Below are positions 1 through 41,925 of a DNA stretch of 41,925 nt, in pieces. Source of the stretch: an uncultured Verrucomicrobiota bacterium (GTDB taxonomy: Bacteria; Verrucomicrobiota; Verrucomicrobiia; Limisphaerales; CAIYYI01). A model generated the notes under the pieces. It searched no databases, was not told where the DNA came from, and saw only the letters and a program-made list of their open reading frames with translations. Every line of letters begins with the position of its first letter. The first letter of the stretch is position 1. The stretch spans positions 1 through 41,925 of the forward strand of contig CAIYYI010000256.1 in the NCBI GenBank assembly GCA_903930345.1, read 5' to 3'. The translations under genes were made by a program, and so were the position numbers.

Positions 1-19
1 AGAGAAGGTCAATAAGGAA

Positions 20-3000
20 ATGAGTACAACCATGAAGTGGCTTGAGCGAACTGGCCGTTGGTCAGCCAAGCTCACTCTTGGTACTAACGTAGGCTGGATG
101 CTTACTCAGCCGATGGCAGAGATGATGCACTTGCTCGCCTCACACCCGAACCCCAGGGCTGTACGGCGCGCCTACTGGCAGCGCAAGGCAATGATGGAAC
201 TAGACCCGGAAGCATACGCAATGCTTCAGTACGCGTCTAGCACTACTTTGGGCACTAACACACTAACTACGCGCCTGTTGGATAACCATGCGGCTACGGG
301 TCAGTTCACTGAGCACTTCCGGGAAAGCTACGAAGGCCAGGTAATCAAAGACATTCTAAAATTGGAGACCCTGGGCAGGTTGGATCGTGCCAAAGGTACG
401 TTTATCCGAGAGCTGGGAACCTTGATGGAGCTGGAAAGCAACATGACGGGGCTAGCCCGAACTGCCAAGGCGATCAAGGGTCAAAACGATGCCATTGAAA
501 ACATTGCGCACGTGTTGGAACGCAAGAGCCCGGCTGAGCAGCTGAAATATATGTTCTCTGATCGGGGAATCAAAGACAGCGAGGCTTTGACTAACGAAAT
601 ACGGGACGCCCTTGCTGCTGGCGACCTACTGATCAAGAACGTCGACGACCAGATGGGTAACTGGACTGCAGTTACGCCTGGGCTTGAAGCTGGCGTGGCA
701 TCGATAGCTTTCTTCTACCCGTACACGCGTTTTTCTTTGAAGTGGGTGCTCCACACGTTCCCCAAGAACCACCCTGCCTGGTACGCCGCATGGACCATGA
801 TGGGCGGCATGCACGCACAACTGGTCGAAGAGATTATGGGTGGCGATCCTCCGTTCCTCAGTGGCTGGGCGCAAGTACCGCTTTATAACAAGGACGGCCA
901 AGTCGTATCAATGATGCCCGTGGCCCGGCTTATGGGTACGTCAAATGCTGCTTGGGAAACTGTCGGTAGCGTTGAAAACCCGCTTGATTTGTTAGGCCCT
1001 ACGGTTCCGGGCGTAAAGATTTTTGTTGATTATCTTGCAGACTTCGATCAATACGGCAATAAGTTGGAAGGCCGCGATTCGGAGAAGGGCCCGGACTGGC
1101 TTGATCGCGCTTGGAACGCAATTGATCAGACGCTTTCACTGTCGCCTTTGTATCGGGAGCCCAAGCGCCAAGGCTTAATACCTGGGATAGATGCTCGGCA
1201 GCTGCAGCCAGGCGACGACCCAAATGGACACCGAGCATTTATGCGTCGGATGCTAGGTCCGATGGCCGATTACGCGTACGCAATCTGGTCGGGGCAGGCT
1301 CCGGGCGTACCGACAGACGTAGTTCAGTCAGGAGTGCGTTACGAAAAATTGTATGACGCGTTCCTTGAAGCGGGTATCAAGACTGGTGCTGAAATACCAG
1401 CGGCTCTAAAGAAAGCGCGGGACAAAGAAGAGCAGTGGTACATGGAGCTTAACTCTGAAAGTGGCGAGAACGCACTTTGGGTTCCTAAGATCCGAGACCT
1501 GGAAGAGCGGTACAACGATTACCACGTCGAAGTTATGACGGCAAAGGTTCAATGGGCTCGTGAGCAGGCAAGGTACCGCAACTGGAAAAGTCGTGACAAG
1601 GATTGGGCTGCTTACCAGCGGCTTAAGGCAAGCAAAGACAACGCGCAGACGGCCCGAGAAACGCTTGCTTACGTTCTAGATCAAGAGGCAAAGATGTCTG
1701 GGCTGAAGGGCGCGCCGCTCGACCAAGAGCTAGTACGCAAAGGCAAAGAAGCCGCTAAGAACGTCATTACAGAGCAGCCCAACATGATCCAAAACTCTAG
1801 GGGCCAATGGGTTATCGAAGGCTCCCCACAGTCAGGCGACTACGACCCTGATAAGGGTTACTGGCAAGCGACTGTGCCGCAAGGCGCAAAAACCATAAAG
1901 CACTTGGGCGTACCAGTCGAGAACCTGGGCTGGGAACAACCAGACGGTACGGTGCGCAAGCCGGACGGCACGATCGTTGGGCGGGGTGACGTTAGTGAAC
2001 GTAAGCTGCTTGATCCCTGGGAAGGTCAGCCCCCAGGTTTTAGGGAAGACGCTACAAAAGACTTCGTAGATAGAAACCGGCTGACCGAGCAGGTAAAGAA
2101 GTCACGTCGCATCTTGGCTGAAGCACCGCTCAAGGAGCGGCCCGAAGACAGGGCGCTGCGGCTCAGGCTAAACAGGCGCGGCGAAGCACTACACCGCAGG
2201 GGTGTTCTGAATAACAATCCGAAAATACAGACTGAAGGTCTGGCTATGATCGACAAGGCCAAGAAGATGGAATCTGAGGTCAGCGCAGCAAGGACGCGTC
2301 GCGCTGAAGCTAGGGCCGATCTGATCCAAGCACGCGCCGCCCTGAAAGAAAAGGGCGAAACGTTTATTTACGACGGCACTACTGGGCAGTACACTACCGG
2401 CGATCGAGCGCCTGGCTCCAGCTCTAACGTGCCACCTGATCTGGCAAACGTAGTGCCGGGCTCAATGAGAGCCAACGTCAAGCGCAGGTGGAAGTGGGCT
2501 AACCACGTTCTGGATCTGAAGGAACAGATGAACAGCGGGGGCGCAGGCATAAAACCCAAAGCACCCGTGCCCAAGGACTTGATCCCGATTTACAAAAAGG
2601 CAGCAGCCAAGTACGGACTCGGACCCAAGGGACCGGCCATGCTGGCAGCCATCAATGAGATTGAGACCGCGTTCGGCACAAATACGAATGTGTCTTCTGC
2701 TGGAGCGCAAGGCTGGATGCAGTTCATGCCCGGTACCTGGGATGGCTACGGCGTGGATGCTGACGGCGACGGCACGGCTGATCCGTACAGCAAGGTCGAT
2801 GCCATCCACTCAGCAGCTAACTACCTGTCTGCCAACGACGCGCCGAACGACTGGGGTAACGCCCTGTACAGATACAACAATGCTCAGTGGTACGTCGATC
2901 AAGTGTCGGCCAGGGCTGAAGAGTTCCAGGGCAGCGCCGGGCCTAAGCAACAGAAGATTCTGGAGGCCAAGTTCTGGGAGGCCGTACGGACCAACAAGGC

Positions 3001-3802
3001 TCTAGGTAACTACGACGTACCCGAGAAAAGCATGATGGTAGAGGTCAAGCCCGGCGACGTACCAGGCAAGGGTGACTGGATGGGTACTCAGATAATCCTA
3101 GAACGGGCAGCCAAGCCGTGGGAGGGCATCATTAGTTCCCGTAAACGGTCAACGCAAAACACAGCAAGCGGCGGCATCAGCGACCACTGGTCCGGAGCTA
3201 CTGCGAACTACGCCGTAGACATCGGTGCCGACAGCAGCACTGGCGACGCCATCGCCAAGGGCATGCACAAGCGCCTGGGTCTAGTCGAGCCCTATGAAAC
3301 CAGCTGGAAGACTTACACCAGCAAGAAGTATCCGGGCTTCACCTTCCAGATCGGATGGCAAACAGACCCCGATCACTACAATCACGTGCACGTAGGCGCA
3401 CAGAACACCGACGCCACACAGGTTTCTGTCGGCCCCATGTCAATGATGGCCCGAGCCCGGGCCGCAAGAAACCCAGCTAACGAAGCTACAAGCGCAGCGA
3501 TAGCAGGCGGCGCAATCTCATCGGGGGGAGCAGGTGCCACGTCAGCCGCTGGCGGAGCCGCTGGTACAGGAACAACTGGTACGCCTACCTTGGATACCTT
3601 GGAAGGCTTCCGCGAAGCCTACGGCCTTGGAAGCAATGGCTTCATAGGGGGTGGCGGTGAAATCAAGGTAGATGAACTGCCGTTCCTAGCTGAGATTGCT
3701 GCCCAGACAAAGGGGTTGGGTGCTACCGGGCCTGTGAGAAAGAAACTCAAGACACCAACTGCTCGTGCGTCGCAGCTGGGCCTATATGATGTAGGCCCGT
3801 AA
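20..3802 (+). CDS. Giant virion-associated peptidoglycan hydrolase (transglycosylase plus M15-like peptidase)
   Basis: This 1260-residue protein probably travels in the virion and opens the cell wall during DNA entry. The first ~850 residues are mostly helical and charged, without a recognised family. Residues ~852-965 form a lytic transglycosylase (SLT-type) domain: the stretch around Glu882 (INEIETAFG), then GAQGWMQFMPGTW, then YRYNNAQWYV, are its hallmarks. Residues ~1050-1125 resemble a zinc D,D-/L,D-peptidase of the M15 type (SDHWSG...VDIGAD...NHVHVG). A Gly/Ala-rich linker and a short tail follow. The ATG at 20 has a GAAGG 11 bases upstream, but the frame is open to the left edge (no stop in 2-19), so the true start could lie outside the window. 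It precedes the lysis genes, yet its size argues for an internal virion protein like T7 gp16 in role rather than an endolysin. Confidence 0.85.
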   Translation: MSTTMKWLERTGRWSAKLTLGTNVGWMLTQPMAEMMHLLASHPNPRAVRRAYWQRKAMMELDPEAYAMLQYASSTTLGTNTLTTRLLDNHAATGQFTEHFRESYEGQVIKDILKLETLGRLDRAKGTFIRELGTLMELESNMTGLARTAKAIKGQNDAIENIAHVLERKSPAEQLKYMFSDRGIKDSEALTNEIRDALAAGDLLIKNVDDQMGNWTAVTPGLEAGVASIAFFYPYTRFSLKWVLHTFPKNHPAWYAAWTMMGGMHAQLVEEIMGGDPPFLSGWAQVPLYNKDGQVVSMMPVARLMGTSNAAWETVGSVENPLDLLGPTVPGVKIFVDYLADFDQYGNKLEGRDSEKGPDWLDRAWNAIDQTLSLSPLYREPKRQGLIPGIDARQLQPGDDPNGHRAFMRRMLGPMADYAYAIWSGQAPGVPTDVVQSGVRYEKLYDAFLEAGIKTGAEIPAALKKARDKEEQWYMELNSESGENALWVPKIRDLEERYNDYHVEVMTAKVQWAREQARYRNWKSRDKDWAAYQRLKASKDNAQTARETLAYVLDQEAKMSGLKGAPLDQELVRKGKEAAKNVITEQPNMIQNSRGQWVIEGSPQSGDYDPDKGYWQATVPQGAKTIKHLGVPVENLGWEQPDGTVRKPDGTIVGRGDVSERKLLDPWEGQPPGFREDATKDFVDRNRLTEQVKKSRRILAEAPLKERPEDRALRLRLNRRGEALHRRGVLNNNPKIQTEGLAMIDKAKKMESEVSAARTRRAEARADLIQARAALKEKGETFIYDGTTGQYTTGDRAPGSSSNVPPDLANVVPGSMRANVKRRWKWANHVLDLKEQMNSGGAGIKPKAPVPKDLIPIYKKAAAKYGLGPKGPAMLAAINEIETAFGTNTNVSSAGAQGWMQFMPGTWDGYGVDADGDGTADPYSKVDAIHSAANYLSANDAPNDWGNALYRYNNAQWYVDQVSARAEEFQGSAGPKQQKILEAKFWEAVRTNKALGNYDVPEKSMMVEVKPGDVPGKGDWMGTQIILERAAKPWEGIISSRKRSTQNTASGGISDHWSGATANYAVDIGADSSTGDAIAKGMHKRLGLVEPYETSWKTYTSKKYPGFTFQIGWQTDPDHYNHVHVGAQNTDATQVSVGPMSMMARARAARNPANEATSAAIAGGAISSGGAGATSAAGGAAGTGTTGTPTLDTLEGFREAYGLGSNGFIGGGGEIKVDELPFLAEIAAQTKGLGATGPVRKKLKTPTARASQLGLYDVGP

Positions 3803-3861
3803 GCCATACACAAGGCCACGCCCAAAAATGATTTCTTCTGTCTCCAAAACCATGCCCAAGA

Positions 3862-4020
3862 ATGAAATTCAAACCAACTCAAGACAGCGTCCTGTTCGCG
3901 TTCGGGCTACTGGGGCTGATACACGAAACAGTCTTCATCAGTACAGCCGAACCGGCGCTAGTGGCAGTGTTTTGCGCAATGTGCGGCCTACCAATCTTTC
4001 GCGCCAAGGACAGGCAGTGA
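3862..4020 (+). CDS. Small membrane protein, holin candidate (52 aa)
   Basis: A 52-residue protein with two hydrophobic stretches (about residues 9-20 and 30-45) separated by a short polar turn, and a basic C-terminus (IFRAKDRQ). It overlaps the next small gene by a GTGA junction and lies directly ahead of the endolysin, so a holin or holin-partner role is likely by position and shape. A longer reading frame also crosses this DNA (ATG at 3828), but its translation is Ser/Arg/Thr-rich and looks like a shadow. The Shine-Dalgarno sequence is weak (CCCAAGA). There is no family match I can name. Confidence 0.6.
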   Translation: MKFKPTQDSVLFAFGLLGLIHETVFISTAEPALVAVFCAMCGLPIFRAKDRQ

Positions 4021-4106
4021 GGATTGCGTCCCGTAACCCGTGGACTATGGGGTACCTTACGGTAGTTGCTGTTGTCATTGCCTTTCTTGTCGGCCTCGGA
4101 ATCTAA
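4017..4106 (+). CDS. Tiny single-span membrane protein (29 aa, GTG start)
   Basis: A 29-residue peptide consisting of a short basic head (VRIASRNPW) and one strong transmembrane segment (LTVVAVVIAFLVGLGI) that reaches the stop codon. The GTG overlaps the stop of the upstream gene, and AAGGACAGG provides a ribosome site just before it. It lies 12 bases ahead of the endolysin, so it probably belongs to the lysis operon as a holin, antiholin or pinholin-like partner. The frame can be extended upstream to ATG 3828, but the added part does not look like protein. Confidence 0.55.
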   Translation: MRIASRNPWTMGYLTVVAVVIAFLVGLGI

Positions 4107-4118
4107 AAGGAAAACAAC

Positions 4119-4931
4119 TTGAGTAAAGCAGTCAAAGCGGAAATCGTCGAGCTTCGCAACAAAGAAAAGAAACTTCTTGAAGCGATAGCCAAGGCCATCA
4201 GCAAGCGTGAACGCATGGACGACGATCGCCTAGACGACAAAGCTGAAGCTGACCGTCTGCGTGACCAGCGTGAGAAGGGTGAGTTCTACGACCAGCAAAG
4301 GTTGGCCTTGCTCAACAGCGAGCTGACGATTGCTAACGCCGAGTTGCTTCAGGTACGAAAGAACATTCAGCGCCGCCGTTCGCGGCTACAGCGAGTGCGA
4401 CGAAACCTAAAAAAGCAACGAGTACGGTTTCGCAACAGCTTGCGTCCAAAGATCATTGATCTGGACCTTGGCTTCCGCCCCATGGCAACCCAGGGTTCAG
4501 TTGACAAGGTGATCGGGCACTACACTGCCGGGCCGCAGGATGAAAACACTGAAGACGCAATTCGTCTGTGTCGCATTTACCATCAGGCGCATCTGAATCA
4601 AGGTTGGTCGGGCGAGGCATACATGCTTTGCTTCACCGTGGAAGGAGACATCCTTCTCCTGCGGCCAGCCAAGTACGTAGGCGCACACACGCTTGGCTAC
4701 AACACCGGCAGCTACGGCATCATGATGCACGGCACTACCGGCGACAATCCAACCGCCGCCCAAAAGAAATCGCTTCAGTGGTGGGCCAAGAACGGCAGCA
4801 ACAAAATGATGGGGTCCGGGCGGACCACGGTTATCCCCGGCAAGCTCAAGTGGTATGGGCACAACGACTTCAACCCGACCTCTTGCCCGGGCAACTTTAA
4901 ACCGACGTATCGAGCGAAAGGTAAAGCATGA
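4119..4931 (+). CDS. Endolysin: N-acetylmuramoyl-L-alanine amidase with N-terminal coiled coil
   Basis: The enzyme should cut the amide bond between muramic acid and the stem peptide at lysis. Residues 1-110 are a highly charged coiled coil ending in an Arg/Lys-rich stretch. Residues ~125-265 are an Amidase_2/PGRP-like domain: zinc ligands are most likely His134 (VIGHYTAG), His248 (YGHND) and Cys256 (TSCPG). The start is a TTG preceded by AAAGGA. There is no signal peptide, so export would depend on the neighbouring holin candidates. The stop overlaps the ATG of the following membrane protein gene (ATGA). A coiled-coil N-terminus instead of a C-terminal wall-binding domain is a less common layout. 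Confidence 0.9.
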   Translation: MSKAVKAEIVELRNKEKKLLEAIAKAISKRERMDDDRLDDKAEADRLRDQREKGEFYDQQRLALLNSELTIANAELLQVRKNIQRRRSRLQRVRRNLKKQRVRFRNSLRPKIIDLDLGFRPMATQGSVDKVIGHYTAGPQDENTEDAIRLCRIYHQAHLNQGWSGEAYMLCFTVEGDILLLRPAKYVGAHTLGYNTGSYGIMMHGTTGDNPTAAQKKSLQWWAKNGSNKMMGSGRTTVIPGKLKWYGHNDFNPTSCPGNFKPTYRAKGKA

Positions 4932-5134
4932 TTGACAACGTACTGGAGAAGTTCCCCTTGATGTCTGTACTGGCATTGATCTTCGTAGGCGTAGGCGCGT
5001 ACCTGACGCTTACAGACACGATCACCTACACCGAGTACCTGGAAGACACCATGAAAGTCCTGATCGGGCTTGGTGTTGTCGGGGCTGTGCGCGTGGCTGA
5101 CAAAGTTCGCAAGGACAATACCGCTGGCGCGTAA
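4928..5134 (+). CDS. Holin-like membrane protein (68 aa)
   Basis: A 68-residue protein with a hydrophobic segment at about residues 11-29 (LMSVLALIFVGVGAYLTL) and a second, shorter one near residues 43-55 (KVLIGLGVVGAVRVA), followed by a basic, polar tail (DKVRKDNTAGA). Two spans with a charged C-terminus is the usual class II holin shape. Its ATG overlaps the endolysin stop, and a terminator follows 58 bases after its own stop, closing the lysis operon. Confidence 0.7.
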   Translation: MIDNVLEKFPLMSVLALIFVGVGAYLTLTDTITYTEYLEDTMKVLIGLGVVGAVRVADKVRKDNTAGA

Positions 5135-5191
5135 TGTAAGGTTTCCCACGGAACGATCATGGTGCGTTCCTTTCGTTGGGTGGTAGAGAAA

Positions 5192-5217
5192 GGTCGGGCC
5201 TAGCGCCCGGCCTTTTT
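5192..5217 (+). terminator. Rho-independent terminator after the lysis genes
   Basis: GGTCGGGC and GCCCGGCC pair (one G-T pair) around a CTAGC loop and are followed by TTTTT. It ends the rightward lysis operon and touches the stop codon of the converging leftward gene. A weaker stem (GGAACG...CGTTCC, then TTT) lies just upstream at about 5152-5172. Confidence 0.85.
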
Positions 5218-5720
5218 CATTGCACTTCTTCTACGTCTGCCTCCGGCACGTCAAGAACATCCAGATCGCGCAGCACGTCAAGCGTTTCATCAACCGATCG
5301 AACTTCTTGGATGCTGGTGGGTTCGTTCCGCAACAGCCGGGCAACTTCGATGTTCGTGCGTGAAGTCTGGGCCATGTTCAAGGCAGCCTTGGCAAGTTCC
5401 TTGGCCGGGACATCATGAAGCTCAGTCTGAAGGCGGTCAATCATCTTGGCTGACAAGGCTTGTGCGTTGGCCGCAACTTCCATCGCCCCGTCCGAGACCT
5501 GGCTGCCGATGCTTTCCCGTAGGCGGTAGACCGTGTCTTCGTATTCAACGGGGTAACGATCTTCGCGCCAAGACTTCAGCCGTGACGCAGGGATAGGCAG
5601 ACCTTGAGCTTGGAGCGCAGTCGAGGCTCGGCTGTAGCTGCCTCCGTACAAGGCCAGCGTGCGAAGGGCTTCCGCAATCTCAGGCTCAGTGAAAGTTCCA
5701 GCAGTCTCGATTTCGGTCAT
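5217..5720 (-). CDS. Helix-turn-helix DNA-binding protein (terminase-small-subunit-like or regulator)
   Basis: A 167-residue protein with an N-terminal helix-turn-helix (about residues 10-50: EPEIAEALRTLALYGG...PASRLKSWRED) followed by long helices and an acidic tail. The layout resembles small-terminase-like HTH proteins of actinophages, but it is far from the large terminase at 21867 and stands alone on the opposite strand, so a regulatory role is equally possible. The start chosen (ATG at 5720) has TACACT exactly 6 bases upstream and no Shine-Dalgarno, matching the leaderless pattern of this phage. It is divergent from the early operon at 5776 across only 55 bases. Confidence 0.75.
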   Translation of the reverse strand: MTEIETAGTFTEPEIAEALRTLALYGGSYSRASTALQAQGLPIPASRLKSWREDRYPVEYEDTVYRLRESIGSQVSDGAMEVAANAQALSAKMIDRLQTELHDVPAKELAKAALNMAQTSRTNIEVARLLRNEPTSIQEVRSVDETLDVLRDLDVLDVPEADVEEVQ

Positions 5721-5726
5721 GGAAGC

Positions 5727-5732
5727 AGTGTA
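5727..5732 (-). promoter_or_regulatory. Leaderless -10 box (TACACT) for the leftward HTH gene
   Basis: TACACT on the minus strand ends 6 bases before the ATG at 5720. Transcription would begin at or next to the A of the start codon. No clear -35 box is seen. Confidence 0.55.
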
Positions 5733-5761
5733 CCGGTTACTGTCCGACGTGTATGCCATTG

Positions 5762-5767
5762 TATGAC
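5762..5767 (+). promoter_or_regulatory. Candidate -10 box (TATGAC) for the early operon
   Basis: TATGAC preceded by TG lies 8 bases before the ATG at 5776, and there is no Shine-Dalgarno. With the divergent box at 5727-5732 it makes a 55-base back-to-back promoter region. Confidence 0.4.
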
Positions 5768-5775
5768 ACATGCGA

Positions 5776-6048
5776 ATGAACGGAGACGAACTATTCCGCG
5801 TGGTTGCCAGAGCCGGGGGGCTGTGGACCCTGGGCGAGCTGGCCGACGTGTGCGGCGAGCGCATCCGGTACTTCCACAGGACCGATGACGACTGGCCCCG
5901 CCCCGTGTGGAAGGCCAGCCGTACGTTCCTGTACTCAGGACAGGACGTGCTTGACCACCTTGAAAAGCATTCCCGCCACGACGCAGCAGCCAAGCTGAAG
6001 GCAGAACTGGATCGGATGTTTCATCTAAAGCGAAAGGCTGTGTTGTGA
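5776..6048 (+). CDS. Small DNA-binding protein, excisionase/MerR-like wHTH (90 aa)
   Basis: Residues ~12-58 read as a winged helix-turn-helix of the excisionase/MerR type (LWTLGELADVCGERIRYFHR, then WPRPVWKASRTFLYSGQDVLDHLE), in which the recognition helix is followed by a wing carrying an aromatic-hydrophobic YSGQDVL strand-helix. It opens the early operon and is divergent from the HTH gene at 5217, so the two may form a regulatory pair. A second ATG lies two codons upstream at 5770; 5776 was preferred because 5770 leaves only 2 bases after the -10 box. The stop overlaps the next gene's GTG. Confidence 0.7.
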   Translation: MNGDELFRVVARAGGLWTLGELADVCGERIRYFHRTDDDWPRPVWKASRTFLYSGQDVLDHLEKHSRHDAAAKLKAELDRMFHLKRKAVL

Positions 6049-6458
6049 AATCGGGCCGCAAAAAACTCACCGCAGCAGAAAAGCAAGCGCGGGAGCGGTT
6101 CGTTGAGGCGGTACTGGCTACGGCTTACCTGTATGAGACAGGCTGTTGGTTCTCACACGTCGTCCGTCATAAATGCGACGGCCCGATCGACCCGTGCCAC
6201 GTGATTGACAAGCAGGGACTGAAGATAGCGGGACGTTTTCTTGAGCAGCCAGAGGCCATGGTCTTTGACCCACGCAACGGAGTGCCGGGCTGCCGCTACA
6301 TCCACAGTCGGTTCGACAGCAGCATGATTCGTGTGTACCAAGGTGACTTACCCGATTCAATCTTCATGTTTGTTGACCAGTGGGAGGACGCTATCGGCAC
6401 CCCGGGCATCCTCCAAGAAAAGCTAGACCGCAAGTGCCCGAAGGGAACAAGACCATGA
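6045..6458 (+). CDS. HNH-like zinc-finger protein (137 aa)
   Basis: The pattern Cys44...Cys51-His52 (DPCHVIDKQG), Asn78 (DPRNGVPGC), Cys83 and His87 (CRYIHSRFDS) resembles an HNH/treble-clef nuclease core: beta-hairpin with H, then an N-containing turn, then C-x3-H. A first Cys pair is not clean (Cys34, Cys44), so metal binding may be altered. It could nick DNA during replication or packaging, or act as a DNA-binding protein only. The GTG start overlaps the previous stop, and its own stop overlaps the next ATG. Confidence 0.6.
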   Translation: MKSGRKKLTAAEKQARERFVEAVLATAYLYETGCWFSHVVRHKCDGPIDPCHVIDKQGLKIAGRFLEQPEAMVFDPRNGVPGCRYIHSRFDSSMIRVYQGDLPDSIFMFVDQWEDAIGTPGILQEKLDRKCPKGTRP

Positions 6459-6688
6459 GCAAGCCAAAGCACAGCGAGGCTAGGTTTTCTATGCGTATGT
6501 CAGAAGACTTGAAGCAGATGCTGGCAGCCGTTGCCATTTTTGAAGACCGCAATCCGAGCGACATTGTACGCATCGCCTTGAAGTACTACATGAATGACAA
6601 GGGGTACTTCGACCCAGACTTCATACAGAAGTGGACCGCAAAAGAAAATGAAGCGGCCCGTCAACACAGCAGAAAGGAAACACCATGA
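6455..6688 (+). CDS. Ribbon-helix-helix (CopG/Arc-like) protein (77 aa)
   Basis: Residues ~8-45 fit a ribbon-helix-helix domain: a basic beta strand (ARFSMRMSEDL), helix A (KQMLAAVAIFED), a turn, and helix B (NPSDIVRIALKYYM). Such dimers bind operator DNA. The acidic and basic C-terminal tail is of unknown role. The ATG at 6455 overlaps the previous stop (ATGA), and the stop overlaps the next ATG, so it is translationally coupled on both sides. Confidence 0.7.
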   Translation: MSKPKHSEARFSMRMSEDLKQMLAAVAIFEDRNPSDIVRIALKYYMNDKGYFDPDFIQKWTAKENEAARQHSRKETP

Positions 6689-7365
6689 GTAGTTACAAAG
6701 TGACAGCAGTAAACGGCACGCGCGATTGGGACTCCAAGTACGGAGCAATGCGCAGCTACACAATCAACCTGGAGGGCTCCGATGGGCAAGCGGCTATGAA
6801 CGTAGAGCTAGCTCAAAAACAGACCACCACTCCCCCCGCGCCGGGCCTAACGTTGGAAGGCACGATCGATTGGGAGGGCAAGTTCGGACCTAAGTTCAAG
6901 AAAGAACAGGGCCAGTTCAGTGGTGGCGGTGGCGGCTCTGCCCCAAGCCCATCAGGTGGTAAGCGTGACCCCGGGCAGCAGGATTCGATAGAGCGGCAGG
7001 TAGCTTTGAAAAGCGCGGTCGAACTGGTATCCGCTTTCTCACTGCCTGAAATCGAAAAACTGGATTCTGAATACACCAAAGTGCTGCTCACGGGCTTTTT
7101 TGAACACGTCCTGGCGCTGATTCAGAACACCGAACTACCGAGACCAGTAACTACAACAGACGCACCAGTGATAGGGCAGAAGTCAGCAGCCGTGTCGCCG
7201 CACGAGTCAGCGTTGACCGAACTGCGTACCCGCTATGTCACGTGGGCAGGCGACGATATGGACGCACCGGCTGCGTGGGCTAACAAGCTGACCAGCATGG
7301 GTCTTGAGACTCCGCAGGACGCAACTGATGAGCAGCTTGAAGAACTGATCAGGTTCCTCGCATGA
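6685..7365 (+). CDS. OB-fold DNA-metabolism protein (226 aa)
   Basis: Residues 1-75 look like an OB-fold barrel common in phage replication and recombination operons (YKVTAVNGTRDWDSKYG ... PGLTLEGTIDWEGKFGPKF). A Gly/Ser/Pro linker follows (about 78-98), then a helical region and a small C-terminal domain (about 180-226, WAGDDMDAPAAWANKL...ATDEQLEEL). The position just ahead of the nuclease and SSB-like genes suggests a single-strand binding or recombination-mediator role. It overlaps both neighbours by ATGA. Confidence 0.6.
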   Translation: MSSYKVTAVNGTRDWDSKYGAMRSYTINLEGSDGQAAMNVELAQKQTTTPPAPGLTLEGTIDWEGKFGPKFKKEQGQFSGGGGGSAPSPSGGKRDPGQQDSIERQVALKSAVELVSAFSLPEIEKLDSEYTKVLLTGFFEHVLALIQNTELPRPVTTTDAPVIGQKSAAVSPHESALTELRTRYVTWAGDDMDAPAAWANKLTSMGLETPQDATDEQLEELIRFLA

Positions 7366-8150
7366 GTCTGCCAGAACTGACACTCACAGATGATGCCAAG
7401 TACTACCTGTACGAAGGCAATGAACTAGAGCGCGTGACTGCGATTGTTTCTGATGCCTTGCCTCCCTACCTTGCGCCTTGGGCAGAGGGGGTAGGGCAAA
7501 GAGCAATGCACGAAATCATGCTTGAGAACCCTGAGTACGACTTGGCTACCGCCAAACGTGCCATAGCTAATAACGGGCTAACGTGTGAGAACGAAAAAAT
7601 CAAGGGCCAAGACAGGGGCCAAGCACTACATCAGGCAATCGAAGCCATGATCTTGACCGAGAACTTGACGGTTGATCCTAAGGACTTTGAAGACCCCGAG
7701 CATGCCAAGTACGCTCGTTCATTTGCAGCGTTTCTGGCTGACTACAGGCCGCAGTTTGAAATGGCTGAAGTGCGCGTCTGTTACCCCGAGCTAGGGTACG
7801 CAGGCACCTTCGACGCCGTTGCCAAAGTAATCGCCCGTCCGAAGGGCGCACGTGGGCCTGACGTGACGGGCAAGAGAATCATCTTGGACTGGAAGACCAA
7901 CGTGTCCAAGAAAACCTATGAGTCCCACCTGTACCAGCTGGCTGCCTACCAGCTGGCGATGGAGCGGTGGGATGACCCCGTAGAAGGCGCTGCTGTCGTG
8001 GCGATCGGTCCTATGGGCGACGTGAAGGGCAAGCCCTACACCTTCAAGGTTAATCACGTCGAGCCAGAAGCGTTTCGGGCCATGATCACGTGGCGGCAGG
8101 TGCTGAAAGACCAGAAAGCAAAAAACCCACTCGGAAGGACACCTAAATGA
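7362..8150 (+). CDS. PD-(D/E)XK exonuclease (RecB/Cas4-like family)
   Basis: A 262-residue nuclease expected to resect double-stranded DNA ends for recombination or replication. The signature residues are in order: His90 (GQALHQAIE), a Glu near 136-143, Asp151 (GYAGTFDAVA), Asp176-Trp-Lys178 (ILDWKT), and the YQLAAYQLA motif at 191-198. No iron-sulfur cysteine cluster is seen, so it is closer to plain RecB-family phage exonucleases than to Cas4. It overlaps the OB-fold gene upstream and the SSB-like gene downstream by ATGA, a typical recombination cassette. Confidence 0.85.
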   Translation: MSLPELTLTDDAKYYLYEGNELERVTAIVSDALPPYLAPWAEGVGQRAMHEIMLENPEYDLATAKRAIANNGLTCENEKIKGQDRGQALHQAIEAMILTENLTVDPKDFEDPEHAKYARSFAAFLADYRPQFEMAEVRVCYPELGYAGTFDAVAKVIARPKGARGPDVTGKRIILDWKTNVSKKTYESHLYQLAAYQLAMERWDDPVEGAAVVAIGPMGDVKGKPYTFKVNHVEPEAFRAMITWRQVLKDQKAKNPLGRTPK

Positions 8151-8506
8151 GCATCGACCCAATCAATGAGGTACGACTGACCGGAGCCTTTGAGCGCGGG
8201 ATTGAACTGTCCCGCGTTAGTAGGGGCGACAACGAGTTCGACCTAGCGGCAGGATCGTTGACCTTCAACGTGACTAGGGGCGGCAAAGAAATCCGTAACT
8301 GGATTGACGTGGAATGTATTGGCGACCAAGCTAAGGAACTGGCTGAAGTGCCGGGCAACGTGGCTGTCACCATCACAGGTGAGATACGCCGGGCTGCATG
8401 GAAAGACCCCGTGACCGATGAGTGGAAGCACCGCCACTTCATCTACTACCGTAGCCACGTGTCACACGCAGTCGGTGAAGCTCCTGCCAGTGACCTCCCG
8501 TTCTGA
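8147..8506 (+). CDS. Single-stranded DNA-binding protein-like (119 aa)
   Basis: The sequence runs like an SSB OB-fold: EVRLTGAFERGIELSRV at the N-terminus, LTFNVTRGG...NWIDVECIGDQA in the middle, and VAVTITGEIRRAAWKD. It ends in ASDLPF, which resembles the acidic C-terminal tip of bacterial SSBs (usually DDDIPF) that recruits partner proteins. The coupling with the exonuclease and the nearby RusA-type resolvase fits a recombination role. Confidence 0.75.
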   Translation: MSIDPINEVRLTGAFERGIELSRVSRGDNEFDLAAGSLTFNVTRGGKEIRNWIDVECIGDQAKELAEVPGNVAVTITGEIRRAAWKDPVTDEWKHRHFIYYRSHVSHAVGEAPASDLPF

Positions 8507-8601
8507 TGACGTTCACAGAGATCACCCACAACTGTGACCTGATCCGGCGTCGTTGGACCTTTGACTGGCTGGAAATAGACCCGCCGACCTGGGAGTGGTA
8601 A
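8506..8601 (+). CDS. Very small protein (31 aa)
   Basis: A 31-codon frame, rich in Trp, Asp and Arg (RRRWTFDWLEIDPPTWEW at its end), begins in an ATG overlapping the SSB-like gene's stop and ends in TAATG overlapping the next start. It exactly fills the gap between two real genes and keeps the operon's coupled layout, the main reason to believe it. The product is unknown. Confidence 0.5.
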   Translation: MTFTEITHNCDLIRRRWTFDWLEIDPPTWEW

Positions 8602-8822
8602 TGAGCGACAAAGAACGCATTAGAGAACTGCTTGAACAGCGTGGCGCTGAAGGCGTTACGACGTTTGAGATCCGGCACAAGGGGTTGAGTGGCAACCCTA
8701 GCCAGCGCATCAGGGAACTGACTGATGCCGGGCTGAAGATTGACAGCGAACCCTTCGTCCGTGAGTACGACGGGCGGAGGGGCAGCCGTTACATCTTGCG
8801 GCCAGATGGGAGCCTGTTCTGA
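8601..8822 (+). CDS. Winged helix-turn-helix protein (73 aa)
   Basis: A compact wHTH: helix 1 (DKERIRELLEQRG), a strand and helix 2 (VTTFEIRHKGLS), recognition helix (NPSQRIRELTDAG), and a two-stranded wing (LKIDSEPFVREYDGRRGSRY). Small wHTH proteins of this form are frequent in phage early regions and bind DNA. ATG 8601 is used because it overlaps the upstream stop; an in-frame GTG lies at 8595. The stop overlaps the next start (TGATG). Confidence 0.75.
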   Translation: MSDKERIRELLEQRGAEGVTTFEIRHKGLSGNPSQRIRELTDAGLKIDSEPFVREYDGRRGSRYILRPDGSLF

Positions 8823-9079
8823 TGAGCCAAACACACTCATACAACCTTGAAATCCATCCTAACGGCCTGAATGGCTGGAAAGGGAGCTTGCGGCGCACAA
8901 ACGCTGAAAGCGTGCTGATTCTTGGCCCTCACTCGCTTTCGCGTGTCATGGATCAAGCTGAGCAGTTCATAATAATTGACTGCCAGAAAACCGGAAAACC
9001 GGATTTCAATACCCCCCAAAGTGGTCTTACGGGCACTTCTCAAGACACAGTAGAATCAATGCATGGCGAAAGTAGGTAG
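8822..9079 (+). CDS. Hypothetical protein (85 aa)
   Basis: An 85-residue protein with no family I recognise. It begins with a beta-rich section (YNLEIHPNGLNGWKGSLRR), then a helix containing SRVMDQAEQFIIIDCQ, and a polar tail that runs into the start of the next gene. The N-terminal section could bind nucleic acid, but nothing specific is visible. Coupled to the wHTH gene upstream. Confidence 0.65.
   Translation: MSQTHSYNLEIHPNGLNGWKGSLRRTNAESVLILGPHSLSRVMDQAEQFIIIDCQKTGKPDFNTPQSGLTGTSQDTVESMHGESR
9051..9056 (+). promoter_or_regulatory. Leaderless -10 box (TAGAAT) for the HNH/RusA pair
   Basis: TAGAAT ends 6 bases before the ATG at 9063, inside the end of the previous gene. No Shine-Dalgarno is present. 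Confidence 0.55.
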
Positions 9080-9305
9080 ACCCCGTGAGTCAATGGGCAA
9101 AATTAGTAAGTGGGCCAAGTGGAAGCGCTGGCAGCGTGAAACTAAGGCAGCTGCGCATTGTTCAAAATGCGGCAAGAGCGTGTCCGGCAGGGGCGCTCAC
9201 CGCGATCACAAAGACGGGAACCAGTCAAACTCCAAGGGGTCTAACCGTAGAACGTTGTGTGCCTCATGCCATATGAGCAAGGGGCGCAAAAGCGGGGAAA
9301 TTTGA
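9063..9305 (+). CDS. HNH endonuclease (80 aa)
   Basis: A complete minimal HNH motif: Cys33-x2-Cys36, His46/His49 (HRDHKDG), Asn61, and Cys66-x2-Cys69-His70. The four cysteines hold a structural zinc; the HRDH and Asn residues make the catalytic metal site. The basic N-terminus (KWAKWKRWQRE) probably contacts DNA. Small phage HNH enzymes often act with the terminase in packaging or are homing nucleases; the early-operon position next to the RusA-type gene favours replication or recombination. Its stop overlaps the next gene's TTG. Confidence 0.8.
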   Translation: MAKVGRPRESMGKISKWAKWKRWQRETKAAAHCSKCGKSVSGRGAHRDHKDGNQSNSKGSNRRTLCASCHMSKGRKSGEI

Positions 9306-9748
9306 CTGCTGTGGGCGGCTCGATTTTTATTCCGGGCCAACCTGTACCAGTACCCCGCATAAAAGTAGGCCGATGGGGTGCCTACTACGGTAAGCAATAC
9401 ACAGAATGGCTACCTGCCGCTCGTGAGTACTTAAGAAACAGCTGGGACGGCGGTTTGTTTGAAGCTGGCACGCCTGTCCAGGTTCGGCTGGATTTTAGAA
9501 TACAAAGGGCAAAAAGCCATTGGGGCACCGGGCGCAACGAAATGAAGGTCAAAGCCCGTTACCTAAAAGAAAGACCCTATCCGGGGGGTGATGTCGACAA
9601 TCTGTGTAAAGGCGTCTTAGATGCGCTTACAGGGACAGCATGGGCCGATGATGACCAGGTCGTGCTGATGATCGTTACGAAGCAATGGACGGATGAGCGA
9701 GACGAGATTCCAGGTTGTTCAGTTGAGATTGAAGCCTTTGAACGCTAA
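9302..9748 (+). CDS. rusA: RusA-type Holliday-junction resolvase
   Basis: The signature GGDVDNLCKGVLDAL...WADDDQVV matches RusA: acidic residues Asp97, Asp99, Asp107 and the Asp116-118 cluster should bind the magnesium that cuts four-way junctions. The N-terminal strand FIPGQPVPVPRIKV is also typical. The start is taken as TTG at 9302, overlapping the HNH stop (TTGA); the frame is open further upstream to 9257 but that part overlaps the HNH gene. It closes the early operon and fits the resection, SSB and resolution set of genes before it. Confidence 0.85.
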   Translation: MTAVGGSIFIPGQPVPVPRIKVGRWGAYYGKQYTEWLPAAREYLRNSWDGGLFEAGTPVQVRLDFRIQRAKSHWGTGRNEMKVKARYLKERPYPGGDVDNLCKGVLDALTGTAWADDDQVVLMIVTKQWTDERDEIPGCSVEIEAFER

Positions 9749-9768
9749 TAGCGTGCCGATGCACAGCT

Positions 9769-9780
9769 TTTGTCCATTCT
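9769..9780 (+). repeat. TTTGTCCANTCT site (exact)
   Basis: Exact match to the 12-base site of the leftward block, lying in the convergent gap between the resolvase gene and the end of the leftward operon. It is the leftmost copy. Confidence 0.75.
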
Positions 9781-9800
9781 TGTTGAAGGGGTCTTGAACA

Positions 9801-9837
9801 AAAAAAGGGCTGACTCCGTTAGGAGCCAGCCCTTTGT
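9801..9837. terminator. Bidirectional terminator between convergent operons
   Basis: GGGCTGACTCC (9807-9817) pairs with GGAGCCAGCCC (9822-9832) with one mismatch around a GTTA loop. A-rich sequence lies to the left and TTTGTGTT to the right, so it can end transcription from both sides. Confidence 0.8.
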
Positions 9838-9838
9838 G

Positions 9839-9955
9839 TTACTCGTACAGCTTGTAGCGCATTTGCCACAGGAAGTAGAGCAGGTTGACTATGAGTAGTG
9901 GTCCAAAAACGATCAGTAACGGCTCGATGAGCTCGTTCCATAGTTGGCTGATCAT
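9839..9955 (-). CDS. Single-span membrane protein (38 aa)
   Basis: A 38-residue peptide with a long hydrophobic core (EPLLIVFGPLLIVNLLYFL) flanked by a short polar head (MISQLWNELI) and a basic tail (WQMRYKLYE). The ATG overlaps the stop of the zinc-ribbon gene upstream (ATGA), and the terminator follows its stop at once, so it is the last gene of the leftward operon. It could anchor a complex or alter the host envelope; the function is unknown. Confidence 0.6.
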   Translation of the reverse strand: MISQLWNELIEPLLIVFGPLLIVNLLYFLWQMRYKLYE

Positions 9956-10254
9956 GGGGCATTACTCGTGCTGCCGTATGTGGCAGTGGCGAGGTTACGC
10001 CAGGTGCTACGTACTTCGTGGATGCGACGGCCTAGCTCATCTAGCAACAGTGTTGTTTGAGCGGAGCCGCTGGCGTTGTTTAGGACTTGTTCAGCAGCGT
10101 TTAGGGTGCTGATGGCGCTAGCGACTAGGTTGGTCGTCGATGACCAGATCATGCGGCATCCATAGCAGGAGTCCGATAGAACGGTGTGATTGTCTGTTGT
10201 GGTCGCACGTTCTACTGGACCCCCGCAATGGATACACGTTTTAAGGGTGCTCAT
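9952..10254 (-). CDS. Zinc-ribbon/treble-clef-like protein (100 aa)
   Basis: Cys7-x2-Cys10 and Cys30-x2-Cys33 (KTCIHCGGP ... DSCYGCRMI) make a single four-cysteine zinc site in the first 35 residues, followed by helices (about 40-95) with no known family. It is coupled to the 56-residue gene upstream and the membrane protein downstream, and lies in the same transcription unit as the ubiquitin-like cassette. A link to ligation (as an adaptor or E3-like factor) is guesswork: only one metal site is present, so it is not a RING. Confidence 0.65.
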   Translation of the reverse strand: MSTLKTCIHCGGPVERATTTDNHTVLSDSCYGCRMIWSSTTNLVASAISTLNAAEQVLNNASGSAQTTLLLDELGRRIHEVRSTWRNLATATYGSTSNAP

Positions 10255-10411
10255 GGATACTTACCTCGATTGCGTCGATCGTGTCGATTCCGAGCTCCAT
10301 TTTGAGGCGCGCGGAAGCGCGTTCAGTGATGGCGTGGTCGCCGGTAATAGACGTTGTGACGACCGCGTCGGGGAATACGAAGGTAACTGTGTAAAGCGTT
10401 GTTTCACCCAC
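10241..10411 (-). CDS. Small alpha/beta protein (56 aa, GTG start)
   Basis: A 56-residue protein predicted as strand (TLYTVTFVF), strand (VVTTSITG), helix (AITERASARLKMEL), strand (DAIEVSIHEH). It begins in a GTG that overlaps the end of the coiled-coil gene (GTGGGTGA) and its stop lies inside the start of the zinc-ribbon gene, filling the space exactly. The order of strands and helix is compatible with half of a beta-grasp or a ferredoxin-like fold, but no glycine tail is present. Confidence 0.6.
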   Translation of the reverse strand: MGETTLYTVTFVFPDAVVTTSITGDHAITERASARLKMELGIDTIDAIEVSIHEHP

Positions 10412-10997
10412 CGATTGTAATGGCGGGTACTGTGACGTCCTCAGGTGCCGGTAGGATGGCGGTAGCCTGGGGGATACGGGCGAGGAATGACTGTGCTTCG
10501 GCGCTGATGAGTGCGCCGACTGCCAGTTCTTCTTCGATCTGCAGCTGCATCTTGTTCAGGTCGAGCGTGGCTGCGCCGTGTTCGGCGAACAGTTCTGCGG
10601 ACGCGTGATCGACGTGCTGTTTGATGTTGGCGACTTCCAGGCTGCGCGATACGTTGATCGTGCAGATTTGGTTGGCGTATTGCCAGCTTGGTGAACGGCC
10701 AACGCTATGACGGTGTGAGCGGGTGGCTGGTGTAAGTCCATTCTCACGGATGTCTTTCCACAGGGCTTCGGCTTTGTCGTTGAGTTTTTCTGCCTCTTTG
10801 GCGAGGTCTTTGAGCTTGCCTTCGAACGTGGCGACTTCTTTGGCCTTGGATGCGCGGAGGTCAGTTTCGATCTTGGTGCGAATGGCTTGACGGCGCTGTA
10901 CAAGCTCTGCGTCAAGCAGTTCGAACCGGGCTCCGATGATGCGACGGAGTTCTTTACGCTCCGTAGCGGTCATGGGTTTGGTTTTGGTGTCGGGCAT
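10404..10997 (-). CDS. Coiled-coil protein ending in Gly-Gly (197 aa)
   Basis: Residues ~10-85 are a charged coiled coil (TERKELRRIIGARFELLD ... KLKDLAKEAEKLNDKAEALW). The second half is a mixed region (NVSRSLEVANIKQHVDHA...) ending in VPAITIGG, so the last two residues are glycines, as in mature ubiquitin-like modifiers. The start (ATG 10997) has AGGAAGG 6 bases upstream. It follows the E1-like gene by 14 bases. It may be a substrate, a scaffold or an extra modifier of the cassette; none can be shown here. Confidence 0.7.
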   Translation of the reverse strand: MPDTKTKPMTATERKELRRIIGARFELLDAELVQRRQAIRTKIETDLRASKAKEVATFEGKLKDLAKEAEKLNDKAEALWKDIRENGLTPATRSHRHSVGRSPSWQYANQICTINVSRSLEVANIKQHVDHASAELFAEHGAATLDLNKMQLQIEEELAVGALISAEAQSFLARIPQATAILPAPEDVTVPAITIGG

Positions 10998-11011
10998 GGT
11001 GTGCCTTCCTG

Positions 11012-11770
11012 TTAGATGACCCAGTCGCCGGATGTAACAGGCGGTTGTGCCAGGTTGATGGTGGTTACCGATGATGTGACCCCATCGGTGAGGGCGTGCC
11101 GCACCATGTTGGTCAGGATTGCGCCTGCCATGAGCCCGACGTCTATGACGCCACGCTCGGTACATGATGCTGGTACAGAATCTTCGTCTGAATGCAGGGT
11201 CTGCTCGTAGTGCTTGCAGTCAGCCAACTCATTTGGTCGGACTGCGTACACCACGAGCAGTTGCCCTGCGATCCGGGCGTCAATGTACAACTTAACTCTA
11301 GAGTTGTACTTGATGCGCCCATTTGCCCATATGTCCATTCTGGCGCGCATGGAATCGACGCCGCTGACGACAATGCCGCGTGGTCGCCATGAACTGGGAG
11401 AATTTTTACCGATCTGGCCCTCGATGGCCTTCACTTCGATGTTGGCGTACTCGCGCAGGGTGTCGCGCATGGAGTTCACCTTGCTTTGTGGGGCCTGGTT
11501 CTTGTATGCCGGTAGGGGCAGGGACGAGAAGCTGTGTAGTTGGTTGGGGATGTTGTGAAGCTCGACGGTGTCGTCGTCCACGAGTGTGATGTTCGGGACG
11601 CCGAGCTTGCCGATGCCGAAGGCGGCGAAGGAACCGATGCCGCCCAGGCCGATGATGTTGACCGAGTCGCCCTTGCGTTCTTCCGGGTTGTAGAAGCCGA
11701 GCTGTCGCTTGTACAGGTCGTAGGAGCTGTGGTCCTCGGTGGTGGGGTCTGCTGCGATGGTGTCGCTCAT
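11012..11770 (-). CDS. ThiF/E1-like ubiquitin-like-protein-activating enzyme
   Basis: An E1-like adenylyltransferase that should activate the C-terminal glycine of a ubiquitin-like protein with ATP. Visible landmarks: RQ at 22-23 (YKRQLGFY), the nucleotide loop GLGGIG at 41-46, Asp65-67 (VDDDTVE), Asn73 with Asn76-Gln77 (NIPNQL), Lys97, Asp139 (SGVDSMRARMDIW) and Asp164 (DARIAG). Cys185 and Cys203 (PASCTERG) are candidates for the thioester cysteine; Cys203 lies in the position used by many ThiF-like proteins before the crossover helix. At 252 residues it is a bare Rossmann-type E1 without extra domains. Its ATG overlaps the stop of the JAMM gene. Confidence 0.88.
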   Translation of the reverse strand: MSDTIAADPTTEDHSSYDLYKRQLGFYNPEERKGDSVNIIGLGGIGSFAAFGIGKLGVPNITLVDDDTVELHNIPNQLHSFSSLPLPAYKNQAPQSKVNSMRDTLREYANIEVKAIEGQIGKNSPSSWRPRGIVVSGVDSMRARMDIWANGRIKYNSRVKLYIDARIAGQLLVVYAVRPNELADCKHYEQTLHSDEDSVPASCTERGVIDVGLMAGAILTNMVRHALTDGVTSSVTTINLAQPPVTSGDWVI

Positions 11771-12588
11771 TTGGACGGTTCTTCCATGAGTTCTTTGACC
11801 GCGTCTTTTGTGAGCTTGGTGGTGTCGCTGAGCGGCGACGTATCGATGCTCTGCGAGCCGAAGTCGTCTTCGTAGTCAGCGTATGAGCCCCATCCCATCT
11901 GGTCCATGGCGCTCCATTCGGACATGACGATCGAGTCGTACTGGTCCTTTTCGTAGCTGGAGAGAGCGTTGTATCCGTCCTTGTGTACTTTCTCGGTGAG
12001 GAAGTCTTGGCGGCTTTCTGAGACGGGCTTTGCGTCGTACTTGCCGGTGAGGGCTTTGCTGGTTGATTTGTTTTCGGTGACGAGTTTGTTGTATGTGTTG
12101 ATGATGTGCTCTGGAGGCGCGGTCTGTTCGTAGTAGAGGTCTAGTTCGTACTCGACCTGGTTGGTGAACTGACCGAACTCGCCCGTCGGGTAAAAGTCGA
12201 CGCGTGTTTTGTACTCGCCTTGTTTGTTTTGCACGAGGCTGACGAGGTATGGGGTCATGCCGTTGTTGGTACCGGCGATCATGCTTTCGTCGGTTGACGA
12301 CCAGAACGCAGCCATGTTGACGTGGCTGTGCCAACAGAACTTGAGGTCGTTGACGCGGTTGTCAGTGGTCGCTTTGTCGATGGCGTACGCGAGGCCGTCG
12401 TCCATGAAGTCGACGGAGCCGCCAGTGACTGTTTGTTCGACGAGAAAGATTTCGTCTACGTAGAAGTCGCCAGAGTCGGTCATGGTTACATAGCCGAAGC
12501 CGCCGATTTCGTAGTTGCAGTGGCGTATGTAGTGGGCAATGTCCATTCTGGCTTGGTGCGAGAGGGTGAGTTTGTTGTTAGCTGGCAT
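11767..12588 (-). CDS. JAMM/MPN (JAB) metalloprotease
   Basis: Residues ~5-125 form a JAB domain with the whole zinc motif: Glu27 (NYEIGGFGYV) and His87-x-His89-x7-Ser97-x2-Asp100 (WHSHVNMAAFWSSTD). JAMM enzymes process ubiquitin-like precursors or remove the modifier from targets by cutting the isopeptide bond. The C-terminal half (about 130-273) is acidic and helical with an unknown fold. The start (ATG 12588) follows AAAGGACACC; the stop overlaps the E1-like gene's ATG, implying linked production of the two enzymes. Confidence 0.9.
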   Translation of the reverse strand: MPANNKLTLSHQARMDIAHYIRHCNYEIGGFGYVTMTDSGDFYVDEIFLVEQTVTGGSVDFMDDGLAYAIDKATTDNRVNDLKFCWHSHVNMAAFWSSTDESMIAGTNNGMTPYLVSLVQNKQGEYKTRVDFYPTGEFGQFTNQVEYELDLYYEQTAPPEHIINTYNKLVTENKSTSKALTGKYDAKPVSESRQDFLTEKVHKDGYNALSSYEKDQYDSIVMSEWSAMDQMGWGSYADYEDDFGSQSIDTSPLSDTTKLTKDAVKELMEEPSK

Positions 12589-12620
12589 GGTGTCCTTTGG
12601 GGTGGTGGGGGTTGTGGGGA

Positions 12621-14006
12621 TCAGTCGATGTCGTCGTTGTCGTCGTCGTTCATGTAATCGTGGAGCTGGTCGCCGAAGAAGTCGTACCAGTCGCTTGTGT
12701 AGCAGTCGTCGGGATTTACGAGTGAGAGCTGGTCGATAAGTACTTCGACGGCGGTGGCGAACTGAAGGTCGCGCATGAGCGAGTAAACGAGCTCCCGGGC
12801 ACCCCCGAGGCAAAAGTCATTGTTTGAGATGTGTGGGTGCTGGTAGCTACCGATGGAGTATTCGCTGGTGTTGAGTACGCGAACACTTGGCGTGGTGAAG
12901 TTGAGCTGAAGGGTGAAGATCCCAGCCTCGGTGGTGTATTCACAGCCATCGTGCATTGTCACGGTCATGTTGATGAGTTTGGTCCGCACGATTAGGTGAG
13001 TGTCATCGTTACCGCCGAGCAGGGTGTCTACTTGCGGTAGGTTAGAGATGTCGCGTACGATTGCGGCCAGGTAATCGGGGTCAGTCATTTCTTTGGGGAT
13101 CACGGCGTTACGTATTGCTTGGATCTGGGGCGCGAGAGAGCGTATTTGCCGCTCGTAGGAGTCGGCGTTGTTGCGTGCACTTTGCATGCGTTCTTCTGCG
13201 CTGGAGAGTTCCATACGTAGTGAAGCGAGTTGTCCAGTGTGTAGGTTTTCGACGGCTGCTAGGAGCCGGGCTACATGCTGATCTTGCGCGGCCTCGTTCC
13301 AGGTGGCGGAGAACTCAGGGTCAAGGCTGTGTGCGATGGCGCGCTGGATGATGTTGGCGAATTGGGCGCGTTGGCTTGGGTGCGCAAGTTGGGTCGGGAG
13401 CCAGGGGAAGTAGATGACGTCGGTATCGATTTGTCCAATCCAACGTACGCGTCCTGTTGCGGCTTGGTCGGCTTCATATACGTCGTTGATGAACATTTGT
13501 GGGTAGTCAGAGGGGCTGTAGGCGGCCTCTTCGTACGTGTGGTTGAGCTGCAGGTTGTAGGCGTCGTCGGGGTCTATGTCGAAGCGGTTTACGTAATGGC
13601 GGTTGTAGAGCCGGATGCGGCTTCGGTGTTGGTTATGTTCATTGACGTTGCCGAAGACGATTGTTGCGTCAAGGTTGTGCTCATGATTGTGGCTGCGGAC
13701 ATCTGTGGGGTTGATCGAGTTGTGGGATGAGTTGAGGCCATCCAGGTATGTGGTGGTGTTCCAGGCGTCGAGTAGACCGATGCGCATACCGAGTTCGCTT
13801 GCGATGATGTTGATGATTTGACGGGCGGTGCGCATTGACGTCGGCTGTACGTCGGAGAGCGGATTGACTTCGTACACGCCGTTGTTGTCGTCGGAAATTG
13901 GGATCCAGTTGGCGTCTGGGGCTGCTGGTAGTGCTGCGAGGGTTGTGTAAAGTTCGTCGCTGATGGGGGTTAGCGGGGTGTGGGCGGCAATGGTTTCGGT
14001 GTCCAT
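12621..14006 (-). CDS. Large protein with C-terminal E2 (UBC-like) conjugating domain
   Basis: The last ~115 residues of this 461-residue protein carry the core pattern of ubiquitin-conjugating enzymes: strands with TLQLNFTTPSVRVLN, then YQHPHISNNDFCLGG, helices, and VNPDD. In E2s the HPNI...ICL stretch presents the catalytic cysteine, which here would be Cys399, and PNPDD lies after the cross-over helix. A coiled coil (about 250-300) separates this from a ~230-residue N-terminal part of unknown fold, rich in His, Asn and Asp. The C-terminus is strongly acidic. ATG 14006 follows TAAGGA; a hairpin and a TTTGTCCA site lie between it and the ubiquitin-like gene. PRTRC system protein B also ends in an E2-like domain and is the nearest named comparison I can offer. 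Confidence 0.72.
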   Translation of the reverse strand: MDTETIAAHTPLTPISDELYTTLAALPAAPDANWIPISDDNNGVYEVNPLSDVQPTSMRTARQIINIIASELGMRIGLLDAWNTTTYLDGLNSSHNSINPTDVRSHNHEHNLDATIVFGNVNEHNQHRSRIRLYNRHYVNRFDIDPDDAYNLQLNHTYEEAAYSPSDYPQMFINDVYEADQAATGRVRWIGQIDTDVIYFPWLPTQLAHPSQRAQFANIIQRAIAHSLDPEFSATWNEAAQDQHVARLLAAVENLHTGQLASLRMELSSAEERMQSARNNADSYERQIRSLAPQIQAIRNAVIPKEMTDPDYLAAIVRDISNLPQVDTLLGGNDDTHLIVRTKLINMTVTMHDGCEYTTEAGIFTLQLNFTTPSVRVLNTSEYSIGSYQHPHISNNDFCLGGARELVYSLMRDLQFATAVEVLIDQLSLVNPDDCYTSDWYDFFGDQLHDYMNDDDNDDID

Positions 14007-14041
14007 GTTGGTCGTGATCCTTAGGGTTGGGGGCGTGGGGG

Positions 14042-14053
14042 TTTGTCCATTGT
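14042..14053 (+). repeat. TTTGTCCANTCT site (one mismatch)
   Basis: TTTGTCCATTGT lies in the gap upstream of the E2-like gene, 36 bases before its start and after the hairpin. Confidence 0.6.
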
Positions 14054-14066
14054 TGTGAACGAGCAA

Positions 14067-14101
14067 CTCCCCCCACGAGTTGGAAAGTGCCGTGGGGGGA
14101 G
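14067..14101. terminator. Intergenic hairpin after the ubiquitin-like gene
   Basis: CTCCCCCCACG (14067-14077) pairs perfectly with CGTGGGGGGAG (14091-14101) over a 13-base loop. There is no U-tract in the leftward direction, only TTGCTCGTT. It may end or attenuate the ubiquitin-like transcript. Confidence 0.65.
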
Positions 14102-14117
14102 TAGCTAGGCCGAGTGG

Positions 14118-14363
14118 TTAGCCCAGCGAGGCGTTCTTTGGCGGTGCAGCGAGACGGGCACCGTCTGAAACGTCGGAGCCGCGTACGTCGCTGGCGTCAA
14201 CGCGCGAGCCGTTGACGAGGAGGTCGACACCGAGGCGTGAGGCGTCAATGCCGTTGCGATCGAGCGCAGCGGCGACGGTCTCGTTGGCACCTACGGTGAC
14301 CTTGTGCTGGAAACCAGCACCTGTGATGGTGATTTCGTTTCCGGTGATCTGGAGGTCGGCCAT
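14118..14363 (-). CDS. Ubiquitin-like (MoaD/ThiS-type beta-grasp) protein
   Basis: An 81-residue protein with the order of a beta-grasp fold: strand (EITITGAG), strand (QHKVTVG), helix (ETVAAALDRNGI), strand (GVDLLVNGSRVD), short strand (DGARLAAP) and an extended tail ending in ASLG. The VDLLVNGSRVD...DGARL section is close to the MoaD/ThiS pattern. The chain ends on a single glycine (Gly81) with nothing after it, so the modifier could be used by an E1 without being trimmed. ATG 14363 follows CGAAAGGAC. It lies ahead of the E2-like, JAMM and E1-like genes, on the same strand. Confidence 0.8.
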   Translation of the reverse strand: MADLQITGNEITITGAGFQHKVTVGANETVAAALDRNGIDASRLGVDLLVNGSRVDASDVRGSDVSDGARLAAPPKNASLG

Positions 14364-14445
14364 GTGGCACGTCCTTTCGTGTTGGGGGTTTGGTGGTGTG
14401 TGTGGTGCTGATGACCCACACGGCGTTGTGCTAAACGCTGTGTAG

Positions 14446-14501
14446 GCCAAAAAGCGGCAACAAACTAGGAGGTCCAAACGTGTTCGCTACCGCTTTTTGG
14501 C
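14446..14501. repeat. 12-base perfect inverted repeat with a buried AGGAGG
   Basis: GCCAAAAAGCGG (14446-14457) and CCGCTTTTTGGC (14490-14501) are perfect complements flanking a 32-base loop. On the + strand the loop holds a strong ribosome site (AGGAGG) followed by a GTG at 14480 that opens an 18-codon frame ending at 14536. It fills the gap between the DUF3846-like and ubiquitin-like genes and may be a terminator, a regulatory RNA or a small + strand gene. Confidence 0.6.
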
Positions 14502-14532
14502 TATGTCATGTCACCGTGCTGCGGCGGTGGCG

Positions 14533-14910
14533 CTAGCCACCACCCGCCGCAGACGGCGGGTCTTTTTCTGCTTCTACGTTGCACCGACCTATGTAGTAGG
14601 CCGCAAGAAGTGGTGGAACGGGTTTGAAACTGATTGCGTCGTCTGTAAGGGTAGGTTCGCCGAGGATTACGACCGGGCCTTGTAGCTCGTCGTATGTGTA
14701 CAGCCGTCGCGAGGCGTAATGGTTGGAGGGAAGGTTCCACAGTTTGGCGTTCGTGTTGACGATGGCGATGGCCGTGGGTTCTTCTGGGATGGTGAGCAGT
14801 TCAATGTCACCCTCGACAATGGTTTGGAGATTGTCCAGTGTGGGAGTGAGGGCTACGTATCTAGGTTGCTCCTTGGGTGGGAAAAGCAGTGCTTGTGTTT
14901 CTGGTGGCAT
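14533..14910 (-). CDS. DUF3846-like protein (125 aa)
   Basis: The order PTLDNLQTIVEGDIELL, NTNAKLWNLPSNHYASRRL, then DELQGPVVILGEP resembles DUF3846, a small domain common in phages and mobile elements of actinobacteria and firmicutes, whose biochemical role I do not know. The C-terminus (KDPPSAAGGG) overlaps a + strand terminator-like hairpin, which explains its odd glycine run. The ATG overlaps the stop of the wHTH gene upstream. Confidence 0.7.
   Translation of the reverse strand: MPPETQALLFPPKEQPRYVALTPTLDNLQTIVEGDIELLTIPEEPTAIAIVNTNAKLWNLPSNHYASRRLYTYDELQGPVVILGEPTLTDDAISFKPVPPLLAAYYIGRCNVEAEKDPPSAAGGG
14542..14567 (+). terminator. Rightward-facing terminator-like hairpin
   Basis: ACCCGCCG and CGGCGGGT pair around CAGA, followed by CTTTTTC on the + strand. 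It lies inside the 3' end of a leftward gene, so its direction is opposite to the gene it sits in, and suggests a short + strand transcript from the 14446-14501 element. Confidence 0.6.
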
Positions 14911-15368
14911 CAGTGACCGGGGATGTGGATGCGCACGTTGCGTTCAGAACGTTCGGCGGTGCGTGTGCGCTCGATCTGGGCGGTTTTACGGGCGGCTTCG
15001 GTCACGACGTACTCGTGAGCGTCGGCAGTTCGTTCGACTCGGCCTGTGTTTTCGAGTCCAGCGAGGGTAGAGTAGATGGAGTTGCGGTTGATTTTTCCGT
15101 CCAGGGCGGTCGCGATTGCCTGGGGTGCCATGGGCCGGTTGTGGGTGAGCAGGTAGTTGAAGACGAGGTCACGGTTGGGAGAAGAGCGCTTGGTCATGGT
15201 GTATTTGCGCTTTTTGCGTGGTGTGTCAGAGGGAGTGGATCGCTTGGCGGCTTTCCGGGCCTCATCTATCTCGGCGAGAAGAGCGTCCTGTTCGGCCTGA
15301 AGGTTGATGATGGTTGTGTTGATGGTGGTGATGCGTTCTACGATGGCGGTGCGTACTGCGTCGATCAT
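14910..15368 (-). CDS. Coiled-coil plus winged-helix DNA-binding protein (152 aa)
   Basis: Residues 1-42 are a coiled coil (AIVERITTINTTIINLQAEQ...), then a basic hinge (SDTPRKKRKYTMTKRSS), then a wHTH at ~65-125 (RDLVFNYLLTHNRPMAPQAI, NSIYSTLAGLENTGRVERT, EYVVTE). The helix order is that of a MarR/PadR-like wing. It probably dimerises through the coiled coil and binds DNA, so it is a candidate reader of the repeated sites in this block. ATG 15368 follows AAGGAGACACA. Confidence 0.7.
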   Translation of the reverse strand: MIDAVRTAIVERITTINTTIINLQAEQDALLAEIDEARKAAKRSTPSDTPRKKRKYTMTKRSSPNRDLVFNYLLTHNRPMAPQAIATALDGKINRNSIYSTLAGLENTGRVERTADAHEYVVTEAARKTAQIERTRTAERSERNVRIHIPGH

Positions 15369-15380
15369 TGTGTCTCCTTG

Positions 15381-15668
15381 TTAGGTGGTTTGTACAGTCT
15401 GCGTAGCATGGTTGATGCGGTCTTTTTTGGGACCGCGAGGCGAAGGTTGTTGGTCGAGTGCCCATACGTCGTCGGGTATTAGTGCGTGTAGGTAGTGGTC
15501 GGTAAGCAGTTGGTCGGTTGTGGTGGCGTAGACGTCGGCGCGAGAGCCTTTTTCCCAGTCGTGCCAGCGGCGGTTTTGGCTTTCTGTTACGTCACGTTTG
15601 TTGATGCCTTCGCTGATGAGCCAGGCGACGAACTTGGGGCCGTTCAGGAAGCGGGGTAGGCTAGTCAT
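15381..15668 (-). CDS. Hypothetical protein sharing a domain with the small-terminase candidate (95 aa)
   Basis: The pattern LNGPKFVAWLI ... NRRWHDWEKGSRADVYATTT ... IPDDVWALD lines up with IDGPGFCQWLI ... IHRWRVGGAVDSWGRAYED ... VPDDIR of the HTH protein encoded at 21463. I do not know the family; it is probably a helical DNA-binding or bundle domain. ATG 15668 overlaps the stop of the upstream gene. The last codons contain TTTGTACAGTCT on the + strand (15389-15400), one mismatch from the repeated site. Confidence 0.65.
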   Translation of the reverse strand: MTSLPRFLNGPKFVAWLISEGINKRDVTESQNRRWHDWEKGSRADVYATTTDQLLTDHYLHALIPDDVWALDQQPSPRGPKKDRINHATQTVQTT

Positions 15669-15903
15669 TGGGTGTTTCTGACGGAGTTGAGAGTTGCCAG
15701 TCGAGCACAGTGAGGCCGTATTGTGTTGACAGGTAATCGGAAACCCAGTCATCTGACAGTGGGTTTTTGGGGTCCCTTTTGACGAGGTACGTTGGGACGG
15801 CGATGTGGCGTGGGGGAAGGTTGGCGAACGCAGTTCCGGTTTCTGCGTCCCATGCGACGGTTATGACTGTGTGTGGCTCGTCGAGTTTTATAGGTGGGTG
15901 CAC
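15661..15903 (-). CDS. Hypothetical protein (80 aa, GTG start)
   Basis: An acidic protein (PHTVITVAWDAETGTAFANL ... DDWVSDYLSTQYGLTVLDW) with no family I recognise. The GTG at 15903 begins one base after a TTTGTCCANTCT site; an in-frame GTG at 15957 would add 18 residues reading through the site. The shorter form is preferred since most copies of the site are intergenic, but neither start has a clear ribosome site. The stop overlaps the next ATG. Confidence 0.6.
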   Translation of the reverse strand: MHPPIKLDEPHTVITVAWDAETGTAFANLPPRHIAVPTYLVKRDPKNPLSDDWVSDYLSTQYGLTVLDWQLSTPSETPND

Positions 15904-15904
15904 G

Positions 15905-15916
15905 TTTGTCCAATCT
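15905..15916 (+). repeat. TTTGTCCANTCT site (exact)
   Basis: TTTGTCCAATCT directly abuts the GTG at 15903. A protein bound here would cover the start of that gene. Confidence 0.7.
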
Positions 15917-16157
15917 GTTGGGTTGTTACAACGGGACGCACTAACCGGTCGGCTCACGTCTCACGAGTTCACTGCGACAACGAAAGTAAACGCAGTGGTG
16001 AGGTAGTGGCGATCAAGGACGTGCGCCCCGTTCTGACAACGTTTGTGTGCTAGATGAGTGATGATGTCTATGCTCGGCTCTTGAGGCTTGGTTGACCCCC
16101 ACGCCCCCCGAGCTACCGGTGGGCGGCGGCTCGGGGGGTTGGTGTCTGGAGAGATGG
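15917..16157. other. Non-coding gap with a hairpin
   Basis: About 240 bases between two leftward genes. Apart from the stem at 16104-16138, I see no gene, no clear -10 box and no strong ribosome site. Confidence 0.5.
16104..16138. terminator. Intergenic hairpin
   Basis: CCCCCCGAGC (16104-16113) and GCTCGGGGGG (16129-16138) pair perfectly over a 15-base loop, just after the 262-residue gene ends. No U-tract is present leftward. Confidence 0.65.
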
Positions 16158-16946
16158 TCAGGTCGCGACCAACTCAATCTGGTCGGCGAGGTCGCTGGCG
16201 GTTGTTTGTGCCGCGATTGCCTGGGCCAAGACGGTTTCGTCGTCTGACTGCAGGGCCTCTTCTTCAAGCGCGTCGGCCTCGGCCTGAGCCTTGGCGAAGC
16301 GTATCTTGAGATCGTCCAGTGTCACGTTGATCGCGTGCTCGGTTGCTTCTGGGGCAACATCGAGTGAGATCGTGCGTGGTTGTGCGGGAACGTCGAACGG
16401 TATCTCTTCGTGCGCGGGTGCGGTTTGCACGGTTGACGGCTTGGTGGCCGCTTTCAGGGTGGCGTGCTGTACCTCGGTGAAGAGTACGTCGTCGTTGTAG
16501 TTCCGGACCGTGTAAGGCAGGTCCAGAAACACTTGGGGGAGGGTATCTTTGAGGCGTTCAATGATGCGCCATTCGGCGACCTCGTGTCCGGGCGTAAGAA
16601 CGCTGCGAGGCACGAAGACGCGCACTTTGGTGGTTGACATACCGACCTCGCCGCCAGTCAGCACGAACGAGACGTCGTAAGCGACGGTTGCGTGGTCTGG
16701 GTCATCCCAAGCGATTGGGCCGAGGGGGTGCATCTTGGTGTCGGCGGTTGCGCGGGATGCGAAAGTCACTGCGTCCTGGATGGCTCGATCGAGCGCCCAG
16801 TGTGTAGCGACTCCGTTGACGGCGATGAGGCCGTCTTTTGCGACCCATACGGGCATGTCGTTGATGCGCAGGCAGACTGCTTTGTCGCGGTTTTCGATGA
16901 CTTCTGTGTAGCGGTGCGTGTTCGGGGTGGTGATTACGTCGGACAT
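16158..16946 (-). CDS. Hypothetical protein with C-terminal coiled coil (262 aa)
   Basis: Residues 1-150 alternate strands and helices (VCLRINDMPVWVAKDGLIAV ... HATVAYDVSFVLTGGEVGM ... TTKVRVFVPRSVLTP); a Pro/Ala-rich link follows; residues ~210-262 form an Ala/Glu-rich coiled coil (DDLKIRFAKAQAEADALEEE). I do not recognise a family. ATG 16946 follows ATAGGAGGTTCC, a leader shared almost exactly with the gene starting at 18851. Confidence 0.75.
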   Translation of the reverse strand: MSDVITTPNTHRYTEVIENRDKAVCLRINDMPVWVAKDGLIAVNGVATHWALDRAIQDAVTFASRATADTKMHPLGPIAWDDPDHATVAYDVSFVLTGGEVGMSTTKVRVFVPRSVLTPGHEVAEWRIIERLKDTLPQVFLDLPYTVRNYNDDVLFTEVQHATLKAATKPSTVQTAPAHEEIPFDVPAQPRTISLDVAPEATEHAINVTLDDLKIRFAKAQAEADALEEEALQSDDETVLAQAIAAQTTASDLADQIELVAT

Positions 16947-16999
16947 GAGATGGAACCTCCTATGGTTCTGTTTCGTTGTTGGTAAGTGCCGCCTCCCTC

Positions 17000-17031
17000 G
17001 CGGGGGGTGGCGTAAGCCGCCCACCCCCCGC
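17000..17031. terminator. Intergenic hairpin
   Basis: GCGGGGGGTGG (17000-17010) and CCACCCCCCGC (17021-17031) pair perfectly around a loop containing CGTAAG, which is also in the loop of the 18491-18524 hairpin. It lies in the 5' leader of the 262-residue gene. Confidence 0.65.
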
Positions 17032-17053
17032 GTGGGGGGATGATGTTGAAGCG

Positions 17054-17065
17054 TTTGTCCATTCT
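17054..17065 (+). repeat. TTTGTCCANTCT site (exact)
   Basis: Directly abuts the stop codon of the leftward gene at 17066 and precedes the hairpin and ribosome site of the next gene. Confidence 0.75.
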
Positions 17066-17635
17066 CTAGGCGAAGTCTAGGAATGGCTGCCGTTCGTCTT
17101 CCCAAGGGCTAGGTACGTGTTCGCCCATGCGGTTGATGCCAAGTGAGTCGTTTTCCGCCTGTTCGTAAAGGGCGTATTCGATGTCGGCGTTGTCGAAGTA
17201 GCTACGGGGTTCGTTAGCGCCTTGTTTGAGGTCGTGGAAGTCTTCCATCCACGCGGTAGCCATTGCGACGTGGTGCCTGAGCGACGTGCCTTGGTGGCGT
17301 CGTGCGATTGTCATGTCCAGCCAACGTACGACGTTAGCGTCGTGTACACGCAGGGTTTCTGAGTCGTAGTGGGCTGGTATGTCGCAGGTGGCGACTTGAA
17401 GCCGGGCACCTGTGAGGTTCCAAGCGATCGGGCTGTATGCATCTTGTGCCTGTTCGATTGATTCTTCGTCTGGTGTGAGGCGGATTGTCCAGTCTCCAGA
17501 CGCTTCTGCGCCTTTTGGAGCGCTGGTGAGTGTGAGTAGCCCGGTTGAAAGTTCGACGGTGCCGTTGTAAGGCACTGCTTCACGTTCTAGACGAGAGGCG
17601 ACGAGTTCTAGGTACTGCTGGTGAATGGGACGCAT
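17066..17635 (-). CDS. Hypothetical protein (189 aa)
   Basis: Two regions are visible: an N-terminal part with strands (NGTVELSTGLLTL, DWTIRLTPDE, GARLQVATCDIPAHY) and a helical C-terminal part (HHVAMATAWMEDFHDLK ... DIEYALYEQAEND) ending in an acidic, Pro-containing tail. No family is recognised. ATG 17635 follows CAACGAAAGGATTT, the leader typical of this block. A near-exact copy of the repeated site (ATTGTCCAGTCT) lies inside at 17484-17495. Confidence 0.75.
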   Translation of the reverse strand: MRPIHQQYLELVASRLEREAVPYNGTVELSTGLLTLTSAPKGAEASGDWTIRLTPDEESIEQAQDAYSPIAWNLTGARLQVATCDIPAHYDSETLRVHDANVVRWLDMTIARRHQGTSLRHHVAMATAWMEDFHDLKQGANEPRSYFDNADIEYALYEQAENDSLGINRMGEHVPSPWEDERQPFLDFA

Positions 17636-17665
17636 TGGTAAATCCTTTCGTTGAGGTAGGGGGTG

Positions 17666-17703
17666 CGACGCGCAGGCCATGGAAAAGCCGGGCCTGCGCG
17701 TCG
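17666..17703. terminator. Intergenic hairpin, 13-base stem
   Basis: CGACGCGCAGGCC (17666-17678) and GGCCTGCGCGTCG (17691-17703) are perfect complements over a 12-base loop, between the SLOG-fusion gene and the next leftward gene. No U-tract. Confidence 0.7.
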
Positions 17704-17726
17704 TGCTCCCTACCGTGTTGGGTGAT

Positions 17727-18461
17727 TTAGATATCGGCCCGTGTAACGTTGAGCCACTGGGATTCATCAGGACCGTTGACCCAGATGACGCTGAGGCCCC
17801 TGTCGAGTGCCTGGAGGACGCAGTTGCGCGTTCCTTTCGACGTCTTCAGGTTTTGGTTGAAGGCGTAGACCAGATCGCCTGGCTTCAGGTGATCCAACAT
17901 GCGCCCGTTGCGCTCGTGTCCCGCGCCGCGTCCGAGACGGTCCCAGTCCGCTACTTCGACGACGTGTTTGACGTTCTGCTGATCGGCGATCGTTCTACCG
18001 ATTTTGTCCAGTCCGCGCGCACATCCGAAGACGTGTGGTAAATCGCGGTGCCGCTCGATGAGTCGTCGTGGCGTCTGCCAGTCTGACCAGTTTCGGTCGC
18101 CTGTGAAGCACACTTTGCCCGGGCTTAGATCTGCGAGGCAAGCGGTGGTGGGTTTGTAGGGCGTTGGTTCGGATGGCTTACGTCCGTGTGAGGCGCGGTA
18201 CCAATCAACGGCGGCGACCAGGATGTCTCCGTGGCAAGGACGAGGGGCGCAATAACACGCTAAGGCGTGTCCTTCTAGTTCGTCCAATCTGTCGAGTAGG
18301 TCGGGCCTACTCCACAAGTACGCGCGGTAACGCTGTATGACTTCTGCGCGTGTGCCGTGTGTCTCGATGACGAATGGGTTCCCCCAGTCTGAGCCGCGCC
18401 CGATGAATATGGCGTCGTCTATGTGATCGTGTACGTGTACAACGTGTGTGTGGGTTTTCAT
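17727..18461 (-). CDS. DUF4326-SLOG (YspA-like) fusion protein
   Basis: Residues ~15-85 match DUF4326: FIGRGSDWGNPFVI, the helix EVIQRYRAYLWSRPDLL, and HALACYCAPRPCHGDIL with Cys69, Cys71 and Cys76. Residues ~114-230 match the SLOG Rossmann-like domain of YspA/DUF2493: VCFTGDRNWSD, GCARGLDKIGRTIAD, ADWDRLGRGAGHERNGRML, then LVYAFNQN and GTRNCVLQALDRGLSVIWV. SLOG domains bind or process nucleotide-derived ligands, and some act in conflict systems. The GxGR/GGxGT region is modified (NQNLKTSKGT), so catalysis is uncertain. ATG 18461 follows CAACGAAAGGC. Two near-exact repeated sites lie inside (18003, 18279). Confidence 0.82.
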   Translation of the reverse strand: MKTHTHVVHVHDHIDDAIFIGRGSDWGNPFVIETHGTRAEVIQRYRAYLWSRPDLLDRLDELEGHALACYCAPRPCHGDILVAAVDWYRASHGRKPSEPTPYKPTTACLADLSPGKVCFTGDRNWSDWQTPRRLIERHRDLPHVFGCARGLDKIGRTIADQQNVKHVVEVADWDRLGRGAGHERNGRMLDHLKPGDLVYAFNQNLKTSKGTRNCVLQALDRGLSVIWVNGPDESQWLNVTRADI

Positions 18462-18490
18462 GATGTGCCTTTCGTTGATTCAACAGTGAG

Positions 18491-18524
18491 CTGTGCGCCC
18501 CGGCGTAAGTTCCGGGGCGCACAG
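18491..18524. terminator. Intergenic hairpin, 13-base perfect stem
   Basis: CTGTGCGCCCCGG (18491-18503) and CCGGGGCGCACAG (18512-18524) pair perfectly around CGTAAGTT. No U-tract follows in either direction. It lies between the repeated site and the leader of the fusion gene. Confidence 0.75.
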
Positions 18525-18529
18525 CGTGG

Positions 18530-18541
18530 TTTGTCCAGCCT
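18530..18541 (+). repeat. TTTGTCCANTCT site (one mismatch)
   Basis: TTTGTCCAGCCT overlaps the stop codon of the leftward gene ending at 18540. Confidence 0.65.
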
Positions 18542-18851
18542 ACGAGTGGTCGAACCCGGCCGAGATGGCCCAGTTCTTGGCCTGTGCGTAGGTGTCGAAG
18601 AAGAGGCGCTGGATGACGCCGTCGCCTTCGGCTTTTTCGGTGTGCCACCACTCCGAGTACCAGCAGCGGTGGACGAGGACCGTGTAGTACCGGGCTTCGT
18701 GGTAGCCGCCGCCTTCCTGGTTGGGGTGGTAGCCGAACGTGACATCGATGTCCAGCGCGATCTCGTTGGACGTGAAGTGCCACATTTCGTCGAGAGCGAC
18801 GTTATCGATGTCGATGTCGAGATACGGGCGCTTCGTCGTGGGGTAGAACAT
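18540..18851 (-). CDS. Hypothetical protein (103 aa)
   Basis: A beta-rich protein full of aromatic residues (MFYPTTKRPYLDIDI, NEIALDIDVTFGYHP, YYTVLVHRCWYSEWWHTEK) followed by a helix (TYAQAKNWAISAG). The shape suggests a small single-domain fold, but I know no family. ATG 18851 follows CATAGGAGGTTCACC. Its 5' leader carries the tRNA-like element at 18876-18935. Confidence 0.7.
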   Translation of the reverse strand: MFYPTTKRPYLDIDIDNVALDEMWHFTSNEIALDIDVTFGYHPNQEGGGYHEARYYTVLVHRCWYSEWWHTEKAEGDGVIQRLFFDTYAQAKNWAISAGFDHS

Positions 18852-18875
18852 GGTGAACCTCCTATGGTTTTTGGG

Positions 18876-18935
18876 TGCGCGTTATTGCGCAAGCCGCAGG
18901 GCCGGAATCGAATCGGCCTTTGTCCATTCTGCGGC
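18876..18935 (-). ncRNA. tRNA-like acceptor/T-arm element B
   Basis: Read leftward, GCCGCAG, AATGGACAAA, the T-arm-like hairpin GGCCG-ATTCGATTC-CGGCC, CTGCGGC, then TTGCGCAATAACGCGCA. The 7-base outer arms pair perfectly, the inner stem has 5 pairs and the loop contains TTCGA, as in a tRNA T-loop. A second small stem, TGCGC/GCGCA, follows. There is no D-arm, anticodon arm or CCA. Element A at 19176-19235 has the same plan with compensating base changes. Confidence 0.65.
18919..18930 (+). repeat. TTTGTCCANTCT site (exact) inside element B
   Basis: The site forms the unpaired link between the outer 5' arm and the T-arm-like hairpin of element B. Confidence 0.75.
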
Positions 18936-18942
18936 GGTGGTG

Positions 18943-19158
18943 CTACTCCATCTCTGAGCTACGCACGAAGACGAAGCCCGAGGCTTTGAGTTCGGCCTGG
19001 GCTTCGGGCACTGTGTCGTATTCATCGCTGGAGACGAATGTGTGGTCGGCGGTGAAGTGTTGCGCCAACAGCATGAACGGGTGGTCGAGCAACTCGCAGT
19101 ACGAGCCGCATGGGTGTGAGTAGAGGTACATGATGGCTTCGTTATCTGGGTACGACAT
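18943..19158 (-). CDS. Hypothetical protein (71 aa)
   Basis: A 71-residue protein: YPDNEAIMYLYSHPCGSYC, LLAQHFTADHTFVSSD, then a helix and strand (EAQAELKASGFVFVRSS). No family recognised. ATG 19158 follows CAACGAAAGGACACACC, and the leader contains element A. The stop is followed after 12 bases by the repeated site and element B. Confidence 0.65.
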   Translation of the reverse strand: MSYPDNEAIMYLYSHPCGSYCELLDHPFMLLAQHFTADHTFVSSDEYDTVPEAQAELKASGFVFVRSSEME

Positions 19159-19175
19159 GGTGTGTCCTTTCGTTG

Positions 19176-19235
19176 TGCGCGGGATTGCGCAAGCCCGAGC
19201 CGGGGAGTCGAACCCCGGTTAGTCCATTCTCGGGC
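19176..19235 (-). ncRNA. tRNA-like acceptor/T-arm element A
   Basis: Read leftward, GCCCGAG, AATGGACTAA, CCGGGG-TTCGACT-CCCCGG, CTCGGGC, then TTGCGCAATCCCGCGCA. The inner hairpin is a textbook tRNA T-arm (GGTTCGACTCC) and the outer 7-base arms pair perfectly, like an acceptor stem joined straight to a T-arm. It starts exactly 300 bases to the right of element B and has the same length. Confidence 0.68.
19219..19230 (+). repeat. TTTGTCCANTCT site (one mismatch) inside element A
   Basis: TTAGTCCATTCT occupies the same place in element A as the exact site does in element B. Confidence 0.65.
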
Positions 19236-19242
19236 GCTGGTA

Positions 19243-19722
19243 CTACGCTCCGGCCATGATCTCGGCCTGCTGCTGCTCTGCGCATTCCCTGGCTACCTGG
19301 GCCTCACGCTCGTCGTACCGACGCAGGTGGGCACCGCATACTTCTGACATGCGCTTCGTGAGGGTGAACCCTCGGTCCGACAGAGTCGCGGCTGTCCTGC
19401 GCCAACAGTCGCGCAGCGTCCCGACGTCGTACGTCGATGATTCGCGGTGGTCGATGATGCTGATCTCCGCGTCTCGGTCGGCGCGTGAGGCGATGACCGA
19501 GAAGGTGTGGAGCACGATCTCTGGCATCATGGTTTCGTCCATGGTGTCGTGACATGCGACCACGATTAGGCCGAAGACGTCGTCGGTGTGAGCGTGGGGC
19601 ACAGTCACGATATGGCGAACCGTGTCCTTTGTGGGCCAGCTACTGTCTTGGTTAGCCTTCGCCTCCGCGCTCACGTCGTCGACGCACCGGGCGATTGCTG
19701 CGTTGTGCTGAGTGGTGTTCAT
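19243..19722 (-). CDS. Hypothetical protein, first gene of the leftward block (159 aa)
   Basis: An N-terminal helix (TQHNAAIARCVDDVSAEA) is followed by a region with strands (VRHIVTVPHAHTDDVFGLIV) and His/Asp-rich stretches, and a C-terminal coiled coil (RRYDEREAQVARECAEQQQA). I know no family. ATG 19722 follows CAACGAAGGAGCATC; an upstream in-frame ATG at 19809 was rejected for lacking a ribosome site. The ~120-base leader contains one exact repeated site. Confidence 0.7.
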   Translation of the reverse strand: MNTTQHNAAIARCVDDVSAEAKANQDSSWPTKDTVRHIVTVPHAHTDDVFGLIVVACHDTMDETMMPEIVLHTFSVIASRADRDAEISIIDHRESSTYDVGTLRDCWRRTAATLSDRGFTLTKRMSEVCGAHLRRYDEREAQVARECAEQQQAEIMAGA

Positions 19723-19838
19723 GATGCTCCTTCGTTGTAGTGCTGGATGAGTGTTGATGTGCCACCGCCCGATCCAGCGCAGGCAGTAGACATCACCTAT
19801 TCTCAACACGGGTCAAACGGCCCGGGCCAACTACATCG

Positions 19839-19850
19839 TTTGTCCAATCT
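19839..19850 (+). repeat. TTTGTCCANTCT site (exact)
   Basis: Lies in the leader of the first leftward gene, 117 bases from its ATG, at the left end of the control region. Confidence 0.75.
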
Positions 19851-19918
19851 CGATGACTAGGACAACCAGGCACTCTTGGTATTGCTCGGCCTAGGACGTT
19901 TGAGCGGCCAACTGGCAG

Positions 19919-19934
19919 TCCGAACTTGTTCGGA
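19919..19934. promoter_or_regulatory. 16-base palindrome TCCGAACTTGTTCGGA, candidate operator
   Basis: A perfect two-fold site suits a dimeric regulator. It resembles the CGAAC-N4-GTTCG SOS box of Gram-positive bacteria but has a 2-base instead of a 4-base centre, so LexA binding is not expected. Confidence 0.5.
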
Positions 19935-19993
19935 AAAGTTGGGCGAACTAGATGTAGTTAGTACATCCCCCCTGCTTTCTAGCGCCCAACTTT
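19935..19993. repeat. Long imperfect stem in the control region
   Basis: AAAGTTGGGCG (19935-19945) pairs with CGCCCAACTTT (19983-19993), continued by CTAGA with TCTAG and then GATGTA with TACATC. It could be a cruciform origin element, a structured RNA or a two-way terminator. Confidence 0.6.
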
Positions 19994-20392
19994 CCCTTGC
20001 GGCTGTCTGTTGGTAAAAGATGTCGGCCCTATTAGCCCCACGCTATCTATAGGTTGTGCCGATCTTTTAGCTGTACCCGTGGTTTAGAATCGGTGGGTCT
20101 GCTGGCAAGCTTTACCACCCAGGACAAGACGCCAGCGGAACCGCTCGCGGTTGCGCTCAGGTGGCTTGGCCGCTCGGTTGTCCCTCGTTGTCCACCCATC
20201 ATCAGACCAGTCTTACGTTGTCTTCCTTTGTTGAAGACTGAGGACAGCAGAAGTCCGGGCCCTCTTGTTGTACTACTACGCAGCAGCACAACAGTTAGCT
20301 TGGTACAACAGTTGGCTCTGTATGTACGCAGGCCCGGGCTTCATGGACAGGCACACCCCGTTAGCAGAGGTCTAGGTCTGCTCACTAGGTTG

Positions 20393-20404
20393 TTTGTCCA
20401 CTCT
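20393..20404 (+). repeat. TTTGTCCANTCT site (exact)
   Basis: First of two exact copies 49 bases apart in the control region. Confidence 0.75.
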
Positions 20405-20441
20405 GGCATCAGTCAACTTGTAGCTCTACACACGGGGGGGG

Positions 20442-20453
20442 TTTGTCCAGTCT
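20442..20453 (+). repeat. TTTGTCCANTCT site (exact)
   Basis: Second control-region copy, directly after a run of G. It is the rightmost copy seen in the window. Confidence 0.75.
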
Positions 20454-20575
20454 GTACGTCGCGATACCAGTACACAAGCCAAGTACCCCGGGGGGTACCA
20501 GCTTTAAACCAGCGCCGCACGTATGTATAGATATGGGTGTCACCAGTACACCAGACCCCCCTCACGGACTGTATA

Positions 20576-20595
20576 GACTAGACTAGACTAGACTA
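20576..20595 (+). repeat. GACTA tandem repeat, four copies
   Basis: Four perfect GACTA units end 23 bases before the TTG start at 20619. The register also gives repeated TAGACT, which matches TANNNT, so it may be a slipped promoter array. Confidence 0.75.
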
Positions 20596-20618
20596 CACAT
20601 TGCTATACAGGAGACTAA

Positions 20619-20849
20619 TTGAAGACCAGGCAACTGAACCTGCGTGTGAGTGAAGAAGAACTAGACCGGTGGAAGCAAGCAGCCGGTGGGCAACCGTTGG
20701 CAACTTGGGTCCGGCAGACACTTGACAGATCAGTCTCAGAAAACTCAGACCCAGAAATACCCCAGACCGTCTCACGGGATTCCGGGAACCCTGTACCAAG
20801 ACCCACAACAGGGGTATCAAGACCGAAACCGAACTTCAGACCGATATGA
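20619..20849 (+). CDS. Ribbon-helix-helix / mobilisation-type DNA-binding protein (76 aa)
   Basis: A basic strand (KTRQLNLRVSEEELD), a helix (RWKQAAGG) and a second helix (PLATWVRQTLDR) fit the ribbon-helix-helix family, close to the N-terminal region of MobC-like plasmid proteins. The tail is Pro/Ser-rich and disordered. The start is TTG with AGGAG 5 bases upstream. As the first rightward gene after the control region, it is a good candidate regulator of the divergent promoters. Confidence 0.7.
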   Translation: MKTRQLNLRVSEEELDRWKQAAGGQPLATWVRQTLDRSVSENSDPEIPQTVSRDSGNPVPRPTTGVSRPKPNFRPI

Positions 20850-20890
20850 CCCCTATCCAAAAAACGTGTTCATAACTAGGTGACTGAGAG

Positions 20891-20896
20891 TAGGAT
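20891..20896 (+). promoter_or_regulatory. Leaderless -10 box (TAGGAT)
   Basis: TAGGAT ends 6 bases before the ATG at 20903. Part of it (TAGGA) could instead act as a weak ribosome site. Confidence 0.4.
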
Positions 20897-20902
20897 TTGA
20901 TC

Positions 20903-21109
20903 ATGGCTACAAAAATCAAACACCCGATTCATCTTCTGTTCCCAGACGGTAAACAGGTTTTCCTGGAGGAAGAGCAGGCTGTTGAGAAAGCCATCCTGGA
21001 GCTGCGTGCCAAGCTGGCAATGGAAGAAGACCCTGAGACACGTGACATCCTTGAGCGTGCCTTGGACAAGCGCCTGCGTCAACAGATCGCTTTCAACCCC
21101 CGGCATTAG
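20903..21109 (+). CDS. Small helical protein (68 aa)
   Basis: A short beta-hairpin-like start (KHPIHLLFPDGKQVFL) is followed by two charged helices (EEQAVEKAILELRAKLAM and EDPETRDILERALDKRLRQQ). It looks like a small DNA- or protein-binding dimer; no family recognised. It precedes the packaging genes by a 350-base gap. Confidence 0.65.
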   Translation: MATKIKHPIHLLFPDGKQVFLEEEQAVEKAILELRAKLAMEEDPETRDILERALDKRLRQQIAFNPRH

Positions 21110-21462
21110 CGCAGGGGGAACCCTTTCTGGGGTAGCCCCCCACCAGCGCCCTGTCTGCCGGGCTAGTGCTGTTCCCTGTGATGCCTCTGTCGACTAGATC
21201 TCTGGTTCAGTATCAGCTAGTTCAGGTATCGCGCTTTCCTTTCCCATATCCCCCGGCAAGAGGGGGATTGGTAGGTAGCCGTCAGAATCTGTTCCAGCCG
21301 CCCCGTTCGTAGGTTCGACCTGCCGCGTTAGCGCCACAGAGTTGTCAGTACGTGCTATGCGATAAGATTCGTCTCCTTGGTTCTTGGGTGCACGCTGAAG
21401 AACCTAGCAGACGGTCCGGCGAGCCCAGTCAGAGTTCCCGGGCCGTTGCTATGCTCGGGGTC
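21110..21462 (+). other. Non-coding gap ahead of the terminase genes, candidate packaging site region
   Basis: There is no credible gene here. It has a possible G/C stem (GGGGG at 21114, CCCCC near 21136) that may end the upstream operon, and a 7-base stem ATCCCCC/GGGGGAT (21248-21268). Phage pac or cos sites are often next to the small terminase gene, so this gap is the place to look; nothing in it proves that. Confidence 0.4.
21450..21455 (+). promoter_or_regulatory. Leaderless -10 box (TATGCT) for the terminase operon
   Basis: TATGCT ends 7 bases before the ATG at 21463; no strong Shine-Dalgarno is present. Confidence 0.55.
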
Positions 21463-21870
21463 ATGACTGAACCTGACGACGGCTCTGGCCGCTGGATCGA
21501 TGGCCCGGGCTTTTGCCAGTGGCTCATCAAGACCCGACCTGACCTTATTCACCCGCCTTCTGCTGTTCCCCCCCTTCCGGGGAGGCTGAACATCCACCTG
21601 GTCGGCGACACCACCGGCAGATCCATCCATCGGTGGCGCGTAGGGGGCGCTGTGGACTCTTGGGGCCGTGCCTACGAGGATCTGATGTACAAGCTGAATC
21701 TGTCGGACTGGGAGGTTCCAGACGACATACGCAGCCATCAGAACAGACGGCCTCGCGTTACCAACGAACAAAAGGCCACCATTCGTGACCTACATGCCAA
21801 GGGCGTCCGGGCTGTCGATATTGCTCAACAGCTGAACATATCTGAGCGTTCAGTTCGCACCTACCGATGA
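21463..21870 (+). CDS. Probable terminase small subunit (HTH protein, 135 aa)
   Basis: The C-terminal ~40 residues are a clear helix-turn-helix (NEQKATIRDLHAKGVRAVDI then QQLNISERSVRTYR). The N-terminal part (IDGPGFCQWLI ... IHRWRVGGAVDSWG ... VPDDIR) is shared with the leftward gene at 15381. Position decides the call: its stop overlaps the ATG of the large terminase. It would bind the packaging site and hand DNA to the motor. ATG 21463 is chosen over 21451 because of the -10 spacing. Confidence 0.72.
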   Translation: MTEPDDGSGRWIDGPGFCQWLIKTRPDLIHPPSAVPPLPGRLNIHLVGDTTGRSIHRWRVGGAVDSWGRAYEDLMYKLNLSDWEVPDDIRSHQNRRPRVTNEQKATIRDLHAKGVRAVDIAQQLNISERSVRTYR

Positions 21871-23405
21871 AACCGAACATCACAATCGACAAGGCCCGGC
21901 TTGAACGCCTAAAGCCTGCCGATCGTGACAAAGCGATTGAGGCGATCCGTAACCTGGAAGCGGCTGTTACGGCCAATCCGTTGCTTAGGTACAACAATCC
22001 CAAGTTCGGGCCCATACATGACAAACAGATTGTGTTCCATGAGATGGTCGCTGCTGGCTACGCCGAAGTGGCATATATGGGCGGAAATCAGTCAGGGAAA
22101 ACCACAAGCGCCACCGTTGACGACATCATCCAGGCGATCGATGCTGACGCGGTACCAGACCACCTGAAACGCTTCAAGAAACATTCACCGCCGTTCCGTT
22201 GCCGAATCGGTGCTCAGGGGCGGGAAGAGATCGAGGACTTTATCTTCGAAAAACTGCGTGAATGGCTTCCGATGGATCAGCTGGTCGGGGGCACCTGGAA
22301 GACCGCCTACGACAAACAGCATCATGTGCTCCATTTCAAGAACAAATCTTACTTCCAGTTCAAGACCTATCAGCAGGACGGACAGCAGTGGGGCGGCTCC
22401 ACACTTGATCGCGTTCATTGCGACGAAGAACCGGGCTTGGTTCATCTCAAAGAATCCCGCATACGCGTTATGCGCCGTGAAGGACAGGTGCTGTTCTCTA
22501 TGACCCCCGTAGAGGGCCTGTCCCATATGTACGACGTGTTTGAAGACGCGATCGAGATAGCTGAACACGATGACTCAGGCTCGGCTATTACGACTACAGA
22601 GGCCGGGATAACCCGTGCGCTGGTGTATTCAGACATGGACGACAACCCCTGGCTGACTGAAGCTTCCAAAGCTCAAGCACTAGAGGGATTGTCTGAAGAA
22701 GAGCGCCGGGCCCGTAAGCAAGGTCGCTTCGTTGCTATGAGCGGTTTGGTGTACGGACGGTTCGATCGTGAAACGCATGTCATCGAACCAATCGACCGGC
22801 TGCCACAAAACGTCAACGTTGTTGTGTCTATCGACCCCGGCTTCCGCCACGCAGCCGCTATCCAATGGCACTACATCGACCCACAAGACAACATGGTCAT
22901 GTTCGAAGAGCTACACCTAAAAGAACACACGATCAAGATGCAGTGTGAGCAAATCCACATGGTCAACGCCGCGTACAACTGCGAACCGATGTATTACGTC
23001 ATCGACACTTCAGCAATGGATCGCTCTAACGTCACGGGCCGATCTGACCAAAGTGAGTACGCCGACAACGGCATTGTCACCATCCCGGCGCAGAAAAAAG
23101 TTACGGCTGGCATCAACCGTTGCCGTGAGCGTCTGGACTCTCGGGGCTTCCACGTCACCAGCAACTGCATCAATTTCTTAAAAGAGATTCGTCAGTACCG
23201 GTGGAAAAAGCCCCCAAAGACTGAATCTGAGGGTAAAGCTGAACCAGTGAAATCTAACGACCATCAGATGGACGCGTGGCGTTACGCAGTAATGAGTCGG
23301 CCCTATGGACCCAACGAAGACATACCTAATAATGAAACGCACTTGGAACGTGTCGTCAGAGAAGAGATTGAAGAATTGACTCGCGCTCCTGTGCCTATGG
23401 CGTAA
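21867..23405 (+). CDS. terL: Terminase large subunit
   Basis: The DNA-packaging motor, 512 residues. The ATPase has a Walker A (MGGNQSGKTT, residues 71-80) and a Walker B with catalytic Glu (RVHCDEEP, ~181-188). The nuclease domain begins at ~318 with an RNase H-like strand (VVVSIDPGFRHAAAIQW) and ends near 465 with an acidic motif (SNDHQMDAWRYAVM). It makes the headful or cohesive cut and pumps DNA through the portal. The stop (TAA at 23403) is part of the -10 box of the next gene. Confidence 0.95.
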   Translation: MKPNITIDKARLERLKPADRDKAIEAIRNLEAAVTANPLLRYNNPKFGPIHDKQIVFHEMVAAGYAEVAYMGGNQSGKTTSATVDDIIQAIDADAVPDHLKRFKKHSPPFRCRIGAQGREEIEDFIFEKLREWLPMDQLVGGTWKTAYDKQHHVLHFKNKSYFQFKTYQQDGQQWGGSTLDRVHCDEEPGLVHLKESRIRVMRREGQVLFSMTPVEGLSHMYDVFEDAIEIAEHDDSGSAITTTEAGITRALVYSDMDDNPWLTEASKAQALEGLSEEERRARKQGRFVAMSGLVYGRFDRETHVIEPIDRLPQNVNVVVSIDPGFRHAAAIQWHYIDPQDNMVMFEELHLKEHTIKMQCEQIHMVNAAYNCEPMYYVIDTSAMDRSNVTGRSDQSEYADNGIVTIPAQKKVTAGINRCRERLDSRGFHVTSNCINFLKEIRQYRWKKPPKTESEGKAEPVKSNDHQMDAWRYAVMSRPYGPNEDIPNNETHLERVVREEIEELTRAPVPMA

Positions 23406-23408
23406 GAT
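23403..23408 (+). promoter_or_regulatory. Leaderless -10 box (TAAGAT)
   Basis: Ends 6 bases before the ATG at 23415 and overlaps the stop codon of the large terminase gene. Confidence 0.55.
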
Positions 23409-23414
23409 GTAGGC

Positions 23415-25565
23415 ATGGCTCGGCCCCGACTGTCGTATTCAAAGTCTGAATGGGAGAACCCATCGACCGTCAAGGGCGGCTGGATCGCCACAGATGGAAG
23501 CAGCGAGATTGTCTCGGGCCCAAGCGGTGAGTCTAGCTCTGCTTCGTATGATTTACCTAGCGTCAACGTAGGTCCATACGACGCAGATGTAAGTTCTAGT
23601 TCAACTGGTCCGACCAGCGCTACGCAGTCGTTCGACTTTCTAAAAAAGTACCGTCAGGAAACTGATAGCCCGTTGCTTCAGTCACCGGGTAGCTTTCCCT
23701 TTCCCGGTCAAAAGAAACAAGCAAAGGATCGCACGCAAGCCATTACTGAACGTCAGGACCGGGCTAAAGCGTTTCGTGACGTAGCCGGACCTGGAGGATT
23801 TACAGGATTGCTTGACGACGGTACCGGCGATCGGCTTGTGAACTTTGCTGAAGTGGCGTCTTTGTTTATCCCCGGCGCTGGAACTGGCGTAAGATCGGGC
23901 ATACTTGGCGGCAAGCTTCTGGCAAAATTGCTGGCTAAGCGGGGAGCAAAAAGCCAAGCAGGAGCACAGGCCGCTGACGCCATGGCCCCTAAGCCTCCCC
24001 CGAACATGCATCGGGGCCCGGGCCTTCCGCCTTACAAGGAGCCCGGAGGCATCGCCCCTGAGCTGCGTCACCGCAAGGGACATGATCCACAGGACAACAG
24101 GGAGTTCATCGACAAACTTGATGAGAAGACCGATGACCTGGTTGCTGAATACGACAAGATAGAGCCGTTCGGCTATAACAAGGCAGCGCCTGACTCGTGG
24201 TGGAAGAAACACCGGGAGGCGAAAACCGAAGAACATATCGACAGCCTTGCGTCACCGCAAGAGCAACGGCCAGATTGGATTCCTGAAGGCGAACCTGGCG
24301 GCGTATCGCCACAGCTAAACGATTTGCCCAGAGGTTTGCCACCAGTCAATGAGCCTGTTTCTAAGCCTACGGTGAATCCGTTGACGCGTGCTAACTCATA
24401 CGGCGGTGTACGGCCAAACGATCCCACGTTGAATCGCATTGAAGCAGAGGTCATAGCCTCTGACGGGCCAACGCCAAATTTCGGTCCCATGACGCCGGAA
24501 AAAGCTAAAAATAAAGCGAGCAGGATTTTTGACGAATTTGGTCTAGGCGATTTTCAGCAAAACATGAACTTCGCCGACGACGGCAAAAAGCTGATGAGTC
24601 GTAAGGAACGGTTAGCAGCTCGTATCGCAGCTGAAAGTGACGACGACGAATACCTGTCACCGCCGATCACCGAGGACCAGGCACGCCAGATGCTTGACCC
24701 AGAGTTCCTGATAAACCAACGTCCGCGCATGAGTCAAGCTGATGACGAAGCAATGGATGCCATGCAAGTTGCAGCTCAGAACCGCGACGTTGTTGATCCC
24801 CGGGCCATGGTTAACGAAAGCATGGATCTTCCTTGGGACATCTCCAACGGTTGGGGTACTGCCGGGATTGTAGGCGGCAAAAACAAAGTGACCGATAGCA
24901 AGCTTTGGCGTCTGTTACGGCCTGCTGAAAAAGATCGAAAGCCTACTTCGCTAAAGAGCAACACAAAGTCAGCCCTTAAAACTACCGGAACCGTTGCAGC
25001 AGCGATTCCAGCCGTCACGGAACTTGGGAATCAGCTGGAAATGCCAATGGTCCATATGTACGAGCGACCAGGATTTCTCAAGAGAGATCCGTTCTACCTT
25101 GAACTGGACGGCAAGCCGGTGGACTCCGAAGCCTGGGACAAGAAACTGGCCGAGGGCTACACGGGTGGCCCAGATGACAAGCTTGGTCGCAGGATCGGCG
25201 AGTTTTTTCCCGACTTCTTAGTAGACAAGTTGGAACAGTCCGACAATGGCTTGTCCCACCTTTACGACTGGACTGGCGATCGGCGAAAACAGATCGTAGA
25301 AGAAAATGCTGAAAAGCTTGCTCAGGATGCGGAGACGGACCAGCAAGCAAAGCGTTACGCCTTTCAGGACAACTACGAGTCTTTTATTCCACAGGGGCGT
25401 GTACAGGAAAAATACTTTGGTCCTGGGCCAGAAGACATCAGCGCTGTTCAAGGGCTGGGTCAAAAGTACTCGGGTGGGGTCATTGGTCCGCCCGAGTTGC
25501 ATTGGATGTCCGATCCGTATGAAGTGCTTCGGCGACAAGCAAAGTTACCGAAGTATTGGCGCTAG
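23415..25565 (+). CDS. Large virion-associated or internal protein, unknown (716 aa)
   Basis: A Pro-, Gly- and Asp-rich protein with long disordered stretches. Around residues 150-175 is a hydrophobic, Gly-rich segment (VASLFIPGAGTGVRSGILGG, then KLLAKLLAKRG) like those in ejected virion proteins, and another at ~525-540 (GTVAAAIPAVTELG). The protein at the right edge (39814) shares this style, including an Ala/Gly hydrophobic segment and repeated PxxxEPGG-like turns. Sitting between terminase and portal, it is likely a virion component delivered with DNA. No catalytic motif seen. Confidence 0.7.
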   Translation: MARPRLSYSKSEWENPSTVKGGWIATDGSSEIVSGPSGESSSASYDLPSVNVGPYDADVSSSSTGPTSATQSFDFLKKYRQETDSPLLQSPGSFPFPGQKKQAKDRTQAITERQDRAKAFRDVAGPGGFTGLLDDGTGDRLVNFAEVASLFIPGAGTGVRSGILGGKLLAKLLAKRGAKSQAGAQAADAMAPKPPPNMHRGPGLPPYKEPGGIAPELRHRKGHDPQDNREFIDKLDEKTDDLVAEYDKIEPFGYNKAAPDSWWKKHREAKTEEHIDSLASPQEQRPDWIPEGEPGGVSPQLNDLPRGLPPVNEPVSKPTVNPLTRANSYGGVRPNDPTLNRIEAEVIASDGPTPNFGPMTPEKAKNKASRIFDEFGLGDFQQNMNFADDGKKLMSRKERLAARIAAESDDDEYLSPPITEDQARQMLDPEFLINQRPRMSQADDEAMDAMQVAAQNRDVVDPRAMVNESMDLPWDISNGWGTAGIVGGKNKVTDSKLWRLLRPAEKDRKPTSLKSNTKSALKTTGTVAAAIPAVTELGNQLEMPMVHMYERPGFLKRDPFYLELDGKPVDSEAWDKKLAEGYTGGPDDKLGRRIGEFFPDFLVDKLEQSDNGLSHLYDWTGDRRKQIVEENAEKLAQDAETDQQAKRYAFQDNYESFIPQGRVQEKYFGPGPEDISAVQGLGQKYSGGVIGPPELHWMSDPYEVLRRQAKLPKYWR

Positions 25566-25614
25566 CCACCGTTACCGGTAAACTCAACTTAGTACTCAAC
25601 AAGGAGGACCAAAA

Positions 25615-25854
25615 GTGTCTCAAGCAGTATTCACACAGGCTCAGACTCAGGCGTTGATGGACGACGCCAATCTGAATCCAGTATCCAACCAGACAGACGC
25701 AGAAGTGCACATCACTGTCGTTTTCAGAGGTCTCGTTGCTGACCCCGCCAAGATATACGATGGCGTTCAGGCAATGACTACCGCTGCAAACCAGGTAAGA
25801 GCTGATCACCTTCCTGCCCGGAATCACTACAGCTTCATTGTGACCCCAGCATGA
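25615..25854 (+). CDS. Hypothetical protein (79 aa, GTG start)
   Basis: A small soluble protein (QAVFTQAQTQALMDDANLN ... VHITVVFRGLVADPAKIYD ... HYSFIVTP). The GTG has a strong AGGAGG 7 bases upstream, one of the few canonical ribosome sites in the rightward block. The stop overlaps the next ATG. Unknown, perhaps a minor capsid component. Confidence 0.7.
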   Translation: MSQAVFTQAQTQALMDDANLNPVSNQTDAEVHITVVFRGLVADPAKIYDGVQAMTTAANQVRADHLPARNHYSFIVTPA

Positions 25855-26018
25855 GCAAGTCATACGTAGACACACAGTTCCTTCAGGGCGAGCCCGGCAA
25901 GCCGTCAGAAAACGATCTGACACCAGGTAACAACCTGCGACCAGACACCCCTGTAGTCTCCGAAGCAACGGTTGAAAAGACACCGGCAAAAAAGGCGACC
26001 AAGAAAAAGGGTAAGTAA
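25851..26018 (+). CDS. Small protein with Lys-rich tail (55 aa)
   Basis: A 55-residue frame ending in KKATKKKGK, coupled to the gene before it by ATGA and followed after 3 bases by the next ATG. The sequence is polar and probably disordered; the basic tail could bind DNA. Its fit between two genes is the main support. Confidence 0.6.
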   Translation: MSKSYVDTQFLQGEPGKPSENDLTPGNNLRPDTPVVSEATVEKTPAKKATKKKGK

Positions 26019-26021
26019 GTC

Positions 26022-26276
26022 ATGCCATCGCTAGTCAACAACCGCCCACAAAAACGTAGAGTGACCGGTGCTGGCAAGAATGTCAAAGGTCCGCTTGCTC
26101 GCCCGGTGTCAATGCCAAACATGATGAAAGCTCCTGGGTCAAGCGCAAGTTATAAAAACCAGCGCGACGGAAAAATCTCTTCGATGAAGAAAAACTCAGA
26201 TCAGCAAAAGCAAATGCTTGGAATGGCTCTTCAGCGGAAGCGCATGCAGGCAGGAAAACTAAGGACTATGCGTTGA
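26022..26276 (+). CDS. Small basic protein (84 aa)
   Basis: Very Lys/Arg-rich with many Met residues (RPQKRRVTGAGKNVKGPLAR ... KKNSDQQKQMLGMALQRKRM). Likely a nucleic-acid-binding or capsid-internal protein. It overlaps the next gene's TTG start. Confidence 0.65.
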   Translation: MPSLVNNRPQKRRVTGAGKNVKGPLARPVSMPNMMKAPGSSASYKNQRDGKISSMKKNSDQQKQMLGMALQRKRMQAGKLRTMR

Positions 26277-26752
26277 GGCTTTGCTCTAGCACTGACCTTC
26301 CAGTCCGCTGTTCGGTCTGCATGCAGCCTCCAGCTGCGTATGACCCAAAGATCCGGTACGTCGACTTTGACGCTGCCTACGACGGTCCCGTTGTTGACTC
26401 AGGCGAAGAAAACGTCCCGGGCGTATACATGGAAAAGATCGTTGTCTGCGAACTGTGCGTCAAGAACTCAGCCGAGTTGCTGGGCCTAGAAAACGTTGAA
26501 GAGGTCCAGGACCAAGCTGAATCGTGGAGAGGCTACGCTCAGCACATCGAAGAAGAGATTGCTGAAAAAGACAAAGCTATTGGGCACCTGGCTTACACCG
26601 TAGGTGTGCTACTCGATACCCCAGTCAAGCGTCCCAAGGGTCGTCCGCAGTTGAGAGGCCCTGAATCGCACGAAGACGAAATCAAGCAGATGCGAAGTCA
26701 GCAGGCAAAGAAAGAACGGGCCAAGGCATCTAATGGCGCTAACGGCAACTGA
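26273..26752 (+). CDS. Zinc-binding protein with helical tail (159 aa)
   Basis: Cys-x2-Cys pairs at CSVC and CELC (about residues 13-16 and 60-63) frame a ~45-residue domain, so one zinc site is likely. A long charged helix follows (QAESWRGYAQHIEEEIAEKD), then a basic, polar tail. The start is a TTG overlapping the previous stop. The gene overlaps the next by 20 bases. Confidence 0.65.
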   Translation: MRLCSSTDLPVRCSVCMQPPAAYDPKIRYVDFDAAYDGPVVDSGEENVPGVYMEKIVVCELCVKNSAELLGLENVEEVQDQAESWRGYAQHIEEEIAEKDKAIGHLAYTVGVLLDTPVKRPKGRPQLRGPESHEDEIKQMRSQQAKKERAKASNGANGN

Positions 26753-27110
26753 GACTTTTGGAACCGTAGTCCCGGGTTTCGTTACTGACTTGAACGGAAA
26801 TCTGTCTTGGACTGGGGATTTAACTGGAGCTACCTATGAAGTAGTCCCTGGTTTTTTGACGGACCCAGACGGGCGGCTAGTTGTGCTTGGCTCAGAAACT
26901 GAAACAGAGTTTGTTGGAGGGTTTCTTCGTAGCGCAGAAGGAGCTTTAGTAGCAACTACGGAAGAATCACCCGTTTACGGTGTTGTTCCCGGCTTTGTTA
27001 CGAATGCAGAAGGGCTTTTGTCGTTAGATGTAATGCTTACTACTACATGGCAAGAAGGTTTTCTGCGTGGCTCTAACGGCAACTTGTCCATTACAGACGT
27101 GCCAGTATGA
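26733..27110 (+). CDS. Fivefold-repeat protein, candidate capsid decoration or fibre (125 aa)
   Basis: The protein is made almost entirely of five copies of a 22-25-residue unit with the core (V/G)xGF(V/L)(T/R)xxxGxL: VPGFVTDLNGNLSW, VPGFLTDPDGRLVV, VGGFLRSAEGALVA, VPGFVTNAEGLLSL and QEGFLRGSNGNLSI, with GF at residues 15, 40, 63, 87 and 109. Units 1, 2 and 4 carry PGF(V/L)T, units 3 and 5 GFLR. Such short beta repeats suit a beta-solenoid or blade stack on the virion surface. No cysteine or catalytic motif is present. Confidence 0.7.
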   Translation: MALTATETFGTVVPGFVTDLNGNLSWTGDLTGATYEVVPGFLTDPDGRLVVLGSETETEFVGGFLRSAEGALVATTEESPVYGVVPGFVTNAEGLLSLDVMLTTTWQEGFLRGSNGNLSITDVPV

Positions 27111-27412
27111 TCGCTTTGCTTGCAGGCATGATTGTTCTCTGGATTGGTACGGTTTTCTTTGGCATCCGGGCAATCAACTCTACGTATCAAACTGCTATGA
27201 AGCATTTGTATGAGCAACAGCAGTTGGCTCACGCAGAACGCTTGGCAAACATTCAAGAACGAGACGCTCTGCTTGAACGCATTCAACGCCCCGAGTATCG
27301 CCCGACAACACAACAAAGTGAACAGGTAGACGTCCTGTCAACAGCAGACCTGCCTGAAGTAGACATGGCACTTGTCGGTACAGTGGTTTCGGAGGCCCCA
27401 ATTGGAGAATGA
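27107..27412 (+). CDS. Single-span membrane protein with coiled coil (101 aa)
   Basis: An N-terminal transmembrane helix (IALLAGMIVLWIGTVFFGI) is followed by a charged helix (HLYEQQQLAHAERLANIQER) and an acidic tail. A membrane protein at this place, between head genes and portal, is unusual; it may join the virion and act at DNA entry. It is coupled to the gene before (ATGA) and overlaps the portal start. Confidence 0.7.
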   Translation: MIALLAGMIVLWIGTVFFGIRAINSTYQTAMKHLYEQQQLAHAERLANIQERDALLERIQRPEYRPTTQQSEQVDVLSTADLPEVDMALVGTVVSEAPIGE

Positions 27413-29453
27413 GAACGACTACCTAGACCAGAACTTTCGCAGCGCGATGGGTCTGGAGTCTTTGCTGAATGACGCAAAAACGGCCCGTCAGCCATACGAA
27501 GCAGACTGGTATCTAAACCGGGCTTTTTTCATCGGACAGCAGTGGGTGGCGTATATTGCTGGCGCTGTTACTCGACCTCCAAGCCTTGATACCACCCGTC
27601 AGTACGTAACGGATAACCGCATCAAGGGCATCATCATCAGCCGGGTAGCGCGTAAGGCGAAGAATCGTCCGTCCTTTTCAGCTACGCCGCAGAGCGCAGA
27701 TGATAAAGCCGTAGACGCAGCTCGTATTGGCGAACGCATCCTGATCAACGATTGGGAAGGACAGCGGCTTCAGTCGAAGATGTTTACGGCCCTTATGTGG
27801 GCCGACGTGTGCTGCGATGGGTTCATCAAGACTTATTGGGATTCGAAAGCAGGCAAACGGTTTGAAGCCCTTGTTGGGCCGGACGGTCAGCCTGTTCCCG
27901 GGCCGTCGGGTCAAATAGCGCGCCCCGAAGACGCAGAGGCACTTGCTCAGATGATGCCGCCTGAAATGATGGCTGAACTGCGCGTCGAAACTGTCAACCA
28001 GGGCGACATCAAAAACGAAGTGCTTAGCCCCTTTGAGTTCTTCCCAGATCCGTTGGCTACCAGCATGGAAGACCTGGAGCATTGCTTCGAAGAAAAGATC
28101 CGAAGCCTGCAGTACATGAAAGAGCGTTACCCGACAGATGTAAAGGGTGAGTTATACACGCCAGTACCCGACGCGAACATCCCTCTAGGCGTCTCTGAGG
28201 GCGCTAGCGGGTACACAGGGAATCTGTTCAAGGGTGGCGGCACTCACAGCGGCGGTGTGCGTTGTAAGGAAGTGCGAGTCAAGCCGTGTGATAACTACCC
28301 CAACGGCTATATGGCGATCTGGGCTAACGACACGCTCCTGGTTCAAGACGATAAACCAGACGATCCAATGCCCTACATCAAGTTTGCCTCAGAAGAAGTG
28401 CCCGGTCGTTTTTGGAGCGCTGCAGTTACTACGGACCTTCGGGGCCCTCAGGTTGACCTGAACGTAATCAGGACACAGATAAAAGAAAACGCTCGTCGCT
28501 TTGGCAACCCAGCAATCATGTGCAGCCGTCAGGCCAAGGTGGAATACCATGGCGTGCCGGGCGAACGGATTGATTTTGACAGCACAGTTATGGACGCAAA
28601 GCCGGAATACCTGATTCCGCCGCCCATGCAGGCATACATCGAAAACGAGATCGGACGCATCGAGAAGTCTATGGAGGAAATCTCCGGGCTTCATGAAGTG
28701 TCTAGAGCTACCGTGCCTGCCGGTGTTACCGCAGCTAGCGCAATCAACCTGCTGCTAGAACAGGATGAAACTCGCATTGGTCCTGAGATTCAGCAGATGG
28801 AGTTTGCCCTGGGTCAGTGGGGCACAAAGATTCTGAAGCTCCGAGCTGAATACAACACAGATGAACGTATCGTCAAGATCGCTGGCGAAGACGGTAACTG
28901 GGATGTTTTTGCGTTCAAGGGTGAGATGCTGGGCGAAGACCCGCACGTGGAAGTTCAGGCTGGTTCCTCAATGCCTCGCTCTAAGGCAGCCAAGCAGGCA
29001 GCCATGACTGAAGTATTGGCCCTGGTCTTCCAGTACGGCGTACCAGTAGATGAGCGCAACCTGCGCAAGTTCTTGAAGGACTATGAAGCTGGTGGCCTTG
29101 ATCGCCTGTTTGAAGGCATGACAGAAGACGCTAAGCAGGTCAACCGCGAAAACCGACTGCTACTTGAAGGCCAGCAAGTCACAATCAACGGTTACGACAA
29201 CCATGAGTTCCACGTTGCTGAACACACTGAGTTCCAAAAGAGCCATCGTTACGCTCAGCTACCCCCGGAAATCAAACAGTTCTTTGAGCAACACGTTGTC
29301 GAGCATCGGATGTATCTTGCGGAACTGGCAGAAATGCAAGCAATGAATCAGGCCGAAGCAGGACAGGCACAGATCGAGTCTGAAGCTCAGGCAGATCAAA
29401 GTACTGAACTGGTGAAGGCTGAAGCCAACAACACAGGAGGAACAAGTGCCTGA
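27402..29453 (+). CDS. Portal protein
   Basis: A 683-residue portal of the podovirus (P22-like) size class. It forms the dodecameric ring at one capsid vertex through which DNA passes. Supporting stretches are the early RQPYEADWYLNRAFFIGQQW, the stem-like region NEIGRIEKSMEEISGLHEVS near the middle, and the C-terminal helical barrel (ANNTGG end with Gln/Glu-rich helices). The TTG at 27402 with GGAGG 6 bases upstream is chosen over the TTG at 27372. It overlaps genes on both sides and precedes the scaffold and capsid genes, as expected. Confidence 0.88.
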   Translation: MENENDYLDQNFRSAMGLESLLNDAKTARQPYEADWYLNRAFFIGQQWVAYIAGAVTRPPSLDTTRQYVTDNRIKGIIISRVARKAKNRPSFSATPQSADDKAVDAARIGERILINDWEGQRLQSKMFTALMWADVCCDGFIKTYWDSKAGKRFEALVGPDGQPVPGPSGQIARPEDAEALAQMMPPEMMAELRVETVNQGDIKNEVLSPFEFFPDPLATSMEDLEHCFEEKIRSLQYMKERYPTDVKGELYTPVPDANIPLGVSEGASGYTGNLFKGGGTHSGGVRCKEVRVKPCDNYPNGYMAIWANDTLLVQDDKPDDPMPYIKFASEEVPGRFWSAAVTTDLRGPQVDLNVIRTQIKENARRFGNPAIMCSRQAKVEYHGVPGERIDFDSTVMDAKPEYLIPPPMQAYIENEIGRIEKSMEEISGLHEVSRATVPAGVTAASAINLLLEQDETRIGPEIQQMEFALGQWGTKILKLRAEYNTDERIVKIAGEDGNWDVFAFKGEMLGEDPHVEVQAGSSMPRSKAAKQAAMTEVLALVFQYGVPVDERNLRKFLKDYEAGGLDRLFEGMTEDAKQVNRENRLLLEGQQVTINGYDNHEFHVAEHTEFQKSHRYAQLPPEIKQFFEQHVVEHRMYLAELAEMQAMNQAEAGQAQIESEAQADQSTELVKAEANNTGGTSA

Positions 29454-29784
29454 AGCACCAGATCCCCATACCGCAAAGCTCGTTCAAGCAATTGAGTCAT
29501 ACATGGAGAATCCGCCGCAGGATATGCCTGATGGTTTGAATGAACAGTTGACCTCGTTGGGCAACAGTTTGCGTGGCTATGGTGGCGACGCGGGTTACAC
29601 ACCTGGTCAGCTTGAAGCCATGAAAGCAACTGACGGCACAGGGGAAAGTTATGCCGTTGCCGGAACTGGTGACGACCAGCCTAGCCCGGGCCAGCAGGAG
29701 TTTGATCAGTACATTGAAAAAGCTCGGGCTGCGTTTCACCAAGAAAACCCTGAGTCACAGACCGCTGCTGTTGTAAAGCAGTGA
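29446..29784 (+). CDS. Hypothetical protein (112 aa, GTG start)
   Basis: A polar, mostly disordered acidic protein with one helix (LVQAIESYMENP) and a second near the end (FDQYIEKARAAFHQ). The GTG has AGGAGG just upstream and overlaps the portal's end. It may be a scaffold- or portal-associated factor; no family known. Confidence 0.65.
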   Translation: MPEAPDPHTAKLVQAIESYMENPPQDMPDGLNEQLTSLGNSLRGYGGDAGYTPGQLEAMKATDGTGESYAVAGTGDDQPSPGQQEFDQYIEKARAAFHQENPESQTAAVVKQ

Positions 29785-29975
29785 GGCGAGTTGTAACTAA
29801 GCAAGAACTTGACCAAGCAATTGTGGCTTGGCTGGAAAAAAACCCGGAGCATGACTACCGGGAAGATGTAGAAAAAACCCAGATGGCTTTGGCAAGTCCC
29901 GGGCAATGGGAAGCAGCAAAAGTCGTTGAGATAGACGACAACGTAGTACCATTAGAACACGATGACCAAGGGTAA
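29781..29975 (+). CDS. Hypothetical protein (64 aa, GTG start)
   Basis: A small acidic helical protein (KQELDQAIVAWLEKNPEHDY). The GTG overlaps the previous stop. Unknown function. Confidence 0.6.
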   Translation: MRRVVTKQELDQAIVAWLEKNPEHDYREDVEKTQMALASPGQWEAAKVVEIDDNVVPLEHDDQG

Positions 29976-30051
29976 AGCAACACATGGGTCAGGGCCGGGG
30001 CACCGGTACAGCCTGTCGTTGTGGAACTACAGTCCGAGAGGAAGCAAATGA
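29962..30051 (+). CDS. Tiny protein (29 aa), possible
   Basis: An ATG frame that overlaps the gene before it and ends in ATGA with the scaffold gene. The product is basic and Gly/Ser-rich (KGKATHGSGPGHRYSLSLW). It may serve only to couple translation into the scaffold gene. Confidence 0.4.
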   Translation: MTKGKATHGSGPGHRYSLSLWNYSPRGSK

Positions 30052-30911
30052 GTGACGCAGTAGCACAGCCGGAAGCACCCGAAGTAGAGGCAGCAGAAGG
30101 CCAAGGCGCTGAGTCCACCGGAAGCGAGCTCTATAGCGCGTTTCTGGAAGGCGTACCCGAAGAAATCCATGACCAGGTGTTGGTGGCTCTAAAGGCTCAG
30201 GATGCCGAGTTTACAAAGAAGTTTCAGTCGCGCAGTGAGCGAACGAAGCCCTTTGAAGAACTGGGGATTCTTGACCAAGATCCACGAGCAGTAGGTCAGT
30301 ACCTTCAACTCGATCAGGCCATAGCTGCCGCCCAACAGGGTGACAGCGAAGCTCAGGAAGCCGTGTACCAGTGGTGGGACAAGGTGGGCGAAGCCCTCCA
30401 GTTCTACGAAGGGGAAGCGAGCGAAGAGGCTGAGGGTGTCGATGATGAACTCGATCCGCTGGATATGGATGCTAAATCCTTTCAGCAGGCCGTGCAGCGC
30501 CAGGTGGAGCAAGTAGTAGGCCCCATCGCTCAGCATCTGCAGTCAAAAGAGGCCGCAGAGGCTCAGCAGCAGGCGCTAGCTGAAGCCAACGATCACATCG
30601 ACGGATGGATTTCCGAGATCAAGTCAGCGAACCCAAGTGTGTTTGAGGGTGAGGCTGGAGAGCAGGCACTAGAAGAAGTACTTACTCTTTCCGAGTTGTT
30701 CATCGATGAAGAGAATCCAGTTGCGGCTGGATTTGCTAAGTACCAGTCGCTGGTGTCTAAAGGTGAAGCCGGGCTTTTTGCGAAAAAGCAGAATCAGCCC
30801 CAGGTACCGGAAGGTGCCGGAAAAGCAAGCACTGCTCCTTCAATCCCCACCATGAAGAACGCACGAGACGTCGCACTTGAGTACGTCCGACAAGGTAAAG
30901 CAAACAGTTAG
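30048..30911 (+). CDS. Scaffolding protein
   Basis: A 287-residue, very acidic protein (many Glu, Gln and Ala) with long helices (LQSKEAAEAQQQALAEA), a basic C-terminal end (ARDVALEYVRQGKANS) and little hydrophobic core, placed between portal and major capsid protein. These are the features of a phage scaffold, whose basic end contacts the capsid. ATG 30048 has GAGGAAG 5 bases upstream; an earlier in-frame start at 30021 was rejected. Confidence 0.82.
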   Translation: MSDAVAQPEAPEVEAAEGQGAESTGSELYSAFLEGVPEEIHDQVLVALKAQDAEFTKKFQSRSERTKPFEELGILDQDPRAVGQYLQLDQAIAAAQQGDSEAQEAVYQWWDKVGEALQFYEGEASEEAEGVDDELDPLDMDAKSFQQAVQRQVEQVVGPIAQHLQSKEAAEAQQQALAEANDHIDGWISEIKSANPSVFEGEAGEQALEEVLTLSELFIDEENPVAAGFAKYQSLVSKGEAGLFAKKQNQPQVPEGAGKASTAPSIPTMKNARDVALEYVRQGKANS

Positions 30912-30926
30912 AAAGGAGTTTGAGCA

Positions 30927-32192
30927 ATGCCTCAGACACTGACTTCTGCCGATGCCATCCTCAAGGATGTTTACGAGGGCCCGGTCATCGAGCAGTTGAA
31001 TTACAAGACGTACATGATCGATCAGATCGAACGTGAAACCCAGTTCCAGATGACCGCGCGCGGTCGGAAGGCCATTCTCGCAGCGCACGTCGGGCGAAAC
31101 AGGGGTCGTGGCGCACGAGGCGACGGCGGTACTCTGCCGGTAGCTGGTGAACAGAAGTGGGAAGACATCCAGGTTCCGATCAATTACTTCTATCAGGGTA
31201 TTGAACTGACGGATGCATCGATCGAGGCAACCAAGTCGAATGACGGCGCTTTTGTGTCGCTGCTCGACGCGGAAGTCAAGGGCGCTACGCAGGACATGAA
31301 AAAGGATGTCAACCGACAGGTTTGGGGGCCGGGTAACGGCATCCTGGCTACGTGTGTAAGCGCGGCGTCGGCGGTTGTAACTGTTGATTCAGTCCAGTAC
31401 TGCAAGATCGGTGACCCGGTCGCAGTTCTGGTTACGGCAACAGGCGCAACTACTGCTGGTGTTACGCCTACCACCATCAGCGCGATTAATCCGGCTACGC
31501 CGTCGATCACGCTGGCAGCTGCTCCTGCAACACCCGCCAGCATCAACGGCACCTACTCGGTGTACCTGCTGGGTTCTCGTAACCTGGAGATGACCTCCAT
31601 GCAGCAGATCTGCTCGACCAGCCGTACGCTGTTTGGAGTCAACTCTGCAACGGCAGGCAACGAGTGGTGGAACTCTCAGGTCATCAACGTCGGTTCATCT
31701 GCAGCTGCACCAGCAATCGCTGGTGAGACTGCGTTTGAGCTGATCGCTGACCGCGTTGGAGAGACCGGACAGGGCGAAACGGAGTCGTATGTAACGACCC
31801 GTGGCATCCGTCGCAGGCTCGCTGACACGTTCCAGTCAACCAAGCGGTTTACAAACCGTGAGGCCGTTCAGATCCACGGTGGCTACTCAGCCATCATGGT
31901 TGCGTCTGGTTCTGGTGAAAGGCCCGTCGTCGTTGATGACGATTGCCCGAAGCAGAACGTGTTCGCTCTGGACAAGTCAGCACTCCGGTGGTACCAGCAG
32001 ACCACCCCGGGGTTCCTGGCTGATCCGAAGTCGGGCCAGATCCTCCATCTGAAGACCACTGGGTCTTCGGGCGGCAGAGATGCTGTGTGGCAGGGATGGA
32101 TGCGTTGGTACGCATCACTCGCCTCCACGGCTCCGAATCGTCTCGGACGCCTCCAGTTCTGCACTGACGACGCTCCCAGCGTAATCAGCTAG
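30927..32192 (+). CDS. Major capsid protein
   Basis: A 421-residue protein likely of the HK97 fold, forming the icosahedral shell. Seen: an N-terminal helix region (SADAILKDVYEGPVIEQL), a basic loop (RNRGRGARG) typical of an E-loop, VPINYFYQGIELTDASIEAT as the spine-like strand and helix, and a mid-protein Ala/Thr-rich insertion (about 145-205) like a surface domain. ATG 30927 has AAAGGAG upstream. The gene order scaffold then capsid and the strong ribosome site fit a highly expressed structural protein; a terminator follows. Confidence 0.9.
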   Translation: MPQTLTSADAILKDVYEGPVIEQLNYKTYMIDQIERETQFQMTARGRKAILAAHVGRNRGRGARGDGGTLPVAGEQKWEDIQVPINYFYQGIELTDASIEATKSNDGAFVSLLDAEVKGATQDMKKDVNRQVWGPGNGILATCVSAASAVVTVDSVQYCKIGDPVAVLVTATGATTAGVTPTTISAINPATPSITLAAAPATPASINGTYSVYLLGSRNLEMTSMQQICSTSRTLFGVNSATAGNEWWNSQVINVGSSAAAPAIAGETAFELIADRVGETGQGETESYVTTRGIRRRLADTFQSTKRFTNREAVQIHGGYSAIMVASGSGERPVVVDDDCPKQNVFALDKSALRWYQQTTPGFLADPKSGQILHLKTTGSSGGRDAVWQGWMRWYASLASTAPNRLGRLQFCTDDAPSVIS

Positions 32193-32204
32193 AACATTCA
32201 GTAG

Positions 32205-32236
32205 CGCCGGTCCTGGGCCAAGTCCTGGGACCGGCG
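32205..32236 (+). terminator. Hairpin terminator after the capsid gene
   Basis: CGCCGGTCC (32205-32213) and GGACCGGCG (32228-32236) pair perfectly, with GGG/CCT additions inside. Only TATGCTGTTCTT follows, so the U-tract is poor. The -10 box of the next gene begins right after the stem. Confidence 0.75.
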
Positions 32237-32242
32237 TATGCT
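32237..32242 (+). promoter_or_regulatory. Leaderless -10 box (TATGCT)
   Basis: Ends 6 bases before the ATG at 32249, directly downstream of the terminator stem. There is no ribosome site in the short leader. Confidence 0.6.
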
Positions 32243-32248
32243 GTTCTT

Positions 32249-32704
32249 ATGACCTGGGACGGAGAAATAGAAGCAGCAACGCTTGATCAGTTCCGGCAAG
32301 GCCAGGACGGTCGAATGCATGTCATCAACGCTGACGCTGGTGGCATTGTTGCCCGAATGCGGCGGATTGATCCGAACCTTCACTTGCGTTACTCAGAGGC
32401 AGGTGAGTGCTACATCGTGTACTGGGTAAGCCCAGAGACACGGCAAGAAGAACTGGTAGCGACCTACCAAGAGCTTGACCAGCGCATAGCAGCTGACCTT
32501 GAACGCTTGGAGCACATGCAACGTCAGCCGGGCTACTCCTACGCAGATGAGCTTGACAAAAAAGACGCACAGGCTGAAAAAGATGGCAATGACGCGCACA
32601 AAGAGGCAATGGCTGCTAGCGCGGAAAAACTGCACTATGCCTTGCGAAAAGACAAAAACATGCTGGGCCAAAGAGTCTTCATTCCCAACGGCCTGAAGGA
32701 GTAG
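32249..32704 (+). CDS. Hypothetical structural protein (151 aa)
   Basis: The first half is a compact alpha/beta section (GGIVARMRRIDPNLHLRYSE, CYIVYWVSPETRQEELV), the second half a long charged coiled coil (ELDKKDAQAEKDGNDAHKE). The tail (RKDKNMLGQRVFIPNG) ends with a sequence seen in some phage head-completion proteins, but I cannot name the family. It leads a new transcript after the capsid terminator. Confidence 0.7.
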   Translation: MTWDGEIEAATLDQFRQGQDGRMHVINADAGGIVARMRRIDPNLHLRYSEAGECYIVYWVSPETRQEELVATYQELDQRIAADLERLEHMQRQPGYSYADELDKKDAQAEKDGNDAHKEAMAASAEKLHYALRKDKNMLGQRVFIPNGLKE

Positions 32705-32707
32705 AAT
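32702..32707 (+). promoter_or_regulatory. Leaderless -10 box (TAGAAT)
   Basis: Ends 6 bases before the ATG at 32714 and overlaps the previous stop codon. Confidence 0.55.
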
Positions 32708-32713
32708 CGGCGT

Positions 32714-33361
32714 ATGCCGACTTACTACGACCTGACCCAAGAAGTACTGGCTCATCAGTTCTCTCCTGCGCAGTACACAACCTACGTAGAAGACCGGCTT
32801 AATCAAAGTCTTCAGTATGTTTGCGCTCAGACTGACTTTGAACAGATCAACACCTTTGTGTCGATCACAGTACCTGCGTCGACTGGAAGCTTTACCTTGC
32901 CTACGGACTTCAACCGAGTTCAATACTTGGAACGTCAAGATGGTAACCGCTGGGTTCCGCTTATCCAAGTGCCTGCCGCCCGTTTTGACAAGCTTGCCGC
33001 AGCTGACGGTGAGCCAACGCACTACTCGGTTCGCCCAAACAACGTTGTCGCACTGCACCCGGTTTTTTCGTCGGAAGTTGTAGTCGGGCTTTCCTATTAC
33101 CGCAATCCCCCTTTGCTCGACAGCGCCCTTGACGTACCAATCATTCCTGAGCAGTACCACTACATGCTGGTTCATCACGCATTGAAGTTTTGCTACGAGC
33201 GAGAAAATGATTACACGTCAGCGCAATACCACCTGGGGCAGTTTCAGGAAGCACTTATGAAGTGCCGTGGTGAAGTCCACAACGCCTGGAACCCATCGTC
33301 ACAGCCTCGGCGCATTGGTGACGACATGACGGATCTGGCAGACGTTCTCCAAGGGCTGTAG
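32714..33361 (+). CDS. Head-tail adaptor protein
   Basis: A 215-residue protein of the phage adaptor type: an N-terminal helix (TYYDLTQEVLAHQFS ... EDRLNQSLQYVC), a beta section (TFVSITVPASTGSFTLPTDF, RVQYLERQDGNRWVP) and a helical end (EQYHYMLVHHALKFCYEREN). It would attach under the portal and join it to the tail nozzle. Order and length fit P22 gp4/T7 gp11-like positions. Confidence 0.75.
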   Translation: MPTYYDLTQEVLAHQFSPAQYTTYVEDRLNQSLQYVCAQTDFEQINTFVSITVPASTGSFTLPTDFNRVQYLERQDGNRWVPLIQVPAARFDKLAAADGEPTHYSVRPNNVVALHPVFSSEVVVGLSYYRNPPLLDSALDVPIIPEQYHYMLVHHALKFCYERENDYTSAQYHLGQFQEALMKCRGEVHNAWNPSSQPRRIGDDMTDLADVLQGL

Positions 33362-33363
33362 AA

Positions 33364-35001
33364 ATGGCAACCGGCGAACCCGTTGTCTACATGGATTTTA
33401 CAGGCGGAATCCACCTTGACGAAAGCACCTATCTAATAGCAGACAAAGAATGTTATGACGCGCGGAACGTCACCACCAAGCAACATGGAGAGTTGACTAA
33501 ACGCGACGGCTGGGCACGTCACTCAACCATGGGAGTGTTGGACAAAGCGCACACTTTGTTCCCGTTGAACATAGGCGCAAACACAAATCTGCTGGCGATC
33601 GGTCCTGACGGTTCAGAAGACAAAGCGGTTCACCTAAACGGAAGCGGTGCTAGCACTACGCTGACGTTGAATTCACCGCTGACAACGCTGACCGCAAATA
33701 AGCGCTGGTCTTTTGCGCAAGGCCCCAAAGGTACGAATGGCACGGCGACAGTTGTAGACGCAACCTTTTACGGTATTAATGGCGTTGATCGGCCCATGCG
33801 GTGGACCGGTAACTCATCTGACCCGATGAATGAGTGGGAAGCTTGGGCGGGGCAGACTGTTCCAAGGTACGCAAAGTACTTGATTTATCACCTGGATCAG
33901 TTCTGGGCATCGGGCGATCCAAACTTTCCGGGCCGCGTTTACCGCACAGGCACGCAAAACGAAAGCTTTTTTACCACGCCCTTGCCTGACCCCTGTAACT
34001 GGGATACAGCGTTTATCGACGACGTTGAGCCTTTTGATGGTCAAAACATCACCGGGCTAGGAAAGGTGGGGCCCTACCTGCTGGTGTTCAAGGCTCAGTC
34101 TACGTATGTATTGAGTGACCCCAACACTGGTGTGTACCGCAAAATCTCTTCAACAATGGGCTGCTCTTCGCATCGATCGATCGTAGAGACTGCTGAGGGA
34201 ACAATGTTTTATTCCGACGATGTCGGCGTGTGCATTACAGACGGCACAAACATTAGGGTGCTGTCAACAAAAATTGAGCCGCTGTTAGACGCGGTAGCAT
34301 CGGCGTACCCATTAGCAACTAAAAACTCAGTTGCCACGTTTTGGAAAGACTCGTATTACCTTTCGTTTCCGGGCCTCGGCCAAAGCGGTCCGGGAATCAA
34401 TACCTTGACGTTGGAGTACAAAACAGACACCCAGGCGTGGTGGATTCATACGTGTGCCGCAGACGACTTTGCCATCTTGGACCCCTCTGGTACGCCTCGT
34501 TTGTATGGGGTTGACCCGGTGTTGCCGCTTGCTCAACGGTGCTTTGTCCAAGGCCTGTATAGCGATAGCGACTACGTTGTTGCTACGCCAACCACAGACG
34601 TACGCAAACCGTACCAATCAATTTGGCAAGGGCCTTATTGGACGTGGGGGAACCCACACCTGAACAAGCGAGTAGCGCAATTTCGCATGGATGGTTTAGG
34701 AAATTGGACCGCAAGGGCAGCAGAACGGTTCCAGCAAAATTACCGACCGATGGATTCCGTGCTGTGGGAGCAAGGACCGGCCAGCGCAACCTCAACAATT
34801 TTTGGCGGGGCTGGGACTTTTGGTCCTGCGGCTCCCGATGGTGAAATCTTTGGGGTGCCTTACGGCGTTACTCAAATGCGCTATCCAACACCGTTGGACG
34901 GTTGGGGCCGGGCTTGGTCAATTAAAATTGAAGACGGTGAATCAACTAACCCGTTTGAGCTCTATTCAATCGCCGCATTTATCCGACCACGTAAAGATTA
35001 G
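33364..35001 (+). CDS. Tail nozzle/stabilisation protein, beta-propeller type (545 aa)
   Basis: A beta-rich protein with repeated blade-like strands (FTGGIHLDESTYLIADKECY, DGSEDKAVHLNG, LLVFKAQSTYVLSDPNTGVY, YSDDVGVCITDGTNIRVLS, SYYLSFPGLG). Such propellers plug the short tail in P22 gp10 and T7 gp12. It directly follows the adaptor and precedes the fibres. No tape-measure or tail-tube gene is near, which supports a short tail. Confidence 0.65.
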   Translation: MATGEPVVYMDFTGGIHLDESTYLIADKECYDARNVTTKQHGELTKRDGWARHSTMGVLDKAHTLFPLNIGANTNLLAIGPDGSEDKAVHLNGSGASTTLTLNSPLTTLTANKRWSFAQGPKGTNGTATVVDATFYGINGVDRPMRWTGNSSDPMNEWEAWAGQTVPRYAKYLIYHLDQFWASGDPNFPGRVYRTGTQNESFFTTPLPDPCNWDTAFIDDVEPFDGQNITGLGKVGPYLLVFKAQSTYVLSDPNTGVYRKISSTMGCSSHRSIVETAEGTMFYSDDVGVCITDGTNIRVLSTKIEPLLDAVASAYPLATKNSVATFWKDSYYLSFPGLGQSGPGINTLTLEYKTDTQAWWIHTCAADDFAILDPSGTPRLYGVDPVLPLAQRCFVQGLYSDSDYVVATPTTDVRKPYQSIWQGPYWTWGNPHLNKRVAQFRMDGLGNWTARAAERFQQNYRPMDSVLWEQGPASATSTIFGGAGTFGPAAPDGEIFGVPYGVTQMRYPTPLDGWGRAWSIKIEDGESTNPFELYSIAAFIRPRKD

Positions 35002-35004
35002 GGG

Positions 35005-35010
35005 TACACT
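35005..35010 (+). promoter_or_regulatory. Leaderless -10 box (TACACT)
   Basis: Ends 5 bases before the ATG at 35016; no clear ribosome site. Confidence 0.5.
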
Positions 35011-35015
35011 AAGGC

Positions 35016-35747
35016 ATGGCAAACATCTATCCAGACATACCAATTCTTGGTCAGCCGACAGCGACCGAAGACATCAAGATCAAAGATGCTTTTAATGAAA
35101 TCGTAACGCTAGTCAACGGCCAGCTTGACAACGCAAACATTGCTGTTGGCGCGAACATCTTGGGTGACAAGCTCGCAAACACGTCAGTCAGCACAGCTCA
35201 GCTGGCAAACTTGTCTGTTACTACAGCCAAGCTGGCAGATACTTCGGTTACAACGGGCAAGCTGCCGGATGACGCAGTTACTGGTGCCAAAATTGCTACT
35301 GATGCCGTTACGGCAGATTCAATACTTGCCGGTGCTGTTGGCTCAGTTGAACTGGCTGCACTTGCCGTGCTTAGCGGCAAGGTCAAGTTTGCCTTTCATT
35401 CCGGGTATGGCTCTTTTAATACAGCTGGTGTAGATGCCACCGGTATATGCGCTTCAGCAGATGACGTGCCACCAGGTACTTACTTGGCGCTTGCTCAATA
35501 CGGAACAGCGGTACACTGCCACAGCCCTCAGCTCATAGGTTTCACTTCAACGATTGTTGAAGCCGGTAGCATCAACAACGTAAGCAACCAGCTTTGGGGC
35601 CAGGGTTCAGCAAAGTACTCATTTGCAACCCATGTAGGCATGGTTACTGTCAACACGACAGGCAGCGTCGGTCTACAGGTTGTACGCCCTCCAGCGTCAG
35701 GAGTTGTCATCGGCGAGATACGACTGTTTGGGATCAGTGCGGCGTAA
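35016..35747 (+). CDS. Tail fibre or spike-base protein with short repeats (243 aa)
   Basis: After a short start (IYPDIPILGQPTATEDIKIK), residues ~30-115 are repeats of the type TTAKLADTSVTTGKLPDDAVTGAKIA, a 7-10-residue pattern of trimeric beta-helical shafts. A C-terminal beta domain (FAFHSGYGSFNTAGVDATG ... GEIRLFGISA) resembles the C1q-like heads of fibre proteins. It is followed by a longer fibre with no gap, so the two may act together in host binding. Confidence 0.75.
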   Translation: MANIYPDIPILGQPTATEDIKIKDAFNEIVTLVNGQLDNANIAVGANILGDKLANTSVSTAQLANLSVTTAKLADTSVTTGKLPDDAVTGAKIATDAVTADSILAGAVGSVELAALAVLSGKVKFAFHSGYGSFNTAGVDATGICASADDVPPGTYLALAQYGTAVHCHSPQLIGFTSTIVEAGSINNVSNQLWGQGSAKYSFATHVGMVTVNTTGSVGLQVVRPPASGVVIGEIRLFGISAA

Positions 35748-37739
35748 GTGGATCTGCCGTACAAAACTGTTAAAGACCCTGGCTCGACGCTTAACTTTGA
35801 ACGAATCAAAAATGCGGTAGACACCCTTGAGGCAGGTGGAGGCGGGGGTGGCGGCGCACCTTCAGGACCGGCAGGTGGCGATCTTAGCGGCACTTACCCA
35901 GACCCACAAATAGCTGCTGGAGCGATTGTCAATGCCGACGTAAACGGCTCAGCAGCGATTGCCTATGCCAAGCTCGCCCTGACGAATCAGATTCTAAACG
36001 GCGACATAAACGCAGCAGCAGCCATCGCGTACTCAAAGCTCAATCTGGCCGGGGCAGTTACAGACGCAGACCTGGCAGGCTCAATCGCGCAGTCAAAAAT
36101 TACGAACCTGGTTTCTGATCTTGCTCTCAAAGCTCCGCTTGCCTCTCCTACGCTTACTGGCACACCAGCAGCTCCTACAGCCGCGCCGGGCACAAACACG
36201 ACACAGCTTGCAACTACGGCCTTTGCCACGGCTGCAACCGCGCTCAAAGCTGACCTAGCCTCACCAGCACTAACTGGCGATCCAACCGCGCCAACTGCAA
36301 CCGCAGGTGACAATGACACGTCCATCGCTACGACTGCTTTTGTCACTGGAGCCAACGCTACTGCCTCAACTGCCGATCGCAACCGGGCCAATCACACTGG
36401 CACACAGCTCGCCTCTACAATCAGCGATTTCAACACAGCAGTTAGAACAAACCGACTTGATCAGATGGCAGCTCCGACCGCGAATGTTGCAATGGGAGCC
36501 AACAAGATCACCGGGCTAAACGCAGGCACGGCTTCTTCGGATGCCGCTACTAAGGGGCAGGTTGACGCTTGCCAGCCTCTTGATTCTGACCTTACGGCTA
36601 TTGCTGCCGTAGCCAGTCAGACCGCGTTTGGTCGCGGCCTGCTTGCTCTGGCAGACGCAGCCGCAGGTAGAATTGCTTTCGACGCGGTGTCAACGGCGGA
36701 TTTGACCACCGCTTCAACTGCAGACCGGGCCAGGGCGAATCACACCGGGACGCAGCTTGCCTCCACAATCAGCGACTTCAACACGGCAGTCAGGACGAAC
36801 CGGCTAGATCAAATGGCGACACCGACCGCAGCAGTCGCAATGGGAAGCCAAAAGATTACAAGCGTGGCAGACGGTACTTCAAGCAACGATGCCGTCAATG
36901 TCGCGCAACTTGACTTCGCAAAACAGGGTTTTAGTTTCAAGATTCCCTGCCAGTACATATCAAAGGTCACGGCCCTAAGTGGGTACACGCGTTCGGGCAA
37001 TGTTTTGACCAAAACAAGCAACGGCCCACTGGGAACTGATAACGCCACGAACCCGCTCAACACCGAGAGAGTTCTAGTGGTAAATGCGATCAGCGCGGTA
37101 GATGCTGGTATATACACGGTCACTCAGAGAGGCGACGCGTTCACTCCCTGGGTCATGACTAGAGCTCCCGATGCTTTGGACGGGAGCCTAGCTTCTGGCG
37201 CATACACAACCGTCCTCTACGCCACCGCGTCGTTTACGCCAGAGGATTACTACCTAGCTACTCCCGACCCTATTGTGGTTAACACAACCGCGCAGACTTG
37301 GACAAAGGTAACTGCGCCAGGGCAGCCCCGTTGCCGGGCAACTCGCACAGCGGCTCTAACAATAACTACTGCTACAGATACGCTTGTAACCCTGCCGACT
37401 GAAGACGTAGACACCGACGCCTTTCACGACATCACTACGACTACGAATACAAGCCGACTAACAATTCCTACCGGGATGAGCGGAACCTACATGGTGACGG
37501 GCAATGTCGTTTGGGCCCTTCCTGCCGCTGGAGTCCGCGTGTCACTTTTTCTCAAGAACGGCACGAGCACAGCAGAAGGATCTTCCATCGCAGGTGTAGC
37601 CGGTGTAGAAACACGGCAATCATTCTCGGAGATGATGCAGCTAGTGGCAACTGACTACATTGAGATTCGTGTGCGTCAGAGCAGCGGCGTGAACGTCAAC
37701 GTCAATCGAGCCAGTCTTCAGCTTGTAAAAATCGGATGA
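35748..37739 (+). CDS. Long tail fibre protein (663 aa, GTG start)
   Basis: A host-recognition fibre. Landmarks: a Gly-rich hinge (GGGGGGG near 33-40), GDLSGTYPDPQIAAGAIVNA, repeated SPTLTGTPAAPTAAPGTNT-type units ending LATTAFAT, then two copies of ANHTGTQLASTISDFNTAV with RTNRLDQM, and a C-terminal jelly-roll or C1q-like head (residues ~545-663: SRLTIPTGMSGTYMVTGNV ... NVNRASLQLVKIG). The pair of long direct repeats (about 36370-36500 and 36720-36850) could recombine and alter fibre length. The GTG directly follows the preceding stop. Confidence 0.85.
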   Translation: MDLPYKTVKDPGSTLNFERIKNAVDTLEAGGGGGGGAPSGPAGGDLSGTYPDPQIAAGAIVNADVNGSAAIAYAKLALTNQILNGDINAAAAIAYSKLNLAGAVTDADLAGSIAQSKITNLVSDLALKAPLASPTLTGTPAAPTAAPGTNTTQLATTAFATAATALKADLASPALTGDPTAPTATAGDNDTSIATTAFVTGANATASTADRNRANHTGTQLASTISDFNTAVRTNRLDQMAAPTANVAMGANKITGLNAGTASSDAATKGQVDACQPLDSDLTAIAAVASQTAFGRGLLALADAAAGRIAFDAVSTADLTTASTADRARANHTGTQLASTISDFNTAVRTNRLDQMATPTAAVAMGSQKITSVADGTSSNDAVNVAQLDFAKQGFSFKIPCQYISKVTALSGYTRSGNVLTKTSNGPLGTDNATNPLNTERVLVVNAISAVDAGIYTVTQRGDAFTPWVMTRAPDALDGSLASGAYTTVLYATASFTPEDYYLATPDPIVVNTTAQTWTKVTAPGQPRCRATRTAALTITTATDTLVTLPTEDVDTDAFHDITTTTNTSRLTIPTGMSGTYMVTGNVVWALPAAGVRVSLFLKNGTSTAEGSSIAGVAGVETRQSFSEMMQLVATDYIEIRVRQSSGVNVNVNRASLQLVKIG

Positions 37740-37797
37740 TCGCACACACAGGCCCGGGCCCAATAGTTTGCTTTTCTGATCAAGGCATGAAAGCCGG

Positions 37798-37803
37798 TAG
37801 AAT
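37798..37803 (+). promoter_or_regulatory. Leaderless -10 box (TAGAAT)
   Basis: Ends 7 bases before the ATG at 37811. Confidence 0.55.
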
Positions 37804-37810
37804 CTAAACT

Positions 37811-38689
37811 ATGGCTCTTGAACCCGTCAAGAATAAGCTCGGGCACGCGTTAGTCGGTCAAACGGTAAATGACGGTACCGCTGTACCTTCTGCCCCATCT
37901 GCCCCATCTGTGCCAACGATTACGCCACAGACAAACAATGGGCCGTATGGAGGGGCTACCGCTAGTACCCTCGCCGCCCCAAAAGGTAACAGCGGAGGAA
38001 TAGGCCCAACCCCCCAGGGAGCGCCCAAGCCGGGCGGCACAAGCACTACCGCTGGTAAGCCCCCAAGCAAGCCACCTACTGGGGCTATAACGAAACCACC
38101 AATCCCGGTCTACGACAACGAGTATTTTGCCAACGTTCAGGCAATCAGGCAGCAGTACCGGTCGGGCTTGATGGATCTAACCCTAGAAGGTGAAACGTCT
38201 AGGATCAATTTTGATCAAGAGAAACGACGCATAGACACGGATTTCAAGCAAAACCGGCGTAATACAGCCGAAGGATTGCTAGGCCGAGGTAGCGCGGTTT
38301 ACAGCGGCAGACACTTCAGGGACCAAACTGAAGCCTCAGCACGTAACGCAGCAAACGTGCAGCACCTAGATGACTCTTACACAGCTAACATTCAGGACCG
38401 TAGCAACCAGCTCACAAACTTGGCAGCACAGTTGGGCGAAGATGGAACTGCGATCAGCCAGGAACGGGCAGAAAACGCTTCACGCTACCAAGCTAACCTT
38501 CAGGCCAGCAATGAATCGGGCGAACCTGACTACAGCCTGAGTCCGGCACAGCGCGTCAACAATCTGAATAAACGAATCAAGGCTATGCGCACCAGAGCCG
38601 AAAAGATCAAAGACCCGAAAAAACGATCGGCATACCGCAAGAAAATCCAAAAAGTTCGCAAAGAACGCGATAGGGTAGGCAAGTTATGA
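37811..38689 (+). CDS. Internal virion or ejection protein, coiled coil (292 aa)
   Basis: Residues 1-95 are a Pro/Gly/Ser/Ala-rich disordered leader; residues ~100-235 form long helices (FANVQAIRQQYRSGLMDLTL ... RINFDQEKRRIDTDFKQN ... QLTNLAAQLGEDG); the tail is very basic (KRIKAMRTRAEKIKDPKKR). The design suits a protein packed with DNA and ejected into the cell. It overlaps the next gene by ATGA, and both precede a very long internal protein. Confidence 0.7.
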   Translation: MALEPVKNKLGHALVGQTVNDGTAVPSAPSAPSVPTITPQTNNGPYGGATASTLAAPKGNSGGIGPTPQGAPKPGGTSTTAGKPPSKPPTGAITKPPIPVYDNEYFANVQAIRQQYRSGLMDLTLEGETSRINFDQEKRRIDTDFKQNRRNTAEGLLGRGSAVYSGRHFRDQTEASARNAANVQHLDDSYTANIQDRSNQLTNLAAQLGEDGTAISQERAENASRYQANLQASNESGEPDYSLSPAQRVNNLNKRIKAMRTRAEKIKDPKKRSAYRKKIQKVRKERDRVGKL

Positions 38690-39780
38690 GCCGAGGTAAT
38701 GACAAGCTAAAAGGTACTATCTGGGACGTTGAAGCGCCCCTGACAGGCAAGGGCTTTAAGCGAGCCGTTGGAGCACTGACGAGGCTTGAGACAAATCCGC
38801 AGATCAACGCCTATCGCGGTGACCTGCGCGCGATTGCACTTCAGCGTCGTCGGGAACAGCAGGCCCTTGCTCGATTGAACGCGAACAACCAAAGGGCAAC
38901 GACTGCCAACTACGGTGCCCTGGACAAGTCGCTTGGCGACTATGAAAACCGTGTAGGTGAGCTTGGCCGCGAAGGGTACGCACGTTCTGGCGGGATTGCT
39001 ACTGAGGCTGCCCAACGGATGGGAGCGATCAACACAGACGCAGTAACGGCAGCACAGAACTCACAGCTGGCGGGTGGTCGTGGTGCCGGGATTGCTGACG
39101 CAGCAGCAATGAGAGAACAGCTTGCGAGTACTCAGGACCAGTCAGCGATGGCGCAGGCTATGGGTAGGTACTCAAGTGACATGGCAACCAGCATGGGCCA
39201 GTCAGCGTCCGACATGCGAGCAAACCAAGCGTCTGTCGGTGCCAACGCAAGGCAAGCGCTTACGAACGCGATTACTTCTCGGCGTATGGATTCTCGCAAC
39301 CAGTACAACGACGCGGAAATGCAAACCCGTAACGAGCTGAAAACAGCGCGAAGCCTCAAGGGAGCAACGCGAGTCAAGAACGCGCTTGCTTTGCGTGATG
39401 CTGAAAAGAAGGGGGCAAACGAACGGCTTGCCCTGCTGCTTGATGCTAAGGCTAACAACCAGGATTACAGGGCTGACTTGGCTGCCATTGCCCAGGATGA
39501 CAGAGAGTCAATCCGAGATGGTCGCGGTGATGATGGAGGCGGCGGTGGCGGTGGTGGTGGAGATGACGACACAACCCCGCGCCGTATGACTGGCGGTGAA
39601 TGGAACGAGTGGAGAGCCCTTATCAACCAGGAGCGCGACGGAGGCCCAATCGGCCCGGGCACCTGGAATGGTTTCTTGACCGACGCGGCAGAGGATCGAA
39701 ACATTGATTGGACCGGACGCGAACGTAACCAGTTCACCAGGCGCTACAAAAAATGGTACGAGAACAACACGAACTTCTAG
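38686..39780 (+). CDS. Internal virion or ejection protein, Ala-rich helical (364 aa)
   Basis: Mostly helical, Ala/Arg/Asn/Gln-rich (YRGDLRAIALQRRREQQALA ... GGIATEAAQRMGAINTDAV ... ATSMGQSASDMRANQASVG), with a (Gly)9-Asp3 run at about residues 284-295 linking to a C-terminal domain with GGEWNEWRALINQERDGG. The composition is that of a DNA-ejection protein. The glycine run is coded by GGCGGTGGC-type triplets and may vary in length between isolates. Confidence 0.7.
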   Translation: MSRGNDKLKGTIWDVEAPLTGKGFKRAVGALTRLETNPQINAYRGDLRAIALQRRREQQALARLNANNQRATTANYGALDKSLGDYENRVGELGREGYARSGGIATEAAQRMGAINTDAVTAAQNSQLAGGRGAGIADAAAMREQLASTQDQSAMAQAMGRYSSDMATSMGQSASDMRANQASVGANARQALTNAITSRRMDSRNQYNDAEMQTRNELKTARSLKGATRVKNALALRDAEKKGANERLALLLDAKANNQDYRADLAAIAQDDRESIRDGRGDDGGGGGGGGGDDDTTPRRMTGGEWNEWRALINQERDGGPIGPGTWNGFLTDAAEDRNIDWTGRERNQFTRRYKKWYENNTNF

Positions 39781-39813
39781 GGCTACTCACTTGAGTCTGC
39801 CGAGATAAACTAG

Positions 39814-41925
39814 ATGTTCGAACAAAGCCGCAAGCGTTGGCGCAACGAGGATGCTGACCTAGACCTTTTTTGGGAGCGTAGCCACGCTAAAAAGAAAAAG
39901 CCTTACCTTGGTCGCACCCCTTCTGAGCAAGCCGTTGCTATTAATCAGGCCGAGCAGGGTAACGCAGTATCTCCAACCAATCTGCCATCAGGTTATGTAG
40001 CACCCGACGGAACAGCGGGAACGGGTTCCGTAGCGCCATCTTCGCCTTTTTCTTCTTCGGGCAGCGGGTCTGTAGCGGGGCGCTATCGCACTCCTGCGCC
40101 TCCTAGCCCTACGGCAGTATCTGATGCGCTCAAGGCGCGCCGTTCGGCAAGGTACAACAATCCTTCGATCCCGGGCTCAGGGGATGTGTGGGATGTAAGT
40201 GCCCCTGAAGAAATAGCAAAAACCAACAAACAAAAAAAGCAAGCAGCTGTTGAAACAGAAAAAGACGAGTTCGTTTGGAATCTGTCTGGTGGCCGCTGGG
40301 ATGAGGGGGGCCTAGACACAGTCATCAAAAAGAACGTTGGGCCTGAAGGTAGTTATGAAGCCACTGGTCCAGGCGGCGACAACGCAGCAAGCCAGGTGTT
40401 AAGGCTTGCCGGACCTACGGGGCCAGTCAGCCCCGGGCAAAAACCTGTGCCTACAACGCCGCAGGCAAACGGGACTGAAGACATCTTAATCGGGAACTTC
40501 CGCAACCAAAGCGACAAACAGCAGCAGCTTTTTGGCGGCGGACCTGACATGAACGCGTACAAGCGTAACTTTAACCAAGCGCGAAAGCGCGCTAATAAAG
40601 CTGCTACTGATTACGTCAAGTACGTTGATCCGTCGACCCAGACGTTCCTACCTGGTGTCGATGTTGAAGAAGCTACAGACGCGATTCGAAAGTATGAGCA
40701 AGCAGTCAAGAAGTACGAAACGGCGGCTGCGGAAGGACAAGCGGCGGCGGCATTGCCGCAAGGAATGAACCAGCGGGACCGTGATCTTTTCTCTATCGGC
40801 GGTTCTATGCAGTCTTACAAAGACGCGCAAGAGGTAAAGCCGGGCCTTGAAAACCCTTGGGACAAAGTCAAGAACAAGCCCTTCAAGGCCAAGCGCCGCT
40901 TGCTAAACAAATTAGCAGCCAACAGTGCCTTGGGAGATCCGACTGAGCCTACCCCGGATCAAAGCGTTGGCGACTGGCTGAAGGAGATCCCGGGCAATCT
41001 AGCGGATAAGGTTGAAGAAGCAATCGTTACAGCGTCGCCTAGCCTGGATACCAAGGTGGTCCCTAAGCCGATCCGAGACGTTCTTCGCCCTGAGTGGGAA
41101 GAGGACAAGCCTCAGGTTCAGCCCCTAGATCCGATGGGTGATTTACAGGAATATCAAGCTAGCCTGAAAAAACTGGGCTATGACTTTGGAGCCCTAGACT
41201 CCGAATCTCCTTTGGATCAGGCGCTAACGCTAGCGGGGTTTGCTGGCGGGGCTACACTTGTAGCACGAAGCGGAGCAGCAGGTGCCCGGGCTGTCAAAGC
41301 AGGTAGGGGATCTTTTAAGCTTGGCAGGGATCTAGACAAGGGCAAACTTCGCAGCATTTTGGATGCCAGAGACGCCGTCGAAAAGGCCACAAAGACGGGC
41401 CGCTACATCCAAAAGCGAAGAGCCTGGTGGGACAAGCCCATACGACCGTCAGGCGCTGACAAGCCCCGGAACCTAAAGTGGAGCAGCTCAGACCCGCTGA
41501 ATCCCACGCGCCGGGATGTTAAGCGAGGCGTGATCGGGGCGGGAACCCTGGGCGCTCCAGTTGCCTATGAGCAGGTATCAGACAGCACTGCGCTGGAAGC
41601 AGCTGGTGCGTTCGTCAATGCCAACGTCGCGGATTCCGTAGGCACCACAGCTCGTGGTGTCATGAGCATGTTCGCTGTGCCGTTGACTGTCGGGCTTGCT
41701 GCGGGTGTGACTGGGCGCAACCTCGCTGGTGTTGAGCGGTTTGGCGGTGACGTTGGGTCATTCGGCGACGCAGTGTCACCGTTGTCTCAGTTAATTACCC
41801 AGTACGGCGAAGGGTTTAAAGACCAGTGGGACACATGGACCGGCGATGACCCCGAAGCGATGAGGGAGTCAGTTGAAAACGAGGTCGGTTACTTGCCGCT
41901 TATGGGTGCGGGTGCCGGTGTTGCG
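39814..41925 (+). CDS. Very large internal virion protein, cut by the window edge (>704 aa)
   Basis: The frame is open from ATG 39814 to the last base. The first ~270 residues are Pro/Ser/Gly-rich with RTPSEQAVAINQAEQGNAVS and a Trp-containing piece (KDEFVWNLSGGRWDEGGLD). Helices follow (EATDAIRKYEQAVKKYETAA). Two Ala/Gly-rich hydrophobic segments (about 472-495, ALTLAGFAGGATLVARSGAA, and 605-640, MSMFAVPLTVGLAAGVTG) suggest membrane insertion during DNA entry. It resembles the 716-residue protein at 23415 in style. If the window is a closed genome, the frame would end at TAA 13-15, 4 bases before the ATG at 20. Confidence 0.75.
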   Translation, partial: MFEQSRKRWRNEDADLDLFWERSHAKKKKPYLGRTPSEQAVAINQAEQGNAVSPTNLPSGYVAPDGTAGTGSVAPSSPFSSSGSGSVAGRYRTPAPPSPTAVSDALKARRSARYNNPSIPGSGDVWDVSAPEEIAKTNKQKKQAAVETEKDEFVWNLSGGRWDEGGLDTVIKKNVGPEGSYEATGPGGDNAASQVLRLAGPTGPVSPGQKPVPTTPQANGTEDILIGNFRNQSDKQQQLFGGGPDMNAYKRNFNQARKRANKAATDYVKYVDPSTQTFLPGVDVEEATDAIRKYEQAVKKYETAAAEGQAAAALPQGMNQRDRDLFSIGGSMQSYKDAQEVKPGLENPWDKVKNKPFKAKRRLLNKLAANSALGDPTEPTPDQSVGDWLKEIPGNLADKVEEAIVTASPSLDTKVVPKPIRDVLRPEWEEDKPQVQPLDPMGDLQEYQASLKKLGYDFGALDSESPLDQALTLAGFAGGATLVARSGAAGARAVKAGRGSFKLGRDLDKGKLRSILDARDAVEKATKTGRYIQKRRAWWDKPIRPSGADKPRNLKWSSSDPLNPTRRDVKRGVIGAGTLGAPVAYEQVSDSTALEAAGAFVNANVADSVGTTARGVMSMFAVPLTVGLAAGVTGRNLAGVERFGGDVGSFGDAVSPLSQLITQYGEGFKDQWDTWTGDDPEAMRESVENEVGYLPLMGAGAGVA

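Follow-up and report, generated by a model that had tools for sequence, protein, structure and literature searches.

A recurrent gene cassette of tailed phages predicted to encode conjugation and removal of a ubiquitin-like protein

Background

Four adjacent genes of an apparent phage genome, predicted to encode a ubiquitin-like protein (Ubl), an E2-like protein, a JAMM protease and an E1-like enzyme, raise the question of whether a bacterial virus can carry its own machinery for attaching a Ubl to proteins and for taking it off again. Conjugation of Ubls in bacteria is best known as an anti-phage defence, type II CBASS (PMC10097602) and Bil being examples. The genes lie in a stretch of 41,925 nucleotides (hereafter referred to as the window) on contig CAIYYI010000256.1 of GCA_903930345.1, a draft genome assigned to an uncultured Verrucomicrobiota bacterium. 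Modules for activation, conjugation and removal, as proposed in a preliminary description of this DNA, were each found, their active sites being intact, and the cassette is probably a self-contained module by which a tailed phage attaches and removes a Ubl. The evidence for this reading and for its alternatives is discussed below.

Results and discussion

Gene layout and phage setting

All four open reading frames were found on the minus strand (Table 1), with spacings of 111, 32 and -4 bases for Ubl-E2, E2-JAMM and JAMM-E1, respectively. The ATGA overlap between the last two genes, described earlier, is seen in the sequence and may couple their translation. The motifs previously described for E1 and the JAMM protein were also located, with Arg22 of E1 being followed by Gln23. 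The phage setting is borne out by matches to terminase, portal, major head protein, tail-fibre, endolysin and RusA in the window. The cassette forms part of a minus-strand block, and the structural genes of the window are on the opposite strand.

Table 1. Positions of the cassette genes and of selected features in the window
Feature	Position	Strand	Remarks
Ubl (81 aa)	14118..14363	-	Predicted beta-grasp modifier; C-terminal ...PKNASLG
E2-like protein (461 aa)	12621..14006	-	
UBC-like (E2) domain, residues 326-453	12648..13031	-	Within the 461-aa protein
His390 codon	12837-12839	-	UBC-like domain
Predicted catalytic Cys399 codon	12810-12812	-	UBC-like domain
JAMM/JAB metalloprotease (273 aa)	11767..12588	-	Glu27, His87-x-His89, Ser97, Asp100
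E1/ThiF-like activating enzyme (252 aa)	11012..11770	-	GLGGIG, Arg22, Asp139, predicted thioester Cys203
ATGA overlap, JAMM stop/E1 start	11767..11770	-	Sequence

The four proteins

The E1-like protein matches the Pfam ThiF family (2.6e-18), and comparison of its family profile with solved structures recovered Uba1 (5.8e-19), Uba5 and MoeB. In an alignment of 14 of the 19 E1s, five being left out, Cys203-Thr204 forms a C-T motif that is invariant in all 14 sequences, which together with the ThiF match suggests an adenylating enzyme of the E1 type whose thioester cysteine is conserved. Cys185, also named earlier as a residue for mutation, falls outside the invariant or nearly invariant columns, the invariant cysteine being Cys203. 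A point against the conjugation reading is that the window E1 has Asn in place of the Arg of the canonical N-L-x-R-Q motif. The listed relatives have Asn, Cys or Ser at this position, and a MoeB-like protein (L001) of the same draft genome retains the Arg.

The five JAMM residues given in Table 1 are invariant in 20 of 20 aligned rows. The family profile matches Rpn11/PSMD14 (2.7e-8) and also an archaeal-type N11-like chain, while the match of the window protein to Pfam Prok-JAB (4e-4, 20.7 bits) lies below the 25-bit cut-off. The complete set of Glu, HxH, Ser and Asp residues and the Rpn11 match point to a JAMM protease.

The 81-aa protein has no Pfam family above cut-off (best Fer2_4, 0.042), and a single-sequence phmmer search identified an ortholog in L007 (2.5e-7). 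Its family profile matches SAMP2 (5.2e-10) and PF1061 (1.7e-9) among solved structures, with ThiS/MoaD-type chains also among the matches. An AF2 model of low confidence (pLDDT 64) has the beta-beta-alpha...beta order, and its fold hits comprise Ubl/SUMO/MoaD-type as well as ferredoxin chains, none below 0.001. The beta-grasp fold proposed earlier is thus upheld by the fold and profile tests jointly, and the SAMP2 match and the C-terminal Gly are consistent with a beta-grasp modifier. The window protein ends in a single Gly; in 10 of the 17 Ubl rows Gly-Gly is followed by further residues, which fits the expectation of precursors trimmed by a protease.

The 461-aa protein consists of a variable N-terminal part (low model confidence), a helical, coiled-coil-like stretch (residues 238-321) and a C-terminal UBC-like domain carrying the motif H390-P-H392...C399, with Cys399 invariant throughout the 18 E2s. 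Block-mean pLDDT of the modelled domain is 74-91 over residues 321-430, apart from a dip to 60 at 381-390 within which His390 falls, and drops to 67-49 across residues 431-460. When the model was searched against the PDB, the first 19 hits were all E2-containing entries, none below E=0.001, with the CBASS E2 further down the list. An hhalign comparison of the family with 20 Asgard E2s (those with the HPN...C pattern in an ORF, from 26 loci) gave 8.1e-6 and a probability of 84%, with the His and Cys399 in register, against 0.38-0.68 for three control profiles.

The E2-domain profile had no sequence match in the PDB, and the full-length protein had no Pfam family above cut-off, its weak matches being of the coiled-coil type (best 0.01). 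Pfam UQ_con matched one of the 18 E2-like members, at 0.022. The families Prok-E2_A to E, which we take to be the names of the prokaryotic E2 families in Pfam, matched neither the 18 members nor the window protein at E up to 1 among the best 25 of 61 families, and genome searches for Prok-E2_B and Prok-E2_D gave no match anywhere. The UBC fold is nevertheless upheld by the fold and profile tests taken together, which argue for a C-terminal UBC-fold E2 domain with a predicted catalytic cysteine.

Alternatively, the Ubl could donate sulfur as ThiS and MoaD do, after charging by the ThiF-like protein, in cofactor, nucleotide or tRNA modification, a role in keeping with its ThiS/MoaD-type matches, with the MoeB/ThiF models that are the best NCBIfam matches of E1 and with the annotation of E1 relatives in crAss001, the Xanthomonas phage PhiXhv-12 and several other phage records as thiamine biosynthesis proteins. 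However, the same cassette encodes a UBC-like protein with an invariant cysteine and a JAMM protease, no thiamine, molybdopterin or rhodanese partner was found among the window ORFs scanned, and the bajarodcaudo virus 1 record already calls its relative an E1 family protein. Eukaryotic E1s carry C-T, and the invariant Cys-Thr of the cassette E1 fits these enzymes. A sulfur-carrier role is therefore considered very improbable.

Recurrence in viral genomes

The fetched stretches of 18 IMG/VR records contain E1 and JAMM in every case (18/18 each), E2 in 17 and Ubl in 16, the last two having played no part in finding these records, and the order Ubl-E2-JAMM-E1 is kept in 14 of the 18. A full set in a phage had been expected to be unusual; such a set is indeed present, but since it recurs in phages the expectation of rarity has to be revised. 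The cassette is more than a chance assembly, as further viral records contain the set and conservation extends to the catalytic residues. All six protein pairs co-diverge (r 0.46-0.65, with at most 1 in 5000 permutations as high), which could partly stem from the shared descent of the phages. Most neighbouring genes differ among the records, and outside the crAss-like group blastp clustering found no neighbour gene family common to more than three of them; the cassette thus behaves as a unit.

Thinner versions occur in named phages. In crAss001, E1 (gp76) and JAMM (gp77) are adjacent as in the window, with gp78 a weak E2 candidate and no Ubl in gp75 or gp79. In PhiXhv-12, an E2-like gene (2.8e-4) adjoins E1 (2.5e-36), no JAMM was found within the stretch examined, and a 140-aa protein that ends in GG, without a match to the Ubl profile, is a possible Ubl.

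The neighbourhoods bear on the idea that the cassette serves virion assembly or maturation, with a phage structural protein being modified and the tag removed by the JAMM protein. In lambda-like phages, the tail assembly clusters contain a Ubl, TAPI, together with a JAB/NlpC protein, TAPK (PMC1779556). The cassette does not correspond to that pair, as its JAMM protein has no Pfam NlpC match and its genes run opposite to the structural genes. Moreover, E1 and JAMM-like genes of L005, Flavobacterium phage Fpv1 and crAss001 lie amid primase, uracil-DNA glycosylase, exonuclease or helicase genes, and the structural neighbours shared among the records amount to one terminase family in three of them. 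A virion role is therefore disfavoured by gene position and appears distinctly unlikely.

Conjugates might instead be delivered for degradation to an AAA+ protease, either host Clp or proteasome or one of the phage. Proteasomes have links to archaeal SAMPs and Rpn11, and two genes downstream of E1 in L021, on the same strand, lies a gene for an AAA+ protein resembling ClpA/ClpB, whose phage family bears the name 'ATP-dependent protease'. Such a gene was seen in just one of the 10 loci where one nearby downstream gene was scanned, and neither an unfoldase nor a protease subunit could be recognised next to the window cassette, which makes degradation a rather unlikely outcome.

Comparison with known systems

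Parts of Iyer, Burroughs and Aravind 2006 (PMC1779556) describe, as rows 6a-6e, bacterial operons in which E1-like, JAB and E2-related domains are clustered, as they are in the cassette. According to these parts, rows 6a-6c have an E2-E1 fusion, whereas E2 and E1 are separate ORFs here; row 6d has Ubl, JAB, E1-like and E2-like proteins as separate genes, like the cassette, but adds an alpha-helical protein, and its E2-like proteins are without the classical E2 His that the cassette protein has. The rows list bacteria, some of the operons being in ICEs and plasmids, whereas the cassette family was found in viral records (PMC1779556).

Against an NCBIfam PRTRC cut-off of 144.75 bits, the window E1 scored 20.3 and the L004 E1 54.6 bits, the L004 JAMM matched PRTRC_A at 0.16, and the other three window proteins had no PRTRC match at E up to 5; the cassette is thus not assigned to PRTRC. 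We take row 6d to be the PRTRC system, in which components B and C presumably stand alongside PRTRC_ThiF and PRTRC_A. Type II CBASS (Cap2/Cap3) has E1, E2 and JAB activities in common with the cassette, which differs in its separate E1 and E2 and its dedicated Ubl. With no E2-E1 fusion, an E1 score of 22.5 bits against 320 for 6A-MBL_cap2_3, and no CD-NTase or MBL partner in the ORFs scanned within and next to the cassette, it falls outside type II CBASS and rows 6a-6c.

Bil is another bacterial anti-phage Ubl conjugation system, and BilABCD has the same four components (Ubl, E2, JAB and E1), the cassette differing in being phage-borne. Bacterial Bil systems are reported to tag phage proteins and thereby spoil them, and a relative on a phage might treat the proteins of competing phages likewise. 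In addition to the shared component list, also seen in row 6d-type operons in the parts of PMC1779556 cited above, the scatter of the cassette over phages with different neighbours and the matches of E1 to PADLOC E1-E2 models (best 7.5e-10, 36 bits) and to BilD (E 1.9e-4) fit this possibility. However, BilD, at 18.3 bits, was the sole Bil model to match E1 among the best 25 of 30 families, and the Ubl, E2-like and JAMM proteins matched neither Bil (E up to 1) nor E1-E2 models, their sole PADLOC match being of the coiled-coil kind (JetC, 0.019); the cassette is thus not classed as Bil. Among 387 genomes from the same phylum the JAMM family was found in one, which is the window itself, and a one-motif scan covering 84,980 genomes found it on four contigs, a rarity that makes the cassette unlike a common bacterial defence operon. 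An anti-phage weapon of this kind is considered unlikely.

By profile, the closest solved structures are SAMP2 for the Ubl and Rpn11, including the archaeal-type chain, for the JAMM protein, which recalls the archaeal SAMP2/JAMM system, and the aligned Asgard E2s provide a likeness to the Asgard Ub-E1-E2-Rpn11 cascade. The cassette differs from these systems in being phage-borne, in that no RING/E3 gene was recognised in it, and in the coiled coil and variable N-terminal region of its E2.

Proposed mechanism

In the proposed conjugation and removal cycle, E1 would use ATP to adenylate the 81-aa Ubl at its C-terminal Gly and take it onto Cys203 as a thioester, from which it would pass to Cys399 of the UBC-like domain. 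The E2 would then join the Ubl to amino groups of target proteins. Target choice probably lies with the coiled coil and the variable N-terminal part of the E2, no E3 gene having been recognised in the cassette. Removal of the Ubl would fall to the JAMM protein, which in many relatives would first trim the residues after Gly-Gly. As to purpose, for which counter-defence had been guessed earlier, we tentatively suggest an accessory module, expressed early, for tagging host or defence proteins in the course of infection, although we hold this with less than even confidence.

Conclusion

The cassette probably represents a phage-borne Ubl-conjugation family. Tentatively, and with less than even confidence, it may be regarded as a distinct and old virus-borne Ubl system of tailed phages, fuller or thinner in small actinophage-like viruses, phages with 175-183 kb contigs, a cultured 228-kb Xanthomonas phage and abundant gut crAss-like phages (crAss001 gp76-78), with an E2 domain whose motif and predicted fold resemble those of eukaryotic and Asgard E2s more closely than those of the CBASS E2 lower in the fold hits, and with a viral 'ubiquitylome' that would rewire host or defence proteins. 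As a small phage carries what looks like the full set, and unrelated phages have it too, bacterial viruses may tag proteins during infection. The cassette would account for the 'thiamine biosynthesis' genes of crAss-like gut phages, and its compact E1-E2-Ubl-JAMM sets are on offer for biochemistry, the cultured crAss001 and PhiXhv-12, with parts of the system, making it directly testable. A complete and recurrent cassette in phages would place a Ubl pathway on both sides of the conflict between phages and bacteria.

Organisation of the cassette and its genomic setting

The four cassette genes, coding for a ubiquitin-like protein (Ubl), an E2-like protein, a JAMM protease and an E1 enzyme, are listed in the table together with other features of the loci compared. 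The JAMM and E1 genes overlap by ATGA, and a purine-rich stretch of the aaaggac type lies 5' of the Ubl and JAMM starts. Pfam recognised E1 (2.6e-18); its match to the JAMM protein (4e-4) fell short of the cut-off, and for the E2-like protein and Ubl no family reached that level; in PHROGs and PADLOC, E1 alone of the cassette proteins obtained a meaningful match.

Features of the window and of the loci compared
Locus	Feature	Coordinates	Strand	Remarks
Window	Ubl	14363-14118	-	81 aa, first in transcription order
Window	E2-like protein	14006-12621	-	461 aa, second in transcription order
Window	JAMM/JAB protein	12588-11767	-	273 aa, third in transcription order
Window	E1/ThiF-like protein	11770-11012	-	252 aa, last in transcription order
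Window	DUF3846 protein; winged-helix-like protein	14533-14910; 14910-15368		directly upstream of Ubl
Window	DUF4326 domain fused to SLOG-like (YAcAr) match	17727-18461	-	same block; SLOG-like match sub-threshold
L016, viral record	Two tandem fused Ubl units	6200-6613		joined at VKGG, short-polyubiquitin-like
L016, viral record	Additional Ubl-like ORF	3864-4232		adjoins E1
L021, viral record	ClpA/ClpB-like AAA+ protein	9449-11968		phage 'ATP-dependent protease' family, two genes downstream of E1
L024, viral record	Tandem pair of JAMM genes	6824-8657		behind E1
L047, 8-kb contig, Lokiarchaeota MAG	Four cassette genes	1719-4887		same order as in window
PhiXhv-12 (L080, PV764601.1)	E2-like protein and E1 in line	1781-5657		cultured Xanthomonas phage, 228 kb
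crAss001 (L082, MH675552.1)	gp76-gp78 locus	81394-85065		

The draft genome containing this contig (C256) comprises 709 contigs and 7.2 Mb, with a completeness of 89.9% and a contamination of 5.9%. Phage matches in the window include terminase, portal, major head protein, tail-fibre-like protein, endolysin, exonuclease and RusA; no integrase was found among the 40 window ORFs searched against PHROGs and no terminal repeat was seen in the window. The nearest named relatives of the head protein come from phages of Arthrobacter (31%) and Microbacterium (29%), and two IMG/VR records (L050 and L051) carry head proteins 71% and 63% identical to it; both are short (24 and 13 kb) and have no JAMM match.

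Recurrence in viral records

The phage cassette family is real and recurrent. A scan with the window E1 led to a 182.7-kb viral record (L004) with all four genes, ordered as in the window, and further records were found via two-sequence profiles of E1 and JAMM, giving the 18 IMG/VR records counted here (L004, L007, L008, L013-L017 and L019-L028), in the finding of which E2 and Ubl were not used. Left out of the counts were L018 (the same record as L004), L029-L044 (repeats), the MAG contig L048 and L009-L012, IMG/VR records of crAss-like gene order that code for E1 and a JAMM-like protein and in which the Ubl and E2 profiles match nothing. Within the fetched stretches, E1 and JAMM are present in 18/18 records, E2 in 17/18 (absent from L020) and Ubl in 16/18 (absent from L020 and L023). 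All four genes thus occur in 16 of the 18, in the order Ubl-E2-JAMM-E1 in 14 of those 16 and rearranged in L016 and L024. A viral scan with A8 returned 16 records, all previously found.

Nothing or little came from searching phages by blastn with the cassette or by tblastn with the E2-like protein of the window or L004, or from a single-sequence E2 scan of viral contigs; tblastn against phages with the window and L021 JAMM proteins gave one record each. Chance assembly of motifs is ruled out by the invariant catalytic residues in these divergent relatives.

The viral label of the records rests mainly on IMG/VR. The terminase family phrog_2 matches 11/18 records, yet this says little for a viral origin, as it also matches 11/14 control genomes of cells; the terminase model PF03354 has a match in 1/14 records, under its cut-off. 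L008 has a terminase from a different family, and a portal protein was matched in L014. One E1 of the cassette family was without a match at 1e-5 in 72,556 plasmids, and the JAMM profile, run on 387 genomes from the phylum of the window, matched the window itself only. When 84,980 genomes of bacteria and archaea were scanned with a motif, four contigs came up, all MAG-derived and L048 among them, a count that is a lower bound because the scan rests on one motif. The MAG contig L045 contains E2, JAMM, E1 and Ubl, and L047 may be either an Asgard virus or a stray phage contig; its Lokiarchaeota MAG genome also contains UQ_con E2 matches. L048, with JAMM- and Ubl-like genes near a DMSO-reductase-like gene, looks cellular. 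Overall, the cassette family looks virus-borne.

Co-divergence of the four genes

For each of the six pairs of cassette proteins the distance matrices correlate (r 0.46 to 0.65, 13-18 loci each), values as high being reached in at most 1/5000 permutations; descent of the phages may be the source of part of this correlation. In blastp clustering of the surrounding genes, which can miss distant relatives, non-cassette families found in more than three records were confined to the crAss-like group, one neighbour family of which also occurs in L021; a terminase family is common to the window, L015 and L023, and a few neighbour genes are common to pairs of records such as L004 and L027. Since the distances correlate and the neighbours mostly differ, the cassette genes seem to move and evolve as one unit among phages that have little else in common nearby.

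Conserved residues and relationships of the E1, JAMM and Ubl proteins

The columns invariant in the E1 alignment (14/14 rows, excluding L007, L014, L019, L020 and L023) include Arg22, glycines 41, 43 and 46, Asp67, Asn73, Gln77, Asp139 and Cys203-Thr204. The window E1 has H-N-I-P-N-Q where the MoeB-like protein of the same draft genome (L001) has S-N-L-Q-R-Q, and the Arg of that stretch is Asn, Cys or Ser in the E1 relatives listed. Among solved structures the E1 profile matched Uba1 (5.8e-19) and also Uba5, MoeB, ThiF and BubCD, and the JAMM profile matched Rpn11/PSMD14 (2.7e-8); JAMM residues Glu27, His87, His89, Ser97 and Asp100 are invariant in 20/20 rows.

In the 17-row Ubl alignment, made without the later-found L026 Ubl, a Gly lies within a few residues of the unit end in 16/17 rows, the L015 Ubl having a Gly followed by a long tail. 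Gly-Gly followed by at least one further residue occurs in 10/17 rows, and 4/17, including the window, end on Gly. Two-sequence blastp of the window Ubl against the L004 Ubl gave no match, and their kinship rests on the 17-row profile, which among solved structures matched SAMP2 (5.2e-10) and PF1061 (1.7e-9). The Ubl model (pLDDT 64) has the element order of a beta-grasp fold, and its fold search returned Ubl/SUMO/MoaD-type chains mixed with ferredoxins, none below 0.001.

The E2-like protein

The E2-like proteins range from 215 to 812 aa, Cys399 being invariant in 18/18 and His390 nearly so, with H-P-H-[I/V]...C-x-G as the usual motif. UQ_con matched one of the 18 members (0.022). Searches of 96 genomes for Prok-E2_B and of 188 genomes for Prok-E2_D gave no match, the control genomes being silent too, and are therefore uninformative. 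The E2-domain profile found nothing meaningful in the PDB (one chance match, 1.1), and the full-length profile matched coiled-coil stretches in sequence search (best 4.6e-4). Against 20 Asgard E2s, the E2-domain profile scored 8.1e-6 (probability 84%) and the full-length alignment 2.8e-5 (74%), three unrelated control profiles giving 0.38-0.68 with the E2 profile; HPN aligns with HPH and Cys with Cys399, and the downstream N-P-D-D is also in register.

AlphaFold2 modelled residues 1-204 poorly but did better over the long helix (block means 70-94) and residues 321-430 (74-91, except for a drop to 60 over 381-390, which includes His390); the model of this last region shows a strand meander, the Cys loop and helices. 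In a Foldseek search of the PDB, the top 19 matches were all E2-containing entries, and their chain lengths (133-213) suit an E2. The E values of these matches lie between 0.012 and 0.46, above 0.001 throughout, with probabilities of 0.20-0.99; a CBASS CdnG-E2 complex stands at ranks 23 and 28. In a fold search of viral models, the two matches that passed 0.001 were to an unnamed protein and to a phage protein of uncharacterised function.

Relatives in cultured and named phages

Named phages encode E1 relatives, for which the usual annotation is thiamine biosynthesis, ThiF or hypothetical protein; one is called an 'E1 enzyme family protein'. The 'thiamine biosynthesis protein' gp76 of crAss001 is such a relative, and its annotation looks doubtful. 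The adjacent gp77 is a JAMM protein, whose family scores 2.2e-16 against the JAMM profile of the cassette and has HSH in 7/8 members. The gp78 family has HSH...PCxG in 7/8 members and matches the E2-domain profile at E 0.0016 with a probability of only 16% (0.11 or worse against the other profiles tried; Asgard E2s 0.21), making gp78 a weak E2 candidate. No Ubl was found in gp79 and gp75, the two neighbours examined.

In PhiXhv-12, the E2-like protein (892 aa, HPH...SLCLGS) matches at 2.8e-4 and E1 at 2.5e-36; just upstream, a 140-aa protein ending in GG has no match to the Ubl profile. MT835544, a gut phage record lacking annotation, contains JAMM and E1. Upstream it encodes a possible E2, which includes the stretch PHIDDYQC but gives no match to the E2 profile.

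Comparison with known systems and probable function

Comparable gene sets have been described from bacteria and mobile elements, as in rows 6a-6e of PMC1779556. The cassette falls short of the PRTRC and Bil models. CBASS and rows 6a-6c have E2-E1 fusions, whereas the cassette has none, and unlike row 6d its E2 has the classical E2 histidine. No report of a phage-borne Ubl-E2-JAMM-E1 cassette was found among the titles and abstract openings listed for the open-licence literature, although one may still be in print; the portion of PMC8665760 consulted has nothing on such a cassette.

Judged by homology and conserved residues, the steps are most likely as follows. E1 would adenylate Ubl and then hold it as a thioester, Cys399 of E2 would take it over, and E2 would attach it to a target picked by the variable N-terminal region and coiled coil; the JAMM protein would strip Ubl and mature its precursors. 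The Clp-like AAA+ gene of L021 is a lead for tag-directed degradation. E1- and JAMM-like genes are set in replication modules in L005, Flavobacterium phage Fpv1 and crAss001, and the cassette lies among non-structural genes in the window, positions which point to action in early infection rather than in virion assembly. Ubiquitin-like pathways in bacteria are best known as a defence against phages, and a phage-borne family predicted to form such a pathway is for that reason of high interest.
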